Position numbers and translations under genes: made by a program
The notes under the pieces: model-generated
Databases searched by the model: none
What the model was told of the DNA's origin: nothing
The model's input: only the letters and a program-made list of their open reading frames with translations
Origin: an uncultured bacterium
Lineage (GTDB): Bacteria > Cyanobacteriota > Vampirovibrionia > Gastranaerophilales > Gastranaerophilaceae
Length of the DNA stretch: 64,000 nucleotides
Direction: 5' to 3'
Assembly (NCBI GenBank): GCA_949282215.1
Contig: CASDPF010000006.1
Span: 1 to 64,000, forward strand
Shown here: positions 1 to 64,000 of the stretch, piece by piece
Layout: each line of letters opens with the position of its first letter
Position numbering within the stretch: the stretch's first letter is position 1

Positions 1-92
1 TAAAAAAAGTAATAAGTGATAATATCGAGAGAACATTCGGTATATTCTCATAGATGTAAGATTTTCCTTTTTAATCCCTTTTCCCTTTTTCC

Positions 93-122
93 GCTTGAGA
101 TTATCCATCTCAAGCTTTTTCT
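93..122 (+). terminator. Rho-independent terminator of a gene left of the window
   Basis: A perfect 9-bp stem (GCTTGAGAT / ATCTCAAGC, loop of 5) is followed by TTTTTCTT on the + strand. It probably ends a rightward gene lying upstream of the window. Confidence 0.75.
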
Positions 123-125
123 TGT

Positions 126-417
126 GCTACGCACGTAAATAAATGGTCGGTTGACATATGCAAAACTATACGAAAAATACAAACTACAAGTCAACCTCTT
201 TTGTAAAACTACTGATTAAATGAAATAACCCGAGCTACGCACGTAAATAAATGGTCGGTTGACATCGAATAAATTCCACGCAAAACAAAAACTACAGGTC
301 AACCTCTTTCGTATAACTATTAAATCATTTAAAAAAACAAAGCTACGCACGTAAATAAATGATCGATTGACATTGGATAAACTACACGAGAAATAAAAAC
401 CTACAGGTCAACCTCTT
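126..417. repeat. Three tandem structured repeats, 108-bp period
   Basis: Units at 126-200, 234-308 and 342-417 begin exactly 108 bp apart. Each starts with a nearly invariant 32-nt head (GCTACGCACGTAAATAAATG, then a GGTTGAC-like arm) and ends with AGTCAACCTCTT or AGGTCAACCTCTT. The middle of about 25 nt varies. GGTTGAC in the head and GTCAACC in the tail are inverted complements, so each unit can fold into one stem-loop; in unit 3 the head arm has changed to GATTGAC. The array lies between two convergent terminators and holds no plausible ORF. It could be an array of small RNAs or a non-autonomous repeat family; I do not recognise the family. Confidence 0.7.
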
Positions 418-424
418 GAGAAAA

Positions 425-461
425 TAAAAAAATAGCCCTATCTTTGCAGATAGGACTATTT
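425..461 (-). terminator. hup terminator
   Basis: A 14-bp stem (AAATAGCCCTATCT / AGATAGGACTATTT, one G-T pair, TTGC loop) lies just past the hup stop. Read leftward it is followed by a T-rich tract, as in a Rho-independent terminator. Confidence 0.8.
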
Positions 462-476
462 AAATTTTTTATAAAC

Positions 477-749
477 TTATTTTACAAGTTCTTTAAAGTT
501 TTTACCAGCAGAAAATGCAGGAACCGTTTTAGCAGCAATTTTAAGTTCTTTACCAGTTTGAGGGTTTCTACCGATTCTAGCTGCTCTTTTACGAGCTTCC
601 CAAGTACCAAAACCTACTAAAGTAACTTTTTTACCTTTAGCAACTGTTTTTTGGATAATTTCTAAAGTTGCTGATAAAACATCTGATGATACTTTTTGAG
701 AAAGTTTTGTTTTTTTAGCAATCTCTTTTACTAATTCTTCTTTGTTCAT
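477..749 (-). CDS. hup: HU family DNA-binding protein
   Basis: This 90-residue nucleoid protein binds and bends DNA as a dimer. The sequence shows the family signature: N-terminal MNKEELVKEIA helices, VTLVGFGTWEARKRAAR, then GRNPQTGKELKI, the beta-arm segment with the intercalating proline. The start at 749 is preferred over the upstream in-frame one because AGGAGA lies just before it. The gene is a single transcription unit with its own promoter (820-847) and terminator (425-461). The length is normal for HU. HU and IHF subunits are related; the signature favours HU. Confidence 0.95.
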   Translation of the reverse strand: MNKEELVKEIAKKTKLSQKVSSDVLSATLEIIQKTVAKGKKVTLVGFGTWEARKRAARIGRNPQTGKELKIAAKTVPAFSAGKNFKELVK

Positions 750-819
750 AATAAATCTCCTATACACTATTACTCTCTCATGTGCTTAAAATCTTTATTA
801 CACACATGTTATAAATCTC

Positions 820-847
820 ATTATACACATTGTTTCAAATTTTGCAA
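820..847 (-). promoter_or_regulatory. Promoter of hup
   Basis: Read leftward: TTGCAA (842-847), a 16-bp spacer and TATAAT (820-825), about 70 bp upstream of the hup start. This is a good sigma-70-type match. Confidence 0.6.
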
Positions 848-925
848 GCAAAATTTGGATTTTTATGGCTAAAGTTTACAATATTATTATTTTTTAGACG
901 TTTTTGAAATAAAAATTAATAAATC

Positions 926-953
926 TTTACATTTAGGGATAATAAGATATAAT
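926..953 (+). promoter_or_regulatory. Promoter of the alcohol dehydrogenase gene
   Basis: TTTACA (926-931), a 16-bp spacer and TATAAT (948-953), 32 bp before the start codon at 986. Confidence 0.7.
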
Positions 954-985
954 GATGAAGTAGTGTTTAAGAAAGGAGAGAACCT

Positions 986-2173
986 ATGTGGGAACAAGAT
1001 TTAAACATTAATGATGTTAGAGAAATCAGAACTAGAACTTCTGTATTTTTTGGTTGTGGTGCTATAAATAAAATTTATGACATCGCAAAAGATTTCAAAG
1101 CAAAAAACTTAGATAAAGTAATTGTTATGAGTGGTAAAAATGCTTATAAAACTACAGGGGCTTGGGATGTTGTAGAAAAAGCGTTAAAAGAAAATGATAT
1201 TGGTTATGTAAATTATGATGGTGTTACTCCAAATCCAACAACAATATCTGTAAATGAAGCTGCAAAAATGGCAAAAGATTTTGGAGCAAAAGCTGTAATT
1301 GCTATTGGTGGAGGTTCTCCTACAGATGCAGGTAAGTCTGTTGCGATTTTATTAAAATATACTGATAAAAACGCAAATGATATTTATGAGTTTAAATTCG
1401 AACCAACAGAAGCAGCTCCGATTGTCGCAATAAATTTAACTCACGGAACCGGTACTGAAACAAATAGATTTGCAGTAGTTACAATTCCAGAGAAGGATTA
1501 TAAGCCAGCAATAGCTTATGATTGTATTTATCCAACATATGCGATTGATGATCCGGCTTTAATGGTTAAATTGTCACCAAAACAAACTCGCTATGTATCA
1601 ATAGATGCTGTAAACCACGTTGTAGAAGCTGCTACATCAAAAGTTGCATCTCCTTATGCTGTAACTCTTGCAAGAGAAGTTATTACTTTGGTTGGTAAAT
1701 ATCTTCCTAAAGCAATTGAGAATGCTGATGACTTAGAAGCAAGATATTATTTGGCTTATGCAGCTATGTTAGGCGGGGTTTGTTTTGATAATGGTTTATT
1801 GCACTACACTCATGCTTTAGAGCATCCATTGAGTGCAGTAAAACATGAATTATCACACGGTTTAGGACTTGCAATGCTATTGCCAGCGGTTGTAAAAAAT
1901 ATTTATGCAGCAAAAGCTGAAACTCTAAATTACATTTTAGAGCCTATAGCTGGAAAAATAAATTCAGCAGAAGAAGCTTCTGCTAAAGTTTATGAATGGT
2001 TAAAATCTGTAGGAGTTCCTGCAAAACTTAAAGATGAAGGGTTTACAGATGCTGATATTCCAAAATTAGTAAATTTAGCGTTTACAACACCTTCTCTTGA
2101 TGGTTTATTATCTATAGCTCCGACAGAAGCAACAAAAGAGGCTGTTGAAGAAATTTATAGAGATTCATTATAA
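986..2173 (+). CDS. Iron-containing alcohol dehydrogenase
   Basis: This 395-residue protein is of the group III (Fe-dependent) alcohol dehydrogenase family, which uses NAD(P)H to interconvert aldehydes or ketones and alcohols in the cytoplasm. The glycine-rich nucleotide site AIGGGSPTDAGKS lies near residue 110. The metal-binding histidines are visible in HALEHPLSAVKHELSHG near residue 275. Length is typical of the family. The start is fixed by AAGGAGAG 5 nt upstream. It is monocistronic, with its own promoter and a strong terminator at 2191. Substrate cannot be read from the sequence; a fermentative ethanol or butanol role is only a guess. Confidence 0.93.
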   Translation: MWEQDLNINDVREIRTRTSVFFGCGAINKIYDIAKDFKAKNLDKVIVMSGKNAYKTTGAWDVVEKALKENDIGYVNYDGVTPNPTTISVNEAAKMAKDFGAKAVIAIGGGSPTDAGKSVAILLKYTDKNANDIYEFKFEPTEAAPIVAINLTHGTGTETNRFAVVTIPEKDYKPAIAYDCIYPTYAIDDPALMVKLSPKQTRYVSIDAVNHVVEAATSKVASPYAVTLAREVITLVGKYLPKAIENADDLEARYYLAYAAMLGGVCFDNGLLHYTHALEHPLSAVKHELSHGLGLAMLLPAVVKNIYAAKAETLNYILEPIAGKINSAEEASAKVYEWLKSVGVPAKLKDEGFTDADIPKLVNLAFTTPSLDGLLSIAPTEATKEAVEEIYRDSL

Positions 2174-2190
2174 TATAAATTTATTAGAAA

Positions 2191-2227
2191 AAGCTCATAT
2201 CTTATAAAGGATATGAGCTTTTTTATT
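2191..2227 (+). terminator. Terminator after the alcohol dehydrogenase
   Basis: An 11-bp perfect stem (AAGCTCATATC / GATATGAGCTT, 8-nt loop) followed by TTTTATTT. Confidence 0.85.
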
Positions 2228-2273
2228 TACAAAAATTTTAGATTATGTGATAATAAAAAAGAAAGTTAAATGC

Positions 2274-2350
2274 GGGCGTTTGGCGCAGTTGACTCTGCCG
2301 ACGAGAATGTGACTAAATGTCACATTCGAGGAGAGGTAGCATCTGAACCA
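2274..2350 (+). pseudogene. Interrupted tRNA-Val fragment
   Basis: Positions 2274-2291 are identical to the first 18 nt of the intact tRNA-Val that starts at 2372. The match then breaks for about 43 nt and resumes near 2335 with a segment resembling tRNA positions 19-33 (two bases missing). The interrupting segment contains a perfect hairpin (GAATGTGAC 2305-2313 / GTCACATTC 2319-2327). No tRNA cloverleaf can form and there is no anticodon arm or 3' half. It looks like a duplicated tRNA 5' half split by a short hairpin insertion. Confidence 0.6.
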
Positions 2351-2371
2351 ACAATAATGTCAAAAAAATAA

Positions 2372-2447
2372 GGGCGTTTGGCGCAGTTGGTAGCGCATCT
2401 GAACGACATTCAGAGGGTCACAAGTTCGAGTCTTGTAACGCCCACCA
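2372..2447 (+). tRNA. tRNA-Val (GAC)
   Basis: A complete 76-nt cloverleaf: acceptor GGGCGTT pairs with AACGCCC, D stem GCGC/GCGC, anticodon stem TCTGA/TCAGA around loop ACGACAT (anticodon GAC, codon GUC), T stem ACAAG/CTTGT with loop TTCGAGT, discriminator A and an encoded CCA end. A terminator follows at once. Confidence 0.95.
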
Positions 2448-2450
2448 AAA

Positions 2451-2484
2451 AAAGAACAAGGATTTTTACCCTTGTTCTTTTTTA
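2451..2484. terminator. Bidirectional terminator between tRNA-Val and leuS
   Basis: AAAGAACAAGG and CCTTGTTCTTT form an 11-bp stem flanked by A and T tracts on opposite sides, so it can end both the rightward tRNA transcript and the leftward leuS operon. Confidence 0.8.
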
Positions 2485-2497
2485 TTTTATTTTGGTT

Positions 2498-4981
2498 TTA
2501 ACCTTTAACTACAATGTTTACAAGTTTTTTGGGAACAACAATTGTTTTTACAATTTCTTTTCCTGTAGTAAGTTCTTTTATTTTCTCACTGGAAAGAGCT
2601 ATTGATTTTAATTCTTCATCATTTACTCCTTCATCAGCTTCAATTTTATCTTTAACTTTACCGTTTACTTGTACAACTAGAGTTATTTTACTAGCTTTTG
2701 CTAAGTTTTCATCCCACTCACACCATTTAGAATCATGGATAGAGCCTTCAAATCCTAGGTCTGACCAAATTTCTTCTGACATATGAACAGTAACAGGTGC
2801 CATTAATTTGATTAGAGAGATTATCGCAAAGCTTAAGACATTCTTATCTTCCTCAGATAAATCCCCTTTACATTTACCCCTCCAATCATAGATTGCATTG
2901 GTAAGTTCTCTATACTTAGAGATTACAGTATTGAATTGGAAATCATTAGAAATATCGTTAGTAATACCTTTTATTGCCATATTTACTACACGAACTAAGT
3001 CATCATTTTCTCTTTTTAGAGGGAATGACAATTTATAGTCTTTAGTCAAATATTGCTGATTATCACTTACTAGTCTCCAGACTCTATTTAAGAATTTATA
3101 GCAGCCTTCAACTCCTGCATCAGACCAGTCAAAGTCTCTTGCTGGAGGTGAATCAGAAAGAATAAATAATCTTGCCGTATCGGCACCATAATTTTCAAAT
3201 ATTTCATCAGGATCTACTGTATTGCCTTTAGATTTTGACATTTTTGATCCGTCTTTTAATACCATACCTTGAGTTAATAGATTCTTGAACGGCTCGTCAA
3301 AGCTTAATAGACCTAAATCTTTTAGAGCTTTTGTAAAGAATCTTGAATATAATAGGTGTAAAATTGCGTGTTCAATTCCACCAACATATTGATCTACTGG
3401 TAGCCATTTATCAACTAGTTCTTTAGAAAATGGCATATTAGAATTTTTAGCATCCGAATATCTCAAATAATACCAGCTAGAGCATACAAAAGTATCCATC
3501 GTATCCATTTCACGTCTTGCTTTTCCACCACAGACTGGACAAGTTGTTTCGGCAAAAGTTTTAGAAGTAGTAATTGGAGATTTGCCTACAACTGAAAAAT
3601 CTACATCTGTAGGTAGCATTACAGGTAAGTTTTCTTCTTTTTCAGGAACAATCCCACATTTATCACAGTAAACAACAGGAATTGGGGCTCCCCAATATCT
3701 TTGACGAGAAATCAACCAGTCCCTTAGACGATATTGTGTTTTGAATTCCCCAAAGCTACCATCTACAGCTTTTTGTGTAATAGCTTTTTTAGCTTCAGTA
3801 TTTTTCATTCCGTTAAATTCATTTGAATTAACTAAAACACCTTCTTCTGTATAAGCTGCATTTTTGCAATCTGAAGGATTTTCAGGATTTTGGATAACAA
3901 CTTTCATTGGAAGATTGTATTTTTTAGCAAAATCAAAATCTCTTGTATCGTGTGTAGGAACTGCCATTACAGCACCTGTTCCGTATTCTACTAAAGCGTA
4001 ATCTGCTGTCCATAGAGGGAATTCTTCTCCAGTGAACGGATTTATACAATGTGTACCTAAAGGTACTCCTGTTTTTACTCTATCTGTTGATAATCTTTCG
4101 ATTTCTGTCATTTTACGAGCATTAGCTCTATATTCTTCAACAGCTTGTTTATTTTCTTCTGTTGTTAATTTTTCGATATCTTTATATTCAGGAGCAACAA
4201 CTAAATAAGTAATACCATGCACAGTATCAGGTCTTGTAGTGTATACTGGCACTTCAAGTCCTTCAATTTCTTTCACTTTGAATCTAAAAATTGCACCTTG
4301 AGATTTTCCAATCCAGTTGGCTTGCATAGTTTTAACATTATCGCCCCAACCTTCAAGTTTATCTATATCTTCCAATAATCTTTCTGCATAATCTGTAATT
4401 TTAAAGAACCATTGAGAAAGATATTTTTTCTCAACAACGCTATCACATCTCCAGCATTTTCCATCAATTACTTGTTCGTTTGCGAGAACTGTTCCACAAT
4501 TTTCGCACCAATTTACTGCAGCTTCTTTTTTATATGCTAGACCTTTTTTATATAATTGAATAAATAGCCATTGAGTCCATTTATAGTAATCAGGCTTACA
4601 AGTTGTAACTTCTCTCTGCCAATCGTATGAAAGCCCCAACATTTTAAGTTGTTTTGTCATATAAGCAATGTTTTCATCAGTCCATTTAGCAGGATCTGCA
4701 CCATGTTTCATTGCTGCATTTTCAGCAGGAAGTCCGAAACTATCCCATCCCATTGGATGTAGAACATTATATCCTTGCATCTTTTTAAATCTTGCAATTA
4801 CGTCTGTAATTGTGTAATTTCTCACATGTCCCATATGTAGCTTACCTGATGGATACGGAAACATTGATAAAGCATAATATTTTGGCTTATCACTATTATC
4901 CGGCGTATGGAAAACGTTATTTTCTTCCCATATATGTTGCCATTTCTTTTCTATTTCTTGTGGAAAATATGATTCTTTCAT
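2498..4981 (-). CDS. leuS: Leucyl-tRNA synthetase
   Basis: This 827-residue class I synthetase charges tRNA-Leu with leucine. The HIGH motif is HMGH (residues 49-52, in FPYPSGKLHMGHVRNYT) and the second signature is KMSKS near residue 577. The Zn-binding cysteines (CENCGTVLANEQV...CWRC) and the inserted CP1 editing domain with TRPDTVHG are present, so length and architecture are those of bacterial LeuRS. It is the last gene of the leftward block that begins with fliO, separated from the flagellar genes by a small membrane-protein gene. AAGGAGT lies upstream of its start. It may also have its own promoter, which I cannot identify with confidence. Confidence 0.97.
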   Translation of the reverse strand: MKESYFPQEIEKKWQHIWEENNVFHTPDNSDKPKYYALSMFPYPSGKLHMGHVRNYTITDVIARFKKMQGYNVLHPMGWDSFGLPAENAAMKHGADPAKWTDENIAYMTKQLKMLGLSYDWQREVTTCKPDYYKWTQWLFIQLYKKGLAYKKEAAVNWCENCGTVLANEQVIDGKCWRCDSVVEKKYLSQWFFKITDYAERLLEDIDKLEGWGDNVKTMQANWIGKSQGAIFRFKVKEIEGLEVPVYTTRPDTVHGITYLVVAPEYKDIEKLTTEENKQAVEEYRANARKMTEIERLSTDRVKTGVPLGTHCINPFTGEEFPLWTADYALVEYGTGAVMAVPTHDTRDFDFAKKYNLPMKVVIQNPENPSDCKNAAYTEEGVLVNSNEFNGMKNTEAKKAITQKAVDGSFGEFKTQYRLRDWLISRQRYWGAPIPVVYCDKCGIVPEKEENLPVMLPTDVDFSVVGKSPITTSKTFAETTCPVCGGKARREMDTMDTFVCSSWYYLRYSDAKNSNMPFSKELVDKWLPVDQYVGGIEHAILHLLYSRFFTKALKDLGLLSFDEPFKNLLTQGMVLKDGSKMSKSKGNTVDPDEIFENYGADTARLFILSDSPPARDFDWSDAGVEGCYKFLNRVWRLVSDNQQYLTKDYKLSFPLKRENDDLVRVVNMAIKGITNDISNDFQFNTVISKYRELTNAIYDWRGKCKGDLSEEDKNVLSFAIISLIKLMAPVTVHMSEEIWSDLGFEGSIHDSKWCEWDENLAKASKITLVVQVNGKVKDKIEADEGVNDEELKSIALSSEKIKELTTGKEIVKTIVVPKKLVNIVVKG

Positions 4982-5032
4982 CTATTCCTTTACTCCTTCA
5001 TCTGAACTGTATAAATTTATTTTATCATAAAC

Positions 5033-5392
5033 TTACACATCAATATCGTCTTCATTTTCTTTTTCGTTTTCGTTATCTGGTAAATCAGGTTCTTTTACTT
5101 GTTTTGTTAGTTTTTCATTTAATTCCTGTAATGTTATTGATTTATCCATTTTCTTTAAAGCATTCAATACAGAAATCTTATAATCAGCGTCAGTTTTATT
5201 CTTTGGATTATCAACAATTTCTCCGATTCGTTGTCCTAAATATCCCATTACAATGATTGCAGGTACTAATATTGTCGCAGTTGTGACTATTGCATGTAGA
5301 TCAATTGTGCCAACTCTCACTATACTTACTGTACCTATAACTATCATTGTTATTACTATGAATAATAAACGTATATTTTCTGCATAACCCAT
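5033..5392 (-). CDS. Small membrane protein with acidic tail, unknown
   Basis: This 119-residue protein has two hydrophobic segments (about residues 8-26 and 33-52), then a soluble part and a very acidic C-terminus (NENEKENEDDID). I do not recognise a family. It lies 7 bp downstream of the PilZ-domain gene and upstream of leuS, so it is probably co-transcribed with the flagellar export genes. A role near the flagellar base is possible, based only on position. Confidence 0.75.
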   Translation of the reverse strand: MGYAENIRLLFIVITMIVIGTVSIVRVGTIDLHAIVTTATILVPAIIVMGYLGQRIGEIVDNPKNKTDADYKISVLNALKKMDKSITLQELNEKLTKQVKEPDLPDNENEKENEDDIDV

Positions 5393-5399
5393 ATTTTAT

Positions 5400-5996
5400 T
5401 TAACCTTTTTTTGTTAAATTTTCCATGTCTTTTTTCATACAAAATTGAACTAATGTCATCTTATCAATATTGCTTAAGTTAACAAATCTACCTGAAATTG
5501 TGTATTTACCATTATCATTTTTTTCAACTCTTATTAACTGGTATTTACATTTAATCTCTTGTTCTTCACTTAATTTTATTGACACATCATATAGCTTTTC
5601 CATATCAATATTGTCAGCTGTAGTTAGTTTCATACCGCCTGCTGATAAATCTAAAGTTCTAACTTCATGTTGTTTGTCACCACAGCTTAAAATTAAATTT
5701 TCTAAATATTTAATACGTGTAAATTTACGTCTTTGTAAAAATCTATGTTTAACAGGATTTGCAATTGTTATAACATTATTTTCCAAAGCTTTTATATATG
5801 ATTCAAAATATAGATATCCGTTATCTGTAAAAGAGTAAAAATCACAAATATGATTAACAATAAGCCCTTCAGGTTTATATTTTAATTCCATTCTAAACCC
5901 GTCATTAGAAACTTCCAAAATTCTACCTTTATTAGTTTTTTTGAAATCTTGAGGAACAATCGTTACAATCTGATCATTTTTTATAAGTTCTCTCAT
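5400..5996 (-). CDS. PilZ-domain c-di-GMP-binding protein, YcgR-like
   Basis: This 198-residue protein has an N-terminal YcgR-N-like beta domain (about 1-85) and a C-terminal PilZ domain. Both c-di-GMP-binding signatures are visible: QRRKFTR (RxxxR, near residue 88) and DLSAGG (near residue 117). Proteins of this layout act as flagellar brakes or export regulators when c-di-GMP is high. It directly follows flhA (11 bp), which supports a flagellar role. Whether it brakes the motor or regulates export is inferred only. Confidence 0.88.
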   Translation of the reverse strand: MRELIKNDQIVTIVPQDFKKTNKGRILEVSNDGFRMELKYKPEGLIVNHICDFYSFTDNGYLYFESYIKALENNVITIANPVKHRFLQRRKFTRIKYLENLILSCGDKQHEVRTLDLSAGGMKLTTADNIDMEKLYDVSIKLSEEQEIKCKYQLIRVEKNDNGKYTISGRFVNLSNIDKMTLVQFCMKKDMENLTKKG

Positions 5997-6007
5997 ATTT
6001 ATCCTTT

Positions 6008-8116
6008 CTATCTTTTAGCTGTTTCAACTTTTACCATCCCAACTGATTTAACTTTTACATTAGGACTTATTTCATTATAAGACATAATCGCAATTTGCGG
6101 ATATGTTCTTTCTACAAGTTTTCTAAATAACAATCTAATTGGAGAAGAACATAATATAACAGGTTGATTACCTGTAGCTGTAATAGCTTTTTCTAATTCA
6201 ACATTCATTTTATCAAACATATTTCTTGTAAAACTTGGGTCAAGAGTAACACTTTGTCCGTCTGGGCTTGCTCCTTTTGCTATTGTGTTTTCAACATCAG
6301 GAGCTAATGTTATTACATATAATTCGCCTGTATCTGCAAGATTTTGTTTACAAATATTTCTAGAAAGTGCTTGACGAACATGTTCTGTTAAGAAATTTGG
6401 ATTTTTATTAATTTTAGCTTGTAAACTTATAGTTTCTAATATAGTTTTTAAATCTCTAACGGCAACCCCTTCTTTTAAAAGATTTTGCATAACAACTTGT
6501 ACGTCACCAATAGAAATGTCTTTCATGATATCGTTTACATAATCTTCAGAAACTTCTTTTTTCAAATTATCAATTAGTTGTTGAACATCAAATCTGGAAA
6601 TAATTTCTGAAGCACATTTCTTAATAACTTCAGTAATATGAGTAGAAATAACGGCTGATGCTGATACTACTGTATAACCTGACATTTCAGCCAAATCTTT
6701 ATCTTTAGCTTCTATCCATAATGCAGGTAATCCAAATGCTGGTTCTACGGCATGAATACCATTTATGGCTAAATTACCAATAGGATCTCCTGCACACATA
6801 GCTAGATATCTTTCTGGATAAACATCTCCTGATTCTAGTGCAACACCTTTAAGTTTTATTTGGTAAGAATTAGGTGATAGTTGTAAATTATCTCTAACTC
6901 TAATAGAAGGTAAAACAATCCCTAAATCCAAGGCTGTTTGTCTTCTTATTTGGGCAATTCTTTCTAATAAATCTCCGCCCATTTCTACATTTAAAAGTTG
7001 TACTAAACGATATCCTACCTCTATCTCAATAGTATCAACATTAAGTAATTCCATAACACTTTCTCGAGTAGCTTTGGCTCTTTTTTCTTTTTTACCTAAT
7101 TTTTCCTGTTGTTCTTGAGCTATTTTTTCTGCTTCTTGAGTTTGTGCAACAACTTTTTTATTCTGAGATTTAAAATATGCCATACCGCCAACAATTGCGG
7201 CGATTGTTAAAAATGGAATGGTTGGCATGCCAGGTACTATTCCCATAAAGCCTAAAAGCCCTGCCACAACACCTAATACTCTAGGATCTGAGAACATTTC
7301 ATTTTTAATATCTTCTGATAATGATTCATCTTTACCTGTAGCTCTGGATACTATTAAACCTGTAGCTGTAGATATTAGTAGGGCAGGGATTTGAGAAACT
7401 AAACCATCACCAACTGTTAAAATTGTGTATGTTGAAAGCGCTGTTTGAATATTCATATGTAATTGTACAACGCCGATAATCAGACCTCCTACAATATTAA
7501 TGATTGTTATTACAATACCTGCAGTTGCATCACCTTTTACGAATTTCGAAGCACCATCCATAGTACCGTAAAAATCGGTTTCTCTTTCTAATTTACGTCG
7601 TCTTTCTTTTGCTTGATCTTCATTTATTAAACCTGAATTTAAATCAGCGTCAATACTCAATTGTTTACCCGGCATTTTATCCAATGTAAATCTTGCAGAA
7701 ACTTCAGCAACACGAGTAGCACCGCCTGTGATAACCATAAAATTAATTAATACCAAAATACAGAAGATAACAGCTCCGACAACATAATTCCCACCGACTA
7801 CGAATTCTCCGAAGGAATTAATTACATTGCCTGCTTCACCATTCAGTAAAATTAAACGTGTTGAGCTAACATTCAAGCCTAATCTAAATAATGTAGCGAT
7901 CAAAAGCACTGTTGGAAAAGATGAATAGTCTAGAGGTTCTTGAGTATATAAACATACAAGTAGTATAACAACCGCAAGTGAAATATTTACTGTTAGTAAT
8001 AAGTCTAATAGAGCTGCAGGAAGTGGTATTACCATCATGCAGACAATAACAACTAAGCCTATTGCTAGGACTATGTCATTATTACTCAGTAGTTTTGATA
8101 ATTTTCCTAACTCCAT
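6008..8116 (-). CDS. flhA: Flagellar export gate protein FlhA
   Basis: This 702-residue membrane protein forms the nonameric ring of the flagellar type III export gate. It has about eight hydrophobic segments in the first 330 residues, including the conserved FHIPEP-family cytoplasmic stretch (RFTLDKMPGKQLSIDADLNSG is split here as RFTLDKMPGKQ and LSIDADL). A charged linker follows (about 325-350), then the large cytoplasmic substrate-docking domain. The length is typical. It stands downstream of flhB with a DUF3137-like gene between, an unusual insertion in a usually tight pair. The SD of the chosen start is very close to the ATG, so the start is slightly uncertain. Confidence 0.95.
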   Translation of the reverse strand: MELGKLSKLLSNNDIVLAIGLVVIVCMMVIPLPAALLDLLLTVNISLAVVILLVCLYTQEPLDYSSFPTVLLIATLFRLGLNVSSTRLILLNGEAGNVINSFGEFVVGGNYVVGAVIFCILVLINFMVITGGATRVAEVSARFTLDKMPGKQLSIDADLNSGLINEDQAKERRRKLERETDFYGTMDGASKFVKGDATAGIVITIINIVGGLIIGVVQLHMNIQTALSTYTILTVGDGLVSQIPALLISTATGLIVSRATGKDESLSEDIKNEMFSDPRVLGVVAGLLGFMGIVPGMPTIPFLTIAAIVGGMAYFKSQNKKVVAQTQEAEKIAQEQQEKLGKKEKRAKATRESVMELLNVDTIEIEVGYRLVQLLNVEMGGDLLERIAQIRRQTALDLGIVLPSIRVRDNLQLSPNSYQIKLKGVALESGDVYPERYLAMCAGDPIGNLAINGIHAVEPAFGLPALWIEAKDKDLAEMSGYTVVSASAVISTHITEVIKKCASEIISRFDVQQLIDNLKKEVSEDYVNDIMKDISIGDVQVVMQNLLKEGVAVRDLKTILETISLQAKINKNPNFLTEHVRQALSRNICKQNLADTGELYVITLAPDVENTIAKGASPDGQSVTLDPSFTRNMFDKMNVELEKAITATGNQPVILCSSPIRLLFRKLVERTYPQIAIMSYNEISPNVKVKSVGMVKVETAKR

Positions 8117-8201
8117 TCTCCTGCTTGCCTAAATTGGCATTCTCCTCCACCAAGAATATTTTATCATCAGAATGTATTGCTGACAATAATATTAAGTTAT
8201 T

Positions 8202-9296
8202 TTATCTCATATTGTCATTTTCAGAGTTTAAACACTCAGCCATTTTTATTATACTTGTTAGCCTTTTAAAAAAAGTCTGTATACGTTGAGGATTCTTCAA
8301 TGATGTAAAAAGATTCCCATATTCAAATATATTTTTCCCATTTGGAATTGCCAGCATCACTTTATCATCAAAAAAAGAACACTTTATGTTACTAGTTCCA
8401 AAAGCTAAACCCATATTATTAAGGCTTTTAATAAAATCATGTGTTACAAGACTAAGTCCTTGCACTTTATCTAATGAATACGCTTTATACTTGTTTTCAA
8501 ATCTTGCATCATCAATCTTTAGCCTATCCTTTTTTAAATCAAAAAATCGATTCTTCTTTGCATTCATATATTTACTAGCAAAAGCATATACACCATAAAA
8601 TAAGATTAATAAAGCAAAAAAACTTATTATATACCTTTCTATATAGCTCTCAACGACAAATAATAATAAACATATTATTGCTAGAATAATAGCAGGAATA
8701 AAAAATAAATATATTAATAAAACCCTCGATTGAAAAATAATACTGTTATCATTTTTTGTTGTTATCATCGTTAACGGAACTGCATTTTCTTTTATATTAA
8801 ATATAATAATTACTCCTTTAAAGACCTGAAAAAAATTACTAGTATTATATCGATTATTAAAAATATTAACTTTTGGGCTATATTCTAAAACCTTAGCACT
8901 TATTATATCTATTTTTACATTGTTGTATATTCCAGACAAGCAAGTCTTAGAGTCTAGAACATCTGCAACAGCAAACAAACAACTATTTCGTAATAATTCT
9001 AATGAAATCTCCTTATTACTCATATTGAAATGATCTACCAAACTCATAATACTAGGCAAAAAATCTTTTTTTAATTTTTTTCGATAATCTTCTCCATAAT
9101 GTATTAAAGCTAAAACTATTCCACTCCCACACATTATTATAGACCATATTAATAACTGCATATTAAACGAATATATCCATAAATACCCAATTACAACTAT
9201 AACTGAGAAAATAATTATTGCTAAATTCCAGAGATACTTTTTACGCAATAACTCTAATTTATCAATTATTTGTGAGTTTAATGTTTGATTATCCAT
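8202..9296 (-). CDS. DUF3137-like membrane protein
   Basis: This 364-residue protein has two N-terminal hydrophobic segments (about 24-42 and 48-65) and a second pair near residues 195-235, with soluble parts between and after. The later part (FENKYKAYS, then a predicted alpha/beta stretch ending LAIPNGKNIFEYG) resembles DUF3137 proteins as I remember them; a profile search is needed. Its function is unknown. It sits between flhB (16 bp upstream) and flhA (85 bp downstream) within the export operon. Codon use looks similar to its neighbours, so recent transfer is not obvious. Confidence 0.7.
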   Translation of the reverse strand: MDNQTLNSQIIDKLELLRKKYLWNLAIIIFSVIVVIGYLWIYSFNMQLLIWSIIMCGSGIVLALIHYGEDYRKKLKKDFLPSIMSLVDHFNMSNKEISLELLRNSCLFAVADVLDSKTCLSGIYNNVKIDIISAKVLEYSPKVNIFNNRYNTSNFFQVFKGVIIIFNIKENAVPLTMITTKNDNSIIFQSRVLLIYLFFIPAIILAIICLLLFVVESYIERYIISFFALLILFYGVYAFASKYMNAKKNRFFDLKKDRLKIDDARFENKYKAYSLDKVQGLSLVTHDFIKSLNNMGLAFGTSNIKCSFFDDKVMLAIPNGKNIFEYGNLFTSLKNPQRIQTFFKRLTSIIKMAECLNSENDNMR

Positions 9297-9311
9297 TTAC
9301 TTTAACTTTTA

Positions 9312-10394
9312 CTAACTGTTCTCATTTTTTTGTTTATAAACAAAAGCTAAAATTTCTGCGACTGCAACATACATGTCTGATGGTATTATACCATCAATTG
9401 GCACAGAATTGTATAGTGCTCTTGCAACAGGTCTATTTTCTACTATTGGAACATTATTTTCCTTAGCTATTTCTCTTATTTGGAACGCAAGATAATCAAC
9501 ACCCTTTGCTACAACCATTGGTGCAGGTGCTTTGGTTTTATCATATTTAATTGCGACAGCATAATGAGTTGGGTTTGTTACAACTACATCCGCATTTGGT
9601 ACTGATGACATCATTCGCTGTCTTGCCATTTGCATTTGTATTGATTTTATTCTAGCTTTTATTTTTGGATCCCCTTCTGTGTCTTTATGTTCATCTTTTA
9701 TTTCTTGTTTTGTCATTTTTATTGATTTTTCGTATTCATAATCTTGATATTTTTTGTCTAAAAATCCTAGAATTAACATTGCAAGGCACATATTAATAAT
9801 CATATTTACTAAAATTGATACTATAATATTAATTGCAACAGGAATTTCTAAACCAACTAAACCTAATAAATCCCCTTTACGACTATTTATAGCCGAATAA
9901 CCACAAGCACCAACAACGATTAATTTCAAGATAGATTTTGCAAATTCTACCATTGAACGAGGTTCAAATGGATTAATCATTCTTTTTGCATTTTGTAACA
10001 TTCTTTGAGTAGACAAATTTTCTAAATTAAATTTAGCTTTCTCTAAGGCAAAAACATGTCCAACATCCATCCTAATTACTATAATTGAAAAAATTACCAA
10101 TAAAACCATAAACGGTAAAGTTATTATCCCTAAATATTTAAAGTATGGGAAAAAGATTCCCATAATATTATCTACATTTATTGGATTTGCACTAAGATTT
10201 GAAAAGCAATCTCTCATCATGCTTTGGATTTTTTCAATCATTCCCCTGGAAAATAAAGCAAGCAAAGCTACCCCTGCTACCATTACAAGGGCTGAATCCA
10301 TATCACGACTTTTGGAAACATTTCCTCGTTCCCTTTCTTTCGTTCGCCGTCGACTGGTGGCTTCTTCTGTTTTTTCTGCTGCGTCATTTCCCAT
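9312..10394 (-). CDS. flhB: Flagellar export switch protein FlhB
   Basis: This 360-residue protein controls substrate-specificity switching of flagellar export. It has four hydrophobic segments and a cytoplasmic domain containing the autocleavage motif NPTH (near residue 274, in VVTNPTHYAVAIKYDK), the hallmark of FlhB/YscU. The charged N-terminus (EKTEEATSRRRTKERERG) is typical. It lies 19 bp after fliR. The intact NPTH suggests a working switch. Confidence 0.96.
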   Translation of the reverse strand: MGNDAAEKTEEATSRRRTKERERGNVSKSRDMDSALVMVAGVALLALFSRGMIEKIQSMMRDCFSNLSANPINVDNIMGIFFPYFKYLGIITLPFMVLLVIFSIIVIRMDVGHVFALEKAKFNLENLSTQRMLQNAKRMINPFEPRSMVEFAKSILKLIVVGACGYSAINSRKGDLLGLVGLEIPVAINIIVSILVNMIINMCLAMLILGFLDKKYQDYEYEKSIKMTKQEIKDEHKDTEGDPKIKARIKSIQMQMARQRMMSSVPNADVVVTNPTHYAVAIKYDKTKAPAPMVVAKGVDYLAFQIREIAKENNVPIVENRPVARALYNSVPIDGIIPSDMYVAVAEILAFVYKQKNENS

Positions 10395-10413
10395 TTAAAT
10401 TTTTCTTTCTTTT

Positions 10414-11193
10414 TTAAAATAGTATTGTGATTTTTTCTATAAATTGTTCTGTTAATACTGCAATATATTCTGCCATTGGTCGCATAAATATCAATGATAA
10501 TAATAACCCTAAATATATTTTTAAAGGAAGCGAAACCATAAAAATATTCATTTGTGGCATCATTTTTGATGTAAAACCTAATAAAGCATCCGTTATAAAA
10601 AGAACTCCAAAAATTGGCAAGGCAATACTTAAACCTATATTAAAAACTTGACTTGTAATAATTATTATTTGCTGAACTAAATGAGGTGAAAAATCAAAAA
10701 TATAGCCAACTGGCATGAGTTTAAAACTGTTATAAATGGCAGAAAATAACCATTGATGAGCCCCCAGACCCAAAAAAATCATTATAGCTAAAAATGTAAA
10801 AGCTTGTGTGATGACTGGAGAATTTCCTCCAGAAGCTGGATTTAATGCTTGATCTGCAGATAGCCCCATTTGGATAGCAAACATATTAACACCTAATTCT
10901 ATTCCTACAAACATAATATTTGCACAAAATCCTATTGCAAATCCAATTAAAAATTCTTTAAATAATATCAATGTTAATGCTGGTACTGAATTTGGTGTAA
11001 CTAATTGTGTATTATATTGTACTATTGGAAATAATATAAAAGCAATGGTTGCAGCAAGCCAAACTTTTACCTGTACTGGAATCGGAAATGTAGAAAAAAC
11101 AGGAGCTGATGCAAAAAGTCCTGATAGGCGAGTAAAAATAGCCATAAACAATATTATATTTCCAACTGAAAACAATACATCTAAATTAAACAT
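10414..11193 (-). CDS. fliR: Flagellar export protein FliR
   Basis: This 259-residue integral membrane protein has about six hydrophobic segments and is a component of the FliPQR export channel. The family stretch AIQMGLSADQALNPASG is visible in the middle. Its ATG overlaps the fliQ stop by one base (TAATG), which indicates translational coupling. Order fliP-fliQ-fliR-flhB is the conserved bacterial one. Confidence 0.95.
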   Translation of the reverse strand: MFNLDVLFSVGNIILFMAIFTRLSGLFASAPVFSTFPIPVQVKVWLAATIAFILFPIVQYNTQLVTPNSVPALTLILFKEFLIGFAIGFCANIMFVGIELGVNMFAIQMGLSADQALNPASGGNSPVITQAFTFLAIMIFLGLGAHQWLFSAIYNSFKLMPVGYIFDFSPHLVQQIIIITSQVFNIGLSIALPIFGVLFITDALLGFTSKMMPQMNIFMVSLPLKIYLGLLLSLIFMRPMAEYIAVLTEQFIEKITILF

Positions 11194-11468
11194 TAAATTC
11201 CACCAATTAATTGAGGTATCATATCCATAAATTCATTTACTGTCGTTATGAAAATACTTATCATCCAAGGCATTAAAAATATTAACAAAAGTACGCAACC
11301 AACTATTTTAGGCACAAATGTTAATGTTGATTCTTGAATTTGTGTAACAGTTTGAAAAATACTTACTAATAAACCTAATACAACACCAACTAATAATATT
11401 GGTACTGAAATTTCCAATGTTAATATAAACATTTTTTGTAAAAGTGTTATTACTACATCTTGATTCAT
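11193..11468 (-). CDS. fliQ: Flagellar export protein FliQ
   Basis: This 91-residue protein has two hydrophobic hairpin helices (about 12-34 and 50-72), the normal FliQ size and layout; the segment LVSIFQTVTQIQESTLTFVP is characteristic. It packs with FliP and FliR in the export channel. It is 10 bp after fliP and overlaps fliR by one base. Confidence 0.95.
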   Translation of the reverse strand: MNQDVVITLLQKMFILTLEISVPILLVGVVLGLLVSIFQTVTQIQESTLTFVPKIVGCVLLLIFLMPWMISIFITTVNEFMDMIPQLIGGI

Positions 11469-11478
11469 TATCTAACCT

Positions 11479-12231
11479 CTATCTGACAAAACTTTCTACT
11501 AATGATTTTACAACCAAATACCAACCGTCTACTAATACGAACATTATTAACTTAAATGGCAAAGCAATCATTGTTGGAGGTAAAAACATCATACCCATTG
11601 ATACTAAAACTGACGAAACTACAATATCGATAACTAAAAAAGGTAAATAAACTACAAAGCCTATTGTAAATGCTGTTTTTAATTCACTTAATATGAATGA
11701 TGGCAAAAGTACATATGTTGGTACATCTTCTTTATTTTTTGGCTTTTCTATTTTTGCCATTCTTACAAATAATGCTAATTCCTTTTCATGAGTCTGCTTA
11801 AACATAAAATTTCTGATGGGAACAATCCCTCTATCTAAAGCTGCTTGTTGAGTTATTTGATTATTCATATATGGTTGAAGAGCTTTTTCATTAATTTCAT
11901 TGAATGTTGGAGCCATTATAAAAAAAGTTAATATTAATGCTAAGCTTGTTATTACCTGATTTGGGGGTAACGTTCCTGCTCCCAAAGCCTGCCTTGTTAA
12001 AGATAAAACTACTACTAAACGTATAAATGACGTAGTCATAATTAATATACTTGGAGCTAATGTTAATATAGTTAACCAAATTAAAATTTGTAAACCATTT
12101 GTGAAATCTTGCGGCGTATTAGCATTTCCAACTCCTATATTGATATTAGGAAATGTCATCGCACTATAAGAAGGTATTACAGATAATACAAATCCTAAAA
12201 TAATACCCCATAATCTTTTATAATTTTTCAT
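11479..12231 (-). CDS. fliP: Flagellar export protein FliP
   Basis: This 250-residue protein begins with a cleavable signal sequence (about residues 1-24), as FliP does, followed by about four membrane segments. Family motifs include SFIRLVVVLSLTRQALG and PFLVIDIVVSSVLVSMGM. It forms the core pore of the flagellar export apparatus with FliQ and FliR. AAGGA lies upstream of the start. It is separated from fliO by three non-flagellar genes, which is unusual. Confidence 0.96.
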   Translation of the reverse strand: MKNYKRLWGIILGFVLSVIPSYSAMTFPNINIGVGNANTPQDFTNGLQILIWLTILTLAPSILIMTTSFIRLVVVLSLTRQALGAGTLPPNQVITSLALILTFFIMAPTFNEINEKALQPYMNNQITQQAALDRGIVPIRNFMFKQTHEKELALFVRMAKIEKPKNKEDVPTYVLLPSFILSELKTAFTIGFVVYLPFLVIDIVVSSVLVSMGMMFLPPTMIALPFKLIMFVLVDGWYLVVKSLVESFVR

Positions 12232-12323
12232 AAATAACTATCCTTAACAATCGACTATACCTCAAATATAGAATAACAAATTCTATATGAGCATGGCAAA
12301 TCATTAAGTTTTATTGCATAAAA

Positions 12324-12542
12324 CTAGCTAACTATTGCTCTAGCTAATAATTCTGCAGGTTCTGCAATAGCTGTAGAATATTCTATAAATTGGTTATCTG
12401 GAGCAAAATAACGACGCATAGCACCACGGTTTGTTACTTTTTCATAACAAACAAATGAATCAACATTGTCCTTTAAGTAGCCAGCAAAAATACGCTGCTT
12501 ATGGGACAGATTATAGTCCTTTAAGTTCTTAACGATATACAT
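12324..12542 (-). CDS. Small hypothetical protein
   Basis: This 72-residue soluble protein has no recognised family and no obvious membrane segment. A good Shine-Dalgarno is missing, but an AT-rich TATAAT-like element lies just upstream, so it could start its own, possibly leaderless, transcript. It is located between the kdsC-like gene and fliP. Coding potential is moderate. Confidence 0.55.
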   Translation of the reverse strand: MYIVKNLKDYNLSHKQRIFAGYLKDNVDSFVCYEKVTNRGAMRRYFAPDNQFIEYSTAIAEPAELLARAIVS

Positions 12543-12597
12543 ATCACTTATATTATATAATATTTAGCTCTTGTTTGCATAGTTTTGCAATAAATGT

Positions 12598-13083
12598 TTA
12601 CATATTTTTGATAATTGTATCTACTATTTCTCTAAAAGCTCCATCCCCGCCTTCTGAGCTTGTTATTTGTATATTTTTAATATTTTTAACTTTATCTACT
12701 GCATTTGGAACTGTATAACAATATTTTGTATATTCAAGAGATTCAATATCGTTAATATCATCACCAATATAAATATATTCATTTTCTTTTAAAGAATATT
12801 TTTCTATAATATTTTTTAATATATCAATTTTTTTTCTTATACCTTGATGTATTTCATCAAGGTTAAATTTTTCATTAAGAATTTCTATTGCAGAATTACT
12901 TTCCCCTGAAATGATGCCTATCTTATAATTATTCTTCTTTAAAATTGAAAAAGCCATTATATCTTTAAAATTTAGTTTTCTTGACATATTTTTATTTGAA
13001 TCAATATAAACACAATTATCAGTGATAATTCCATCAAAATCTGTAATTATAAATTTAACTGTTTTAGGGATTTTTAAACTCAT
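12598..13083 (-). CDS. KdsC-type HAD phosphatase (sugar-acid 8/9-phosphate)
   Basis: This 161-residue protein is a small, cap-less HAD phosphatase of the KdsC / nonulosonate-phosphate phosphatase type. HAD motif I is DFDGIITD (nucleophile D15 or so), motif II is GIISGES and motif IV is YIGDDINDIE. Such enzymes dephosphorylate a 3-deoxy-sugar acid phosphate. Its start lies 1 bp after the stop of the neuB-like gene, so the two almost certainly act in one pathway. Whether the substrate is Kdo, sialic acid or another nonulosonate cannot be told from sequence. Confidence 0.85.
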   Translation of the reverse strand: MSLKIPKTVKFIITDFDGIITDNCVYIDSNKNMSRKLNFKDIMAFSILKKNNYKIGIISGESNSAIEILNEKFNLDEIHQGIRKKIDILKNIIEKYSLKENEYIYIGDDINDIESLEYTKYCYTVPNAVDKVKNIKNIQITSSEGGDGAFREIVDTIIKNM

Positions 13084-13084
13084 A

Positions 13085-13957
13085 CTATTTAACTCTTCTT
13101 AATTTTTCTATAATAGGGATTTCTCTCGGATAAACAATTTTTTTACCATCACCTAATAAAGATGGAACTTGCCTTATATCTCTTACCATATGATATAGAC
13201 CTGCCATTTCTAAACTGGCAGCTTGATCAGAGCCCCAGTTAGTCCTATCTACAGTAATGTGTCTTTCTACAGAATTAGCACCTAGTGCAACTGCCAGAAC
13301 AGATGGAGTGACACCTCTTTCGTGTCCAGAATATCCTATTGGACACGAAAATTCTTTTTTTAAGGTTTGAATTACTCTTAAATTTGTTTCTTCAGCATTT
13401 GAAGGATATGTTGAAGTGCAATGATAAATTATTAAATTATCTTCTCCTAAAATGTTTACGGCATGTCTAATTTCTTCCATTGTACTCATGCCTGTTGATA
13501 ATAAAATAGGTTTTCCTTTTGATTTTGTATACTTTAGCAAATTATCATCAGTTAATGAAGCTGATGCAATTTTATAACAAGGGATATTAAATTTTTCCAT
13601 AAAGTCTACTGATTGTTCATCCCAGCAAGAAGCAAACCACAATATACCTTTTTCTTTACAATAGCTATCTATTTCAGTGTATTCTTTTTCTCCAAACTCT
13701 AGACCTCTTTTAAGATCTCCATTTGTATTTCCAAAAACACTTTTTCTTTCTTTTGCTAATTCATCTTTCGTATAAACAATATCAATAGTTCTTTTTTGGA
13801 ATTTTACTGCATCACAACCAGTTGTAATAGCTATATCAATCATTTTCTTTGCTAAATCAACAGAGCCGTTATGATTTATTCCAATTTCCGCAATGATAAA
13901 ACAAGGAAAACTATCTCCAACTATTTTGTTAGCGATGTGTACACACTTTCTATTCAT
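13085..13957 (-). CDS. NeuB-family nonulosonic acid synthase
   Basis: This 290-residue protein has the NeuB TIM barrel, which condenses phosphoenolpyruvate with an amino sugar to form sialic, legionaminic or pseudaminic-type acids. Visible motifs are FIIAEIGINHNGS, AVKFQKR, LSTGMSTMEEI, CTSTYP and GYSGHERG. It lacks the C-terminal antifreeze-like (SAF) domain of the usual ~345-residue enzyme, so it is either a short subclass (as in some phosphate-sugar synthases) or reduced. The start at 13957 is preferred to the GTG at 13969 because GGGAGT sits before it. It lies between fliO and the kdsC-like gene in the flagellar operon, which suggests a link to flagellin glycosylation. Confidence 0.85.
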   Translation of the reverse strand: MNRKCVHIANKIVGDSFPCFIIAEIGINHNGSVDLAKKMIDIAITTGCDAVKFQKRTIDIVYTKDELAKERKSVFGNTNGDLKRGLEFGEKEYTEIDSYCKEKGILWFASCWDEQSVDFMEKFNIPCYKIASASLTDDNLLKYTKSKGKPILLSTGMSTMEEIRHAVNILGEDNLIIYHCTSTYPSNAEETNLRVIQTLKKEFSCPIGYSGHERGVTPSVLAVALGANSVERHITVDRTNWGSDQAASLEMAGLYHMVRDIRQVPSLLGDGKKIVYPREIPIIEKLRRVK

Positions 13958-13968
13958 ATTTACTCCCA

Positions 13969-14763
13969 CTAACTTAAATATTTTTTATACAAAACAAACT
14001 CGTCCGGATCAACTTTATGAGAACTATTGACTTGATTTGTTGGTTCTTCTTGTTTTGTATTATCTGTTGTAGTTTTAAATAATTCATCTATAATGCCATC
14101 TGGATTTTCTTCTTTGTATATTTCTGTAAATTCAAAATTTTCTTCTTTTTCTTTGGTATTATTTTCTTTAAAATTTTCGGATTCTTCTTGTTTTTTTGTG
14201 ACTACTTTTGTAAAACCGGGAATTTCGATTTTGGGAATTTCAATCTTTGGAATTCTAATATTAGGTATCTCTATCTTAGAATATTCGCCTTCTTTTATTT
14301 CAATTGGCGGATAATTACCTAAATCTTTAATTAAATGTATTGAATTTGTTGAAGCTCCTATTAACATTCTTTTACCATCTAATTCAACAACATGTAAAGT
14401 CTTATTACTTCCTAATGGTGTGGTTGATATTACAGAAACATGACTACTTGCTTTCTCCCCAATTTCATGTTTTAGTGCATTGATTCCAAATTTATTTAAT
14501 TTTGTATATATTATACCTGTTGCATAAATCAATAGGATTACAAAAATAAGAGAAAAGAATATAGAAATAATATTAGGTTCATGCCCCACAGCTTGAGTGC
14601 CAATTGTATTAACAGTATCAGTAGTAGATACAGAAGATGCTTGTGCGGCATTTGCTAAAGGTTCCGGTAAATCCGGCAAAATATCAAATTTATCAACAGC
14701 ATAAGTTGATAAAGCATAAAACCAAGCTATCCCTGTAAATAATATTCCCAAAATCTTATTCAT
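13969..14763 (-). CDS. fliO: Flagellar export regulator FliO-like
   Basis: This 264-residue protein has an N-terminal signal or anchor, a membrane helix near residues 68-88, and a FliO-type cytoplasmic domain (NKTLHVVELDGKRMLIGAS, about 122-140). It continues into a low-complexity region with four near-repeats of IxIP (about residues 164-182) and a long acidic tail, making it much longer than typical FliO (~130 residues). FliO stabilises FliP assembly. It is the first gene of the leftward operon; its stop overlaps the possible GTG start of the neuB-like gene. Confidence 0.85.
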   Translation of the reverse strand: MNKILGILFTGIAWFYALSTYAVDKFDILPDLPEPLANAAQASSVSTTDTVNTIGTQAVGHEPNIISIFFSLIFVILLIYATGIIYTKLNKFGINALKHEIGEKASSHVSVISTTPLGSNKTLHVVELDGKRMLIGASTNSIHLIKDLGNYPPIEIKEGEYSKIEIPNIRIPKIEIPKIEIPGFTKVVTKKQEESENFKENNTKEKEENFEFTEIYKEENPDGIIDELFKTTTDNTKQEEPTNQVNSSHKVDPDEFVLYKKYLS

Positions 14764-14819
14764 TTAAACTTACCTTATTTTCTGATATAATTCTATCATA
14801 AAATTATTAAATAGGGCAA
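14763..14819. promoter_or_regulatory. Overlapping divergent promoters, fliO operon and kinase operon
   Basis: Leftward: TTGCCC (14814-14819), an 18-bp spacer and TAGAAT (14790-14795). Rightward: TATAAT at 14786-14791 with a weak -35 near 14763. The two -10 boxes overlap, so the flagellar and signalling operons probably compete or are co-regulated here. Confidence 0.5.
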
Positions 14820-14825
14820 GATGTC

Positions 14826-16175
14826 ATGCTAATGGAAGTGTTTAATTATATTTTACAAAAAGATAGTAACTTGTTTATTCATGTTTTAAACCTTTTTGTT
14901 TTACTTATTTTATTGGTACTTTTTGTTTTTGTTAGAAAAGTTCGAAAAAAATATTCAAAAGTTAACGATTATTTTGGAATTGTTACAAAAGCAGTTAATT
15001 CAGTTCGTTATGGTGATTTATCAAAAAAAATTGAAAATATGGATATCCCAAATTCTGAGCCATTAACAGAAAGTATAAATCGTATGATTGAAACGTTATA
15101 TGACAGAGAAAAAATGATTGTTGAATACCAAAATGAACTTAACAGGCAAAATAAGCTTTTAGAAGAAGTTATAAACTCACTTTCTGATGGACTGATTATT
15201 ATTGATAAAAAATATAAAATTCTTAGAGCAACTTCTAGGGTTGCTCAATGGTTTGGGGTTTCGGGAAAAGAATTATTTACACATGATATTTTTGATTATA
15301 TTAAAATTCCCAAAAATAAACCTCTTGAAGATTTAAAAGAAGATGATATTTTTATTTTTAATGAAAAGGCTTCTAATTTTGTAGCAAGTACAGTTGAATT
15401 AAAATTAGAAGATAATAAAAAACGATTTATCATGATTATTAGAAATATCACAGATCAAAAGGAATTAGAGATTTTAAAAGAAGATTTTGTAGCAACGCTT
15501 ACTCATGATTTAAAAGTTCCGATTATTGCAGAAACTAATATGCTTGAATTATTTTTGAATGAAAACTTTGGTCCTATTTCTGAAAAACAGGCTATAGCTT
15601 TAAAAAATATGCAAACTTCAAATAAAGAACTTTTAGATTTAGTACAAATTGTATTAGAAACTTATAAAGTTAAGGATGGGAAAATTAGACTTTACAAAGA
15701 AAACATTATGTTAAAAGGTTTTATCAATGAAATAATAGACGAAATGCAAAGCATTGCTGAAAAAACAAATAATAACATTGAGTTTATTCAATCCAGAGAT
15801 ATTAGGGTTTTTGCTGATAAAATTCAATTAAAACGCGTTATAAAAAATTTAATTTCAAATGCAATTTCTTATGGAGAGCCTAATTCGCCTATAGAAATAA
15901 AAATTGGTGAAATACCTAAGTATATTGTTATTAATGTAAAAGATTATGGCAAAGGTATTTCTGAAACAGATATAAATAAAATTTTTAATAAATATTATTC
16001 TGCAGCTAAAAAGTTTAGAAAAATTGGAACTGGATTGGGTTTGTATTTAGCTTTGCAGATTGTTAAAGCTCATGGAGGAGAATTGTCAGTTGAAAGTGAA
16101 CAAGGAAAATATACAGAATTTTCAATAAAATTACCTGTTGCAGAAAATATTAACAATTTATTGTATGGAGAATAA
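14826..16175 (+). CDS. Sensor histidine kinase (HAMP-PAS-HisKA-HATPase)
   Basis: This 449-residue membrane sensor kinase has one clear membrane helix (about 18-37), a HAMP-like segment (45-95), a PAS domain (about 110-210), the phospho-acceptor H-box LTHDLKVP with H227, and an ATPase domain with N-box NLISNAI, G1 DYGKGIS and G2 GTGLGLYLA. It would autophosphorylate and pass phosphate to a response regulator. The only receiver nearby (17077) lacks an output domain. It opens a compact rightward operon ending at 18689. The stimulus is unknown. Confidence 0.9.
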   Translation: MLMEVFNYILQKDSNLFIHVLNLFVLLILLVLFVFVRKVRKKYSKVNDYFGIVTKAVNSVRYGDLSKKIENMDIPNSEPLTESINRMIETLYDREKMIVEYQNELNRQNKLLEEVINSLSDGLIIIDKKYKILRATSRVAQWFGVSGKELFTHDIFDYIKIPKNKPLEDLKEDDIFIFNEKASNFVASTVELKLEDNKKRFIMIIRNITDQKELEILKEDFVATLTHDLKVPIIAETNMLELFLNENFGPISEKQAIALKNMQTSNKELLDLVQIVLETYKVKDGKIRLYKENIMLKGFINEIIDEMQSIAEKTNNNIEFIQSRDIRVFADKIQLKRVIKNLISNAISYGEPNSPIEIKIGEIPKYIVINVKDYGKGISETDINKIFNKYYSAAKKFRKIGTGLGLYLALQIVKAHGGELSVESEQGKYTEFSIKLPVAENINNLLYGE

Positions 16176-16177
16176 AA

Positions 16178-16723
16178 ATGAATAAAATTTTGTATGATAC
16201 AAAATATTTGCAATTAAAGAGTACTAAATCAAAATCTGGTCATGATTGGGTATATGCTCATAGGCCAAATGCCAAAGATGTAGTCGTGATATTACCTATA
16301 ATTAATAATGAAAAAATATTATTTTTAAAGGAAGAACGCCCACCATTGCAAGCAGAAAAGGTTGCTAAATATTGTATAGGCTTACCAGCAGGACTTGTTG
16401 GGGATGAGAGAATTGGAGAATCAATAGAAGATGCTATAAAAGCTGAATTACTTGAAGAAGCGGGTTTAGTTGCGGATAGAATTGAAATTAAAACTCGAAA
16501 AATGGCAAGTTCTGCTGGTTGTGTTTCCGAAACTATTACAATTGCAATTGCCTATATAAACGAATACAATGTTGTTCAAAAACCCGTTAGTGATAATGGG
16601 ATTATTGTTGATAGAATTTTAGTTGATAAATCCAATATTTATTCTTGGCTTCAAGAACAAGAAAAAATTGGTAATGCTTTAACCGCATCAACTTTAGCAG
16701 CTTTATTTTATTTAGAAAGGTAG
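16178..16723 (+). CDS. Nudix hydrolase, ADP-ribose pyrophosphatase-like
   Basis: This 181-residue protein has a Nudix fold. A Nudix box is seen as AGLVGDERIGESIEDAIK followed by AELLEEAG (about residues 69-95). The expected arginine of the REUxEExGU core is replaced by alanine (AELLEEAG), and the spacing after the first glycine is longer than canonical. The ExxEE metal ligands are kept, so activity is possible but altered. Overall layout resembles ADP-ribose or sugar-nucleotide pyrophosphatases. It begins 2 bp after the kinase gene. Confidence 0.85.
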   Translation: MNKILYDTKYLQLKSTKSKSGHDWVYAHRPNAKDVVVILPIINNEKILFLKEERPPLQAEKVAKYCIGLPAGLVGDERIGESIEDAIKAELLEEAGLVADRIEIKTRKMASSAGCVSETITIAIAYINEYNVVQKPVSDNGIIVDRILVDKSNIYSWLQEQEKIGNALTASTLAALFYLER

Positions 16724-16729
16724 TTTAAT

Positions 16730-17080
16730 ATGATTACAAAAGGAATTAGAGGTGCGATTACGGTAGAAGAAAATACTTCAAAAGCAATTGAAGAGGCTAC
16801 ATTAAAACTTCTTAAGGAAATGGTAGAAAAAAATAATATTGAAATAAGTATGATATCGCACGTTATTTTTACATTAACTTCGGATTTAAATGCCGAATTC
16901 CCTGCAAAATTTGCAAGAATTAATTTAGATTGGAAAGATGTTGCGATGACGTGTTTTACAGAACTAGATGTTCCTAATGCTTTAAAAAAATGTTTAAGAG
17001 TTTTAATTGTTGTTAATTGCGGAGAAAATTTTATACCTGAATTTGTTTATTTAGATGGAGCTGAAGTTTTAAGAAAATGA
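16730..17080 (+). CDS. aroH: Chorismate mutase, AroH type
   Basis: This 116-residue enzyme converts chorismate to prephenate in phenylalanine and tyrosine synthesis. Family motifs are RGAITVEENT near the N-terminus and TSDLNAEFPAKFAR (about 50-63), which carries active-site residues; the length matches trimeric AroH mutases. It overlaps the receiver gene by 4 bp (ATGA). Its place in a signalling operon is odd but such mixing is common. Confidence 0.93.
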   Translation: MITKGIRGAITVEENTSKAIEEATLKLLKEMVEKNNIEISMISHVIFTLTSDLNAEFPAKFARINLDWKDVAMTCFTELDVPNALKKCLRVLIVVNCGENFIPEFVYLDGAEVLRK

Positions 17081-17457
17081 AAAAAGTTTTAATTGTCGAT
17101 GATGTAAATGGTTGGGTTAAATTTAATTCTGATGTTATAAGAGAATTGTTTGGCGATGTAGAAATTGTAACTGCAAATAGTGCTGCTGAGGCGTATGATG
17201 TATTATTACAAGGTTTAGATTTCGATATTATAATTACAGACCTGCAAATGGAGGAAACTTTTTCCCCTAAATATGCTGGGGAATGGCTTGTTGAACAAAT
17301 TAGAACATTTAATCGTTATAATGCTACAAAGGTTGTTATGATATCTGCTTCGTATAATATAAGACAAATTGCAAATTCTCTTGGAGTGGAGTGTATTCCA
17401 AAATCAACAGCTTTAAAATGTATTTCAGCTTATAAGGAAGTTTTTAATTTATGCTAA
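17077..17457 (+). CDS. Stand-alone response-regulator receiver protein
   Basis: This 126-residue single-domain receiver has acidic pocket DD (residues 8-9), phospho-acceptor D in IITDLQME (about 55), the conserved S/T in VVMISAS (about 90) and K in IPKST (about 109). There is no DNA-binding output, so it may relay phosphate or act by protein contact, as CheY does. A 4-bp overlap with aroH and a 7-bp overlap with the TPR gene show tight coupling. The kinase of the same operon is the likely partner (inference). Confidence 0.88.
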   Translation: MKKVLIVDDVNGWVKFNSDVIRELFGDVEIVTANSAAEAYDVLLQGLDFDIIITDLQMEETFSPKYAGEWLVEQIRTFNRYNATKVVMISASYNIRQIANSLGVECIPKSTALKCISAYKEVFNLC

Positions 17458-18689
17458 AAAGAATATTAATTTTGTTTATTTTGTTTGTTAGTTGTTGCGT
17501 ATTCGCTGATGCAAAAAATATAGATACTGATTTTACAAAATATTATAAAATTAATGATAAATTTGAAATTACGTACATATCACTTACTAAAAATAACGAA
17601 AAATCTTTAAGTAAAGAAGATAAAAAAATTTATAAAACTATTCAAAAAAACGAAAAATATGTTTCCAAAAATCAATTAGAAAAAGCTGATAGATATTGTG
17701 AAAAATTTATACCAAATAAAGTTAGGTTAATAAATTATTACCAAAGAAAACTTGATTATAAAAAGGCTTTGGATGAGTGTTTATTATTAAAAGATTTGGA
17801 TAAAACAAGTTTTATTCCTAAATATTTATTAGAACAAAAATTAGCTATTCTATATGCAAGATGTGGAGAATATTTAACTTCTAACAAAATATTATTACCT
17901 TATATAAATTCTAAAAATATAAAACAAGCTTCTTTTGTAAATTATCAAATAGGTGAAAATTATTTTTATATACAAGATTATAAAACAGCTATTTTATATT
18001 TAAAAAAAGTTATAAGTTCTGATTTTAATTATGTTCAAGCTCAGGAATTTTTGTATTCCTCATATTTACATATAAAAGATAATAAATCTGCTTATTCTGT
18101 TGCAAAAGCATTAATTAATAAAGTTCCTAATAACCCTGAAAATTACATGAAATTAGCTTTTGTAACAACAAATAAACTGGAAAAATTAAATAATTATTAT
18201 AAAGCAAAACAATTATATTATGCTCAAAATTATTTACCGGCAATTGTCGAGGTTAATAGATTAATAGTGCCAATAGAACAATCAAAGATAGATGAGGCTT
18301 TTAAAAAATTATCTTTATATTGCAAAAAGCCTGATTGGATAAAAATAAAATCTAAAAATGCTAATTTACTTGCTGATGATATTCTTTATTGGGATAGGCG
18401 ACAAGATGATTTTTTTGAAGCAACAAATAATTGTATTTCAAAATATTATGGTAAAAATTTAGTTGCTTGTTTTAATGATATTAATTCTAATCAGCAGGTT
18501 CTAGATAAAGAATTAGCCGAAGAATCAGCAAGAAGAATTGAAATTAAGCAGAGGGAAGAGCAAAATCAGTTATTAAGACAACAAAATGCACTAATTCAAG
18601 AACAAAACCGTATTCAATATATGCGTAATTATAATTATTATCCACGATATTATGATTATTATTGGGGAAGATACCCTTGGTGGTTTTAG
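17451..18689 (+). CDS. Secreted or lipid-anchored TPR-repeat protein
   Basis: This 412-residue protein starts with a hydrophobic signal peptide (LILFILFVSCCVFADA). It then has helical repeats resembling tetratricopeptide units (KNYQIGENYFYIQDYKTAI-like segments between about 85 and 270), a coiled charged stretch, and a Tyr/Trp-rich tail (YYPRYYDYYWGRYPWWF). The cysteine pair in the signal could allow lipidation, but no clean lipobox is seen. Its function is unknown; it is the last gene of the kinase operon. The prophage is inserted just after it and leaves it intact. Confidence 0.8.
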   Translation: MLKRILILFILFVSCCVFADAKNIDTDFTKYYKINDKFEITYISLTKNNEKSLSKEDKKIYKTIQKNEKYVSKNQLEKADRYCEKFIPNKVRLINYYQRKLDYKKALDECLLLKDLDKTSFIPKYLLEQKLAILYARCGEYLTSNKILLPYINSKNIKQASFVNYQIGENYFYIQDYKTAILYLKKVISSDFNYVQAQEFLYSSYLHIKDNKSAYSVAKALINKVPNNPENYMKLAFVTTNKLEKLNNYYKAKQLYYAQNYLPAIVEVNRLIVPIEQSKIDEAFKKLSLYCKKPDWIKIKSKNANLLADDILYWDRRQDDFFEATNNCISKYYGKNLVACFNDINSNQQVLDKELAEESARRIEIKQREEQNQLLRQQNALIQEQNRIQYMRNYNYYPRYYDYYWGRYPWWF

Positions 18690-18717
18690 AAAAAAAAGTT
18701 TGCCTAAAATGGCAAAC
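18690..18717 (-). terminator. Terminator hairpin at attL
   Basis: GTTTGCC (18698-18704) and GGCAAAC (18711-18717) form a 7-bp stem. Read leftward it is followed by eight T residues, making a good terminator for the leftward prophage early transcript. Its right arm is part of the attachment core. Confidence 0.65.
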
Positions 18718-18742
18718 ATTAAATAAACACGAGGATATTAAG
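18711..18742 (+). repeat. attL core
   Basis: The 32-bp sequence starting GGCAAACATTAAATAAACAC is identical to 61875-61906. Flanking bases differ on both sides, so the exchange lies within it. Confidence 0.85.
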
Positions 18743-18870
18743 TTTTCGTACTGCGGGATACAAGAATAAATAAAAATAATTAAAAGTAAATAAAAATAAC
18801 ACTATACTTGATTTTTCAAATTGTTTTATCTTATTATAATATTACATTAATTATTATTTTTTAAAAATTA

Positions 18871-18892
18871 GTGTGGTAAAAGTGTGGTAAAA
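18871..18892 (+). repeat. Left integrase arm-type sites (GTGTGGTAAAA x2)
   Basis: Two tandem 11-bp copies of GTGTGGTAAAA directly precede the integrase start. The same tandem pair occurs at the other prophage end (61773-61794). This is the usual layout of arm-type binding sites for a tyrosine integrase; binding is inferred. Confidence 0.65.
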
Positions 18893-18893
18893 A

Positions 18894-19973
18894 ATGGCAA
18901 CAATTAAAGAAGTCGTCGGGAAAAAAGGAAAAAAATATCAGGTAACTGTCAGAAAAAAGGGCTATAAACCGGAATACAAAACCTTTGATAAGAAAACAGA
19001 AGCTAAAGATTGGGGACAAGATGTAGAAACTCAAATGAAACACGGTACTTGGGGTAAATCTGTTGAAGGCGAAATTGACACGATACAAACCGTAAAAGAT
19101 TTAATCGACTATTTTGAAGAACACGAAGCCCCTAGACGGTATACAAAAGTCGAAAAATACAAAGTTATGTATGATTGGTGGCGTGATAAAATAGGGAATG
19201 TTCCTCTGTCTGACGTTACATCATCTATGCTAACTCAATATAAAAATATTCTTGCTAAAGAAGCTCCGTCTAAACCCTATAAAGAACACGAATATAAAAG
19301 CAATAGCACTGTTAGAAAATACTTGTTTGCTCTCTCGGCAATCCTATCATACGCCGAATCAGAGCTTGAGCTCATAAATAAAAATCCTATGAAAAAAGTC
19401 GGAAAACCCGAGAAATCTAAGGGGGTTGTGCGTTTCTTGTCTGATGATGAGAGGAAACTGCTTATAAAAGGATGTAAAGAATATTCCGAAAGATTATATA
19501 TATTTGTGCTGCTTGCAATCTATTCGGGCGGCAGGTACTCGGAACTTTTGACCCTTAAAGTTGAGAATGTAGATTTTGAAAACTGCATGCTACATTTTAC
19601 AAACACAAAAAATAATGAATCAAGAGGAGTTCCGGTATATATTAAAATTATTGAGAAATTAAAAAATTACTTAGATCAGAATGACATTACAGACGGTTAT
19701 ATTTTTCTCAATAAAGAAACAGGTAATATCTATTATCTTAAAGGAGCTTTTGAAGCAGTAGTCAAAAAAGTCGGAATTAAAAATTTCAGATTTCACGATT
19801 GCAGGCATACATACGCTTCATATCTTGCACAAAACGGGGCGGAGTTGCTTGAAATTTCGATATTATTAGGGCATAAATCTCTACAGCAAACTCAAATCTA
19901 CGCACACTTAACCCGAAAACATACCGCAAAAGTAGTGCGGAAAATGACAGCTAATACTTTTGACGATATTTAA
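18894..19973 (+). CDS. int: Tyrosine-recombinase integrase
   Basis: This 359-residue integrase has an N-terminal arm-binding domain (about 1-60), a SAM-like core-binding domain (65-160) and a catalytic domain. Catalytic residues are R214 (SGGRYSEL), K239 (TNTKNN), H301 and R304 (HDCRHTYAS), H327 (LLGHKSL) and Y336 (QIYAHL). It catalyses integration and excision at the 32-bp att core. Both catalytic arginines are encoded by AGG, so AGG is decoded as arginine inside this gene. It overlaps the convergent excisionase-like gene by 4 bp. Confidence 0.96.
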   Translation: MATIKEVVGKKGKKYQVTVRKKGYKPEYKTFDKKTEAKDWGQDVETQMKHGTWGKSVEGEIDTIQTVKDLIDYFEEHEAPRRYTKVEKYKVMYDWWRDKIGNVPLSDVTSSMLTQYKNILAKEAPSKPYKEHEYKSNSTVRKYLFALSAILSYAESELELINKNPMKKVGKPEKSKGVVRFLSDDERKLLIKGCKEYSERLYIFVLLAIYSGGRYSELLTLKVENVDFENCMLHFTNTKNNESRGVPVYIKIIEKLKNYLDQNDITDGYIFLNKETGNIYYLKGAFEAVVKKVGIKNFRFHDCRHTYASYLAQNGAELLEISILLGHKSLQQTQIYAHLTRKHTAKVVRKMTANTFDDI

Positions 19974-20311
19974 GCCGATTTTGCAGCGTTTCTGAAGCGT
20001 GATTTTTTCCATTCAAAATACTTGTTTTCGTCTATATACCACAATTTGCCCTCACGCTCCAAGACTTTATCGAACCCGTTTTTGTGGCGTTCATTTATAT
20101 AGTTGCGTAGTGCTGATACAGACGGGCTTGGGTGATATAAATTCCATTCAGTTAATTTTATATACCTCGTTTCCTTTTCTGCCGTGTGTAAGCTCTTTTC
20201 AAGTGTCAGCAGTTCGGCAGCCAAAAGTCGTGCATGACTGCCGTATGCTGTTTCGATTTCTTTCAAATTTCTGTCTATAAGTTTTTGTGTATCTTCTCTT
20301 GATAAATACAT
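19970..20311 (-). CDS. Excisionase-like DNA-binding protein
   Basis: This 113-residue protein has a C-terminal part that looks like a winged-helix module of the excisionase/MerR kind: KLTEW, helix-turn-helix around SVSALRNYI, then a wing (EGKLWYIDENKYFEW). The N-terminal half is a charged helix. It is the last gene of the leftward early transcript and lies tail to tail with the integrase, a typical place for a recombination directionality factor. The family call is tentative. Confidence 0.6.
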   Translation of the reverse strand: MYLSREDTQKLIDRNLKEIETAYGSHARLLAAELLTLEKSLHTAEKETRYIKLTEWNLYHPSPSVSALRNYINERHKNGFDKVLEREGKLWYIDENKYFEWKKSRFRNAAKSA

Positions 20312-20743
20312 TTATTTTTCTCCTTTTAATAGTTCGGGATTTTCGTAAACATTCCCAAGAATTTCAATAGTCGTTACATTTACCATGCTCTGTGGAGAAC
20401 AATGAATATCCCTTAAATATTTATCTATATCGTATAATCTGAACCCACATCTTGCTTCGTTCCACACGACAACAGAAAGTTGGGTTCTTCCCGTTGAAAA
20501 TTTCCACGTTCTTACTATATCTTTCTCATAAATGAGTTCGCCCCGCTCGTCTTTGCGTCCGGTGCATTGCATAAGAATTAAATCTTCGGGTTTTACTTCG
20601 TGTACGTTTTTTATTTTATGGTCGTAATTTTTGAATAATAAGCCGCCTTGCAAAATATCACCATCAATTAAAGTTGGATTGTTGAAAATCATCATTTTAT
20701 TTTCGCTTTTGCAATATATTCTGAACTTAAATCTATCTTTCAT
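20312..20743 (-). CDS. YopX-family phage protein
   Basis: This 143-residue protein has YopX signatures: KFRIYCKSENKM near the start, LMQCTGRKDERGELIYEKDIV in the middle (quoted here as LMQCTGRKDERGE and LIYEKDIV), and the C-terminal IEILGNVYENPELL. YopX proteins are common in temperate phages; their function is not known. The start overlaps the preceding gene by 11 bp, consistent with operon translation. Confidence 0.88.
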   Translation of the reverse strand: MKDRFKFRIYCKSENKMMIFNNPTLIDGDILQGGLLFKNYDHKIKNVHEVKPEDLILMQCTGRKDERGELIYEKDIVRTWKFSTGRTQLSVVVWNEARCGFRLYDIDKYLRDIHCSPQSMVNVTTIEILGNVYENPELLKGEK

Positions 20744-21269
20744 CCTCTGCCCCTTTCGCTTTGTTGATGATGTTGAGGATTAGGTCTTTTGTACATCTCA
20801 AGCATTCTTCACAGTCATCACACCCGCATTCTTGGCTTTCACAGTAAATATCTTCTTTTAATTCTTGCTCAATCTCATCCAAAGCCTCACGGTAGCTGTC
20901 GTTTTTTACTAAACCAATTTGCCAATTTAAGTGGTCTAATGCTTCTAAAAACTCCCTTCGTGCTATTGTTAAACTTGAAATTTTATTTCTAAAAAACTCT
21001 CTGTCTTTACGAATACGTTTTTTTAATTTCTTAATTTCATTTTTATTATGATTTTCGTTTAATTCTAATTTTAATTTTCTTTCTTTCAGATCCTCACACT
21101 CTTGCGTCTTGAAGGTGAGTTGCTTGAAATCTTCATAAATTTGGCAATTATCATCACAAGGTGGTAAATCCTCACATAGCTCGCAAAAGCAAGTACAATA
21201 GGTCTTGCCGTCAAATTTTTCTTTATCTTGAAACTTATATTTGCATTTTATCTGTTCTTTATCTGTCAT
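20733..21269 (-). CDS. Cys-rich coiled-coil phage protein, unknown
   Basis: This 178-residue protein has cysteine clusters at both ends (CKYKF, CTCFCELCED and CESQECGCDDCEECLRC), which could bind zinc, and a charged central coiled coil (about 60-100). I recognise no family. GGAG lies 7 nt before the ATG. It is part of the early operon. Confidence 0.7.
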   Translation of the reverse strand: MTDKEQIKCKYKFQDKEKFDGKTYCTCFCELCEDLPPCDDNCQIYEDFKQLTFKTQECEDLKERKLKLELNENHNKNEIKKLKKRIRKDREFFRNKISSLTIARREFLEALDHLNWQIGLVKNDSYREALDEIEQELKEDIYCESQECGCDDCEECLRCTKDLILNIINKAKGAEDER

Positions 21270-21350
21270 TGTTATTCTCCTTTGTGTTCTCCTAATATGC
21301 GGGTAATCGAAAATCGAAATGTTAATTAAATCAACACGTTTCCCCGCATA

Positions 21351-21902
21351 TCAAGAGTTTGTTATATTAAATAATTTCTGCTGTCCTATTGGCGAAAAAT
21401 CCGCCCATATAATTTGTTTTGGCAAAAAGTCCCTGCAAAAATATGCAGAATTAAAGTTAATTTTTTCTTTTTGCTGCTTCCCTTTGAACTGCATTCGCTT
21501 TTCAAATAAAAGTAATTGCAGCTCTATATTCCTGAATAATTGTGCCGGAGCGGAATCGTTGAGCCAACTTATATTCATTAACAAACAAAAAGGTTTGTTG
21601 AATTTTAGTGCACGCTCAAATATTTCTCTCTTTCCGGTAAACGGCGGATTACTGATTATAATATCCCAGTTTTTCGGTTCATATCTGTAAAAATCTTGTC
21701 CGTTCCATATATGAGAGTATTCGACATTGTAATCATTTTCCTGAAAAACTTTTACGAATTCCGATTCTTCCGTGTCAAAAGGACACCATATTATTTTATT
21801 TCTGAACGGTTCAAGGTATTTCAACAAAGGTTCGACCGCATATCTTTCAGTCCAACATTCGTCATTTTTACCTTTTGATGTCCATAAAAAATTATTTGCC
21901 CT
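21351..21902 (-). CDS. Phage DNA N6-adenine methyltransferase-like protein, AGG start
   Basis: This 183-residue protein has the NPPF motif (ISNPPFTGKRE) typical of amino-methyltransferases and the phage-family block IIWCPFDTEESEFV. There is no clear glycine-rich SAM motif I, so catalysis is uncertain. The only nearby start-like codon in frame besides a TTG at 21827 is AGG at 21900-21902, 8 nt after AAGGAG (21911-21916). Starting there gives the conserved N-terminus ANNFLWTSKGKNDECW, which TTG would cut off. No ATG, GTG or TTG precedes this block. It is one of eight AGG-start genes, and the only one in the early operon. Confidence 0.8.
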   Translation of the reverse strand, partial: RANNFLWTSKGKNDECWTERYAVEPLLKYLEPFRNKIIWCPFDTEESEFVKVFQENDYNVEYSHIWNGQDFYRYEPKNWDIIISNPPFTGKREIFERALKFNKPFCLLMNISWLNDSAPAQLFRNIELQLLLFEKRMQFKGKQQKEKINFNSAYFCRDFLPKQIIWADFSPIGQQKLFNITNS

Positions 21903-21916
21903 TTTGATTTCTCCTT
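21900..21916 (-). promoter_or_regulatory. Shine-Dalgarno and AGG start, methyltransferase-like gene
   Basis: Read leftward: AAGGAG (21911-21916), an 8-nt spacer, then AGG (21900-21902) followed by GCA AAT AAT. Confidence 0.8.
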
Positions 21917-21949
21917 ATAGAAAATACTGGGGCATTAAGCCCCAAGTAT

Positions 21950-22744
21950 TTAGTAATTCAGCAATACCAATAAGTCGCTATATTTTGAAAGTTTTTCTTT
22001 CAAATAATCGACTTCATCTTGCAGTGCCTTTTCTTCGATACGTTCCAATTCTGAACACTGGAATAGCACCTCAATCCTTCCGCTGCCGTTATTTAAGAAC
22101 ATCAGTTCAATCGGTATGTCATAAGTAACATCAGGGCGACCTTTTGCATAAGGAACGACACATATAAAGTTTGAAGGAAGTTCAGATTCATCCTGCACCC
22201 CGTTCTGTAGTTTATATTTTATTTTATAACCACAACCGGCTTCACCGTTCATAAATACCGGATTGGAAATCATTTCACTTCTACCGATTGTTCTTATATC
22301 CAATAATTTGAGATATAAATCCTCAAAATTCGAGATACAAGGTCTCAGTCTTTGTAGCGTGGTCAATAATTCCTCGTGGTTTAGTTTACAGTTTGCTACA
22401 GATTTTAGCGTTTTCCACAAGGTAGTCAATGATCTTTCATAATCGCAGCGTTTGCCGCCAAAATCGTCATCGGCACAAAACGAGCCGCCTTCGTCATTAA
22501 CGACGACAGTTGCAAGTTTGCCTGTTTTGTTATTGCAGCGGTCTAATTCTTCGTCAATAAAATCTATGAATGAATTTACTGAACTAACATCTAGAATTCT
22601 ATTATTCCGACCACGTGTTTGGTAGCAAGAAGTGGCGTCATTATATATTGCTTCTGTCTTTCTTGTGTTATATACTCCGTATTCTTCCACTTCAATTTTT
22701 ACATCACGTTTGTTATCAATTCTATCCAATAATTCTTTAAGCAT
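21950..22744 (-). CDS. DUF2303/YfdQ-like phage protein
   Basis: This 264-residue soluble protein has size and layout similar to DUF2303 (YfdQ) phage proteins: a beta-rich centre, a long helical stretch (YERSLTTLWKTLKS), a stretch IGRSEM and a second beta-rich half. Function is unknown. It overlaps the upstream gene by 8 bp and belongs to the early operon. The family call comes from memory of the pattern and needs a profile search. Confidence 0.6.
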   Translation of the reverse strand: MLKELLDRIDNKRDVKIEVEEYGVYNTRKTEAIYNDATSCYQTRGRNNRILDVSSVNSFIDFIDEELDRCNNKTGKLATVVVNDEGGSFCADDDFGGKRCDYERSLTTLWKTLKSVANCKLNHEELLTTLQRLRPCISNFEDLYLKLLDIRTIGRSEMISNPVFMNGEAGCGYKIKYKLQNGVQDESELPSNFICVVPYAKGRPDVTYDIPIELMFLNNGSGRIEVLFQCSELERIEEKALQDEVDYLKEKLSKYSDLLVLLNY

Positions 22745-23111
22745 TATTATTTACTCCTTTTTCACTTGTATTTAGTTCTCGTACTGTTTGTGAATCAATT
22801 AGTTTTAATTGATTCGGGTCATCTAGGTAAAGTTCGCCCTTTGAATCACGGTAAAATTGATTTTTAGGCTTTTTACCTTTAGGTTTGACGGTTTTAACCT
22901 CTGCTTGAATATTAAGCTCATTCTTTTCTTCAACGCCTATATTAAGCTCAATGGTCAACTTCCCGCCCTTGTTATACTCATTGATTTTTTGCATTAGTTC
23001 CCTAAGTTCAAAATCAATACAGTCTTTTAGTTTCATAGTGCGGTCTTTGCTATTGACAGTCCTTGTCATAGCGGCTATTTCCGCAAAGCCAATCGGTTTT
23101 TCTTCTACCAT
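22737..23111 (-). CDS. Hypothetical early phage protein
   Basis: This 124-residue charged protein begins VEEKPIGFAEIAAMTRT and has a basic Lys/Gly segment (KPKGKKPKNQFYRD). No family is recognised. It starts after AAAGGTAACGAAA and overlaps the DUF2303-like gene; the pair may work together. Confidence 0.65.
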   Translation of the reverse strand: MVEEKPIGFAEIAAMTRTVNSKDRTMKLKDCIDFELRELMQKINEYNKGGKLTIELNIGVEEKNELNIQAEVKTVKPKGKKPKNQFYRDSKGELYLDDPNQLKLIDSQTVRELNTSEKGVNNNA

Positions 23112-23217
23112 TTTCGTTACCTTTCTCTGGGTTCTCCAGTTTTATAACACTACATACGGTTTAGGCGATTTGTCGGACTTCTTATTTTTAGAGGGTTATC
23201 GCCAATCCCCCCCCCCG

Positions 23218-23673
23218 TTATTTTTCTGCACACGATACAGCTTCCCTCTCTTTTTTCTCGTTAAGGGTAACAATCATTTGTTCTATCATTTCTGATAGCT
23301 GCTCCTGTGTAAAATCGGCAAGGGTTCTTTTTACAAATGGGGAATTTTGAACATTGTATCGTTCAAAAGATTTTCCCAAGCACTCATTTATACTTGCTAG
23401 TTTATTATGCCCCTTGTACAGTCCAAAAGTGCTGTTATACAATTCAAAATTGTATCTGTTTTTAAGATATATGCGGATAATATCCGGCATTTCTGACCAT
23501 TTTGTATATTTGTATTTTTCATAAATTTTTAAGGTCGGTAAATTAATCAATTCCATTACTTCAGGGATTGCAGATTTAATCTCCCTCAATTCTTTTTGTA
23601 ACGCTTCCGCCATGCATTCATTTGCTAGGCTTTGGCTGTAAAGTTTTTCTTCTGTTATCATTTTGTTTTCCAT
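23218..23673 (-). CDS. Hypothetical early phage protein
   Basis: This 151-residue, mostly helical protein has no membrane segment or recognised motif. A stretch of nine C residues lies just after its end (23209-23217), which is outside the coding region. It is part of the leftward early block. Confidence 0.65.
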   Translation of the reverse strand: MENKMITEEKLYSQSLANECMAEALQKELREIKSAIPEVMELINLPTLKIYEKYKYTKWSEMPDIIRIYLKNRYNFELYNSTFGLYKGHNKLASINECLGKSFERYNVQNSPFVKRTLADFTQEQLSEMIEQMIVTLNEKKEREAVSCAEK

Positions 23674-23734
23674 TTTTGTTATAGGGCAAATAGTAACCTC
23701 AAATCCTAATAATTTCCTAATTACACCTCATTTC

Positions 23735-24100
23735 TTAATAATTACTGTATTTCCGATTAAAAAGAAGTTTCCAACGTGAGATTTTGTACTTCTTTTCAAA
23801 TTCCGTATCTGTTAGCTGCCTTATACCCTGATTATGGATATGTTCATGCAGCACTTTTGATACAAGTATTAGTTTTTGTTTTATACCCCGCTTTTCATAC
23901 CAATCAATATTGTTTACGTATGAGCTATAAGGTATAAAGTGGTGGAGTTCGCACCCGTTTAAGCCGTGATTATAGTCATTCAATGAATTTATCCTGACTT
24001 TAACAAGTCCGCCGAGCTTGTTTAAGAAAAATACAGAATCCTTATATTTTTCAAGTTCTTTTGCCATATCTTTAAGCTGTTTTTGATTCTTCTTTTTCAT
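23735..24100 (-). CDS. HNH-like endonuclease or HNH-fold phage protein
   Basis: This 121-residue protein contains GCELHHFIPYSSY followed by an N-rich spacer and SKVLHEHIHN. That gives the histidine pattern of a His-Me-finger (HNH) nuclease: HH in the first strand and H..IH in the helix. The start at 24100 (MKKKNQKQL) avoids a long overlap with the upstream gene. It may be a homing or recombination nuclease; the central asparagine of HNH cannot be placed with certainty. Confidence 0.65.
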   Translation of the reverse strand: MKKKNQKQLKDMAKELEKYKDSVFFLNKLGGLVKVRINSLNDYNHGLNGCELHHFIPYSSYVNNIDWYEKRGIKQKLILVSKVLHEHIHNQGIRQLTDTEFEKKYKISRWKLLFNRKYSNY

Positions 24101-24305
24101 ATAAGCTGTAAACCTTCCACCAACATTTCTCACCGAATCTGTTTTTGCCGTGCTCAGTCCAATCGTAAATACTGACATTAAATTCTTTCTTTATATCTCG
24201 AATAACTGACGGCAAATGCCTAATCCCATACAAATTATGAGCTTGGGCGTTAGTTATCGTTCCTTTGGTTTGCAAGTGCTGATACACACGTTTTGTTTGG
24301 CTCAT
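24072..24305 (-). CDS. Small winged-helix-like phage protein
   Basis: This 77-residue protein has a predicted helix-turn-helix (RVYQHLQTKGTITNAQA, then IRHLPSVIRDIKKEFNV) and a wing-like C-terminus with KCWWKVYSL. This is a common pattern of phage proteins that control replication or transcription. GGAG precedes the ATG. It overlaps the HNH-like gene by 29 bp. Confidence 0.65.
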   Translation of the reverse strand: MSQTKRVYQHLQTKGTITNAQAHNLYGIRHLPSVIRDIKKEFNVSIYDWTEHGKNRFGEKCWWKVYSLYEKEESKTA

Positions 24306-24346
24306 AGTTAATCTCCTTTATTGCTTCCGTCAACCACTCGTCGGTA

Positions 24347-24547
24347 TTACAAGCAATGTCTTTTGACAAGTAACATAAATTTTCCAGTACCACGAGTTGT
24401 TCTTTTTTTTGCATTTTCGTCCCCTATATTACGTAAAATATCAAAGCCGTCGGTTAATATACTTGATAATGATTTCAAATAGCTTATACCAATAGCCACT
24501 TTATCAATATTCGTCATAGGTTCGGACGCTAATTTGATTTTGTTCAT
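24347..24547 (-). CDS. Small hypothetical protein
   Basis: This 66-residue basic protein has no recognised motif. It starts within the 3' end of the 51-residue ORF at 24504, after GGAGAAAG. Confidence 0.5.
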   Translation of the reverse strand: MNKIKLASEPMTNIDKVAIGISYLKSLSSILTDGFDILRNIGDENAKKRTTRGTGKFMLLVKRHCL

Positions 24548-24659
24548 TTTCTTTCTCCAATTTATCTACAATTTCTTTAATTCTTCTTTCGTACTCAATA
24601 GACGATAAGCAGCATGGCAATCTTGCTTTTTGTCTTTCATATTCTCTACAATCAAACAT
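24504..24659 (-). CDS. Small hypothetical protein overlapping the helicase stop
   Basis: This 51-residue ORF starts with ATG inside the last codons of the primase-helicase gene (8-bp overlap ATGTTTGA) and begins MFDCREYERQK. A GAGGA lies about 11 nt upstream. It is helical and charged. The tight overlap suggests coupling, but coding is not proven. Confidence 0.5.
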   Translation of the reverse strand: MFDCREYERQKARLPCCLSSIEYERRIKEIVDKLEKENEQNQISVRTYDEY

Positions 24660-26274
24660 TTTTCAAAATCCTCTTGTATTCGTCATACATCAACGAGAAA
24701 GAACCCCCTGAAGGTTTACCCAAAAAGTGATTTTTAACCTTTTGCACAAATACAAGCGGCATATTGCTCAATTTTCCGGTTGCTTCGCTTCTTTCACGGT
24801 GAATAATAATCCCGTAGTCCGCCATGTTGTACCAGTCGCCGGAGCCGGAAATGCTGTACATATTCGGCATTTTTTCTCCGTCCGGTTTCTTCGGGTGGGC
24901 TACGAAAATGACCAGTATATCAAGCTCTTTTGCAAGCATTGATAACTGTGATAAGATAGTCCCTATATATCTGTCCTCTCTATCTGTATAGTTATTATTC
25001 AATCTATTGTACGGGTCGATAGTCAGAGTTTTGACCCCGTATTTTTTCACGGCAAGGCGTGTTCTCTCGCAAATTTCATCAACAGTCCAACGTTTATTTA
25101 TATCAAATCTGTAAAAATGTTCGCCAATGAAACCAAGAGTATTGCTGTCCAATAGTTTTTCGTTTTGTATAAGGTGATAAATCGTATCTTGGTTATACAT
25201 TTCCGCAAGGCTGTTATAATGTCCTGCTATAACCGATTCAAAAGAGGCTATTAAGTGTTTCAACCCGTATTTTTTTGATAAATCAATAAGTAAATTGTCA
25301 ACAAAAGTTGATTTACCTCTTGAAGGGTATCCGGTTATTATCATTAAATATCCCGTACGGATTCTGACTAATTGGTTAAATTTATCCCAAGAAGTCTCAT
25401 AATAATCTTCCTCTTTTTCAAAATTATATTTATAGATTTCATCAAAACTATCAAAGAATGTTGTTATTCCGTCAGGATTTATATCTTCCGCAGCTTCTAT
25501 AAATTGTTTTAAATCCTCTCCACCCATTAAGGCTTCGTTTGCGTCTTTATATCTTTTCCAATTTACAACCTTGCATTTATCACGCCCCAATCTGTTCAAG
25601 AGATTGAGTTTTAACTTATCGCCCGGGACGTCATTGTCAACCGCTATAATATGAGTTTTAAACTGGTCAATAAATTCAAAACAATTCTCTATACATTCAA
25701 GTTTATTTTCGCTTGCACCTTGTGGAATAGAGACGGATTGAATACCTTGTTCCGCAAGTGATAATACATCAATCTCGCCTTCAACCCATATAAGGGTATC
25801 AGTACCTTTTACTAAATCCATACCGTACAAGGTCTTTTCGGTTTCTGCTTCCTGCCGGAAGGTCTTTTTACCGTTACCGAGATTTTTTCGGTATTTTATA
25901 TTTACCAATTCACCGTATTTATAATACGGAATAACTATTTCCTTTTTATCATTGAAAGAAATATCGTACTTATCAATAGTCGTCTTTGAAATACCACGAG
26001 CCTGAAAATATTTATAAACAGGGTCAACTTCTTTCACGACCTTTGGCGGGTCAGGTCTTTTATATTTCTTTTTCTGCTCGTATTTATCACGATAATAAAC
26101 AATTCCCGCCCAATCGCAGTTATGACATTTATACAAAACCCCGACATCTGTATAGGTAACACTAAGACAAGGGTCAGATTTGTTTTTTCTGTCCTTAGAA
26201 CATTTCGGGCACGTCTGTTTCCCGTCTCTCTGTAGTGTAATGCCAAGTTCTCGTAATTTGTCTTGATATTCCAT
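24652..26274 (-). CDS. Phage primase-helicase (T7 gp4 / Twinkle type)
   Basis: This 540-residue protein joins three parts: an N-terminal zinc ribbon (CPKC and CHNC, about 19-55), a TOPRIM primase core (VEGEIDVLSLAEQG, then AVDNDVPGDK, about 165-215), and a DnaB/RecA-like hexameric helicase with Walker A GYPSRGKST near residue 315 and a Walker B region ending TIDPY. It should prime and unwind at the phage replication fork. It is 2 bp after the DUF4373-like gene. Confidence 0.92.
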   Translation of the reverse strand: MEYQDKLRELGITLQRDGKQTCPKCSKDRKNKSDPCLSVTYTDVGVLYKCHNCDWAGIVYYRDKYEQKKKYKRPDPPKVVKEVDPVYKYFQARGISKTTIDKYDISFNDKKEIVIPYYKYGELVNIKYRKNLGNGKKTFRQEAETEKTLYGMDLVKGTDTLIWVEGEIDVLSLAEQGIQSVSIPQGASENKLECIENCFEFIDQFKTHIIAVDNDVPGDKLKLNLLNRLGRDKCKVVNWKRYKDANEALMGGEDLKQFIEAAEDINPDGITTFFDSFDEIYKYNFEKEEDYYETSWDKFNQLVRIRTGYLMIITGYPSRGKSTFVDNLLIDLSKKYGLKHLIASFESVIAGHYNSLAEMYNQDTIYHLIQNEKLLDSNTLGFIGEHFYRFDINKRWTVDEICERTRLAVKKYGVKTLTIDPYNRLNNNYTDREDRYIGTILSQLSMLAKELDILVIFVAHPKKPDGEKMPNMYSISGSGDWYNMADYGIIIHRERSEATGKLSNMPLVFVQKVKNHFLGKPSGGSFSLMYDEYKRILKNV

Positions 26275-26276
26275 TC

Positions 26277-26876
26277 CTAAACGCCCCAGTTAAGCCCATT
26301 CTTTCCGACTGCTACTTTTGCTTCGTTTACTACCCAACTATCCGCCCTGAAGAATCCGTTATGATTTTTGTTATGGTACTTCATAGCATTTGTAGATTTG
26401 CGGGATAGCCAAGCGTCCAGTATTGCAATGCCTTTATTTGCAATTTCATCACCGAATTTTGTACAAATTTTGTCGTATTGGTCGCTTGTGAGATTTACAA
26501 ACTCGACGCCTTCAAGCTCTATTCTTTCCTCTGCTTCCTTTTGTCTTGCAGCCTGTCTCTTTTTTCTTAGTTCGATTCGTTTTTTTACGGAGCGGGAAGA
26601 TAGTAAATTGTTTTCTATAGCAAACAAACCTTCACCCTTCTCCGTGTATTCTTCGACACATTTATTTATGAAGGTCGTTAATTCGTTTTCATCAATTCCG
26701 GTATTTTTTGACATGACGGAAATATCTGCCATATCAAATTCACCGTCAGATCTATAGATTTCTTCAACAATAGCCCAGTAATAACCAAACCCCGCAAAGC
26801 CGTAATCGTTCATCATTTTTACGATTTTGCCGTTATTTAATGTTCCTATATCGTGCGAAAAATATTCTTTTGACAT
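26277..26876 (-). CDS. DUF4373 / Lin1244-like replication protein
   Basis: This 199-residue protein begins YFSHDIGTLNNGKIVKMM, then DYGFAGFGYYWAIVEEI, the characteristic start of phage DUF4373/Lin1244-like proteins that often act in replication initiation. A basic helix (KKRIELRKKRQAARQKEAEE) and a C-terminal block (IAILDAWLSRKSTNAMKYH) follow. It sits directly upstream of the primase-helicase, which fits a loader or initiator role. Confidence 0.82.
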   Translation of the reverse strand: MSKEYFSHDIGTLNNGKIVKMMNDYGFAGFGYYWAIVEEIYRSDGEFDMADISVMSKNTGIDENELTTFINKCVEEYTEKGEGLFAIENNLLSSRSVKKRIELRKKRQAARQKEAEERIELEGVEFVNLTSDQYDKICTKFGDEIANKGIAILDAWLSRKSTNAMKYHNKNHNGFFRADSWVVNEAKVAVGKNGLNWGV

Positions 26877-27076
26877 ATTATTTCATTTTCCTTTTTCTTT
26901 AAGTGCTCCGGTAATCCGTATATGCGTACCATTTCAATAACTGCTACCTTCATCTGACATTTCAGGTTATAAGGTTCAAAATACAATTCATAAATCGGAC
27001 AACCGGAACAAATACAGCCCCTTTTGTAGCAATCTTCCGCAGTTTTGTTCCAACCGCTTCTAACTCTACTCAACAT
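26846..27076 (-). CDS. Small Cys-containing phage protein
   Basis: This 76-residue protein has cysteines in CYKRGCICSGCPIYEL, which may bind a metal. No family is recognised. The start is uncertain: 27076 (ATG near the ssb stop) is chosen, but 27100 is also possible; both overlap ssb. It overlaps the DUF4373-like gene by 31 bp. Confidence 0.55.
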   Translation of the reverse strand: MLSRVRSGWNKTAEDCYKRGCICSGCPIYELYFEPYNLKCQMKVAVIEMVRIYGLPEHLKKKENEIICQKNIFRTI

Positions 27077-27425
27077 CGACAAAAGTTCTTTTCTCCTCAT
27101 CGAATCTAACAGGTTTAAACCCCCAACCGAGAAGTGATACTTGTTCAATCTCTTTTCCGTCAGTTGAATTTTTAGGCACAAATTTATTTATGCTTAACGA
27201 GCCCGTTACTCTGATGTAATCACCTTTTTTAACCTTATCGGCTATGATTTCGGCGGTTTTTACTTTCGCCTCAACCCCGCTCAAAAACTTAATAAAAAAG
27301 TTTTCATAAGTGTCTTTGTTTTTTTTGACGCCTAAATTGATTGTTGTAATACAAGTGCCGTTGTCTGTGTATTTGGTCTCAAGCCAACCTACACGCCCCA
27401 CTAATCTAAATGAATTGTCGCTCAT
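27066..27425 (-). CDS. ssb: Single-stranded DNA-binding protein
   Basis: This 119-residue OB-fold SSB begins with FRLVGRVGWLETKYTDNG and contains FIKFLSGVEAK and VKKGDYIRVTGSL, the strand pattern of phage SSBs. It would protect ssDNA during replication and RecT annealing. It lacks the long acidic tail of chromosomal SSB. It lies 30 bp downstream of the CCU tRNA in the same transcript direction. Confidence 0.85.
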   Translation of the reverse strand: MSDNSFRLVGRVGWLETKYTDNGTCITTINLGVKKNKDTYENFFIKFLSGVEAKVKTAEIIADKVKKGDYIRVTGSLSINKFVPKNSTDGKEIEQVSLLGWGFKPVRFDEEKRTFVDVE

Positions 27426-27455
27426 TTTTACCTCTACTTTCTTCTACTTCTTAAA

Positions 27456-27530
27456 TGGTGGCAGGGGCAGGAATTGAACCTGCTATCTCTTGCTTAGGAG
27501 ACAAGTGAGTTACCGTTACTCTACCCTGCA
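27456..27530 (-). tRNA. Initiator-like tRNA with CCU anticodon (reads AGG)
   Basis: A complete 75-nt cloverleaf with an encoded CCA. D stem GAGT/ACTC, anticodon stem CTTGT/GCAAG with loop CTCCTAA (anticodon CCU at 27496-27498), T stem GCAGG/CCTGC, loop TTCAATT, discriminator A. The acceptor TGCAGGG pairs with CCCTGCC except at the first position, leaving U1 x C72. An unpaired 1:72 and an A11:U24 pair are known marks of bacterial initiator tRNAs; elongators have a paired 1:72 and normally Y11:R24. Acceptor and T arms also resemble initiator tRNA from memory. The three G:C pairs of the initiator anticodon stem are absent. Position 20 is U, not the A20 used for arginine identity in E. coli. It lies in the early operon between the 27629 gene and ssb. 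Which amino acid it carries is unknown. Confidence 0.9.
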
Positions 27531-27628
27531 TTAATGGCTATTTTTTTTGTCGAGAAATAGCCAAAACTCCCTCGTAAAATTCTCACTAAATCAAAAAAAT
27601 AATGAAATACTATCTATAGTAGGCGGCT

Positions 27629-27883
27629 TTAATCTCCCGCCGCATAAGCTGCCCCCTTTCTTTCCTGTATAAACTTGTTTAAACTCATCTTTTTATAAGT
27701 CTTTTTGTGCATAGCAAAGCCTTTGGTCGGATACAAGAGATAATCTCCGAACATATATACCCCCTCTGATTTGAATTCCGCCCCGAGTTCCTTTAATACA
27801 GGTTCAAATTTAGCGGCTCTCTTTGCTCGGCGTTCCTTGTAAAATTCGTCATTTGCTCTGAATATGTCTCCCATATCTCCCAT
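27629..27883 (-). CDS. Small basic phage protein
   Basis: This 84-residue protein is rich in Lys, Arg and aromatic residues (YKERRAKRAAKFEPVL, KGFAMHKKTYKKM). No family is recognised. The start at 27883 is chosen because GAGGAAAAG precedes it; an in-frame TTG 45 bp upstream lacks a ribosome-binding site. It is the gene immediately upstream of the CCU tRNA. Confidence 0.65.
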   Translation of the reverse strand: MGDMGDIFRANDEFYKERRAKRAAKFEPVLKELGAEFKSEGVYMFGDYLLYPTKGFAMHKKTYKKMSLNKFIQERKGAAYAAGD

Positions 27884-28040
27884 AAACTTTTCCTCTTTCT
27901 TTTTGTATGCCGTCTGTCCGGCTGTCAACCGTCTTTCCGATTTGTCATAGCTTTCTCAAAGTGCTAATCTTTGAGGGTCGTCTTTTTCTTAATTTGCCTT
28001 GCGACCATTCAATGGCAAACTTTAAAGGCGGTAGAGGGTT

Positions 28041-28988
28041 TTATCCCTCTACCTCTGCCGGCGGTAAATCGGCAGTTTTGGCATTCTTTTTATTTGGGAT
28101 TTTAGCCGGTTGTTTTTCCGGAGTATCGTCCCAGTTTGTATCGTCAGGTACTGTGAACATATCAATAGCTACCTTTGTTTTCGTTGTGCTGTCCATAGCG
28201 AGAGCTTTTTGCAATTCAACCGATTTAGGTAAAAGTTTAGCTAATTGGATAAGCACGGTTTTTTTGCACATAGCATTCGGGTCTTTTGCCCACGGCGAGT
28301 TCTCATCAAAATGTGGGTTCTCTAACGGAATATACGCATTTGCGGCGTCATTCCATTCTTTTGAGATATAGCACTTTGAGTGAGTTTTCCCGTGTTCGAT
28401 ACATTCTTCACGACCCATTACCTTGAACACACTTCCGCCGTTTTTGAGTTTGGCTACCGCATAATATGCGATAGGCTCTCCTCTGTCTTTCAACTTCGGG
28501 CAATGTTTCAAATATGAATCAGTACCATAGGAATATTCAAATAAATCATTTTCATAAACAGTGTGCATATCGATATAATCAGCAGCACCGTGTCTATAAA
28601 AGAGTTCAATATATCCTTTGTATCCGATTTGGAATTGTGCTTCGTCAACTTTAACCCATTTGATTTTACCAGTTTCAGGATCTGTAATTTTTTTAGAGTT
28701 TTTATAAGGTATGATATACGCCTGTCCTTCGACATTCGGTTCAAGTCCTAATTGAGCAGACTGGAACAATGCTCCGAGAAAACTCTCCGGCGTACAATCC
28801 GCCAACTTCGGGTTAAGTCTGATAGTAGTGAAAGCTATTCTTGCAAGTCTTTCTGCCGACATGCAGCTCGGGACTGCTTTCCCTAACTCTTTCAAAGATT
28901 TATTTATTAATTCTTCAATAGGTTTTGATTTTTGTCTGTTTTCAATAACCTGAGCTTTTAATTTTGTTACTGCTGTATTCTGTACCAT
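28041..28988 (-). CDS. recT: RecT-family single-strand annealing protein
   Basis: This 315-residue protein has the RecT pattern: IAFTTIRLNPKLADCTPESF, GALFQSAQLGLEPN, GQAYIIPY, and FQIGYKGYIELFYRHG (about 50-155). It anneals complementary strands and works with the exonuclease encoded just upstream. The C-terminal tail is Pro/Lys-rich. A stem (GTAGAGGG/CCCTCTAC) overlaps its stop codon. Confidence 0.94.
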   Translation of the reverse strand: MVQNTAVTKLKAQVIENRQKSKPIEELINKSLKELGKAVPSCMSAERLARIAFTTIRLNPKLADCTPESFLGALFQSAQLGLEPNVEGQAYIIPYKNSKKITDPETGKIKWVKVDEAQFQIGYKGYIELFYRHGAADYIDMHTVYENDLFEYSYGTDSYLKHCPKLKDRGEPIAYYAVAKLKNGGSVFKVMGREECIEHGKTHSKCYISKEWNDAANAYIPLENPHFDENSPWAKDPNAMCKKTVLIQLAKLLPKSVELQKALAMDSTTKTKVAIDMFTVPDDTNWDDTPEKQPAKIPNKKNAKTADLPPAEVEG

Positions 28989-29947
28989 TATGCAACCTCA
29001 CTTTCTTTGTTTTTAGATATACGCATTACTCTATAGCTTGATATTGTAGAGAATTCTTCGTATAAATCGGAGTGAGTTTCTTTGAATGATTTTGTATCAA
29101 ATTTTGTAGTGTTTTGAGATTTCCAAGTAACTACATATTTAGGCGTTTTGATACCGAGATTGTCTTTTATGATGTCCTTAATTCCGGTTTCGATTTCTTT
29201 TTGCTCATCCTGCAAGGATTTGATATGATTTTTAATTTCTTGCAGATAAGCGACTTTTTCCTCAAAAGCCATTGTTGCTTCTGTTGATTTTTCATCTTCA
29301 GGGAAAAGTTCAATCATAAAGTCGTTATGTTCGCCGTAAAGTTCTTTTAATGTTTCATCATCATTTGCCATAATTTTAGGCGGAGTATCGTTTTGGACGT
29401 GTTCCCAAAATTCTTTTGCAGCTTCGACCATTTGGTCAAATAATTCTTGGTCAAATTCAATCTGTTTGTATTTGAATGATTGACCGCCTATTAAAACAGC
29501 AATATGTCCAATTTTTCTACCTGTAATGCCTAAGTACCACATAAGTTGCAAAATATATTCTTGCGGTATATCGTCATTTTCCCATTCGTCTTTTTTGAAT
29601 ACTGAACAGGTTTTGCATTCCAAAAGTTCGTCTGTTCCGGTTACAAGTCTATCAACGTGAGCAACCATATAAGGATAATCAGGGTGCCAGTACACTTTCG
29701 GAGCACGTCTCACACTTTTACCAGTCTTTACGCTGAACAAATCAGCTACAAACTGTTCTAATCTTGTACCCATTTCTACCGCTTCAACATTTGATAAATC
29801 CGGAGCCGGAAGTTTTTGAGTTTTTTCTGTCCATAATTTCAATGGAGTTTTCCAACGAGACATCCCCATAATTGCGGCGATATCTGAACCGCCAATGTAT
29901 TCGTGTCTGTTTTGTGTTACATCTTTTGTTACTGTGTTTACTGCCAT
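28988..29947 (-). CDS. YqaJ-type exonuclease (RecT partner)
   Basis: This 319-residue nuclease of the YqaJ/lambda-exonuclease fold begins IGGSDIAAIMGMSRWKTPLKLW and has the catalytic stretch AHVDRLVTGTDELLECKTCS (about 108-127) containing D and E-x-K. It should degrade one strand to make substrates for RecT; the genes overlap by one base, as is usual for the pair. A C-terminal coiled segment follows residue 220. Confidence 0.9.
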   Translation of the reverse strand: MAVNTVTKDVTQNRHEYIGGSDIAAIMGMSRWKTPLKLWTEKTQKLPAPDLSNVEAVEMGTRLEQFVADLFSVKTGKSVRRAPKVYWHPDYPYMVAHVDRLVTGTDELLECKTCSVFKKDEWENDDIPQEYILQLMWYLGITGRKIGHIAVLIGGQSFKYKQIEFDQELFDQMVEAAKEFWEHVQNDTPPKIMANDDETLKELYGEHNDFMIELFPEDEKSTEATMAFEEKVAYLQEIKNHIKSLQDEQKEIETGIKDIIKDNLGIKTPKYVVTWKSQNTTKFDTKSFKETHSDLYEEFSTISSYRVMRISKNKESEVA

Positions 29948-30084
29948 AAGTTTACCGCCTTTCTTTCTTCGTATTCTTTTATCATTTGTTCTTCTATAAA
30001 TTCTGATGTTGACTGAATTTCTTGAAGTTCTTTTAAATATTCGCTATCAAGTTCAGCTTCGTAATATCGAAACGGGTCATACAT
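29938..30084 (-). CDS. Small acidic phage protein
   Basis: This 48-residue protein (MYDPFRYYEAELDSEYLKEL...) is acidic and helical. Its ATG overlaps the upstream stop (ATGTATGA) and its end overlaps the exonuclease start, indicating coupled translation. Unknown function. Confidence 0.6.
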   Translation of the reverse strand: MYDPFRYYEAELDSEYLKELQEIQSTSEFIEEQMIKEYEERKAVNLWQ

Positions 30085-30400
30085 TTTGCACCCCCACAAT
30101 ATTGTTGAGTTCGTCAAGTCGTCCGTCGTTTTTGGCTTGCAGAAACATTGCGTGTGCTCTTTCAAATAACTGGTCATTTGTTAATAGCAATCCGCTGTCA
30201 GCCAACTCGGTATCTCTGCAAAACGGAATCAACCTTTCGTTCATAAGTTTTTTATAATTGGCTGTCATTATTTCGAGTTTTCTATCGTCGAACTCTTTTT
30301 TTAGTCTTGCGTTTTCTTCCGCTTCTGTTTCATAAGAAACAAACTCGATAGAACGTGCTCTAGTTAATTCAGCCCATATTTTTGAGAGGAGTTTTTTCAT
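30077..30400 (-). CDS. Hypothetical early phage protein
   Basis: This 107-residue helical, charged protein has no recognised family. The start at 30400 overlaps the upstream stop by one base (TAATG). The segment NARLKKEFDDRKLEIMTANY predicts a coiled coil. Confidence 0.6.
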   Translation of the reverse strand: MKKLLSKIWAELTRARSIEFVSYETEAEENARLKKEFDDRKLEIMTANYKKLMNERLIPFCRDTELADSGLLLTNDQLFERAHAMFLQAKNDGRLDELNNIVGVQNV

Positions 30401-30609
30401 TACCAGTTCCCCCTGCAAACTATGAAGTCGATTTTTCCTCTTTTCATCATTTCAAGAGTACCTGCACTTATTAATCTTTGAATAAGCGGACGTTCCATAA
30501 CTTCCTCAAGGTTGTACCAAGTGTCCTCATCATTCGGGCAAAGTTCTTCGTAATAATCGCCTTTTAAAAGAAGTTGAACTACTGTTTGTGCTGCTGTTTC
30601 TATATGCAT
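30400..30609 (-). CDS. Hypothetical early phage protein
   Basis: This 69-residue protein has acidic and hydrophobic parts and ends with a basic block (MMKRGKIDFIVCRGNW). No family recognised. It lies 2 bp after the 107-residue protein gene. Confidence 0.6.
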   Translation of the reverse strand: MHIETAAQTVVQLLLKGDYYEELCPNDEDTWYNLEEVMERPLIQRLISAGTLEMMKRGKIDFIVCRGNW

Positions 30610-30611
30610 AA

Positions 30612-30935
30612 TTAAAGCTCCCTATACCAAATGTCATTAGCGATTTTAGTAAATGCTCCAATTTGCAATAGTTCTTCCTCACCGTTTAATTCATTTACTA
30701 AGGCTTCGACCAAATCTTCCAAAAATTCTTCTTTGTCAAAAGCTGCTTTTTCGTGTTCAATAGCAACCTTTGTATTAACGATTTCAATTTTTTTGTTACC
30801 GTTTTCTTGATTAACAGGGATAACGTGATATTCGTTATCGTAATCGTGTTGCCAATGTACAACTTCACGACCGAAATAATTTCGGAGAAGTGATAATTTT
30901 TCTTCTTCCGTGTAAAGTTCATAAGTTTTTGCCAT
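30612..30935 (-). CDS. Hypothetical early phage protein
   Basis: This 107-residue, very acidic protein (FDKEEFLEDLVEALVNELNGEEEL) has no recognised motif. Acidic small early phage proteins are sometimes DNA mimics, but nothing specific supports that here. Confidence 0.6.
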   Translation of the reverse strand: MAKTYELYTEEEKLSLLRNYFGREVVHWQHDYDNEYHVIPVNQENGNKKIEIVNTKVAIEHEKAAFDKEEFLEDLVEALVNELNGEEELLQIGAFTKIANDIWYREL

Positions 30936-31047
30936 ATTTACCGCCTTTCTGTCATATTTTTATTTCGTTTTGTAAATTTTGTATGACAATTTGACCCAAG
31001 TGGGTTGATTTTTATCTCATTTTGTATTAAAATGTCTTTGAAATAAG

Positions 31048-31221
31048 CTAAGGGAGTTGTGAATTAACAGCTTCCTTGTTTTTTTCGATACCGTACAACT
31101 GAACAAGAAATTCTCTCAGAAGTTTAGAAAGTTTGATACCTTTACTTAATAAGTATTGTTTCATTTCTTCCTGCTCGTCTGTAAGTCTAGCTTGTAGGAT
31201 TTTGCGTGTATCACTACTCAT
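31048..31221 (-). CDS. Small early regulator, ribbon-helix-helix-like
   Basis: This 57-residue protein (MSSDTRKILQARLTDEQ...) has a short N-terminal strand followed by two helices, as in Arc/MetJ-type ribbon-helix-helix repressors. AAAGGAAA precedes the ATG at 31221; upstream in-frame ATGs run into the promoter region and are rejected. As the first early gene, opposite the S24 repressor, it occupies a Cro-like place. Confidence 0.6.
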   Translation of the reverse strand: MSSDTRKILQARLTDEQEEMKQYLLSKGIKLSKLLREFLVQLYGIEKNKEAVNSQLP

Positions 31222-31340
31222 TCGATTTCCTTTCTCAATCGTTTGGGTTATCTCTAATATCAGTTTAAGACAATATGTCATAAATGTCAAGACGTATTGG
31301 GTTAAAATTAATTTAAATGTATGACAATATGGGTTAAAAT
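31222..31340. promoter_or_regulatory. Divergent operator-promoter region of the lysogeny switch
   Basis: The leftward early promoter is TTGACA (rc at 31285-31290), 17 bp, TAAACT (rc at 31262-31267). Repeated short elements occur: GGGTTA at 31245, 31299 and 31331. TGTATGACAAT occurs at 31318-31328 and again at 30980-30990, where a CCCA/TGGG inverted repeat follows. GACA/TGTC half-sites surround 31270. These are likely repressor operators; assignment is inferred. Confidence 0.65.
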
Positions 31341-32015
31341 ATGCGACACAATGAACTTTTAGAGACTTTACAAAACTTAACAAACGCTAAACCAAAACAA
31401 CGTGAAATAGCAGAAGCTCTCGGTGTAGATGTCGGAGTAATAGGCAAAAGAGCTTCTCGCAATTCAGAATATTCTCTAGAAGAATTGCAAAAAATAAATG
31501 AATTTTATGGTAAACGATTTTATGAATTTGACTTATTTGCTGGGTTATATGGTCATAATGCTGCAAAAAATGTCTTAAAAAAGATGACAGTAAATACAGA
31601 AAATGAAATATTACTTGATTATTATCCCGAAGTTTTTGGATCATGCGGGAATGGTACTTTTGTATTGTCTGAATGCAGAGAACCTATTACTGTACCAAGA
31701 AAATGTTTTACTTCTTTCGTAAGCGGAAAACAATACTCAGTCATAAACGCATACGGTGACAGTATGATGCCATATATCCACGACAAAGATAAATTAATCG
31801 TTGAGCACTGGAGCGGAGAACAAATCAGAGATAACAGAGTGTATGTATTCCGGTTTGGAGATAATATCTTTGTAAAAAGACTTGTCCAAAACATAAATCA
31901 AATTGTAGTAAAATCCGACAACACGATTTATGACACAATGAAAATCGAAGCCAAAGACGCCGGAGATTTACAGATAATCGGTCGTATTGTCGGGTTAATG
32001 AGGGATATGGATTAA
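31341..32015 (+). CDS. CI/LexA-type repressor with S24 autoprotease domain
   Basis: This 224-residue repressor has an N-terminal helix-turn-helix (KQREIAEALGVDVGVIGKRA, about 19-38) and a C-terminal S24 peptidase domain. The catalytic serine lies in YGDSMMPYI (about S141) and the lysine in IFVKRL (about K179). It should hold the early promoter off and self-cleave in the SOS response. No Shine-Dalgarno precedes the ATG, so the mRNA may be leaderless, as for lambda cI. Its stop overlaps the next start (TAATG), so the two proteins are made together. Confidence 0.93.
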   Translation: MRHNELLETLQNLTNAKPKQREIAEALGVDVGVIGKRASRNSEYSLEELQKINEFYGKRFYEFDLFAGLYGHNAAKNVLKKMTVNTENEILLDYYPEVFGSCGNGTFVLSECREPITVPRKCFTSFVSGKQYSVINAYGDSMMPYIHDKDKLIVEHWSGEQIRDNRVYVFRFGDNIFVKRLVQNINQIVVKSDNTIYDTMKIEAKDAGDLQIIGRIVGLMRDMD

Positions 32016-32323
32016 TGCAAAAATTTTTGTTAATTTCTACATTGTGCGTCTTTTCAATAATGCCAGTATTTGCGGGTACAGGTTTGTTTGACGATATAGA
32101 TAGGCAGGTTGAATTGGAAAACAGTCCCCCACCCCCGCCACCACCTTTTGTATTTGATTACGGGTATAACGCCGTAGGTGATTATGCTCCTACAGCAGTC
32201 GGCGGGCAGCAAATTCAATATGGATATAATGCTGTCGGTGATTACGTTCCTATGTCTGTAGGTGGTCGCCAAATCAATTATGGTTACAATGCAGAGGGTG
32301 ACTATGTTCCAATGTCCTTTTAA
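32015..32323 (+). CDS. Secreted repeat protein co-expressed with the repressor
   Basis: This 102-residue protein has a signal peptide (about 1-20, ending VFAG), the segment GLFDDIDRQV, a poly-proline stretch and about three copies of a 22-residue repeat (core YGYNAxGDYxP, then VGGxQIxY). It overlaps the repressor gene by one base, so it is very likely made in the lysogen. GLFDDID followed by QV also occurs at the N-terminus of the 3237-residue virion protein. A role in superinfection exclusion or host-surface change is a hypothesis. Confidence 0.75.
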   Translation: MQKFLLISTLCVFSIMPVFAGTGLFDDIDRQVELENSPPPPPPPFVFDYGYNAVGDYAPTAVGGQQIQYGYNAVGDYVPMSVGGRQINYGYNAEGDYVPMSF

Positions 32324-32588
32324 GAAAGAAAAGAAGCAAAAGAAAGAATTATATTGTGTAATTCCACTATTATCGTAAAAGGAAATTAAAGAAAAATAAA
32401 ATAAAAGGTTTGTTTTTACATATTAAAGATGTAAATAGATGTAAATTTCTCCTGTTTTGTTATATTTTTCTCCTTATATGTGGTATAATATAATTGTGGT
32501 GGAATGTTAAGGTGCAGTAAGCCTTTGAGCCGAAAACACAGATTGCATTTCGAAATATGTACAACTATGTCCATAGGAGAGAGACAAG
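32324..32588 (+). promoter_or_regulatory. Late-region leader with promoter
   Basis: This 265-bp gap has no clear gene. It holds an extended -10 (TGG then TATAAT, 32481-32489), a likely start of the rightward virion transcript, and a GC-richer leader (about 32520-32560) that may fold. The first gene after it starts with AGG. Confidence 0.45.
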
Positions 32589-32591
32589 AGG
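32575..32591 (+). promoter_or_regulatory. Shine-Dalgarno and AGG start, zinc-ribbon-like gene
   Basis: AGGAG (32575-32579), a 9-nt spacer, then AGG (32589-32591) followed by GAA TGT TGC. Confidence 0.7.
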
Positions 32592-32957
32592 GAATGTTGC
32601 GGAAAGTTTAATCCAAAAGATGTATATCAACTGACATCCGACGGTTATGCTGAAAGAATACTTGAAAGTGGTTTTTGTCCGCAGTGCGGAGCTTGGGTCG
32701 TTGAAATATGCAAGAGAAGTTACGACGGACACTGGAGCTACCAAAAAGCAAAAAGAAAAAAAGCCCTCAAGTTGTTTAATGATTACCAAAAAGACATAGT
32801 TGATAAAATGATTGCCGGAAAGATTAAATACGGTAATCGTTCAAATATGGGTTTTCGTTACGGTCTCAATACAGAAGTGAAGAACCGAAAAGGAGTTGTT
32901 GAAATCCGGCAATATGCGGTAGATTTCAACGGTACAAAAGAATTATTGATTCGTTGA
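32589..32957 (+). CDS. Zinc-ribbon-like phage protein, AGG start
   Basis: This 122-residue protein reads ECCGKFNPKDVYQLTSDGY after the AGG and contains CPQCGAW and further cysteines, suggesting a zinc-binding site at residues 3-45. The rest is basic and helical. There is no ATG in frame before 32772, which would cut off the whole cysteine region. AGG lies 9 nt after AGGAG. Family unknown. It is the first gene of the rightward late region; a transcription-related role is possible. Confidence 0.7.
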   Translation, partial: RECCGKFNPKDVYQLTSDGYAERILESGFCPQCGAWVVEICKRSYDGHWSYQKAKRKKALKLFNDYQKDIVDKMIAGKIKYGNRSNMGFRYGLNTEVKNRKGVVEIRQYAVDFNGTKELLIR

Positions 32958-33013
32958 TTTGTTTGGTGTTGGCATTTTATAGTTTCTCCTCCTTGACGAC
33001 TAATGAAAATGGG

Positions 33014-33050
33014 AAACGCCAGTTCGGCTATCCGTATTGGCGTTTTTATT
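33014..33050 (+). terminator. Hairpin with T-tract
   Basis: AAACGCCA (33014-33021) and TGGCGTTT (33038-33045) form an 8-bp stem followed by TTATTT. It lies upstream of the 33065 gene and may attenuate late transcription. Confidence 0.55.
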
Positions 33051-33064
33051 TCAGAAAGGTTTGT

Positions 33065-33274
33065 ATGTTAAGAGCACTTGCTAAGTTTTTGATGTTTATT
33101 GTTCCATTATTTGTTTTGAACGGTCTAATGTGTGTCTTTTTCGAGAATAAAGATGTTGTTGATTACACAGTTTATACGACCAAGAGAAAGAATTTCAAAA
33201 ATGTCAAAAGGCGGGTGCTGCAACAGTATATACAGAAATGTTACGAGCAGGTGAACGAAAAAAACGACAGGTGA
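33065..33274 (+). CDS. Small membrane protein
   Basis: This 69-residue protein has one hydrophobic segment (FLMFIVPLFVLNGLMCVFF, about 8-26) and a basic tail. The start at 33065 is preferred over a TTG at 32954, because a terminator hairpin lies between them and AGAAAGG precedes the ATG. Function unknown; it precedes terS. Confidence 0.55.
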   Translation: MLRALAKFLMFIVPLFVLNGLMCVFFENKDVVDYTVYTTKRKNFKNVKRRVLQQYIQKCYEQVNEKNDR

Positions 33275-33283
33275 TTGTTTTGA

Positions 33284-33793
33284 ATGGAAGCGAAAAGAAG
33301 CAAGAAGAAATCAAAAAAACGCAACTGGGCAAAGCTCAAGGCGGAATATTGCACGACCGATATATCAATTCGTGCGATTGCGAAAAAATACGGCATTCCG
33401 TATTCAACTGTCAACAGTCGGGCAATCAGGGAAAAATGGACGTCTCAGAAGGAAGTTGTTGTTAAGCATATTGACGCAGAGGTTGAAGAAAAAGTATTGC
33501 AAAATGCGATAGAAAAAGAAATCGACCGAAAAGTCAAGGCAAATGAGCTCCATAATGAGCTATACGACAGGGGATTAGACGTAGCGAAAATGCTGCTCGA
33601 AAAATATATGCAAGATTTGAGAGAAGGCAAGAAAAGAACCGGAGCAACCGCAGCAAATCTTGACTATCTTATGGGAGCTATACAAAAGGCTCAAAAAGGG
33701 CAGAGAATGTCATTAAATATTGATAATAATGACGTAATTGACGTTGAACCGGAAGTGAGAATAATATCAGGTCTCGATACTGATAAAATTTGA
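33284..33793 (+). CDS. terS: Terminase small subunit
   Basis: This 169-residue protein has a basic N-terminus (KRSKKKSKKRNW), a helix-turn-helix (IAKKYGIPYSTVNSRAIREKW, here split as IAKKYGIPYSTV and NSRAIREKW), a coiled-coil middle and the C-terminal block LDYLMGAIQKAQKGQRM. This is the layout of small terminase subunits, which recognise phage DNA for packaging. The large subunit is not next to it; it lies 26 kb away at 59837. Confidence 0.8.
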   Translation: MEAKRSKKKSKKRNWAKLKAEYCTTDISIRAIAKKYGIPYSTVNSRAIREKWTSQKEVVVKHIDAEVEEKVLQNAIEKEIDRKVKANELHNELYDRGLDVAKMLLEKYMQDLREGKKRTGATAANLDYLMGAIQKAQKGQRMSLNIDNNDVIDVEPEVRIISGLDTDKI

Positions 33794-33832
33794 TGTCAAA
33801 ATCATACAAATTTACGGGGTTGATACTGCCAT

Positions 33833-33967
33833 ATGGAAATAAGAAAAAATGTCCGTATTACAGGCGAGCAAAAGAAAATGCTTGAATTTTTAAAAAAGCA
33901 ACTTGATTGCTCAGAAAATACAGTTTTTAAAATAGCATTAATCAAACTTTATAAGGAACTGGCATGA
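33833..33967 (+). CDS. Ribbon-helix-helix-like micro-protein
   Basis: This 44-residue protein begins EIRKNVRITGEQKKMLEFL, a strand-helix start, and then has a second helix ending KLYKELA, as in Arc-type proteins. It overlaps the portal start by 4 bp (ATGA), which supports that it is real. It may be a small late regulator. Confidence 0.6.
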   Translation: MEIRKNVRITGEQKKMLEFLKKQLDCSENTVFKIALIKLYKELA

Positions 33968-35877
33968 GCTTTGAATATATTGTAGAAAAAGATAATAAAG
34001 TTAAGAAATTATCTGACGCCGAAGCCGATACACTGGCGAACCGTATCAGTTCCGATTTTGATGTGTTTAATTCACAAAGACGCCAAAATCTCGACAGAGC
34101 AGACGAACTCACACGAGAAATTTTCTTTAAGCGTGATAACAGCAAGACCTCAAACGAGCCCGGACATTTCTCTGATAGTGAACAGGATAAATATGAAGGG
34201 TGGAAAACAAAGGTTAAAATGTGCAAGACCTATATGTTTTATCAGGTCTTAAAAGCATTTATCTGGAAAAATGTTTATTCAAACGTCAACTCTATGTTTG
34301 ACGTGTCAGGTGAAAATCAAGAAGCTGATAATGACAGTAATAAACAAAAAGCAGCACTTGTGGATTGTTTTGAGAAAATGGAGTATCAGAAAACCTGCGA
34401 TAAATACATTGATTATGCTCTGATACACGGCGAATTAATTACTATGTGCTCTTGGAGAAAGAAAACAGAGGAGTACAGAAAACGCATAGGGGTAGAGGAT
34501 TTAGTCAATCCTAAAGCTATTGCAGCTATGGCAAAGGGTAAGTTTCATTTTATTGATGAGAGGGTGAAGTATGATAATCCGTATGTATATGCGGTTAATC
34601 CTGCTAATTTTGTATTTGATGTTTCTCAAAAAGATAATTGGGACGATTGTCCGAAGATATTTAAGTCATATAAAACCCCTGAAGATATTATCAACAATAA
34701 ATATTACACGATTTCTAAAGAAACAGCCGAAGAAATAAGAAATTTAGCTAAAAGACCTGAATCAACCGATTCGCAACTTGATAAAGACTTGGAAAGAGAA
34801 TTAGCTAATGGCGGAACCGTTGAAGTTCTTGAACACTGGGGCAATCTCACACTTGAGGACGGAACTGTATTAAAGAACTGGCATGTAGTAGTTGTAGCAA
34901 GAAAACATATTGTCAGATTTGCTAAGAACAACAGAATTGTTAATCCGTTTAACTATGGTTCATTCATTAATGACCCTGAAACAGGCAGAGGAATAAGCCT
35001 TTTGTATTGCGTTTTACCTCTTGCAGAATTGCAAGAAGATTTAATGAATAGAACTTGTGATATGCAGACATTACAAGAAAACCCGCCGATATATGCTCCG
35101 AGAGGTTTTTTTGAAGATGATGAGATAAAACTCTATCCGGGCAAGATTATAGAATTTGGCGACAATCTTTCACCGTCTGAAATAAAGCAAATGGAATTCG
35201 CAGTATCAATATTTCTGCAAGACATTACGTTTATATCTGACATTATGTCGGAAGTATCAGGAATATTTCCTAATATGGCGGGAGCAGATGAGCAAAAAGC
35301 TAAAACAGCTACCGAAATAAGCACAAAAGCACAAGGGCAGCTAACAAGATTGTCAATGCTCATTGATACAATCAACCAATACACTGTTATTCCTGATGTA
35401 AAAAAAGTTGCAAAATTAAGAGCTGATTTTAAATCCGGCGTTGAACAGATACTTATCAACAAAGGAAACGAGAAAGAATTAATTGAGGTCAATGACAAAA
35501 TAAGACAGGCAGAATATCGCTATACTTATTCAGATAGAACTGCAACTACAGAAAGAAGTAACAAAGCTGATCTTATTGCACAAGCGATAGAAAAATTTGC
35601 TCAATATATACCGCTCAATCTTCAAGAAGTGTTTACTTGGTATATGGAGCAGAAAGACGTTGAAAACCCTGAAAGATTTTTGCAGCAACAACAGTTAATC
35701 GAGCCGGAAGTTCAACAAGTTTTAATGAATAACCCGACACTATCGCCGATTATTAATCAGTTGCAAGATATGGTGCTTGCACAGAAACAGCAAAATGCAG
35801 TACCGCAACAAAACGAAAATCAGCCGGAGAATGTAATACCGGACGCAAGTATTCCGGAAGCACAACCACAGGAATAA
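33964..35877 (+). CDS. Portal protein
   Basis: This 637-residue protein is in the podovirus portal size range. It has the typical long helical and beta regions (WGNLTLEDGTVLKNWHVVVV, later GAQ/NQ-rich C-terminus). The dodecameric portal connects head and tail and is the DNA channel. It follows terS and precedes the scaffold, the standard order. Family (P22-like or T7-like) is not resolvable by eye. Confidence 0.82.
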   Translation: MSFEYIVEKDNKVKKLSDAEADTLANRISSDFDVFNSQRRQNLDRADELTREIFFKRDNSKTSNEPGHFSDSEQDKYEGWKTKVKMCKTYMFYQVLKAFIWKNVYSNVNSMFDVSGENQEADNDSNKQKAALVDCFEKMEYQKTCDKYIDYALIHGELITMCSWRKKTEEYRKRIGVEDLVNPKAIAAMAKGKFHFIDERVKYDNPYVYAVNPANFVFDVSQKDNWDDCPKIFKSYKTPEDIINNKYYTISKETAEEIRNLAKRPESTDSQLDKDLERELANGGTVEVLEHWGNLTLEDGTVLKNWHVVVVARKHIVRFAKNNRIVNPFNYGSFINDPETGRGISLLYCVLPLAELQEDLMNRTCDMQTLQENPPIYAPRGFFEDDEIKLYPGKIIEFGDNLSPSEIKQMEFAVSIFLQDITFISDIMSEVSGIFPNMAGADEQKAKTATEISTKAQGQLTRLSMLIDTINQYTVIPDVKKVAKLRADFKSGVEQILINKGNEKELIEVNDKIRQAEYRYTYSDRTATTERSNKADLIAQAIEKFAQYIPLNLQEVFTWYMEQKDVENPERFLQQQQLIEPEVQQVLMNNPTLSPIINQLQDMVLAQKQQNAVPQQNENQPENVIPDASIPEAQPQE

Positions 35878-35880
35878 TTT

Positions 35881-36084
35881 ATGGACGAATTAGAAATTTT
35901 GAAAGAAAAAGCGGAACTGGTTTCCGGCAACGATTACCAAAAGATTAGAAATTATCAGATAGACAAGATTATAGCACTATCGACATCAAACATTGAGCCA
36001 TTAGAGCTTAAAGGAATGCTTAAACTTATTTCCTATACTGATAATTTTAAACAGGAATATGAAAAAAAAGTTAAGAAACAGTAG
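35881..36084 (+). CDS. Small late phage protein
   Basis: This 67-residue, helical, charged protein has no recognised family. It lies between portal and scaffold with 3-bp and 9-bp gaps. Confidence 0.65.
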   Translation: MDELEILKEKAELVSGNDYQKIRNYQIDKIIALSTSNIEPLELKGMLKLISYTDNFKQEYEKKVKKQ

Positions 36085-36093
36085 GAGTATTTT

Positions 36094-37023
36094 ATGGAAA
36101 CAGAAGCGACTTTAGACACAGCACAAACAGAAGTATCAGACAACTCTATTGATACTACTTCACAGCAAGAGCCGTCAGATAATGGCGATAACTCTCAAGG
36201 AGCAGCTAATCAAGAGCCTGAAAACAGTGGCGAAGGTACAGAGAACGGACAAAAAAATCCAAAATTTAAGACTTATGAGGACGCATTGGCAGGTTACGCC
36301 GAACTCGAAAAGAAACTCGGCGAACAGTCAAACGAACTCGGTGAGTTAAGAAAACAAGCGGAAGTTGCTAAGGAATTACAAAAGCAAATTGACGCTCAAA
36401 AACTGCAAGAAGCACAATCAAAAGGTTTCGATTCCGTTGAAGAATTTGAAACAAATCAGGAAGTAGTAAATTTTGAAGCGGATGAATATGCAAAATATCT
36501 TGATAAATGTGACTACCCTGAAGAAATGGTAAAACTTCTCGCAGAATATCGTAAAAATCCGTCTCCGGAAACTTTAAGTCTAATAGAAGCAGATTTTCCA
36601 GTAGAAGTATTGAAACAAGTTGCAGGAAATGTAGCTATTCTCAAAGGACAACTTCAAGAAAAAAGAAACGAAGCCCTTTCAAATCAGGTTTACAACTCTG
36701 CAAAAGAATATCTTGACGTAAATGTTAATAAATACGAGCAAGAGTTCAAAAATCCCGCTTTTGCGGCATTATACGGCGAAGCCTTCAGGGCTTATGGTTG
36801 CGATTTAGACACAGATAAATTCGTATCTCTTATGAGGCAATACGCTCAATCTGTTATCAAAGCCAATGGCATAAAAAATAGCATTGCATTGGAAAACAGC
36901 AATGCAACTGATGAAATCGCCGGCTTGACAGGGGTAGGAAGTTCGCAGCCTGCACCGCAAGAGAAAAATATCCTTGAAATGACAGAGGATGAAGTGCGAA
37001 AAGAGTTACGTAAATACAGATAA
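36094..37023 (+). CDS. Scaffolding-like head assembly protein
   Basis: This 309-residue acidic protein has a Ser/Asn/Gln/Glu-rich N-terminus, a long coiled region (YAELEKKLGEQSNELGELRK) and a C-terminal helix ending TEDEVRKELRKYR. That and its place just before the capsid gene match phage scaffolding proteins. GGAG precedes the start. Confidence 0.75.
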   Translation: METEATLDTAQTEVSDNSIDTTSQQEPSDNGDNSQGAANQEPENSGEGTENGQKNPKFKTYEDALAGYAELEKKLGEQSNELGELRKQAEVAKELQKQIDAQKLQEAQSKGFDSVEEFETNQEVVNFEADEYAKYLDKCDYPEEMVKLLAEYRKNPSPETLSLIEADFPVEVLKQVAGNVAILKGQLQEKRNEALSNQVYNSAKEYLDVNVNKYEQEFKNPAFAALYGEAFRAYGCDLDTDKFVSLMRQYAQSVIKANGIKNSIALENSNATDEIAGLTGVGSSQPAPQEKNILEMTEDEVRKELRKYR

Positions 37024-37040
37024 CAAAGGAGTAATAAAAA

Positions 37041-37934
37041 ATGGCTATAGAAACTTTAGTAAAAACTACGTTTTCTGACGCATTCAGAGATGAAATTTGG
37101 CAAGACCTCTCCGCAGGTAAATTAATGACGCCGGATTTCAAGAAAAACGTAAAAATCGGTGACGAAGTGGACGTCCAATTCCACGATGTTGTAACTTTGC
37201 TTGATTATACAGGCGGTGATTTGGATATTGAAAGCGTAGAAACAGCTTCAACCACAACCGTTAAGGTTAAAATCAACAAAGGTAAAGCAGTGTTCTTCAA
37301 GATTGATGAACAAAAGGTAAGACAGATTGAAGCTGCCAAAACTAACGAGGAAAAAATTAAACTCGTTAAAGAATATTCTTCCGACGCTAGAGAACAGTTT
37401 GCAAGAGCTATTAACGAAGCGTGCTGCAAAGAATATGTCAGAGCAGGTCATATTATTGATAATGCAGGGGCAGCAATTACTGTTACATCCGACAATGTTC
37501 ACAAAATATTTGCAAAAGCAAAAGTTGAACTTAAAAAAGGCGACGGCAAAGGACATACAGCATGGTCTGACGGTAATATGCTTGCAATTATCTCAACTGA
37601 TATGGAAGCGTTCTTGTCAACTCAGAACCTCTTGCAATACTCAGATGTAATGGCAAAACATTACAAAAAAGGTTTTGCGGGCACATTTATGGGATTTAAT
37701 GTTATTGTTGACGACGCTATCTGCAAAGATACCGAAGGAAACGAATATCCGTTATTCGGTCGTTCCGGCAAAACACTTGCAGGTGGTGTACAAGATGATT
37801 TCGCTCTTGAATCCGGTAAAAAGGTTGGTGGGTTTGACACTCACTACTGGGGTAAAGGCGTTTTCGGAGTTAAAGCTCCACTGGCTTATCTGCTTTGCAC
37901 AGCAAAACTTAAAGCAGAATTCAAGGCTGCATAG
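37041..37934 (+). CDS. Major capsid protein
   Basis: This 297-residue protein has a HK97-like layout as I read it (N-terminal arm, SGKLMTPDF, then VQFHDVVTLLDYTGGDL, C-terminal beta region). It lies at the expected place after the scaffold. AAGGAG precedes the start. It ends with its own terminator at 37929-37957, which may raise transcript levels of this gene relative to those downstream. Confidence 0.82.
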   Translation: MAIETLVKTTFSDAFRDEIWQDLSAGKLMTPDFKKNVKIGDEVDVQFHDVVTLLDYTGGDLDIESVETASTTTVKVKINKGKAVFFKIDEQKVRQIEAAKTNEEKIKLVKEYSSDAREQFARAINEACCKEYVRAGHIIDNAGAAITVTSDNVHKIFAKAKVELKKGDGKGHTAWSDGNMLAIISTDMEAFLSTQNLLQYSDVMAKHYKKGFAGTFMGFNVIVDDAICKDTEGNEYPLFGRSGKTLAGGVQDDFALESGKKVGGFDTHYWGKGVFGVKAPLAYLLCTAKLKAEFKAA

Positions 37935-37957
37935 GGTCTCTCCTATGCACCTTTTTT
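37929..37957 (+). terminator. Terminator at the capsid stop codon
   Basis: GCATAGG and CCTATGC form a 7-bp stem followed by TTTTTT; the stem includes the stop codon. Confidence 0.75.
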
Positions 37958-37990
37958 AGTAGTAGATTTCAATAAAAGGAGTAATAAATT

Positions 37991-38377
37991 ATGGCAAGAG
38001 ATGAAATATCTTTACAGTATATGACTTATGACGCTACTGATTCTGTTGGCAGTGCTGATATTACCAAACAGACAGTAACACAAGCAAATGGTATTAAACT
38101 TAATAATGCTTTCGCTTGCAAAGACAATTCCGTCAAAATTATTGTTGAAAATACAGCAACTTCTGACTGTACATTGACACTCAAGGCAGGCGAAAAGCAG
38201 AACGGTATCTTGGGAGATTCAGTTATTGCATTGAAAAAATCCGCAGTAACTGTTATTGCACCGCTTAGAGATATGGCACGCTACGAAAACAAGGACGGAT
38301 CTATTGATATAGATTTTTCCGAAAGTTTCACAGGTACAATTTTTGCAGTCGCAGAAAAAGCAGGTTTGGGGTCATAA
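37991..38377 (+). CDS. Head decoration-like protein
   Basis: This 128-residue protein is beta-rich and lacks charged helices (ENTATSDCTLTLKAGEKQNG, DGSIDIDFSESFTG). Location between capsid and tail genes suggests a decoration or cement protein. No family recognised. Confidence 0.6.
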   Translation: MARDEISLQYMTYDATDSVGSADITKQTVTQANGIKLNNAFACKDNSVKIIVENTATSDCTLTLKAGEKQNGILGDSVIALKKSAVTVIAPLRDMARYENKDGSIDIDFSESFTGTIFAVAEKAGLGS

Positions 38378-38378
38378 A

Positions 38379-38402
38379 AAAGGGGGACAATTCCCCCCTT
38401 TT
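38379..38402 (+). terminator. Hairpin after the decoration-like gene
   Basis: GGGGG and CCCCC separated by ACAATT, preceded by A and followed by TTTT, immediately after the stop. Confidence 0.65.
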
Positions 38403-38426
38403 GAAGCGAAAAGGAGATTTTTTAAA

Positions 38427-38930
38427 ATGGAAAAAACTTATAATATAAAAAACAAACAAACAGGTTATATCTTCAATATGAGCAAGGCTGATTGTGACAG
38501 ATTGGTACTTGAAGAACCTTATAATTTTGAAGTAGTTGACAAAGATTATGTTTCTCCGATAAAGGAAGAACCAAAAGAAACTCCTACTTTTAAAAAGGTT
38601 GTCGTTGAAGATAAACCGAAAACTCTTGAAGATTATTCAGTACCCGAACTAAAAGAGTATCTAACAAAAAATAATATTGAATTTAAGTCTAGTGCAAAAA
38701 AAGCTGAACTTCTTGAATTGGCTCTTAAAGTTGGTACTAACGAATCAAATTTAAGAGATAAGGCTGATGAATATGGCGTAGAATACACTGATGAAACTTC
38801 TGATAGTGAACTGGAAACAGCTATTATTGAAAAATTAACAGCTATTGTCAAAGAAAAAGACATTGAATTGACACAAAATCCGGTAACGATTGATTATTTA
38901 GAAGATTTATTGAAAGATAATGAGGAATAA
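38427..38930 (+). CDS. HeH/LEM-domain phage protein
   Basis: This 167-residue protein contains a HeH/LEM or SAP-like helix-extension-helix domain (TLEDYSVPELKEYLTKNNIE, then SSAKKAELLELAL; about 68-100) and a second, more diverged helical pair near the C-terminus. Such domains appear in phage head-tail proteins near the capsid. The start at 38427 has AAGGAG 9-10 nt upstream. Confidence 0.75.
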   Translation: MEKTYNIKNKQTGYIFNMSKADCDRLVLEEPYNFEVVDKDYVSPIKEEPKETPTFKKVVVEDKPKTLEDYSVPELKEYLTKNNIEFKSSAKKAELLELALKVGTNESNLRDKADEYGVEYTDETSDSELETAIIEKLTAIVKEKDIELTQNPVTIDYLEDLLKDNEE

Positions 38931-38936
38931 TCTAGG
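38922..38936 (+). promoter_or_regulatory. Shine-Dalgarno and AGG start, tail tube gene
   Basis: GAGGA (38922-38926, inside the end of the previous gene), a 7-nt spacer, then AGG (38934-38936) followed by ACT ATC ACT. Confidence 0.8.
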
Positions 38937-39605
38937 ACTATCACTTTTATTGATTTATACAATGAAATGACTGGTCAGGCTTGGTCAATGTTTGACGGCG
39001 AAGTCGAAGCAATGGACGAATTTGAAAGCTCCGTTACGACTTCTATCCAAAAAGCATTGAACTCATTATGGTGTTCTTATAAATTTCCATTCAGAAATAA
39101 AACTATGAAGTTTAAAACAAGGAGTGGAGTTAATCAATATTCCACTCCGAATGGAAATATAGCACAAAAAATATTGAAAAATAAAAAGGTTTACGGTGTT
39201 AAAATCGGTAAAAACTACCTTGAATATGAGCCGGATTTTGAAACCTTAGAGGATGAAACCGGAACCCCCGAAAAATTCTATGTAAAAAATGATAAATTAT
39301 TTTTATATCCTACTCCCGACGATAGCTATGATGTCGAGATAGAATATTGGACAATTTTTGCGGCTTGTGATGAGGACGGAAATTCAAAAGCTACATTGGA
39401 AGTCGACACAGATTATATTGATATTGATGAGAAATACGAGAGTATTTTCAAGGCGGCATTATTGCCTTTATGTATGGTTTATGCAATCGCTTCTGATTCC
39501 GATGAAAACCATTCAGGGTATCAAAGGCAATACGAGGACGCATACAAAATTCTAGTTGAATTTACTCGTGGTATTGAAATTGACAAAAGAATTGGGTGGC
39601 GATAA
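38934..39605 (+). CDS. Tail tubular protein A / head-tail connector, AGG start
   Basis: This 223-residue protein reads TITFIDLYNEMTGQAWSMFD after the AGG, a normal start of podovirus tail tubular A-like adaptors. It has beta-rich segments (YGVKIGKNYLEYEPDFET, VEIEYW). The first ATG in frame is 11 codons further on and would remove a conserved-looking helix. There is no GTG, TTG or ATG upstream in frame after the previous stop at a useful distance. The SD GAGGA is 7 nt before AGG. The gene ends overlapping the next by one base (TAATG). Confidence 0.78.
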   Translation, partial: RTITFIDLYNEMTGQAWSMFDGEVEAMDEFESSVTTSIQKALNSLWCSYKFPFRNKTMKFKTRSGVNQYSTPNGNIAQKILKNKKVYGVKIGKNYLEYEPDFETLEDETGTPEKFYVKNDKLFLYPTPDDSYDVEIEYWTIFAACDEDGNSKATLEVDTDYIDIDEKYESIFKAALLPLCMVYAIASDSDENHSGYQRQYEDAYKILVEFTRGIEIDKRIGWR

Positions 39606-39973
39606 TGTTTATAGTTGATGAAAAAACCGGAGATATAACTCTGACGCAGGGTGATACTGGAGAATATGTTGTATCGGGATTGCCTATTGACCAAAATTAT
39701 ACTGTTTATTTAGCTATTCAAGACGCTAACAGAAACCCTGTCGGGGATGAGCTTGTCGCTACTGCCAATTTAAGAAGTAGCGTTTCCCTGAAGTTTACAG
39801 CAGCCTTAACTGATTTATTAACAGTTAAAAAGAACAACGATACAGAAACCTACTATTTTGGCGTAAAACTTTGCGATAAATTAGGCAACGAAGATACGTT
39901 ATTACTGGCTAATAAGCAAATTGGAGACCAAAATACAATAACGGTATATCCGAAGAAAGTTGAAGGTATCTAA
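39605..39973 (+). CDS. Beta-rich virion protein
   Basis: This 122-residue protein (FIVDEKTGDITLTQGDTGEY...) is beta-rich with an Ig-like or collar-type pattern. It starts in TAATG overlap with the tail tube gene. The end overlaps the AGG of the next gene in TAAGG. It may be a tail or fibre-attachment protein. Confidence 0.65.
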   Translation: MFIVDEKTGDITLTQGDTGEYVVSGLPIDQNYTVYLAIQDANRNPVGDELVATANLRSSVSLKFTAALTDLLTVKKNNDTETYYFGVKLCDKLGNEDTLLLANKQIGDQNTITVYPKKVEGI

Positions 39974-39975
39974 GG
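39962..39975 (+). promoter_or_regulatory. Shine-Dalgarno and AGG start in TAAGG overlap, tail fibre-like gene
   Basis: GAAGG (39962-39966), a 6-nt spacer and AGG (39973-39975), whose A is the last base of the upstream TAA stop. This mirrors the usual TAATG coupling. Confidence 0.8.
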
Positions 39976-41079
39976 GTTGATGTTTCAAGTAAAAATAATA
40001 ATATAAGAGTTTCTGTATCATCAAGAAACAATATTAATGCTGTCGAGACATCAAACAGCATGGCTGAATATTGGGCAGATATTGCCGAACAATGGGCAAC
40101 ATCTGATAATATGGTTGAAAATACCGACTATTCGGCAAAGTATTATGCACAAAAAGCCGAAGATAATGCCGAAACATCTGATAGTTTGTTACAACAAACA
40201 AAAAACGCAGCAGAAAAGGCACTTGATGATATTTCTCAAAACGCTCAATCTTCGTTAAGTGAAATGTTGGAAACAAAGAATAGTTATGTAGCAACTATTC
40301 AGGAAACAGCAGAAACAGCAGCCGAAAGTATTGAAACACAAACTGAAACAGCAATAACATCTATAAAAACTGAAGGAGCTACACAAAGAGCAGCATTGCA
40401 AGCAGATGTTGCAACAGCACAGCAGGCAGCAGAAGAAGCAGCAGACAGTGCGGCGGAAGCATTAACGAGTGAACAAAATGCGGCTTCATCCGCAAGTCAG
40501 GCATTATCGAGTAAAAACGCTGCAAAAACCAGTGAAAACAATGCAAAAACTTCTGAAAACAATGCGAAAACCTCTGAAACAAATGCGTTAAATTCCGCAA
40601 ATACTGCAACAAGTAAAGCTACGGTTGCAACAACACAGGCGGGAATAGCAACGACGCAGGCAGGAATAGCAACAACAAAAGCGGGAGAAGCTGCGGACAG
40701 TGCAACCGCAGCAAGCCAATCAGCAGCAACAGCACAGCAGGCAGCAGAAGAAGCCACTAAGGGAGTTCAGCCCGCAACGACAACATCTCTTGGCGGAGTT
40801 ATAGTAGGTGAAAATTTATCAGTCGAAACTGACGGAACTATTAAAGCTGATGTCGGCATTGACGATATTCCTACAAATGTGTCGGAATTAGTAAATGATA
40901 AAAATTACTTATCATCTAATGACACAATAAAAGTTCAAGAAATTGAACAAGACGAGTATAATAATTTGGCAGTTAAAGATCCAAATGTTTTATATATTAT
41001 TTGTACTCAATTTTTGATTTGGGGGACTGCTTCTTGGGGTGTAGGAACGTGGGGACTGCAAGATGCCGAGACTAATTAG
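39973..41079 (+). CDS. Tail fibre-like coiled-coil protein, AGG start
   Basis: This 368-residue protein reads VDVSSKNNNIRVSVSSRNN after AGG. It then has a long Ala-rich coiled coil (about 70-260, many QQAAEEAADSA-type repeats), a beta region (TTTSLGGVIVGENLSVETDG), and ends with a Trp/Gly motif FLIWGTASWGVGTWG. This is the layout of a trimeric short tail fibre or spike stalk. The next ATG lies 29 codons later, inside the conserved N-terminal attachment region (AEYWADIAEQWATS). AGG overlaps the upstream stop. Confidence 0.78.
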   Translation, partial: RVDVSSKNNNIRVSVSSRNNINAVETSNSMAEYWADIAEQWATSDNMVENTDYSAKYYAQKAEDNAETSDSLLQQTKNAAEKALDDISQNAQSSLSEMLETKNSYVATIQETAETAAESIETQTETAITSIKTEGATQRAALQADVATAQQAAEEAADSAAEALTSEQNAASSASQALSSKNAAKTSENNAKTSENNAKTSETNALNSANTATSKATVATTQAGIATTQAGIATTKAGEAADSATAASQSAATAQQAAEEATKGVQPATTTSLGGVIVGENLSVETDGTIKADVGIDDIPTNVSELVNDKNYLSSNDTIKVQEIEQDEYNNLAVKDPNVLYIICTQFLIWGTASWGVGTWGLQDAETN

Positions 41080-41212
41080 AAGTGCAGTATATTTAGGCGA
41101 ACATCAATTATCTTCCGGTGTTCCTTTGTATTTTCAAGGGAAGTTGGTCGAGAAAATGTATTTTAAAGGTTTTGTTGTCTATAGAATTACAAAAACGAAG
41201 GTAAATAAATGA
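41063..41212 (+). CDS. Small protein between fibre and nozzle genes
   Basis: This 49-residue protein (PRLIRSAVYLGEHQLSSGV...) overlaps the fibre-like gene by 17 bp and the nozzle gene by 4 bp (ATGA). It may be a small tail accessory protein. No family recognised. Confidence 0.55.
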   Translation: MPRLIRSAVYLGEHQLSSGVPLYFQGKLVEKMYFKGFVVYRITKTKVNK

Positions 41213-42756
41213 GCACAATTACACAGCTTATATGTAATAAATTTGGCGGAATAAGACAGAGAAATGCTGTATTTAGTGAAGATTTAATCACTGCTCAGGA
41301 TATTCAAAATGTTGAATTATATTATACCGGAACAAATGGCGGTGTAGGGATAAGAACCGCAAAAGGTAATATTTCCATAAATGATAGTCTTGAAAATAAA
41401 GAAAAAATTATCAATATTTTTGAGAGTATTCAGGGTGAACAAACCTATTTTTTTGTACATACTGAGGACAGCACGCAAGGAAAATTCTATCTATATGATA
41501 TGAATTATAATAATTTAATACTTAAAAAGAATGGTCTAAGTATTACCGGCGTGTCTAATGGGTTTGACGTAAGACAGGGTTGGTCTGATTTATTTTTCTT
41601 CACTAATGGTAAAGAAATGTTTACTATTGAAATAGGGGCAGAAAACGAGGAAGGTGAACTTGAAGAAGTCGTTGATATGCTCCTGAAAGATAGAGATAAT
41701 AGAGATGTCGTCGGTCTTGGTGCTGCATTATTTAATAATCGTCTCTTTATCTTCAATGATAATATTCTTTGGTACTCGGTTACATCTAATATTTACGATT
41801 TTTCAACAGCAGAATCGGAATGGACAACAACAGCAGGTTATATCGAATGTATTAAAAATATTACTGCAATTCACGAATATTTGGGGGCTCTTGCCATTTT
41901 TTATGAGGACAGCTCTCAATTATTAAGCGTATCAGACGGAGATTTTTCATTAAGCGACGATTCTCCGGGCGGATGTGCGGGGGTTCATTCTCTTGTATTT
42001 CACGATACTGATTTATTCTTTTATGATCATACTAAAAAGTCTGTTTTTTCATTTAAACAGGTTGTAAACGGTGAAAAAACATTAGGACAAAATGTCGCAG
42101 TTGAAATCCAAGAAGAATTATCAAAAATTGATATAACAAAAAGGAACAATATACAGGCGGAATCGGTGTTTTTGACCGACCGTAACGAAATATGGTTCAT
42201 TCTTCCGACATCTGATGAGAATTATTCTACTATTTTAATCTATGACTATTTAAAAGGAGAATGGGTTAAAAGAAAATCTCAAAAGATAAACGCCGTTAAG
42301 ATTATAAATAATGTTTTGTATTCCGCAGGAAACGACGGAAATATTTTAGAGGAGTACAATTCCAATACATTCAATGGGCAATATATAGAAAATTATTATA
42401 ATTTGTCTCCGTTCAATTTAGGAGCTATGAATACATTAAAAATCTTTGTATTTCCCCCGAGAGTATCCTTTGATTTGCCGTATTCAAATACTTTTTATGT
42501 GAAATACGTCAAAAATTACAATACATTCAAAAAACCGAAAATAAAATTAATTAAAAGTAAATTAAAAAACTTCCTTATTTGGGGCGTAGGTCTTTGGGGT
42601 ATTGATTATTGGGCGTCAAAAGCTACGAGTATTATAGGAAAGTTTCCGAATGCAACATTCAAGGTAATTGAAATTAGTATATATACTGAAAATTCTTCAC
42701 AAACTTTTTCTATCAAAAATATAGAATTCAGCAAAATAAAGGTAAAACAAGTATGA
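41209..42756 (+). CDS. Tail nozzle / stabilisation-like protein
   Basis: This 515-residue beta-rich protein has repeats like NVELYYTG, RLFIFNDNILWYSV and EIWFILPTSDENYSTIL, consistent with the beta-propeller of podovirus tail nozzle proteins (gp10/TTB-like). It contains FLIWGVGLWGIDYWA (about 460-475), which resembles the C-terminal WG motif of the tail fibre-like protein. Located after TTA- and fibre-like genes. Confidence 0.72.
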   Translation: MSTITQLICNKFGGIRQRNAVFSEDLITAQDIQNVELYYTGTNGGVGIRTAKGNISINDSLENKEKIINIFESIQGEQTYFFVHTEDSTQGKFYLYDMNYNNLILKKNGLSITGVSNGFDVRQGWSDLFFFTNGKEMFTIEIGAENEEGELEEVVDMLLKDRDNRDVVGLGAALFNNRLFIFNDNILWYSVTSNIYDFSTAESEWTTTAGYIECIKNITAIHEYLGALAIFYEDSSQLLSVSDGDFSLSDDSPGGCAGVHSLVFHDTDLFFYDHTKKSVFSFKQVVNGEKTLGQNVAVEIQEELSKIDITKRNNIQAESVFLTDRNEIWFILPTSDENYSTILIYDYLKGEWVKRKSQKINAVKIINNVLYSAGNDGNILEEYNSNTFNGQYIENYYNLSPFNLGAMNTLKIFVFPPRVSFDLPYSNTFYVKYVKNYNTFKKPKIKLIKSKLKNFLIWGVGLWGIDYWASKATSIIGKFPNATFKVIEISIYTENSSQTFSIKNIEFSKIKVKQV

Positions 42757-43127
42757 TTAAAGTCTATATCCCGAGTGATTTTGATTTTAATTATAAACAA
42801 TGCAAAAAGCTATATAAAAAATATCAAAAACAAATTGGTGATGATGTTGATTTCCGTGATGTAGTAAAAAATACTTTTTTTTATTCCTTTTTTGATGACG
42901 AAAAACATATTGGGTGTATTTATTACTACGAAAAAGACGGAAAATTATTTGTTAATGCTTTTGCTAACAGACATACTCACGAAATAAATATAACCTGTCT
43001 CAAAATGACTTTTGATTGGTTTAATTGTGATATTTATGCAAAAACAGCACATAAGACGGCGATATTTTGTCTTTATAAGTGCGGTTTCAAAAAAATTGGT
43101 GATAATTTATACAAATATGAGAGGTAA
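42753..43127 (+). CDS. GNAT-like acetyltransferase
   Basis: This 124-residue protein has the general strand/helix order of a GNAT fold (IGCIYYYEKDGKLFVNAFA, then KTAIFCLYKCGFKKIGDNLY, which matches the typical C-terminal KLGF-like motif). Some podoviruses carry an acetyltransferase-like internal virion protein beside the tail genes. The acetyl-CoA loop is not clear, so activity is doubtful. ATGA overlap with the nozzle gene. Confidence 0.6.
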   Translation: MIKVYIPSDFDFNYKQCKKLYKKYQKQIGDDVDFRDVVKNTFFYSFFDDEKHIGCIYYYEKDGKLFVNAFANRHTHEINITCLKMTFDWFNCDIYAKTAHKTAIFCLYKCGFKKIGDNLYKYER

Positions 43128-43132
43128 ACAAT

Positions 43133-43705
43133 ATGGGCGGCGGTTCTAAATCAAGTTCTAACAGTTCAAGCTCTACAACGTACAAGACGACAACGACGAC
43201 AAATCCGTATGTAAAATCAACTACGAATGACGGCGGTACAACTACGACATTACAGCCTAATACTGCGTTGTCAAGTGTTTACAATTTTACAAATAAAAAT
43301 ATGGACGCTTTGCTTGAACAGTATTTACATCCTGATTTAAACTCAGACTTAAATCAGGCTAAAATGAATGCTTATACAAAAACTCTTAATGATGAAACGA
43401 GAAAAGCATTAGAAAACAACATTATTACTCCGTTATCGCAAAGGAACATGATAAGGTCGAGCCAAGCTACTGATTTATACAATAATTTGGCAAATCAACA
43501 AAATGACGCAATTAGTGATTATGCAACATCATTATTGACGTCAAGTCAGAATGACACAGCTAATATGATAAATACGTTGATGAATTTGGCATTTCAAGGC
43601 TATAACGTCGTATCAGGCAACCAAGCTCAATCACTTAATACAAGCTCTGGTAATGCTGATAAGAAAAGTTCAGGTTCTTCAAGTAGTGTTTCTTATGGAA
43701 TGTAG
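43133..43705 (+). CDS. Ser/Thr/Asn-rich virion protein
   Basis: This 190-residue protein has a Ser/Thr-rich start (GGGSKSSSNSSSSTTYKTTT), a helical centre and another Ser-rich end. It lies directly before the ejection protein genes and is probably an internal virion protein. AGAGAGG precedes the start. Confidence 0.65.
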   Translation: MGGGSKSSSNSSSSTTYKTTTTTNPYVKSTTNDGGTTTTLQPNTALSSVYNFTNKNMDALLEQYLHPDLNSDLNQAKMNAYTKTLNDETRKALENNIITPLSQRNMIRSSQATDLYNNLANQQNDAISDYATSLLTSSQNDTANMINTLMNLAFQGYNVVSGNQAQSLNTSSGNADKKSSGSSSSVSYGM

Positions 43706-43713
43706 GGGGCAAT

Positions 43714-45510
43714 ATGAATAGTAACAATCTTTATTATCAAGAATATTTAAGACAGATAGCCGAAGAACAGGCAAGACAAAATCAAGCAGGCAGCCCATAT
43801 TCAAATTTAAAGGGATATGCTTCCAATATCGGTTCTTATGGCAATAATCTATCTCTTATCGGAAATACAATAAAAAATAATGTAGATAATGCAGTTGCTC
43901 AAAAATTCGGCTCCGGCATGGCTAATATTGGAAATACCTTATCAAACGGAGCAAACGCAGCTAATAATACGTTGAACGCCCCACAAAATTACTTCAAAGG
44001 AGTTGCAAAAAATACTCTTGGTAATGCTGCTTCAAAAGCAGGTCAATACTTGGCGACAAAGACAGGTTTAGCAGGTACAATAGGGGCAGGATTATCAAAT
44101 TTGGGAGCAGGTTTGACAGGTACAGCCGCCGGAACTGCCGCAGGTGCGGGTGCGGGAGCAGCGGCAGGAACAGCAGCAGGCACGGCGGCGGGTGCAAGTG
44201 CCGCAGGTGCGGGAGCAGGTGCAGCAGCAAGCGGGGCAGCCGCAGGCGGAAGTGCTGCTAGTGGAGCAGCAGCGGCGGGACCAATAGGAGCTCTCGTCGG
44301 TCTCGGTATAATGGCACTTCAAGGCTCTAACCGTAAAAGAGCAAAACAAAGCGGGCAAGCCTTATTAAACCAAACAAATCAAATAGTAAATCAAGAATCA
44401 GAAGCGGCTCTTAATCAAGCTCAACAAAATACAGCAGCTTTGCAGCAACAGTCAGAAAACGCACTAGCAAACGGGATAATGACTGGCGGGGCTGCACCTA
44501 TGCAATCCGAACAGCAGTATGACCCAATAGCAGAATATCAAGACTATTTAAGGCAAAGCGGTTATTCTGATGATGTAATAAACGGAGTGCCACAAGGACT
44601 AAATAGCGGCAATAAAGATATTGCAGACTGGATAGCACAATATAATCAAGGGGCAGCAGGTCAAAAAAATCCTATAAACGTTCCACAAACGCCCGAAGAA
44701 ATCGCCGCAGCACAAGCCGGAACATTTAATAACCCTGTACAAATGGGCGGGGTTAATCAAACTCAGTCCGTTAAAGATACATTGTTGAGCAAATTTGCTA
44801 ATGGATTGAGCGATTTTGCAAAAGGTTATCAGGAAAACAAAACAACAGCTTTTGCTCCTGAAAATCTGCAAGCAAATAATTCAAAAGGTAAAATGACACG
44901 TGCAGGCGAAGCTCTTGGAACTATTGCAAGAATTTCTCAAAACCCTACAGTACAAGGGCTCATTGCAGGCGGTTTATCTACAGCCTTAACTGGCAACCCG
45001 TTATATGGCTTAGGACAAGGATATAAATTCGCAAATAACAGGCAAATGAGTAATATCTATCAAAAAGCATTGCAAGATCAGGGTGTCAATGTTGATACCG
45101 GAATGTTTGGCAATGTCGGAAATGCAGATTTCAACTCATTAATGACGCCGCAATACAAACAATGGGAAAACGAACTCAAAAAAATCTATTATGATACACT
45201 CGCAGATTACAGAGCAGGAATGCTGAAAAACGCAGAAAAGAAAACAGAAATAGACGCAAATTACAAACAAAACAAACTGGAAATAGATAGAAAAAATGCT
45301 CAAAGTAACGCTATAAGAGCAAATAAGGTAGGTAGCGGCAGAAGCTCAAGTAAAACCCCTAAACCGCAAGATAACCCCGAATGGAGCGAAGATTTGGCGG
45401 GATATACTAAAAGATTAGCAGACCCGAAATACGCAGGACAAGTACAAAATATGAAAGCCGCATTTATAAAAAAATACGGTGTAGACCCTGATAAATATTT
45501 AAAATTGTAG
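43714..45510 (+). CDS. Ala/Gly-rich ejection protein
   Basis: This 598-residue protein contains a long Gly/Ala stretch (about 128-190, TAAGTAAGAGAGAAAGTAAG type), which can insert into membranes, flanked by Gln/Asn-rich helical regions. Short-tailed phages inject such proteins to build a channel through the envelope. The following gene encodes the giant virion protein. The GC-rich local composition reflects Ala/Gly codons. Confidence 0.7.
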   Translation: MNSNNLYYQEYLRQIAEEQARQNQAGSPYSNLKGYASNIGSYGNNLSLIGNTIKNNVDNAVAQKFGSGMANIGNTLSNGANAANNTLNAPQNYFKGVAKNTLGNAASKAGQYLATKTGLAGTIGAGLSNLGAGLTGTAAGTAAGAGAGAAAGTAAGTAAGASAAGAGAGAAASGAAAGGSAASGAAAAGPIGALVGLGIMALQGSNRKRAKQSGQALLNQTNQIVNQESEAALNQAQQNTAALQQQSENALANGIMTGGAAPMQSEQQYDPIAEYQDYLRQSGYSDDVINGVPQGLNSGNKDIADWIAQYNQGAAGQKNPINVPQTPEEIAAAQAGTFNNPVQMGGVNQTQSVKDTLLSKFANGLSDFAKGYQENKTTAFAPENLQANNSKGKMTRAGEALGTIARISQNPTVQGLIAGGLSTALTGNPLYGLGQGYKFANNRQMSNIYQKALQDQGVNVDTGMFGNVGNADFNSLMTPQYKQWENELKKIYYDTLADYRAGMLKNAEKKTEIDANYKQNKLEIDRKNAQSNAIRANKVGSGRSSSKTPKPQDNPEWSEDLAGYTKRLADPKYAGQVQNMKAAFIKKYGVDPDKYLKL

Positions 45511-45522
45511 AGGAAAAAATAA

Positions 45523-48500
45523 ATGGGATTATTTGACGAAATAGATAACGAAGTTTTGAGTGGGCAAACGCCGATAAATAATGCAAATACAAATAATACA
45601 GACTCGCCAAAAGGATTATTTGACGATATAGACAATCAGGTATTAACAGAAGAACAACAACCAAAACCCACTTTTGCAGATTCACATCCTTTTATAGCTT
45701 CTGTCCCCGAAGCAGGTAAGCAATTTGGCGTTAGAGCCGTAAAATCTTTTCCTGAATTTGCAAAAGGTTTAAATGATTTAGTTGCATTGGCGGGGGATAA
45801 AACACATCTTCAGGGATTATCTGATTTTGGACGTTCAAATGCTGAATTTTGGCAGCAGCAATCTGATAAAATTCAAATAGACCCGAAATATCAAGGTCTG
45901 CAAGGCTTAAAAAGTAAAGAAACATTGCTGCCTACGGTTTTTGGTTCAGTCGGAGACCAGTTTACGAATTTATTAACTGCTGCCGGAGGCGGTGCTGGCG
46001 GTGCAAAACTTGCCGCACAAGCAGGGTTAAAAGGTCTTGCAAAGGCGGGGGTTATCACAGCCGGAACATCTGTACCGAATTTAGCACAGGAAGGCTCATA
46101 TCTTGATAAAATAGACGCTTTTCAAGCTATTAATGGCAGAATGCCGACACAGGAAGAATTGGCACAAATCCAAAATGTAGCTATTGGAGAAAAAGCGGTA
46201 AATACAGCCCTTGAAACCGTATCTGACCGTTTATTATTCGGAAAGATATTCCCTGAAGGAGCGGTTACAAAAGGTGTAAAAGGTGTTTTGAAGAACGCCG
46301 GACAACAGGCACTAACAGAAGCCGGAACAGAAGGAATGCAAGAAAGTGTTTCTATCGGTGCGGAGAAATTATTAGGCTTGAATCAAGGTGATAATGCGTC
46401 AAGATTGCTAGACGCTATGGCTATAGGTGGCGTTACAGGCGGCGTAATAGGCGGCGGAAGTAACCTTGTTGCACGACCTTATAATACTCAATTTGCAGAA
46501 AATCAAAATAATAATGTTAATCCGGTCGAAGCTGTAAAAAATGTATCTGCACAAATTGTAAATAACGGAAAAGTTCTTTATGATTCGGCAGCAGATAGTT
46601 TCAATAATGTTGTAAATAATGTAAATAATGCGGTTAATCAGCCGAGTTCTTTTGATGTGCTTATGCAGCTTTCCCGTGAAGGAAATTTGCACAATAGACC
46701 TGCTGAATTAGCCCCGAATATTGCCGAAAAAGCTAAAGTTAAAAAGGCAAGAAAAGCCGTTAAGTCCCCTGAAACAATAAGTAATCAGTCAGAAAATACA
46801 AATACCGAAATTATGCCAGTCGAAAACGTACAAAATGCGGTAAGTGAAACTCAAAATCTGACGCCGGAAATCGCAAATAAAGAAAAAGTTTCAAAGACAA
46901 AAGCTAAACAGCGTGAAAAAGCTGCCGCAAAAGAAAGAGCAATCGCAAAAATTAAGGAAATAGCACCTAATATTACAGCAAAAAAAGAAGAACTCACTAA
47001 CGCACAAAAAGATGTCCAATTATCTAGATTAAAAAAAGAAGTCGGTATTGGCGGTATTCTGAGGGATGATGAAGGCAGTGTCTATGAAGTGTTAGACCAA
47101 AACGGCTACATGCGAAATGTTGATACGGGCGAAGTGTCTATTGGTGATGTAAAAAGAAGTTATGAAAAATATGTCCACGATAATAATGAATTACTGAAAG
47201 TTCAGCCTTTTAATTATGACGAGAATGCAAAAGGCGATACAAACAGGGATAACTATGTATTTTCAAAACAGGAAGCTGTTGACGCTTATAATAATTATAT
47301 TCAGAAGCCTACAGAAGCTAACCGAGAAATTTACCAAGATACTGTCGGCAGATTACACGAAGAATATCAACAAATTGAACCGGAATTAAAGAATACGAAA
47401 CCTCAAAACACGGTAAAAGTTCCGGCAAAATTACAAGAATTAGCTCCGAAAACTGTAGAAAAATTACAAAAAACAAATAGTCCAAAACAGAATAATGAAG
47501 TCAATAATAAAAATTTCAGAAAAATAAATGATGAGCATACGGCAAGAATTATGCAAGTATATAACAAATACACTCAACAAGAAATTCTTGCGGGTAAAGC
47601 TAATAGCGAGATAGAAGCTATCAATAAAGAATTTGAACCGTTGGAAAAAGTAGCGTTAGCCCCGAATATTACTGAAAAAGCTGCGAACAAGAAGGCTAAA
47701 AAATACAAAGCCCCGTCTAAAGAAATCCCTGAAGGAACGAGTAAAAAGGGTGATGTAGCTTGGTATTTGAACAAAGATGATAAAAAGCCTAAATTTTATA
47801 GCACAATGGCAGAATCAAATGAGATAGGTTTATTTAAAGCTGAATCGAATTCTTATGAAGAATTGTTGAGCAAGCTACCTTATGCACCGACATCAAGAGC
47901 AATAGTTGAATACTATCAGAAAGCCGGTGTTCCGTTTAGCGAATTTAATCCTGAATATAATGGGAATATACCTGAAACAACTAATAAAGGGGGTGTTTTA
48001 AATGGACATGTCACTGAGACTGTTAATGCAGACGGACGCCGAGTATCAGAGGAAAAAGAAACAGCAGGAGAGGAAAGCAGCGGAGTATCACAAGAAGAAC
48101 CCGCAAATGAAAGAACTTCTGATCAGGTCGGACGAGGAGACGACGTATCTGATGTCGGACGAGGAATAAGCCAAAAAGATAAAGAAATCATTGAGAAAGA
48201 GTACAAAAATCAACATGAGTTAAACAAAGCTATCGAGGATTATATAAACAATGGCGAATATAAAAAATATGCCGGTTCTGTTCGTATGCCGCAAGAAGTG
48301 AAAGATTGGCTCAAAAAATATTCCGGAGCAGGCGGGCTTGAAAAACAAGGGGCAGCAGGTAAAGGTTTGTTGTCTGAATACTATACCCCCGCAAATATTG
48401 TCAAGAAGATGTGGGATATAACTTCTCAATATGTTGATACAAACGGTGCTAAAGTGTTAGAACCGTCTGTTGGCGTGGGAAGATTTATTGAATATGCTCC

Positions 48501-51500
48501 GGAGAATACTTCCTTTGACGCTGTTGAAATGAATCCGGTTAGTGCAAGGATTACCAAAATCTTGTACCCTGATACAAATGTTGAAACTGGAGAATTCCAA
48601 GAAAGATTTATCAATAAAGAAAACAATACTCCGGTGAAAAACGTAGAAGGTAAATATGATATTGTAATCGGCAATCCACCATACGGACAGTACAGCGGAA
48701 GATATAAAGGAATGGGAGAAGGTAAAAAATTCTCACGACTTGAAGCGTATTTTATAAATAGAGGGCTTGATAGTCTAAAAGAAAACGGTGTTATGACCTT
48801 CATTGTCCCGAGTTCATTCCTTGACGGAGCAATCACCGCCGGAAAACAGGAAATTGGCAAAAAGTGTGAATTACTTGACGCTTATAGATTACCTGAAAAT
48901 ACGTTTAATACAACTTCCATAGGTACTGATATTGTGGTTTTAAGAAAAACCTCAAGCGGGAAAGAAACAAACATCAATCTTGGAAAATGGTTTGAAGCTC
49001 ATCCCGAAAAGATACTTGGAACAGTGGAGCAGAGAAAAAGCCGATTCGGCGGGAAAATGGAAAATTATGTCAAGGGTGATAAAAATGCCGTTGATTCTAT
49101 TGACACGTCTAAAAAATCTATTAAAAAAACTGAACTATCCGAAAATACCGGAGAGTTGAAGGGTTCTGTTGAAAAAACAGTTAAAAAGCATTCAACTGTC
49201 AAGAAAAACTTGACAACTGAAAAAGTCGGAAATACTGAATACAAAGAGTATGTTCCTAAAAATACCGTACCTGATGAAGATTTGCAATTATTCAATGATA
49301 CCCGTGTTGACGGGACATTGCCGAAAAGCAAATATTCTCCGAATGAAAAAGTTAATATGTATGACGGTGAATTGTACAATGATTTTAATTATCTTCAGGG
49401 CGATATTTACGAAAAATTGGACGCACTTGAACACGAAAATATTTCAGAAAACCAAAAGGAGATACAGCGTAAAAAATTAGAGAAGGTTCTTCCTAAGCCG
49501 AAAGAAGTTAAACAGATTCAATTCAATCCGACTTCTGATTTTATAAGAGAGCTTGTTATGGGGCAAGAGGAAACTACCGAATATGATTATTCTTCCAGAC
49601 AAGAAAGAAAGGTTACAAGACCTGTAACGCTTGATAAAAAATACTTGCAACATGTAGAACATTTGACAAATTCTGAGAGGGACGGCGTATCTACTTGGGA
49701 TATTCGGTCATTTATCAATGGTAATAAAATCAGAATAGATTATCATTATTCAAGCTATAGTTTGTCTAAAGCTGAAATGGAAAAAGAACGCAACATGCAA
49801 AAAGCGGCTTATTTGACAAAGCTGAAAAATACTGTAGATAAAACATTTAATGATTTTGTTCAAAATGAATTAACCAAAGAAGAACAAAAGAAATTGTCTG
49901 ACGCTTGGAACAGAAATTTCAATGCCGTCTATAACCCTGACTACGAACAAATGCCTTTGCTTATAAAAGAGCTCAACTCTGAATTTTATGGCAAACCGCT
50001 TGAGCTCCAAAATGTTCAGATAGAAGGTATTAATTTCTTGACCAATAAAGGGGTTGGGTTGCTCGGTTTTGAAGTTGGTACAGGGAAAACCTTATCAGGT
50101 ATTATAGCAACTGTCCGCAATATGCAAAGCGGAAGATGTAAACGTCCTTTAATCTTAGTGCCTAAACAAGTGAAAAATAACTGGATTAGAGAAATTAAAC
50201 AGTCTTTCCCGAATATGCCTGTCAATGATGTCGATAATATGAGCAAATTTTCGGGCGAAATCCCTGAAAATTCTCTCACAGTCGCAACCTACGAAGCACT
50301 AGGCAATATTTGGTATGGCGATCGTGCTGCCGTTGATTTGATACACGATATATATTCAGTATCAAATGATTTTAATCGTGATAGTACAGAACGTGGAAAA
50401 GAAAAGGCGAAAGAACGTGCAGGACAGATATTAGGTTTAGCCGAAAAGGGAAATAAAAAACAGTTCAGCATTCAAGATTTAGGCTTTGACCATATAACAG
50501 TTGACGAAGCACATAATTTCAAAAATTTATTTGCAGACGCAAAGGCAGACGGACAAGAAGGCAATACCTACGTTAATATCACAGGCGGTAGCACTTCTAC
50601 CCGTGCGGCACGCCTTTTCTTGCTCGCTCAATACATTTTGAATAATAACAATAATCGAAATGTATTTATGTTGACCGCAACTCCGTTTAACAATAGCCCG
50701 ATTGAAGTATTTAATATGATGTCTTTCATTGGCAAAGATAAACTTGATAAAATGGGCTTATATAATGTTTATCAGTTTATGGAAAACTATGCTGATATAA
50801 GCTCTGATTGGATAGTAAATAGCAGAAACGAAGTCGAATATAAACAAATAGTGACAGGGTTCAAAAATGCAGGTTCTTTAAGAGAATTGATTAAATCAGT
50901 AATGCTTATAAGAAGTGCAGAGGACGCAGGTATTAAAAGACCTGAAAAATATACTAGACGTGTTGTGCTTGAACCTAGCCAATCTCAATTAGATTTAATT
51001 GCAAAAGCTGAGCAAGACGCAGTTTCGGGTAATAAAAATGACGGAGCAGTATTAAAAGCCATAAATCAGTCAAGGAAAGCTACTTTGTCTCCTGATATTG
51101 CAGCAGATAATTTTGACGTTTCCCCTGAAGATTTAATTAAAAATTCGCCAAAATTAGAGTATATTGCAAAAGCAGTTGCGTCTATGAAGAAAAAAGACCC
51201 GAAAACTTCACAGTTAATATATATGCCTTTAGGGGTAAAATATTTACCGAAAATTAAGCAATATTTTGTTAATAAAGGAATTTTTAAAGCTGATGAAGTA
51301 GCGATTATTGATTCCGGCGTATCAGACGATAAAATTTCACAAATAACGGACTCCTTCAATGACGTTGACGGTAAAGTAAAACTTATCATTGGAACAAATA
51401 AAATAAAAGAGGGTATGAATTTAAACAAAAATTCGAGCGTTCTTTATGTTCCTTATATGGACTGGAATCCGACAGACTTTATGCAGATTGTCGGCAGAAT

Positions 51501-54500
51501 TTGGCGTAGAGGTAACAGATACTCAAAAATAAGGGTTGTTGTTCCTTTGCTCAAAAATTCTTCTGATTCTTTTATGTTCCAAAAGTTAAACGAAAAAACT
51601 GACCGTATTAATAACATTATGGATGAAAGCAGAGAATATATAGATACATCCGAACTCAATACAGCAGAAGAAAAAATTAATATGATTTCTAATCCTGACA
51701 AAAAGGTTAGAATGTTCATAAAAGTTGAACAGCAAAAACTCGAAGCTCAAGTTAAAGAACTTCAGGGACGGCTTGAAACGGCAAATTCTTATAAGAATAG
51801 TCTTGAATCTGACGAAAGAATACTAAAAAATACTCAAGAAAGATTTAATAATCTAAAAAAAGAAATCAAAGAGCTAGATCCTGAAAAAAATAAATGGGAT
51901 TATGAATATAAAACCGACAATATGAACAGATACAAACGTGATATTGCCGCTTATACGGCTTCTTTAAAAAGAACAAAAGAAAAAATTAAACGTTTGGAGT
52001 TAGATTTTGAGGGTAAAGATTCGGAAGATGTTATAAATTCTGAAATACAGAAGATTCAGGAAAATATAAACCAGTTAGAAGAATACGGTAAAAAGAAACT
52101 CGTTGAATATCAAAAAGAATATGAAAGTGAACGTTTGAACAGTAAAACTGTATCGGACTTAATAAAAGAGTTTGAGAGAGATACTGAAACCTTGTACGAA
52201 GGCGGTTCGGAATCTTTTGAAATGCCTATAATAACAAACATAGTCAATAATTATAAAGATTTTACCGCTTTCAATGATAGTATCAAAAATGGTAAATCAA
52301 TAAAAGAATTATGCAAAACAGAGCCACTATTTATGGAGCTTAAAGATGAGCTTTCTGATGTCTCTGATTATATTGTTACGGCTATGCCGCAACGTCTACA
52401 GCGTAAAGGCGTTTTTGGCAAACATTACGGAAGCCAAAAACTTATACATCTTAATATGGCTGCAATAGGTGATAATGTAGAAGTTTTTACAAGAACGCTT
52501 ATGCACGAAATTCAGCACGCAAAACAAGAGAGCAGATATAGAGAATTGCTTTCAAAAGGTAAAAATTTTACAGAAAAAGAAAAAAGTTTTATAAAATCTT
52601 TTCAGGAATGCAAAAGAGTAAACAGAGAAAAACAAAATTTTTACAATAAACACAGAAAATTTCTTGATGATATAATGAAGGGGCTCAACGGATTAAATGT
52701 TGAGCAAAAACAAAATTTTATCAATAATTTATCTCCTAAAGAACGAGATATTGTTGATAAATATTATGAGTTATACGAAAATTATAAAAATGCTGCATTT
52801 GAGGTAGAAGCAAGAAAGGCAGGAAAATCTTATGCGGAAGAAATCAGAAGGCTTAACAGTGGAAAAACTGACAGAATTACAGGAATACGCAGAGAGTGGG
52901 CAGTTCGAGCAGGATCACATGGTGGTTCTACCGAAGGACAAAGACGGAGAAGTTATCCACTTGGACGATATGACGCCGGAGCAAGCGAAGATGTTGGGAT
53001 TGGATTAAGCGGTTTAAGGAGGCAGGCAGAACAACAGAATATCGCCGATAAAGCCGAAAAAGCAACCGAAGAATTGCTTGATTATAACAATATCGATGAA
53101 ATATTGCCAAAAGTAAAAAATTCTAGATTTACTATATTAAAAAAGGTTTTTACTCCAATCTCCACAAGATTAGAGGAAATTAATCCAAAATTAAAATATG
53201 CTATACGTAAATTTGAGTATGATTTTACTCAAACTGAAAATAAATACGCAGCAGCAATTAAACCATTTATTGAAAAATTAGATAAAATGCCCGTAGCTGA
53301 TTATGCAAAGTACGATTTAGCGTTAAAAAATGGTAAAACTGATATTGTAAATGCGTTAAATGAAAAATACGGGATTAAATCAGAATATAAAGCAGTAAGA
53401 AATTTACTCGACAAAATTAGACAAGAAGCCCTTGATACTGATTTAGAAGTAGGAATGATTGAAGATTATTTTCCAAGAAAAGTTATCAATCCTGCTGCTA
53501 TCATAGAACACTATTCAAAGAGCTCCTTTATAAGAAAATATTTGCGTGAAATTGACCCATATAACACGTTATCTGACGAGGAAAAGCTCGCTAAGATTAA
53601 TAGTGCGTTGAGAGGTACGAATCAGGCAATAAAAACTACATCTTCTTTTACCAAAGGACGTAAAATTTCCAGTATAACAAAAGACCTTAATCGATATTAT
53701 AAAGATAGTCGCTCTGCATTGGTAGATTATATTACCAATATGAATAATGCTATACAGGTCAGAAAATTTTTTGGTAAGGGTGATAATCTTGACGAATCTA
53801 TCGGAAGCTACACAAAAAATTTACTTGATAACGGATTGATTAGTCCTGCCGAAGAAACAGAACTGAAAGAAATTTTAAAATCTCGTTTCACACAGCATGG
53901 TGTAAGCGGAATTGTATCTGACCTGAAAAATATCGGATATGTTAGCACTATGGGAAACCCGTTCAGTGCAATTACTCAAATCGGAGACTTAGCATTTACT
54001 CTTTATAGAAATGGAGTTTGGAATAGTTTTCTCGGGTTAAAACAAACCGTTTCAAGAAACAATAATATAACAAAAGAGGATTTGGGGATTTCTAAGATTG
54101 CACAGGAATTTGAATCCGATAGCAAAACAGCTAAGTTAGTTGATAAAACCTTTAAATTTGTAGGCTTGGATTATATAGATAGGCTTGGTAAAGAAACTTA
54201 TATAAATGCTTCTTATCAAAGGCTGAAACAGCAAGCTGATAAAGCTATCTTTGACGGGAAGGTGCAGAAAAAATCAAAATTTTACAACGAGTTGCACGAT
54301 ATTTTTGGCAAGGATACAACAAAAGTAATCAAAGATCTGTCAAGCGGCAGAATATCAGAAAATGTGAAATATTTATTATTTTGTGACATATCAGATTTTC
54401 AACCTATTAGTTTGTCAGAAATGCCGCAAGTGTACTTGACGTCAGGTAATGGCAGGATTGCTTATATGTTGAAAACTTATAGCATAAAATTAGTTGATGT

Positions 54501-55236
54501 TTACCGTAACGAAGTTTTTAGACAAATGAAAACGAACCCTAAAAAGGCAATCGGGAATCTTGTCAGATTAACATTCTATACCGCCATGCTTGGTGTTGGT
54601 GCTGATTCCTTGAAAGATTTATTAATGGGACGTGAGATAAATCTTGGAGATACATTCCTCGATAATATATTTAAATTAGCAATGCTTTCAAAATATCAGG
54701 TTGAGAATTTCAGAAAAGACGGTATCGGAAAGGCTCTTTTATCAAGTGCATTACCACCGACTAACGTTTTTGATGATTTGTATAAAGATATTACCGATAA
54801 AAAGATATATACAGGCGAAAAACCAGTAACTAATATAAAAACTATAAGGAATATCCCTTTTGCAGGTAAATTATATTACTGGTGGTTCGGGGCAGGGAAA
54901 GAGGTTCGAGAAAAAGAATTTAAAGCTAATCGCAAAGCTGATTATTTGAGAGCCCTCAAAACTGGCAATCCTGATTTATCTCAAAGGAGCACCGATAAAC
55001 TTGTTAAAGCAGGGTATGACACAAAAGCAATAAACAAAATTAAAAAACGGGCTGAAAGTAAATATTCCGAACCTTATGAGAACGCATATAAAAAGGCATT
55101 ACAGCAACAAAACTATAATAAAGTGAGAAATATTGCGGATAAATTAGAGAGAGACAAAGTTCCGGCAACTTTACGGAGAGAAATTTATCTTAAAGCTCTA
55201 AGAGAATATTACAGCGAAAGGAGAGTTGCACAATGA
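45523..55236 (+). CDS. Giant polyvalent virion protein (methyltransferase, SF2 helicase, metalloprotease-like)
   Basis: This 3237-residue protein has two N-terminal tags (GLFDEIDNEV and GLFDDIDNQV, residues 2-12 and 31-40) and an N6-adenine methyltransferase domain with NPPYGQYSG near residue 1049 preceded by YYTPANIVKKMW near 950. An SF2/SNF2-type helicase follows: GTGKT near 1518, VDEAHNF near 1659, LTATPFNN near 1716, QIVGRIWRRGNR near 1987. A zinc-protease-like HEIQH lies near 2327, and a long helical C-terminus completes it. It is of the DarB/polyvalent type: ejected with DNA and thought to protect it in the new host. GAGGA precedes the start. Confidence 0.88.
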   Translation: MGLFDEIDNEVLSGQTPINNANTNNTDSPKGLFDDIDNQVLTEEQQPKPTFADSHPFIASVPEAGKQFGVRAVKSFPEFAKGLNDLVALAGDKTHLQGLSDFGRSNAEFWQQQSDKIQIDPKYQGLQGLKSKETLLPTVFGSVGDQFTNLLTAAGGGAGGAKLAAQAGLKGLAKAGVITAGTSVPNLAQEGSYLDKIDAFQAINGRMPTQEELAQIQNVAIGEKAVNTALETVSDRLLFGKIFPEGAVTKGVKGVLKNAGQQALTEAGTEGMQESVSIGAEKLLGLNQGDNASRLLDAMAIGGVTGGVIGGGSNLVARPYNTQFAENQNNNVNPVEAVKNVSAQIVNNGKVLYDSAADSFNNVVNNVNNAVNQPSSFDVLMQLSREGNLHNRPAELAPNIAEKAKVKKARKAVKSPETISNQSENTNTEIMPVENVQNAVSETQNLTPEIANKEKVSKTKAKQREKAAAKERAIAKIKEIAPNITAKKEELTNAQKDVQLSRLKKEVGIGGILRDDEGSVYEVLDQNGYMRNVDTGEVSIGDVKRSYEKYVHDNNELLKVQPFNYDENAKGDTNRDNYVFSKQEAVDAYNNYIQKPTEANREIYQDTVGRLHEEYQQIEPELKNTKPQNTVKVPAKLQELAPKTVEKLQKTNSPKQNNEVNNKNFRKINDEHTARIMQVYNKYTQQEILAGKANSEIEAINKEFEPLEKVALAPNITEKAANKKAKKYKAPSKEIPEGTSKKGDVAWYLNKDDKKPKFYSTMAESNEIGLFKAESNSYEELLSKLPYAPTSRAIVEYYQKAGVPFSEFNPEYNGNIPETTNKGGVLNGHVTETVNADGRRVSEEKETAGEESSGVSQEEPANERTSDQVGRGDDVSDVGRGISQKDKEIIEKEYKNQHELNKAIEDYINNGEYKKYAGSVRMPQEVKDWLKKYSGAGGLEKQGAAGKGLLSEYYTPANIVKKMWDITSQYVDTNGAKVLEPSVGVGRFIEYAPENTSFDAVEMNPVSARITKILYPDTNVETGEFQERFINKENNTPVKNVEGKYDIVIGNPPYGQYSGRYKGMGEGKKFSRLEAYFINRGLDSLKENGVMTFIVPSSFLDGAITAGKQEIGKKCELLDAYRLPENTFNTTSIGTDIVVLRKTSSGKETNINLGKWFEAHPEKILGTVEQRKSRFGGKMENYVKGDKNAVDSIDTSKKSIKKTELSENTGELKGSVEKTVKKHSTVKKNLTTEKVGNTEYKEYVPKNTVPDEDLQLFNDTRVDGTLPKSKYSPNEKVNMYDGELYNDFNYLQGDIYEKLDALEHENISENQKEIQRKKLEKVLPKPKEVKQIQFNPTSDFIRELVMGQEETTEYDYSSRQERKVTRPVTLDKKYLQHVEHLTNSERDGVSTWDIRSFINGNKIRIDYHYSSYSLSKAEMEKERNMQKAAYLTKLKNTVDKTFNDFVQNELTKEEQKKLSDAWNRNFNAVYNPDYEQMPLLIKELNSEFYGKPLELQNVQIEGINFLTNKGVGLLGFEVGTGKTLSGIIATVRNMQSGRCKRPLILVPKQVKNNWIREIKQSFPNMPVNDVDNMSKFSGEIPENSLTVATYEALGNIWYGDRAAVDLIHDIYSVSNDFNRDSTERGKEKAKERAGQILGLAEKGNKKQFSIQDLGFDHITVDEAHNFKNLFADAKADGQEGNTYVNITGGSTSTRAARLFLLAQYILNNNNNRNVFMLTATPFNNSPIEVFNMMSFIGKDKLDKMGLYNVYQFMENYADISSDWIVNSRNEVEYKQIVTGFKNAGSLRELIKSVMLIRSAEDAGIKRPEKYTRRVVLEPSQSQLDLIAKAEQDAVSGNKNDGAVLKAINQSRKATLSPDIAADNFDVSPEDLIKNSPKLEYIAKAVASMKKKDPKTSQLIYMPLGVKYLPKIKQYFVNKGIFKADEVAIIDSGVSDDKISQITDSFNDVDGKVKLIIGTNKIKEGMNLNKNSSVLYVPYMDWNPTDFMQIVGRIWRRGNRYSKIRVVVPLLKNSSDSFMFQKLNEKTDRINNIMDESREYIDTSELNTAEEKINMISNPDKKVRMFIKVEQQKLEAQVKELQGRLETANSYKNSLESDERILKNTQERFNNLKKEIKELDPEKNKWDYEYKTDNMNRYKRDIAAYTASLKRTKEKIKRLELDFEGKDSEDVINSEIQKIQENINQLEEYGKKKLVEYQKEYESERLNSKTVSDLIKEFERDTETLYEGGSESFEMPIITNIVNNYKDFTAFNDSIKNGKSIKELCKTEPLFMELKDELSDVSDYIVTAMPQRLQRKGVFGKHYGSQKLIHLNMAAIGDNVEVFTRTLMHEIQHAKQESRYRELLSKGKNFTEKEKSFIKSFQECKRVNREKQNFYNKHRKFLDDIMKGLNGLNVEQKQNFINNLSPKERDIVDKYYELYENYKNAAFEVEARKAGKSYAEEIRRLNSGKTDRITGIRREWAVRAGSHGGSTEGQRRRSYPLGRYDAGASEDVGIGLSGLRRQAEQQNIADKAEKATEELLDYNNIDEILPKVKNSRFTILKKVFTPISTRLEEINPKLKYAIRKFEYDFTQTENKYAAAIKPFIEKLDKMPVADYAKYDLALKNGKTDIVNALNEKYGIKSEYKAVRNLLDKIRQEALDTDLEVGMIEDYFPRKVINPAAIIEHYSKSSFIRKYLREIDPYNTLSDEEKLAKINSALRGTNQAIKTTSSFTKGRKISSITKDLNRYYKDSRSALVDYITNMNNAIQVRKFFGKGDNLDESIGSYTKNLLDNGLISPAEETELKEILKSRFTQHGVSGIVSDLKNIGYVSTMGNPFSAITQIGDLAFTLYRNGVWNSFLGLKQTVSRNNNITKEDLGISKIAQEFESDSKTAKLVDKTFKFVGLDYIDRLGKETYINASYQRLKQQADKAIFDGKVQKKSKFYNELHDIFGKDTTKVIKDLSSGRISENVKYLLFCDISDFQPISLSEMPQVYLTSGNGRIAYMLKTYSIKLVDVYRNEVFRQMKTNPKKAIGNLVRLTFYTAMLGVGADSLKDLLMGREINLGDTFLDNIFKLAMLSKYQVENFRKDGIGKALLSSALPPTNVFDDLYKDITDKKIYTGEKPVTNIKTIRNIPFAGKLYYWWFGAGKEVREKEFKANRKADYLRALKTGNPDLSQRSTDKLVKAGYDTKAINKIKKRAESKYSEPYENAYKKALQQQNYNKVRNIADKLERDKVPATLRREIYLKALREYYSERRVAQ

Positions 55237-55484
55237 TATTAGCAGCAATACAGGCATTTTTTGAAGCTCTTAAAAGCGGTTTTTCTTATGCAGAAACAGC
55301 AAAAGAAAATCAATGCGAAACAGAAGTTTTGAAAGAAAAAAGACATCAAGAGAAGCAAAATGATAAACAGGAAGATTTACTTATTGATATGGCAAAATTA
55401 CTTTTGAAGTATCAGGGGGTAATGACCAAGACCGACAGAATAAGGGTAAATGTTTATACAAAAAGAATTAAGGGGGTAAATTAG
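55233..55484 (+). CDS. Small late protein
   Basis: This 83-residue protein has a helical, partly hydrophobic N-terminus (ILAAIQAFFEALKSGFSYAE) and a charged remainder with many Lys/Glu. It overlaps the giant gene by 4 bp, and its TAG stop overlaps the next AGG start (TAGG). A lysis-cassette role is possible from position only. Confidence 0.65.
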   Translation: MILAAIQAFFEALKSGFSYAETAKENQCETEVLKEKRHQEKQNDKQEDLLIDMAKLLLKYQGVMTKTDRIRVNVYTKRIKGVN

Positions 55485-55485
55485 G
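55470..55485 (+). promoter_or_regulatory. Shine-Dalgarno and AGG start in TAGG overlap, small membrane gene
   Basis: AAGGGGG (55470-55476), a 6-nt spacer, AGG (55483-55485). Two bases of the upstream TAG stop are part of the AGG. Confidence 0.78.
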
Positions 55486-55758
55486 TCAGAGACATTCGTA
55501 GAATATGCACCTATTTTGGTTGTTGTTATAGTTTTTTTATTCAAAAATAGACTTTTTGTTACCCCCGAACAGTTAGAAAAAAGAAGTGCTGCTATTTTAA
55601 AAGAAGTTGAGGAGCGTTTTGTTACATTGTTGCAGTATTCAGAGTTTAAGGCTTTTGTATCAACTCGTTTTGATGAGGGGGCTAGGCGTTTTGACCACCT
55701 CGACAAAGGAATAGATGATATAAAAAATTGTTTAGTACATTTAGCAGAAAAGGAGTAA
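55483..55758 (+). CDS. Small membrane protein, holin/spanin-like, AGG start
   Basis: This 91-residue protein reads SETFVEYAPILVVVIVFLFK after AGG. It has one N-terminal membrane helix (about 8-24) and a long charged coiled coil (LEKRSAAILKEVEERF...). This matches a type III-like holin or an inner-membrane spanin. No ATG or GTG is available near; a TTG 11 codons on would cut into the membrane helix. AGG overlaps the upstream stop. Confidence 0.75.
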   Translation, partial: RSETFVEYAPILVVVIVFLFKNRLFVTPEQLEKRSAAILKEVEERFVTLLQYSEFKAFVSTRFDEGARRFDHLDKGIDDIKNCLVHLAEKE

Positions 55759-55762
55759 AAAG

Positions 55763-56047
55763 ATGCGTGGATTTCCTAAACATTTTAACTCTAAACAAGA
55801 TTTTATGAACTGTTTAGAGTTGTTTCCGGAAGAAACAAAAGCGGAATTGCAAAGGTTATTAGATGACCGTTTTGTATGGGTCGATACCGCTATTTTGAAC
55901 GGCACAGCAGGAGTAGTTGACAGTACACATAGAGTTATAGAAAGTGACGACGGTCTCATTCAACAAGAGTTGAAAGAAGATACCAATGCAAAACTTTTTA
56001 GGCTTGGGTTTACTGTTTCAGAAGTAGAGGAGATTTTAAATGATTAA
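55763..56047 (+). CDS. Tail-associated hypothetical protein
   Basis: This 94-residue protein (RGFPKHFNSKQDFMNCLELF...) has a pattern I associate with tail-module phage proteins of the CDS just before DUF4376 proteins, but no named family. AAAGGAG precedes an ordinary ATG, and its end overlaps the next start. Confidence 0.65.
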   Translation: MRGFPKHFNSKQDFMNCLELFPEETKAELQRLLDDRFVWVDTAILNGTAGVVDSTHRVIESDDGLIQQELKEDTNAKLFRLGFTVSEVEEILND

Positions 56048-56579
56048 AAGAAGATATGACGCAGTAACGGGAAAACTCGGAGCTTCATACCCTGATAATA
56101 TCTCAGTACCGGAGCCGTTTTTATTATTAACCGAAGCTCAAAACGACGCAATAAGCACAGATTCAGATTATGTGTATTATTACAAAGACGGTACTTATAA
56201 AAAAGTAAATAAGGCTTTGCAGGACGCAAAAGACGCAAAAAGCAAAGAAAATGACCAAAAAGCAAGAGCAAAGGTCGAATCCCTGAAGGTTACCTATACA
56301 AAAGACGGTCAAGATTTGTTGTTTGAATTTAATTTACAAACTCAAACCGACTTGACTACGGCAGGTTTACAGCTTTTGGCGGGGGCAATTCAGACAAAAA
56401 CTTGGACAACAAACAATAATATTGTTGCCGAGCTGAATGCGGAAGATATTACCGCAATCGGAGCCCAATTTGCGGCACTTATCGACCCGATTTGGTCTGA
56501 TGTTTGGTCTCCATACCAAACACAAATCGACGAAGCTGAAACGGTCGAGGAAGTCAATTCAATAGTTATTACATATTAA
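56040..56579 (+). CDS. DUF4376-like tail protein
   Basis: This 179-residue protein has a short N-terminal beta part and a C-terminal region (FNLQTQTDLTTAGLQLLAGA, then LNAEDITAIGAQFAALID) like DUF4376 phage tail proteins. It sits just upstream of the DGR target, so it may help fibre assembly. The family call is from memory. Confidence 0.65.
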   Translation: MIKRRYDAVTGKLGASYPDNISVPEPFLLLTEAQNDAISTDSDYVYYYKDGTYKKVNKALQDAKDAKSKENDQKARAKVESLKVTYTKDGQDLLFEFNLQTQTDLTTAGLQLLAGAIQTKTWTTNNNIVAELNAEDITAIGAQFAALIDPIWSDVWSPYQTQIDEAETVEEVNSIVITY

Positions 56580-56596
56580 TATAAGGAGCGTACACT

Positions 56597-56926
56597 ATGA
56601 ATATTTTAAATTTTTTCAAAGATTTGTTTGATTTCAAATCAGTAGCTAAAAAGATTTTTACAAAAGAAAATTTTGAAGAAATCTGTAACTTTGCAAAAAA
56701 TCAAATAGTAATTTTTGTAGGTAAAAATGACCTGCTTGGCAAAGAAAAAAAAGAAAAGGTCGACAAAAAGGTTATTGCCTTCTTGCAAGAAAAATTGCAT
56801 TCCGATAACGGATTTGTGAAATTCATTATAAATCTGTTGATTGCGATAGTTCCTGCTATTACTCAATTTATTTACGACACATTAAAAGCTCGTGTTGACG
56901 GCTTAACAGTTGAGAAAGAGGTGTAA
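56597..56926 (+). CDS. Small protein with hydrophobic C-terminal segment
   Basis: This 109-residue protein has Lys-rich helices and a hydrophobic stretch FVKFIINLLIAIVPAITQFI (about 74-93) that could span a membrane. It may be a lysis or tail accessory protein. AAGGAGCG precedes ATG. It is not an Avd-type four-helix protein, as far as I can tell. Confidence 0.65.
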   Translation: MNILNFFKDLFDFKSVAKKIFTKENFEEICNFAKNQIVIFVGKNDLLGKEKKEKVDKKVIAFLQEKLHSDNGFVKFIINLLIAIVPAITQFIYDTLKARVDGLTVEKEV

Positions 56927-56931
56927 TTAGG
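56918..56931 (+). promoter_or_regulatory. Shine-Dalgarno and AGG start, DGR target gene
   Basis: GAGGTG (56918-56923), a 5-nt spacer, AGG (56929-56931) followed by AGC GGA ACA GTT. Confidence 0.8.
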
Positions 56932-58152
56932 AGCGGAACAGTTAATTCTTTAATTCAATTCGGTTATGGTGAAGTCGCCGACCCTGATAGTGTCAATCAA
57001 AACTTTGAAACATTGCGTCAGGCTATCAACTCCAATGTCCAAGATACATTAGAAATCAATACAGAAATATCAACCATTAACACAACGCTTGATTCTGTAT
57101 CTGAACAGGTTATGCCTGATTTGAACTTTACCAAAACTGACAATATGTTCATTGTGTCAAATGCAAAGAACTCAATCACTTTAAAAGCCGGCACAACTAT
57201 TAGACTTAATGTGTCTGAGGATGATGTCAGATACTTAGAAGTAAAAGAAGATACAACCTATAATATATTCAATATTATGGACACAGGTGCGTCCTCTTTG
57301 ACAGCGGGGACTGACTATTATTTATATGTTGTCGCTAAAGATGAAGTCGGCGTTGAGAGTGAAGTTATAAAGACAGTTGAATTGAAAGCGTCTTTAAATA
57401 GTACATATCCTACCGGATATAATTCTTCTAACTCTCGTAAAATTGGCGGTTTTCACACTCTTTGCATGGCGGTTACAGCTTCAAATGCTCCGGCTCTTGT
57501 TGATACGGATATTTGGGACGCTCATCCCGCTATAGGTTATAATGCCGGAGATATTATCCCGAATTCTGTATGGTGTCTTTCAAACCGTCCTCAATCAAGC
57601 CCTGAAGGTATGGTTTATGTTGATAAGATTGATAAATGGGTTGATATTTATTTGCAATCAGGTACAGGGCTTTCAACAGCTTCCGCATACGGGGCTACTG
57701 TAACAGACAATAGACAGCCTATAAATCATCAATGGGATCAACAGCTAAAAAATAAAAAATTAGCAACTGACAATGATTTCACAATATTCGCTGAGGGTTC
57801 AAACCAAAAGACAGCTATTTACGGTAGTGCTGCTCCGAACCCTAAAACAACAGGCGGGCATACAGATACAGCGGGTAAACGTATGATTTCCGGCTATTTT
57901 GTTGAGGAATGCTGCGGGTATTTATGGCAATGGCTTGATGAAATTGCACCAGTCGGCGGAAGCGGCTTTTCAAATTATGACGGTTCTGCTGCAAGAGGTC
58001 AATCCTATGGCGTCCCTTATGTGCTTAGTGCGGGCGGGGATTGGTCTTATTCTTCGTCGTGCGGGTCTCGGGCTCGTTCTGCGAACTATTCTCGGTCGCG
58101 TGTCTCTGCTTACTACGGCTCTCGTGGGGTGAGCCTACCGCTTAGAATATAG
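56929..58152 (+). CDS. DGR-diversified receptor-binding protein, AGG start
   Basis: This 407-residue tail protein reads SGTVNSLIQFGYGEVADPDS after AGG. It has a stalk-like N-terminal half and a C-type-lectin-like C-terminal domain (FAEGSNQKTAIYG, GGHTDTAGKRMISGYFVEE, CGYLWQWLDE). The last ~45 codons are the variable repeat (58021-58132), ending GVSLPLRI. The DGR would change Asn-codon-derived residues at the ligand surface. The first ATG downstream is 28 codons on (57013), past the conserved-looking start. It is the only DGR target seen. Confidence 0.88.
   Translation, partial: RSGTVNSLIQFGYGEVADPDSVNQNFETLRQAINSNVQDTLEINTEISTINTTLDSVSEQVMPDLNFTKTDNMFIVSNAKNSITLKAGTTIRLNVSEDDVRYLEVKEDTTYNIFNIMDTGASSLTAGTDYYLYVVAKDEVGVESEVIKTVELKASLNSTYPTGYNSSNSRKIGGFHTLCMAVTASNAPALVDTDIWDAHPAIGYNAGDIIPNSVWCLSNRPQSSPEGMVYVDKIDKWVDIYLQSGTGLSTASAYGATVTDNRQPINHQWDQQLKNKKLATDNDFTIFAEGSNQKTAIYGSAAPNPKTTGGHTDTAGKRMISGYFVEECCGYLWQWLDEIAPVGGSGFSNYDGSAARGQSYGVPYVLSAGGDWSYSSSCGSRARSANYSRSRVSAYYGSRGVSLPLRI
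58021..58132 (+). repeat. DGR variable repeat (VR)
   Basis: This 112-bp segment aligns without gaps to the TR at 58258-58369. Of 16 differences, 15 are at template A positions (changed to T, C or G) and one at a template G. It encodes the C-terminus of the target. Confidence 0.95.
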
Positions 58153-58186
58153 AGAATTACATAATTAGGGTGGGGTTGGTCGGGTA

Positions 58187-58215
58187 TATTGTAATGAGTG
58201 CACATTATTACAATA
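58187..58215 (+). other. Hairpin between VR and TR
   Basis: TATTGTAAT (58187-58195) and ATTACAATA (58207-58215) form a 9-bp stem with an 11-nt loop just after the target gene. Hairpins downstream of VR assist target recognition in some DGRs; role here is inferred. Confidence 0.5.
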
Positions 58216-58257
58216 GTTCGGGCAGGGCTTTTTTATAGGTTGCGGGTTGTTTTGCGG

Positions 58258-58369
58258 GTGCTTAGTGCAGGCGGGAATTGGAATAATTCTTCGTCGTGCG
58301 GGTCTCGGGCTCGTAATGCGAACAATTCTCGGTCGAATGTCAATGCGAACAACGGCTCTCGTAGGGTGA
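58258..58369 (+). ncRNA. DGR template repeat (TR) RNA
   Basis: This 112-bp template has AAC/AAT at the variable codons (NNSSSCG, NANNSRSNVNANN when read in the VR frame), the usual AAY bias that lets A mutagenesis reach many residues but no stop codons. It lies between target and reverse transcriptase; the RNA probably extends to near 58490 and its downstream part looks structured. Confidence 0.92.
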
Positions 58370-58497
58370 TACGTTATCCATAGCGGTAATGGCTGAACCC
58401 GTAACCTTGTCGAAATCCCGAAAGGGTGTGGCAAAATACAATGCGATAAGTGAGCCCCTTGTTAGTAGGGCTTCCGAAAGTGAGGGGTTTTTACTTT

Positions 58498-59808
58498 ATG
58501 GTTAAAAGACACGGTAATTTATATGGTAGATTATGTTCGTGGGATAACTTATTACTTGCTCATCAGAGAGCAGCAAGACATAAGAAAAAATATACTGAGG
58601 TTATGCAATTTGAAGATAATCTTGAAGAAAATCTGAAAGAATTGCAAAATGAATTAATTACCTGTACGTATCATACAGGAGAGTATCGACAAAAGATTAT
58701 TTATGAGCCAAAAGAAAGAACTATATATATTTTGCATTATAAACATAGGGTCGCTCAATGGGCTTTGATGAACATTGTAGAACCAATAATTGAGAAAATG
58801 TTTATAAAAGATACATATTCTTGTATCAAAAACAGAGGAATGCACAAGGCTTCATTAAGAACAACTCAATTTGTTAATTCTTGCAAATATTGTTTAAAAA
58901 TGGATATCCGAAAATTTTATCCTTCTGTAGACCAAGATATATTATATTCGCTTGTAGAACGAAAATTTAAAGATAAAAAATTATTATATTTATTCAAAGA
59001 TATAATATATTCCTATCCGGGCGGCAAAAATATGCCAATAGGAAACTTAGCAAGTCAAATACTCGGTAATTATTATATGGACAGGCTTGATAAGTTTGTA
59101 AAAGAGGTTTTGAAATGTAAATGTTATGTGAGATATTGCGATGATTTCTGTTTATTTTCAAACGATAAAGAGGAATTAAAAAACTTCAAATATCGCATAA
59201 CAGATTTTTTAGATAAAGAATTAAAATTAACTCTTAGCAAGTGTGATATATTTCCAGTTTCTCGTGGTGTAGATTTTATGGGATATAGACATTTCAGAGG
59301 TTACAATTTAATCAGAAAAAGCACCGCCAAAAGAGTAAAAAGACAGTTACCTACGATATATAAAAAAGGATTAAGCGGTGAATTATCAGTCGGTAGATTT
59401 AGATCTACAGTTGACTCAATTTTAGGGTGGATTGATTGGGCTGACAGTTATAATTTTATAAAAAGTACGAAAATATTACAGTATAGGAGCGAAGTTATGG
59501 CAAAATTTTCAGAAATTGCAACAGAAAATGACAAAAATTTAAGAAAACTAGAAGGCAATAGTGTAAAAATCGAAGATTGGCTCGATAAGCCAATTAAAAT
59601 TACAGGTTATCGCATAGAACCGTCAAAATTTAATGACAACAAAGGACGTCCAAAAAATAGAATCGGTTTTGAGTTCTATTCAGAAGGTACTCCACATGTT
59701 ATATTTACATCTTCAGGGAATCTGATTTATTTAATACAAAAATATTACACGAAAGAAGGACTGGAGTGTAAAATTGTAAAAAGAAACGGGCAATTATGCT
59801 TAGAATAA
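58498..59808 (+). CDS. DGR reverse transcriptase with fused C-terminal domain
   Basis: This 436-residue protein has group-II-intron-like RT motifs: KMDIRKFYPSVD, PIGNLASQILGNYYMD with the DGR-type SQ, the catalytic YCDD (RYCDDFCLF, about 214-222) and FMGYRHF. It makes A-mutagenised cDNA from TR for VR exchange. Residues about 334-436 (AKFSEIATENDK..., ITGYRIEPSKFND, FYSEGTPHVIFTSSGNLIYL) resemble a phage ssDNA-binding-like domain that is usually a separate gene. ATG59497 at that junction has AGGAG 8 nt upstream, so the domain may also be made alone. No Avd gene is adjacent. Confidence 0.93.
   Translation: MVKRHGNLYGRLCSWDNLLLAHQRAARHKKKYTEVMQFEDNLEENLKELQNELITCTYHTGEYRQKIIYEPKERTIYILHYKHRVAQWALMNIVEPIIEKMFIKDTYSCIKNRGMHKASLRTTQFVNSCKYCLKMDIRKFYPSVDQDILYSLVERKFKDKKLLYLFKDIIYSYPGGKNMPIGNLASQILGNYYMDRLDKFVKEVLKCKCYVRYCDDFCLFSNDKEELKNFKYRITDFLDKELKLTLSKCDIFPVSRGVDFMGYRHFRGYNLIRKSTAKRVKRQLPTIYKKGLSGELSVGRFRSTVDSILGWIDWADSYNFIKSTKILQYRSEVMAKFSEIATENDKNLRKLEGNSVKIEDWLDKPIKITGYRIEPSKFNDNKGRPKNRIGFEFYSEGTPHVIFTSSGNLIYLIQKYYTKEGLECKIVKRNGQLCLE
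59485..59499 (+). promoter_or_regulatory. Internal ribosome-binding site and start within the RT gene
   Basis: AGGAG (59485-59489), a 7-nt spacer and in-frame ATG (59497-59499) at residue 334, exactly where the extra C-terminal domain begins (MAKFSEIATEND). Confidence 0.55.
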
Positions 59809-59820
59809 TAAGCAAAAGGC

Positions 59821-59839
59821 AAAGGAGCGTGTAGGCAGG
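59821..59839 (+). promoter_or_regulatory. Shine-Dalgarno and AGG start, terminase large subunit
   Basis: AAAGGAG (59821-59827), a 9-nt spacer, AGG (59837-59839) followed by GAA TAC GAT TTA TTA. Confidence 0.82.
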
Positions 59840-61132
59840 GAATACGATTTATTAGACAAACAAAAAGAATTTATGGAAATCCCGCACAATAATGAGCTTG
59901 ATGTAGCTATTTATCAGGGTGGGTACGGAAGCGGAAAAACTTGGAGCGGAGCATTACTCGGGATTATGTTAGCTAGAAAATATCCCGGATGTAGAGGATT
60001 GGTGGGAGCGGCAACATTTACTCTTGTTGAACGAACTACACTCGTAAAATATTTTGAACATCTTGAAGCTCTCGGGTACGAATCAGGAAAACATTATAAA
60101 TACAACAAAACGAAACATTTATTACAGTTCAAAAACGGTTCTGAAATCTATTTTATGGATTTACAAGACCCTGAAAAGTTTAAATCAATGGACTTGCACT
60201 GGGCAGAAATCGAGGAAGCGTCGCAAGTCGGCGATAGTGTTATAAAAGGGTTACTCGGTCGTTTGAGAAATACATATAGACGTCCGTCTTGGAAAAACTT
60301 TCGATATAGACTTTTTGGTCACACGAACCCTCAACCTAATAAGGATTGGATTTATGAGCGTTTTGTCGAGAACAAAAAAGACGGCTATCGGCTTATAATT
60401 GCACCTACAACTAATAATATACACTTGCCGGAACATTTTGTTAAAGAACTTGAATCAGCCTATGACCCTGAATATTTTAGGATAAATGTTCTTGGAGAAT
60501 TTGGGGACTATAACAGCGGTTTGGTAGTTAAAGGTTTTACGGATGATAACCTAAAAACCTTGAAATACTGTCCCGAAGTACCATTACATTTGACTTGTGA
60601 TTTTAACGTTGACCCTATGATGTGGTGTATAGCACATAGAGACGACGAAAGCGTATATTTTATAGATGAGATTGTTGTCGAAAATGCAACAACAGAGGTC
60701 TGCATGAAGGAATTTATGCGGAGATACCCTAATAAAGAGCAAGAAATCATCATTAATGGCGACGCTTCAGGGGACAACAGAAGTACACAAAGCGAGTTCA
60801 CAAACTATGCAATTATGCGAAAGTTGTTAAGAGATAATGGATATAAAAATTTTAAGTTCCATTTGAGAGATTACAACCCGCCGATATTAAACAGAATTAC
60901 GGCTTTTAATGCACGTGTCAGAAGTGCAAACGGTCTTGTCAGATTGTTCGTTGATAAAACAAAATGCAAATATCTTAAAAAGAATATTTATAATCTGAAA
61001 TACAAAGAAGGTACTACAATCATCGATGCACCTACAATTAATCAGATTAAGCAAGATAGGGATAAAAAGTTTTTGCTACATATTTTCGACGCAGCAAGTT
61101 ATTTAGTAGAGTATTACTGGAGAATTAAATAG
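59837..61132 (+). CDS. terL: Terminase large subunit, AGG start
   Basis: This 431-residue packaging motor reads EYDLLDKQKEFMEIPHNNEL after AGG. It has Walker A GGYGSGKTW (about residues 36-44), the coupling/Walker B region FMDLQDPEKFKSMDLHWAEI, and a C-terminal RNase-H-type nuclease with LTCDFNVDP, IINGDASGD and HIFDAASY. Starting at the first ATG (59873) would remove the conserved N-terminal adenine-binding helix. AAAGGAG sits 9 nt before AGG. It is far from terS (26 kb), an unusual arrangement. Confidence 0.9.
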   Translation, partial: REYDLLDKQKEFMEIPHNNELDVAIYQGGYGSGKTWSGALLGIMLARKYPGCRGLVGAATFTLVERTTLVKYFEHLEALGYESGKHYKYNKTKHLLQFKNGSEIYFMDLQDPEKFKSMDLHWAEIEEASQVGDSVIKGLLGRLRNTYRRPSWKNFRYRLFGHTNPQPNKDWIYERFVENKKDGYRLIIAPTTNNIHLPEHFVKELESAYDPEYFRINVLGEFGDYNSGLVVKGFTDDNLKTLKYCPEVPLHLTCDFNVDPMMWCIAHRDDESVYFIDEIVVENATTEVCMKEFMRRYPNKEQEIIINGDASGDNRSTQSEFTNYAIMRKLLRDNGYKNFKFHLRDYNPPILNRITAFNARVRSANGLVRLFVDKTKCKYLKKNIYNLKYKEGTTIIDAPTINQIKQDRDKKFLLHIFDAASYLVEYYWRIK

Positions 61133-61148
61133 AAAGGAGTTCATCAGG
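61133..61148 (+). promoter_or_regulatory. Shine-Dalgarno and AGG start, amidase
   Basis: AAAGGAG (61133-61139), a 6-nt spacer, AGG (61146-61148) followed by AAA AGA ATT ATT. Confidence 0.85.
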
Positions 61149-61634
61149 AAAAGAATTATTGTACATTGGACAGCAGGAACAAATCAGCCAAATTCGCACG
61201 AATTTGATTGTTATCATTATTTAGTCAACGGAGACGGACTTGTTGTTGCGGGGAAACACAAACCCGAAGATAATGAGAATTGCAATGACGGAAATTACGC
61301 AGCACATACTGGCGGTGGTAATACAGGCTCTATTGGCGTTGCTTTGTGCGGCATGGCAGGGTTTGTTAATCGTCAAAATGTAGGTAAATATCCGTTGACA
61401 AAAGTACAGTGCGAAGCAGCATTCAAACTTATAGCTGAAATCGCCAAGAAATATAACCTAGATATTACCCCTCAGACCGTCATGACACATTATGAATTCG
61501 GTTTAAACAATCCAAAAACAACAAGTGCGGGGAAGATTGATATTGTCTATCTTCCGCCTTATCCTGACGTCATTCAAGCAGAGGTTGGCAATTATATCAG
61601 GAATAAAGCTCGTTGGTATAGAACTAAGATTTAA
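61146..61634 (+). CDS. N-acetylmuramoyl-L-alanine amidase endolysin, AGG start
   Basis: This 162-residue protein reads KRIIVHWTAGTNQPNSHEFD after AGG, the exact conserved start of T7-lysozyme/PGRP-type amidases (normally MKRIIVHWTAG or close). Zn ligands are visible: H in IVHWTAG and H in VMTHYEFG. It cleaves cell-wall amide bonds at lysis. The next ATG lies 66 codons on and would delete the first zinc ligand, so AGG is the only sensible start. It ends the phage late region and is followed by a terminator. Confidence 0.92.
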   Translation, partial: RKRIIVHWTAGTNQPNSHEFDCYHYLVNGDGLVVAGKHKPEDNENCNDGNYAAHTGGGNTGSIGVALCGMAGFVNRQNVGKYPLTKVQCEAAFKLIAEIAKKYNLDITPQTVMTHYEFGLNNPKTTSAGKIDIVYLPPYPDVIQAEVGNYIRNKARWYRTKI

Positions 61635-61667
61635 TTATTTCCTTTCTTTTTTGTACGACTATGTGGT

Positions 61668-61699
61668 AGCTCGACTTGAAAAAGTCGGGCTTTTCTTTT
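61668..61699 (+). terminator. Terminator after the amidase
   Basis: AGCTCGACTT and AAGTCGGGCT form a 10-bp stem with one G-T pair and GAAA loop, followed by TTTTCTTTT. Confidence 0.8.
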
Positions 61700-61772
61700 A
61701 TAAAAATAAGAAATAATAAGTAATAATAAATATAAGTAACAAATTTTAAATTTTATGTTGAATTTAGTTCAA

Positions 61773-61794
61773 GTGTGGTAAAAGTGTGGTAAAA
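61773..61794 (+). repeat. Right integrase arm-type sites (GTGTGGTAAAA x2)
   Basis: Two tandem 11-bp copies identical to those at 18871-18892, about 80 bp inside the right prophage end. Confidence 0.65.
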
Positions 61795-61802
61795 AGAAAA
61801 AT

Positions 61803-61843
61803 CAATAGTTTTAGTTATTTGTATAGTATCTCTAAAACTATTG
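61803..61843. repeat. 12-bp perfect inverted repeat near attR
   Basis: CAATAGTTTTAG (61803-61814) and CTAAAACTATTG (61832-61843) are perfect inverted complements with a 17-nt loop. It may be a binding site for the excision complex or an early RNA structure. Confidence 0.55.
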
Positions 61844-61856
61844 ACACAAAAGAAAA

Positions 61857-61881
61857 GTTTGCCATTGAGACAAAGGCAAAC
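61857..61881 (-). terminator. Terminator-like hairpin at attR
   Basis: GTTTGCC and GGCAAAC form the same 7-bp stem as at attL but with a longer, different loop, followed leftward by TTTTCTTTT. Integration therefore keeps a stem on both sides. Confidence 0.6.
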
Positions 61882-61906
61882 ATTAAATAAACACGAGGAT
61901 ATTAAG
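61875..61906 (+). repeat. attR core
   Basis: The 32-bp copy identical to 18711-18742. Confidence 0.85.
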
Positions 61907-62200
61907 AGAGAGAGTATAAAAAGAACTTTGGGTGTAAATAGAAACTCTTATTTGAATTTTTATTTACTTAACTAAACTTTTTTATTTGTTTAATTATCCC
62001 TTACATCTATATAAAGTTTTCGTTTATACGTAAATTGCTTATTTTTTTTAAATAATTTACAAAGCTTAAAGTATTATAAATAGAAGATTTAAGAAGTATA
62101 TATTATCTAAATATTAAATATAGTTTACAATATTAAATAGCTTTACACAAAGGTTTTTTATGTTAAGATTAGAGGTATAGTGGGATAGAGGAGAAAGATT
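61907..62200 (+). promoter_or_regulatory. gyrA upstream region with promoter
   Basis: This 294-bp AT-rich stretch shows no gene. TTTACA (62142-62147), a 16-bp spacer and TAAGAT (62164-62169) form a likely gyrA promoter. Confidence 0.55.
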
Positions 62201-64000
62201 TTGAGTCAACAAAATATGTTTTCAGACGGTAAAATTGTACCGGTAAATATAAGAGAAGAAATGAAAAAATGCTATATCGATTATGCGATGAGTGTAATTG
62301 TAGGTAGAGCATTGCCGGATGTAAGAGATGGCTTGAAGCCTGTACATAGACGTATTTTATATGCGATGAACGAATTAGGTATGACACCAGATAAACCGTT
62401 TAAGAAATGTGCTCGTATTGTAGGTGAAGTATTAGGTAAATATCACCCGCATGGTGATAGTTCAGTATATGAAGCTCTTGTAAGATTGGCTCAAGATTTT
62501 AACACAAGATATTTAGTAGTAGACGGGCATGGTAACTTTGGTTCCGTAGATGGCGATGGAGCTGCTGCAATGCGTTATACAGAAGCTCGTATGCATAAGA
62601 TTACAACATCTATGTTGGCAGATATTGATTGTGAAACTGTAGATTTTGAACCAAACTTTGATGGATCATTGGAAGAACCGTCCGTTTTACCTGTAAGATT
62701 ACCGATGTTATTATTAAATGGTTCTTCTGGTATAGCAGTTGGTATGGCAACTAATATTCCTCCTCATAATTTAAGAGAAGTTGTAGATGGAACTATTGCT
62801 TTGATTGATAATCCTCAAATAACAATAGATGGCTTGATGGAACATATTAAAGGTCCGGATTTTCCTACTGCTGCTACAATTGTTGGCTTAAATGATATAA
62901 GACAAGCATATGAAACAGGACGAGGTTCTATTAAGATGTCTGCTGTGGCTACTATTGAGGAAATCCCAGGAGGGGCTGGAAGACAAACAAGAACTGCTAT
63001 TATTGTTACTGAAATTCCTTATCAAGTTAATAAGTCAATGTTAATTCAAAAGATTGCAGATTTGGTTAAGGAACAAAGAATTAACGGTATATCTGATATC
63101 AGGGATGAATCTGATAGAGAAGGTATGCGTATCGTTATAGAGTTAAAGAGAGATGCAAAGCCGGAAGTTGTTAAAAATAATTTATTCAAATATACCCAAT
63201 TAGCAACAACTTTTGGTGTTAATATGGTTACTTTATGTGGTAAACAACCTAGACTTCTCAATTTATACGAAGTTCTAAGCGAATTTGTTGAACATAGGGT
63301 TGAAATTGTTACAAGAAGAACTATTTACTTCTTAAAGAAAGCTAAAATTAGAGCTCATATTTTAGCCGGTTTATTAATTGCATTAGGATCTTTAGATGAA
63401 GTTATTGAATTGATTAAAAAATCAAAAACTACAGATGATGCTAGAGTTGGTTTGATGAGTCGTTTTGGTTTAGATGTTGATCAAGCTAATGCAATTTTAG
63501 AAATGCAATTAAGACGTTTAACAGGTTTAGAACAAGATAAAATCAAAAATGAATATGATGAATTACTTAAAAAGATTACGGAATATGAAGGAATCTTGGC
63601 TGATCGTCAAAAAGTTTTAGATATTATCAAGGGTGAACTTTTAGAAGATAGAGAAAAGTATGGTGACGATAGAAGAACTCAAATTGTTCCTGAACAAGGA
63701 GAAGTTACAATAGAGGACTTAACACCAAATACTCCTATGGCTGTATTTATTACTCATCAAGGATATCTTAAAAGAATATCTTTAGATACTTTTGAGAGAC
63801 AAAATCGTGCAACTCGTGGAAAAGCTGGTATGAAGACAAAAGATGATGATGATATCCAACATTTCTTCACTGCAATGATGCATGATAAAGTATTGTTCTT
63901 CTCTTCTAAAGGTATAGTATATAGCTTAAATGTTTATGATTTCCCTGAAGGTGGCAGACAATCAAAAGGTTTACCGATTGTAAATGTGTTACCAATTGAA
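62201..64000 (+). CDS. gyrA: DNA gyrase subunit A (partial, runs off the window)
   Basis: The 600 codons present cover the breakage-reunion domain and the beginning of the C-terminal pinwheel. Motifs: [20 protein letters not shown] near the start, [11 protein letters not shown], and catalytic tyrosine Y126 in AAMRYTEAR. It introduces negative supercoils with GyrB. The start is TTG (62201) after AGAGGAG; this host gene does not use AGG. The reading frame is open at the right edge. ParC is less likely by motif. Confidence 0.95.

Follow-up and report, generated by a model that had tools for sequence, protein, structure and literature searches.

In phages that recode stop codons, a tRNA gives a codon a meaning that is absent in the host. 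Bacterial non-AUG starts (GUG, UUG, AUU and GUC) follow a Shine-Dalgarno (SD) sequence and are read by the normal tRNA-fMet(CAU). This initiator is identified by the anticodon CAU reading AUG, a 1:72 position without a Watson-Crick pair, the formylation marks G2:C71 and C3:G70 together with A73, a purine 11:pyrimidine 24 pair, and three consecutive G:C pairs in the anticodon stem. Formylation is promoted by the 1:72 mismatch together with G2:C71, C3:G70 and A11:U24 (PMC7949028), and the mismatch further contributes to excluding the initiator from elongation (PMC8576571). The anticodon can be changed in the laboratory: engineered amber (CUA) initiators accept Gln and initiate at UAG (PMC8576571), in keeping with the statement in the initial annotation of this locus that changed-anticodon initiators start at matching codons.

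The locus described here lies in a window of 64,000 nucleotides, the whole stretch of DNA that was analysed. The window, from a gut bacterium, contains a prophage, and a tRNA is located in its early operon, between the SSB gene and a RecT-side gene:

27456..27530, (-) strand: initiator-type tRNA, anticodon CCU, CCA encoded

The phage pair of tRNA and AGG starts follows the same idea as the engineered initiators, in that a changed anticodon accompanies starts at the matching codon, but those are laboratory constructs, whereas the phage pair appears natural, occurs in several lineages and is tied to virion/late genes. Unlike the bacterial non-AUG starts, AGG has a dedicated anticodon, and such matching was also found for ACG, ACA, ACU, CAG and CAA. 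In stop-codon recoding a stop is read as sense, whereas here a sense codon would gain a second meaning, start, by its SD context.

The prophage tRNA compared with initiator and arginine tRNAs

Both ARAGORN, which labels it tRNA-Arg(CCU), and Rfam RF00005 (60.1 bits) called a tRNA at this position with anticodon CCT. Direct reading gave TGCAGGG-TA-GAGT-AACGGTA-ACTC-A-CTTGT-CTCCTAA-GCAAG-AGATA-GCAGG-TTCAATT-CCTGC-CCCTGC-C-ACCA. The tRNA shares with bacterial tRNA-fMet an unpaired 1:72 (U1xC72), G2:C71, C3:G70, A73 and A11:U24. It differs in being phage-borne, in carrying CCU rather than CAU, in its AGG partner starts, and in its anticodon stem, where the pairs are U29:A41, G30:C40 and U31:G39 and G30:C40 is the only one of the three G:C pairs present. 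The CCU anticodon, the open 1:72 position, A11:U24 and the missing set of anticodon-stem G:C pairs had all been described in the initial annotation, and each was seen again here. The initiator criteria of three consecutive G:C pairs and of CAU reading AUG are not met. Because the anticodon is CCU, we take the tRNA as initiator-like in function, but as a variant and not a standard tRNA-fMet.

An elongator tRNA-Arg(CCU) would be expected to have a paired 1:72 in an ordinary elongator frame and the arginine identity element A20 with C35/U36. The unpaired 1:72 and A11:U24 do not meet the former. The latter is not met since position 20 is U, which confirms the misfit to arginine identity that had been pointed out earlier; in E. 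coli, recognition by ArgRS depends chiefly on A20 (PMC9976931). The host tRNA-Arg genes carry A in the D-loop pocket. We then built a covariance model from five CCU tRNAs of the phage lineage (window, G011, L106, L102 and L109), all of which adjoin RecT and have 1:72 unpaired. The host initiator scored 64.5 bits with this model, the top score among host tRNAs, compared to only 23.3 bits for the host tRNA-Arg(CCU). In plain identity the window tRNA is about level between the initiator (65%) and elongator tRNA-Met (66%), suggesting that the likeness rests on structural marks more than on identity. For most phage tRNAs tried, the initiator was the best or near-best plain-identity match.

AGG-start genes of the prophage and its relatives

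Eight ORFs of the prophage start with AGG, at 21902 on the (-) strand and at the first coordinate of the other seven:

21351..21902, (-) strand: ORF of 183 codons, taaggagaaatcaaa AGG GCA AAT AAT, no canonical in-frame start upstream
32589..32957, (+) strand: zinc-ribbon-like (CCGKF) ORF, taggagagagacaag AGG GAA TGT TGC
38934..39605, (+) strand: virion-module ORF, aatgaggaataatct AGG ACT ATC ACT
39973..41079, (+) strand: ORF, agttgaaggtatcta AGG GTT GAT GTT
55483..55758, (+) strand: ORF of 91 codons, ttaagggggtaaatt AGG TCA GAG ACA
56929..58152, (+) strand: large ORF read as DGR target protein, gaaagaggtgtaatt AGG AGC GGA, adjoining the reverse transcriptase gene
59837..61132, (+) strand: large terminase, aaaggagcgtgtaggc AGG GAA TAC GAT
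61146..61634, (+) strand: amidase/lysin-like ORF, agaaaggagttcatc AGG AAA AGA ATT

No in-frame ATG, GTG or TTG lies between the preceding stop and the AGG in any of the eight, and an SD-like stretch is found 4-10 nt upstream of each AGG; the eight AGG starts first proposed for this prophage therefore stand. Alignment with related phages revealed exchange between ATG and AGG. The aligned codon of the 38934 ORF is ATG in G002, G011 and G041, the region aligned with the start at 39973 reads ATG GTA AAT GTA in G011, and the homologues of the 55483 ORF in G002, G011 and G041 have ATG starts within about one codon. The amidase starts with AGG in the window and in G011, and with ATG in G002. AGG is retained at 32589 in the homologues from G011, G002, L102 and the G041 phage, and likewise at 56929 in G002, while no ATG-start homologue was available for comparison with the 21351..21902 ORF. 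For the terminase, 29 loci from the same bacterial family have ATG, GTG or TTG at or beside the aligned position, with the exception of G365 (AGG); among viral relatives, L035, L036 and L037 have AGG and the other close ones ATG.

Because simple listing of ORFs from stop to stop brought in many antisense ORFs and too much noise, homology-limited and SD-based tests were used. In the homology-limited test, SD-preceded AGG starts were flagged in the tRNA-bearing relatives and also in two fragments, G365 and L037; four tRNA-less relatives of ~35-44 kb yielded none. For L064/G365 and L037, whose terminase starts with AGG, no tRNA could be identified, but these sequences are fragmentary or incomplete. 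The RecT-syntenic tRNAs were located without any sequence pattern and all have a 1:72 mismatch; another CCU tRNA is present in the G041 phage.

Several further observations concern these relatives. L109 and G002 come from the same metagenome and, judging by the left end of the former and the right end of the latter, appear to be the two parts of a single phage, divided inside the repressor gene, in which case G002 would gain a tRNA. At the same RecT/SSB place, L103 has a tRNA-like sequence (9758-9831) with anticodon CCA and A1xC72. There was no case for UGG starts in L103, where RecT begins with an ordinary ATG and is frameshifted further on, and tRNA-Trp matches in L100 and L101 look unrelated. 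In the window, at 56914-58152 and 58450-59808, a reverse transcriptase lies beside a large ORF that resembles a diversity-generating retroelement target and starts with AGG. The late region of the prophage holds a 3237-codon ORF (45523-55236), and ORFs of ~3200-3300 codons occur at similar places in G002, G011 and G041. A second terminase, ~57% identical, is encoded in the same genome (G000:C4:71975-73252) and possibly marks a second prophage.

Anticodons and start codons in unrelated phages

Further CCU tRNAs were found in viral contigs with degenerate patterns. Because part of the acceptor stem was prescribed in the wider viral searches, and A72 and A73 as well in the last of them, these tRNA features carry some ascertainment; position 1 was left free. 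Every tailed-phage CCU tRNA in the alignment has G2:C71, C3:G70 and A73. Position 1:72, mostly C, A or G1xA72 in the unrelated phages, is unpaired in all except L154 (A1:U72). A11:U24 is present in about two thirds and U11:A24 in most of the others, G30:C40 is kept in nearly all as the only conserved one of the three initiator G:C pairs, and position 20 is U or C in most of the other phage CCU tRNAs. Several (L109, L142, L150, L200 and L214) have C33 instead of U33.

Several to many SD-preceded AGG starts were observed in G396, G397, G398 and G400, whose other genes mostly start with ATG. The AGG genes of the unrelated CCU-tRNA phages mostly encode virion proteins (portal, capsid, tape-measure and tail), and for CCU-tRNA tailed phages overall they are mainly virion, packaging and lysis genes. 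The tRNA of L057 was at one point taken as an ordinary phage tRNA-Arg, which was dropped since its 1:72 is unpaired and the portal ORF has an AGG start. We then counted the codons that follow an SD 5-mer within the first 30 codons and within codons 60-119 of the same ORFs. Among 61 codons in the tRNA(CCU) phages, only ATG (158 vs 5) and AGG (66 vs 2, p=1.5e-14) were enriched. The set holds several close relatives, so this p-value overstates independence and is not exact. The same test on tRNA-lacking controls gave 84 vs 3 for ATG and 4 vs 0 for AGG, the latter not significantly enriched, and a control phage with 17 elongator tRNAs had 1 SD-preceded AGG vs 13 ATG in the first 30 codons.

The association was also examined in a portal clade of 23 loci. 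All nine AGG loci with enough flank carry tRNA(CCU) upstream of the terminase (9/9; Fisher p=0.027), and the ATG loci L181 and L194 carry a tRNA(CAU) at the same place. L179 and L182 are exceptions with tRNA(CCU) yet an ATG portal. No tRNA of initiator-like type was found at the ATG portal locus L187, and ARAGORN found no tRNA in the distant portal relative AC844P1. An initiator-like tRNA(CAU) with A1xA72 is also present in Ochrobactrum phage POI1126 (KY417925; L216 20001-20075), where it is ~83% identical to a tailed-phage CCU tRNA and the structural genes checked start with ATG. The CAU tRNAs of POI1126, L181 and L194 are thus also phage-encoded and initiator-like, and in the portal clade they sit at the same locus, but the structural genes checked start with ATG, whereas the CCU version accompanies AGG starts.

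BLAST of the phage CCU tRNAs against annotated phages returned inoviruses, filamentous phages that have short genomes and tRNAs with other anticodons. The inovirus coat ORF has an SD ahead of it, and its first codon is the complement of the anticodon that the same phage encodes. This was observed in 15/15 of the first genomes: CGU-ACG (4), UGU-ACA (3), AGU-ACU (2) and CUG-CAG (6). Seven further genomes were picked by coat homology only, not by tRNA. The five with a tRNA all match (CUG-CAG, CGU-ACG twice, UUG-CAA and AGU-ACU), the AGU-ACU case being ambiguous owing to an in-frame ATG two codons upstream; in the two for which no tRNA was found, the coat start is ATG. In total 20/20 tRNA-bearing genomes match (one ambiguous), compared to 14 at most among shuffled pairs (20,000 shuffles), although the shuffle does not remove relatedness among genomes. 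The inovirus tRNAs mostly have a 1:72 mismatch, but several have U1:A72.

Proposed mechanism and alternative explanations

Collectively, we consider it very likely (probability roughly 0.88) that the phage encodes a variant initiator tRNA through which virion/late genes are initiated at a private codon. This rests on sequence evidence only, without expression, proteomic or biochemical data. The two-part system put forward in the initial annotation, an initiator-type tRNA(CCU) with AGG starts, is supported by the homologous ATG/AGG exchanges, by the recurrence of the same tRNA features in unrelated tailed phages, by the lack of SD-preceded AGG starts in the tRNA-lacking relatives, by the CAU tRNA at the same locus in ATG-portal relatives and by the inovirus matching; aminoacylation, formylation and translation are only inferred. 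The prophage would encode a bacterial initiator tRNA in which CCU replaces CAU. The retained marks (unpaired 1:72, G2:C71, C3:G70, A73 and, here, A11:U24) may allow formylation and keep the tRNA from elongation. Once charged and formylated, it would be put in the P site opposite AGG at normal SD distance. ATG genes would be independent of the tRNA, whereas the terminase, the amidase, virion genes, the DGR target and a few other AGG genes would depend on it. The concentration of AGG in virion/late genes and the position of the tRNA in the early operon suggest, as an inference, that the tRNA acts as a gate, confining virion/late proteins to productive infection. Initiation need not use Met: a mischarged tRNA would carry Met, whereas cognate charging would give the amino acid that corresponds to the anticodon, and the sequence does not settle between the two. 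Charging by ArgRS is disfavoured, in E. coli terms, by the lack of A20, which the window tRNA shares with most of the others.

The ARAGORN label would suit an ordinary phage elongator tRNA-Arg(CCU) serving rare AGG codons, with AGG starts that are unrelated or weakly read by the host initiator, and phages often carry tRNAs for rare codons. However, the phage is not enriched in the internal codon that such a tRNA would read (3.86 AGG per 1000 internal codons in prophage ORFs vs 3.82 in host ORFs of the window), and the host already has its own tRNA-Arg(CCU). Together with the unpaired 1:72 and the covariance scores, the lack of internal enrichment disfavours an elongator role, as does the missing A20. 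An elongator would also not account for AGG starts tracking the tRNA in several phage groups, or for the anticodon-start matching in inoviruses, and we regard this explanation as very improbable. We give equally little credence to a different mechanism, such as translational coupling, near-cognate or other starts, or AGG as part of the SD region. AGG is itself SD-like, many AGG genes overlap or abut the upstream gene so that coupling is possible, and the 38934 ORF has an in-frame ATG further downstream. Yet an SD-like stretch of its own precedes each AGG of the prophage, ATG stands on or beside the AGG position in homologues, and SD-preceded AGG is rare internally and not significantly enriched in the controls.

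The presence of initiator-type tRNA(CAU) in L181, L194 and POI1126 is compatible with a spare initiator-like tRNA, acting as decoy or replacement against tRNA-cutting host defences, with AGG starts as a by-product of tolerated mutation. Defences that cleave tRNAs exist, but a spare tRNA leaves unexplained both the match between anticodon and start in each inovirus genome, including those picked by coat homology only, and the concentration of AGG in virion/late genes; we hold it to be highly unlikely. Counted against the variant-initiator reading are the absence of two of the three anticodon-stem G:C pairs, the absence of A11:U24 in about a third of the CCU tRNAs and C33 in some of them. The ATG portals of L179 and L182, the lack of a tRNA for L064/G365 and L037, A1:U72 in L154 and U1:A72 in inoviruses also count against it.

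To our knowledge, this would be the first natural instance in which a start codon is reassigned and served by a dedicated initiator tRNA, and it is seen in many phages and with several codons. The literature searched contained neither a natural AGG start nor a phage initiator whose altered anticodon is matched to start codons, although preprints and most subscription journals were outside the search, so this absence is not proof of novelty. More broadly, we think it likely that start codons in phages form a freely reassignable private code in two viral realms. With anticodons CCU, CGU, UGU, AGU, CUG or UUG, virion genes (in inoviruses, the coat gene) would start with the complementary codon and possibly with a non-Met residue, and structural proteins would be made only with the phage's own tRNA. 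If so, a tRNA alone can redirect initiation, and the natural variants allow tests of the rules of initiator selection (1:72, G:C pairs, anticodon and first amino acid). Such a system would also point to a means of restricting virion proteins to productive infection, and to naturally occurring parts for orthogonal initiation. In such phages, gene callers would be predicted to overlook or shorten structural genes, and for an inovirus coat gene that starts with an unlisted codon, a missing or different annotated start is expected. In many of the inovirus records L171, L172 and L218-L230, the coat gene is unannotated or has another start.

Follow-up and report, generated by a model that had tools for sequence, protein, structure and literature searches.

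Two gene borders of a Gastranaerophilales prophage raise the question whether translation can begin at AGG and, if so, which tRNA reads it. The window, i.e. the whole stretch of DNA analysed here, comprises 64,000 nucleotides (positions 1-64000 of contig C6; genome 2.19 Mb).

AGG in the place of ATG at stop/start junctions

At the first border, TAAGG at 39971-39975, the stop codon TAA (39971-39973) of ORF 39605-39973 overlaps an AGG (39973-39975) that opens the frame of an ORF listed from ATG 40060; an in-frame stop is found immediately upstream of this AGG, and there is no ATG, GTG or TTG in frame between the AGG and ATG 40060. At the second border, TAGG at 55482-55485, the stop codon TAG (55482-55484) of ORF 55233-55484 overlaps AGG 55483-55485. 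A sequence-only reading had noted that AGG thereby occupies the position of ATG in the overlaps TAATG (39603 and 32013) and ATGA (41209) of the same prophage, and had taken AGG for a true start codon; both junctions read as it described.

Its expectation that TAATG and TAAGG would alternate at one border among related phages was borne out: the end of the gene orthologous to ORF 39605-39973 reads TAATG in five related loci (L170, L175, L178, L181 and L190) and TAAGG in the window. In L085, ATG GTA AAT GTA TCT corresponds to AGG GTT GAT GTT TCA of the window. The outcome that would have spoken against it, real starts elsewhere and an unconserved AGG, was not encountered, the codons aligned to AGG starts being themselves start codons. 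AGG is thus very probably a genuine start codon in this prophage.

AGG-started genes of the prophage and their homologues

A scan for starts preceded by a Shine-Dalgarno (SD) sequence identified nine AGG-started genes in the window (Table 1) and more than 20 in its relatives. Among ORFs without a canonical SD-preceded start, an AGG at SD distance was found for 7 of 20 in the prophage, whereas the contig's host portion gave 0 of 20; the figures were 18 of 160 for phages of the same clade and 4 of 367 for related phages from outside it (Fisher p = 9e-8 for the excess in the prophage); the four cases outside the clade apparently sit in non-coding frames. For the terminase, endolysin and Mtd-like genes no canonical start preserves the conserved N-terminus.

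Table 1. Features of the AGG-starting prophage in the window
Feature	Position	Strand	Remarks
TAAGG overlap, first junction	39971..39975	+	TAATG at the orthologous border of relatives
TAGG overlap, second junction	55482..55485	+	downstream gene: ATG start in homologues, at this codon or adjacent to it
Initiator-like tRNA gene, anticodon CCU	27456..27530	-	labelled tRNA-Arg(CCU) by ARAGORN
Zinc-ribbon-like (zinc-finger) small protein	32589..32957	+	AGG start, SD AGGAG; lies right after the repressor
SU10-type head-tail adaptor (PF24175)	38934..39605	+	AGG start, SD AGGA; aligned with ATG in 42 homologues
Tail-fibre-like protein	39973..41079	+	AGG start within the TAAGG overlap
Small membrane protein	55483..55758	+	AGG start within the TAGG overlap, SD AAGGGGG
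Mtd-like tail/receptor protein (PF21916)	56929..58152	+	AGG start, SD GAGGTG
Terminase large subunit (PF04466)	59837..61132	+	AGG start, SD AAGGAG; ATG, TTG or AGG in relatives
Amidase_2 endolysin (PF01510)	61146..61634	+	AGG start, SD AAGGAG
EcoRI-methylase-like early gene	21351..21902	-	AGG start, SD TAAGGAG
Early gene, function unassigned	23218..23718	-	AGG start, SD GAGGTG
Possible tenth AGG start, left out of the count	20733..21281	-	SD AGGAG; SD-bearing ATG 12 bases on

About 160 related loci, mostly from Candidatus Gastranaerophilales gut genomes, were collected with portal and terminase queries; the product of the gene at 55483, used as a query against viral contigs, yielded no relatives. 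In 33 AGG-start columns the homologous codon was ATG in 608 cases, GTG in 55, TTG in 21 and AGG in 77, a canonical start lay within two codons in 364 and the codon was another one in 37; these counts are not independent, since queries of the same family overlap. AGA or CGN was never aligned to any of the 33 AGG starts. The AGG codons inside the same proteins (n = 2328) show a distribution unlike this one, being aligned to AGA (577), AAA (318), AGG (182), CGT (142) and ATG (42), among others. The terminase gene starts with AGG in the window and in L089, L164, L165 and L088, and with a canonical codon in nearly all of the other approximately 75 homologues. AGG also starts genes for the portal (L042, L047), the capsid (L042), tail proteins (L036, L088, L047) and the integrase (L088), the integrase, RusA and replication-type genes of L191, and the Mtd homologue of L089 (81% identical).

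A reverse transcriptase gene (PF00078, 58498-59808) follows the Mtd-like gene, which makes a diversity-generating retroelement with an AGG-started target protein probable in this prophage. A protein of 3237 residues encoded at 45523-55236 combines Eco57I-methylase and SNF2-helicase domains; it probably travels in the virion and serves in anti-restriction or DNA modification.

A phage tRNA with the build of an initiator

The early operon of the prophage contains, between the gene for SSB and an ORF of 84 aa, a tRNA gene with the anticodon CCU; further genes of this operon encode RecT and a YqaJ recombinase. Methionyl-tRNA formyltransferase recognises its substrate by an unpaired 1:72 position combined with G2:C71 and C3:G70, and the window tRNA has a U1.C72 mismatch (according to the covariance alignment), G2:C71 and C3:G70 as well as A11:U24, A57 and an encoded CCA. 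A tRNA is found at the same place in six further loci, and in none of them is the anticodon CAU: it is CCU in L036, L040, L041 and L049, GCCU within an 8-base loop in L045, and CCA in L052. A related CCU copy is present in L191.

In an alignment of eight copies 94.6% of the pair cells are standard, with strong covariation. The 1:72 position is non-standard in seven of these eight, the letters varying, and is unpaired in genome G039 too; overall it is mismatched in 8 of 10 phage copies, the exceptions being weak pairs (A:U in L191, U:A in G308). G2:C71 and C3:G70 occur together in 7/8 copies, all except L052. R11:Y24 is found in three (A:U in the window and L049, G:C in L036) and U:A in the other five, and the three consecutive G:C pairs of the initiator anticodon stem are missing in most copies. 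Of 30 host tRNAs, the initiator alone lacks a 1:72 pair; it is an ordinary one, with C1.A72 and three G:C pairs in the anticodon stem. The host also has its own tRNA-Arg(CCU), with 1:72 paired and A20 present, and the acceptor end of the host tRNA-Arg(CCU) in L016 is likewise paired. The 1:72 mismatch of initiators, and the need for the three G:C pairs in P-site binding in E. coli, have been described (PMC2268962).

The phage tRNA has neither the CAU of methionine tRNAs nor the A20 of the host arginine tRNAs; the phage copies mostly read GGTA or GGCA where host Arg tRNAs read GGATA or GAATA. The CCU anticodon should abolish the usual recognition by MetRS. Compensation of codon usage by the phage tRNA was rejected on codon counts: per 1000 codons there are 3.6 AGG in phage genes and 3.9 in host genes, with no internal enrichment.

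Co-occurrence of the tRNA and AGG starts

The CCU tRNA and AGG starts occur together. In the portal tree, the phages with AGG starts make up 13 of the 15 rows of one clade (support 97), the other two rows being fragments of 4 and 6 kb; a separate portal lineage (L191/L251) has AGG starts and the CCU tRNA as well. Several contigs of the clade are fragments that stop short of the tRNA locus. Outgroup loci with the flanking sequence contain no such tRNA, and a search of the related loci with the tRNA model did not add any copy at this locus, its remaining matches being ordinary tRNAs, contig-end pieces and the tRNA of L032. Outside these phages, the best full-length matches of the model include an initiator tRNA(CAU) and, again, the L032 tRNA.

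In 383 genomes of the host family the model found, above the set limit, only the window, G039, G308 and one ordinary initiator. G039, till then untested for the tRNA, was located through it, and the contig with this tRNA carries the zinc-ribbon gene with an AGG start behind GGAGGT; on its portal contig an AGG start was not found. The tRNA of G308 (L268, 2187-2257) belongs to the same family, has U1:A72, adjoins an SSB-like gene and comes from another host genus. Its context looks like a prophage remnant, no AGG start was seen around it, and G308 was excluded from the support for co-occurrence.

Proposed mechanism

We consider it highly likely, judging from the sequences, that the phage carries an initiator tRNA with an anticodon switched from CAU to CCU and dedicated to AGG starts. 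AGG would then be a second start codon, read by a phage tRNA of the initiator type, whose acceptor end retains the marks of recognition and formylation of bacterial initiators (unpaired 1:72, G2:C71, C3:G70). With these features retained, the tRNA would be expected to enter the ribosomal P-site with IF2, where CCU would pair fully with an AGG approximately 5-9 bases behind the SD site; internal AGG would stay arginine by means of the host tRNA-Arg(CCU). Because the tRNA gene is among the early genes, AGG-started proteins would be made only once the early operon is transcribed, and the gene likeliest to be licensed in this way would be the zinc-ribbon one, which heads the late operon. The start codon, the initiator-like build of the tRNA and the joint occurrence of the two are seen in the sequences; what we infer is that the tRNA is formylated and enters the P-site, which amino acid it carries, and that it has a licensing role.

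When the anticodon of the E. coli initiator tRNA is replaced by engineering, translation begins at the codon complementary to the new one, and the synthetase corresponding to that anticodon does the charging (PMC2268962). An in vitro survey of initiators bearing each of the 64 anticodons covered 328 codon-anticodon pairs, and mismatches at the first or second base gave little or no initiation (PMC10158994). By analogy, the host initiator would not be expected to start at AGG, but a CCU initiator could.

Alternative explanations

The zinc-ribbon gene starts with AGG in all eight clade members scored and in two more that were read (AGGT in L045), against 17 of 168 instances for other genes (Fisher p = 6e-8). 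This suggests that selection acts on the AGG start of this gene, and hence that the tRNA of the early operon may give it a translational licence. For the other AGG genes, drift after the tRNA had arisen is as good an explanation. In such a neutral ratchet the tRNA made mutations from ATG to AGG tolerable and the drifted mutations now retain the tRNA; this rivals only the proposed purpose and leaves the mechanism unchanged, and we give it somewhat less than an even chance. It is consistent with the set of AGG genes, which varies by phage and includes early and late genes, and with the free alternation of ATG and AGG in the terminase, endolysin and portal genes, but drift does not predict an AGG in the zinc-ribbon gene of every readable member. 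As a purpose, licensing and neutral drift stand about equal. A strict limit of AGG to late genes, considered as a further possibility, is refuted by its use in early ones, both in L191 (the three genes named above) and in the window (21902, 23718). From the variation of the anticodon between phages (CCU, GCCU and CCA) one may also speculate, though we think it rather unlikely, that the tRNA is an evolvable key which, with a matching start codon of a regulator, forms a private early-to-late switch unreadable by the host and by competing phages.

As to the mechanism itself, the AGG start could be read by mispairing of the host tRNA-fMet(CAU), the phage tRNA being an ordinary elongator tRNA-Arg(CCU) that aids the translation of AGG codons. 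The ARAGORN label, the frequent carriage of rare-codon tRNAs by phages and the low share of AGG among arginine codons here are in line with this, and yet we find it improbable. The paired acceptor end of elongator tRNAs serves EF-Tu binding, and it is missing in most phage copies; their 1:72 mismatch is retained although its letters change, and it would harm an elongator. The phage copies also lack A20, internal AGG codons are not more frequent than in host genes, and outgroup phages from the same host order, with the same host initiator, are without AGG starts. Finally, AGG is not near-cognate to CAU, if at least two pairs including the middle base are required: its middle base is mismatched, and such mismatches gave no or almost no initiation (PMC10158994).

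Still less probable, in our estimate, is that the AGGs are ordinary arginine codons and that translation starts at internal ATGs or at rare ATT or ATA codons, or continues from the preceding gene by frameshift. In-frame ATGs do exist further in (e.g. 40060, 38967) and two of the AGGs overlap the preceding stop; however, conserved N-terminal residues lie between the AGG and the internal ATGs, the aligned codons are canonical starts and never arginine synonyms, and the zinc-ribbon gene, which no other gene adjoins upstream, is preceded at a few codons' distance by in-frame stops. Sequencing or assembly errors or decaying pseudogenes, conceivable for metagenome assemblies that include a relative (L052) with frameshifts in the genes for portal and RecT, can be practically dismissed, as AGG starts persist over 40-67% protein identity in contigs that are independent and stem from different samples, each time with an SD in front and the frame otherwise intact.

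Comparison with known systems

The proposed CCU initiator shares with the bacterial initiator tRNA-fMet (CAU) the unpaired 1:72, G2:C71, C3:G70 and A73, in the window copy also A11:U24, A57 and an encoded CCA, and the use of starts preceded by an SD sequence. It differs in the CCU anticodon, in the absence of the three-G:C anticodon stem, in that R11:Y24 is not general, and in being encoded by a phage and, presumably, working beside the host's own initiator. The principle, initiation at the complementary codon by an initiator body with a changed anticodon, is that of the engineered E. coli initiator mutants (UAG and GUC starts; PMC2268962) and of the 64 anticodon variants used in vitro (PMC10158994); those are laboratory constructs, whereas the present case would be natural, with many genes and a phage clade adapted to it. 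Rare natural starts such as GUG, UUG, AUU and the GTC of Streptomyces sigR (PMC5472188) employ tRNA-fMet. They resemble AGG in being non-ATG starts with a possible regulatory effect, but are read by the normal initiator, whereas the middle base of AGG does not pair with CAU and AGG would have a dedicated tRNA.

Some phages recode stop codons with suppressor tRNAs. There, too, the anticodon of a phage-encoded tRNA has changed and a codon is reassigned in phage genes, but that tRNA acts in elongation on a stop codon, whereas the CCU tRNA would act in initiation, with internal AGG still read as arginine. Start codons are generally regarded as set by a single, universal initiator tRNA; a second initiator with a different anticodon would show that initiation, like stop codons, can be recoded in nature. 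In the literature within our reach, which excludes most subscription papers and preprints, neither a natural initiator tRNA of altered anticodon nor an AGG start in bacteria or phages came to light, and the present case, if true, would be the first natural one of a start codon altered by a dedicated starter tRNA. It would then also provide a ready orthogonal initiation pair, and it would become testable whether phage development uses initiation as a private switch for timing. Gene finders would miss or truncate such virus genes, here those for the terminase, the endolysin and the receptor-binding protein.

Variant and outlying tRNAs

In L045 (IMGVR_UViG_3300028805_000209) the zinc-ribbon gene (4687-5061) starts with AGGT, one base above its relatives, and the tRNA at 96-167 has the 8-base anticodon loop with GCCU; together these suggest a four-base start codon. 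The contig ends L045 96-167 and L086 1-60 overlap within the tRNA, where two bases differ between them; this may reflect a mixture of strains. The L052 tRNA (1611-1681) with its CCA anticodon has A1.C72 and G73; no convincing UGG starts were seen in this 11 kb contig.

The tRNA pattern also matched L032 (8130-8201), a CCU tRNA with A1.A72 and A11:U24 in what is apparently an unrelated prophage of the clostridial siphophage type. A capsid fragment of L032 begins at a TAAGG overlap. AGG starts are doubtful there: the portal gene likely has a one-base frameshift after an ATG, and the capsid piece is short. L032 is possibly an independent case. In distantly related phages, tRNAs with the anticodon CAU were observed in L235 (7748-7819) and L240 (2388-2459); that of L235 is initiator-like (A1.A72, A11:U24) and possibly represents the ancestor type of the CCU tRNA.
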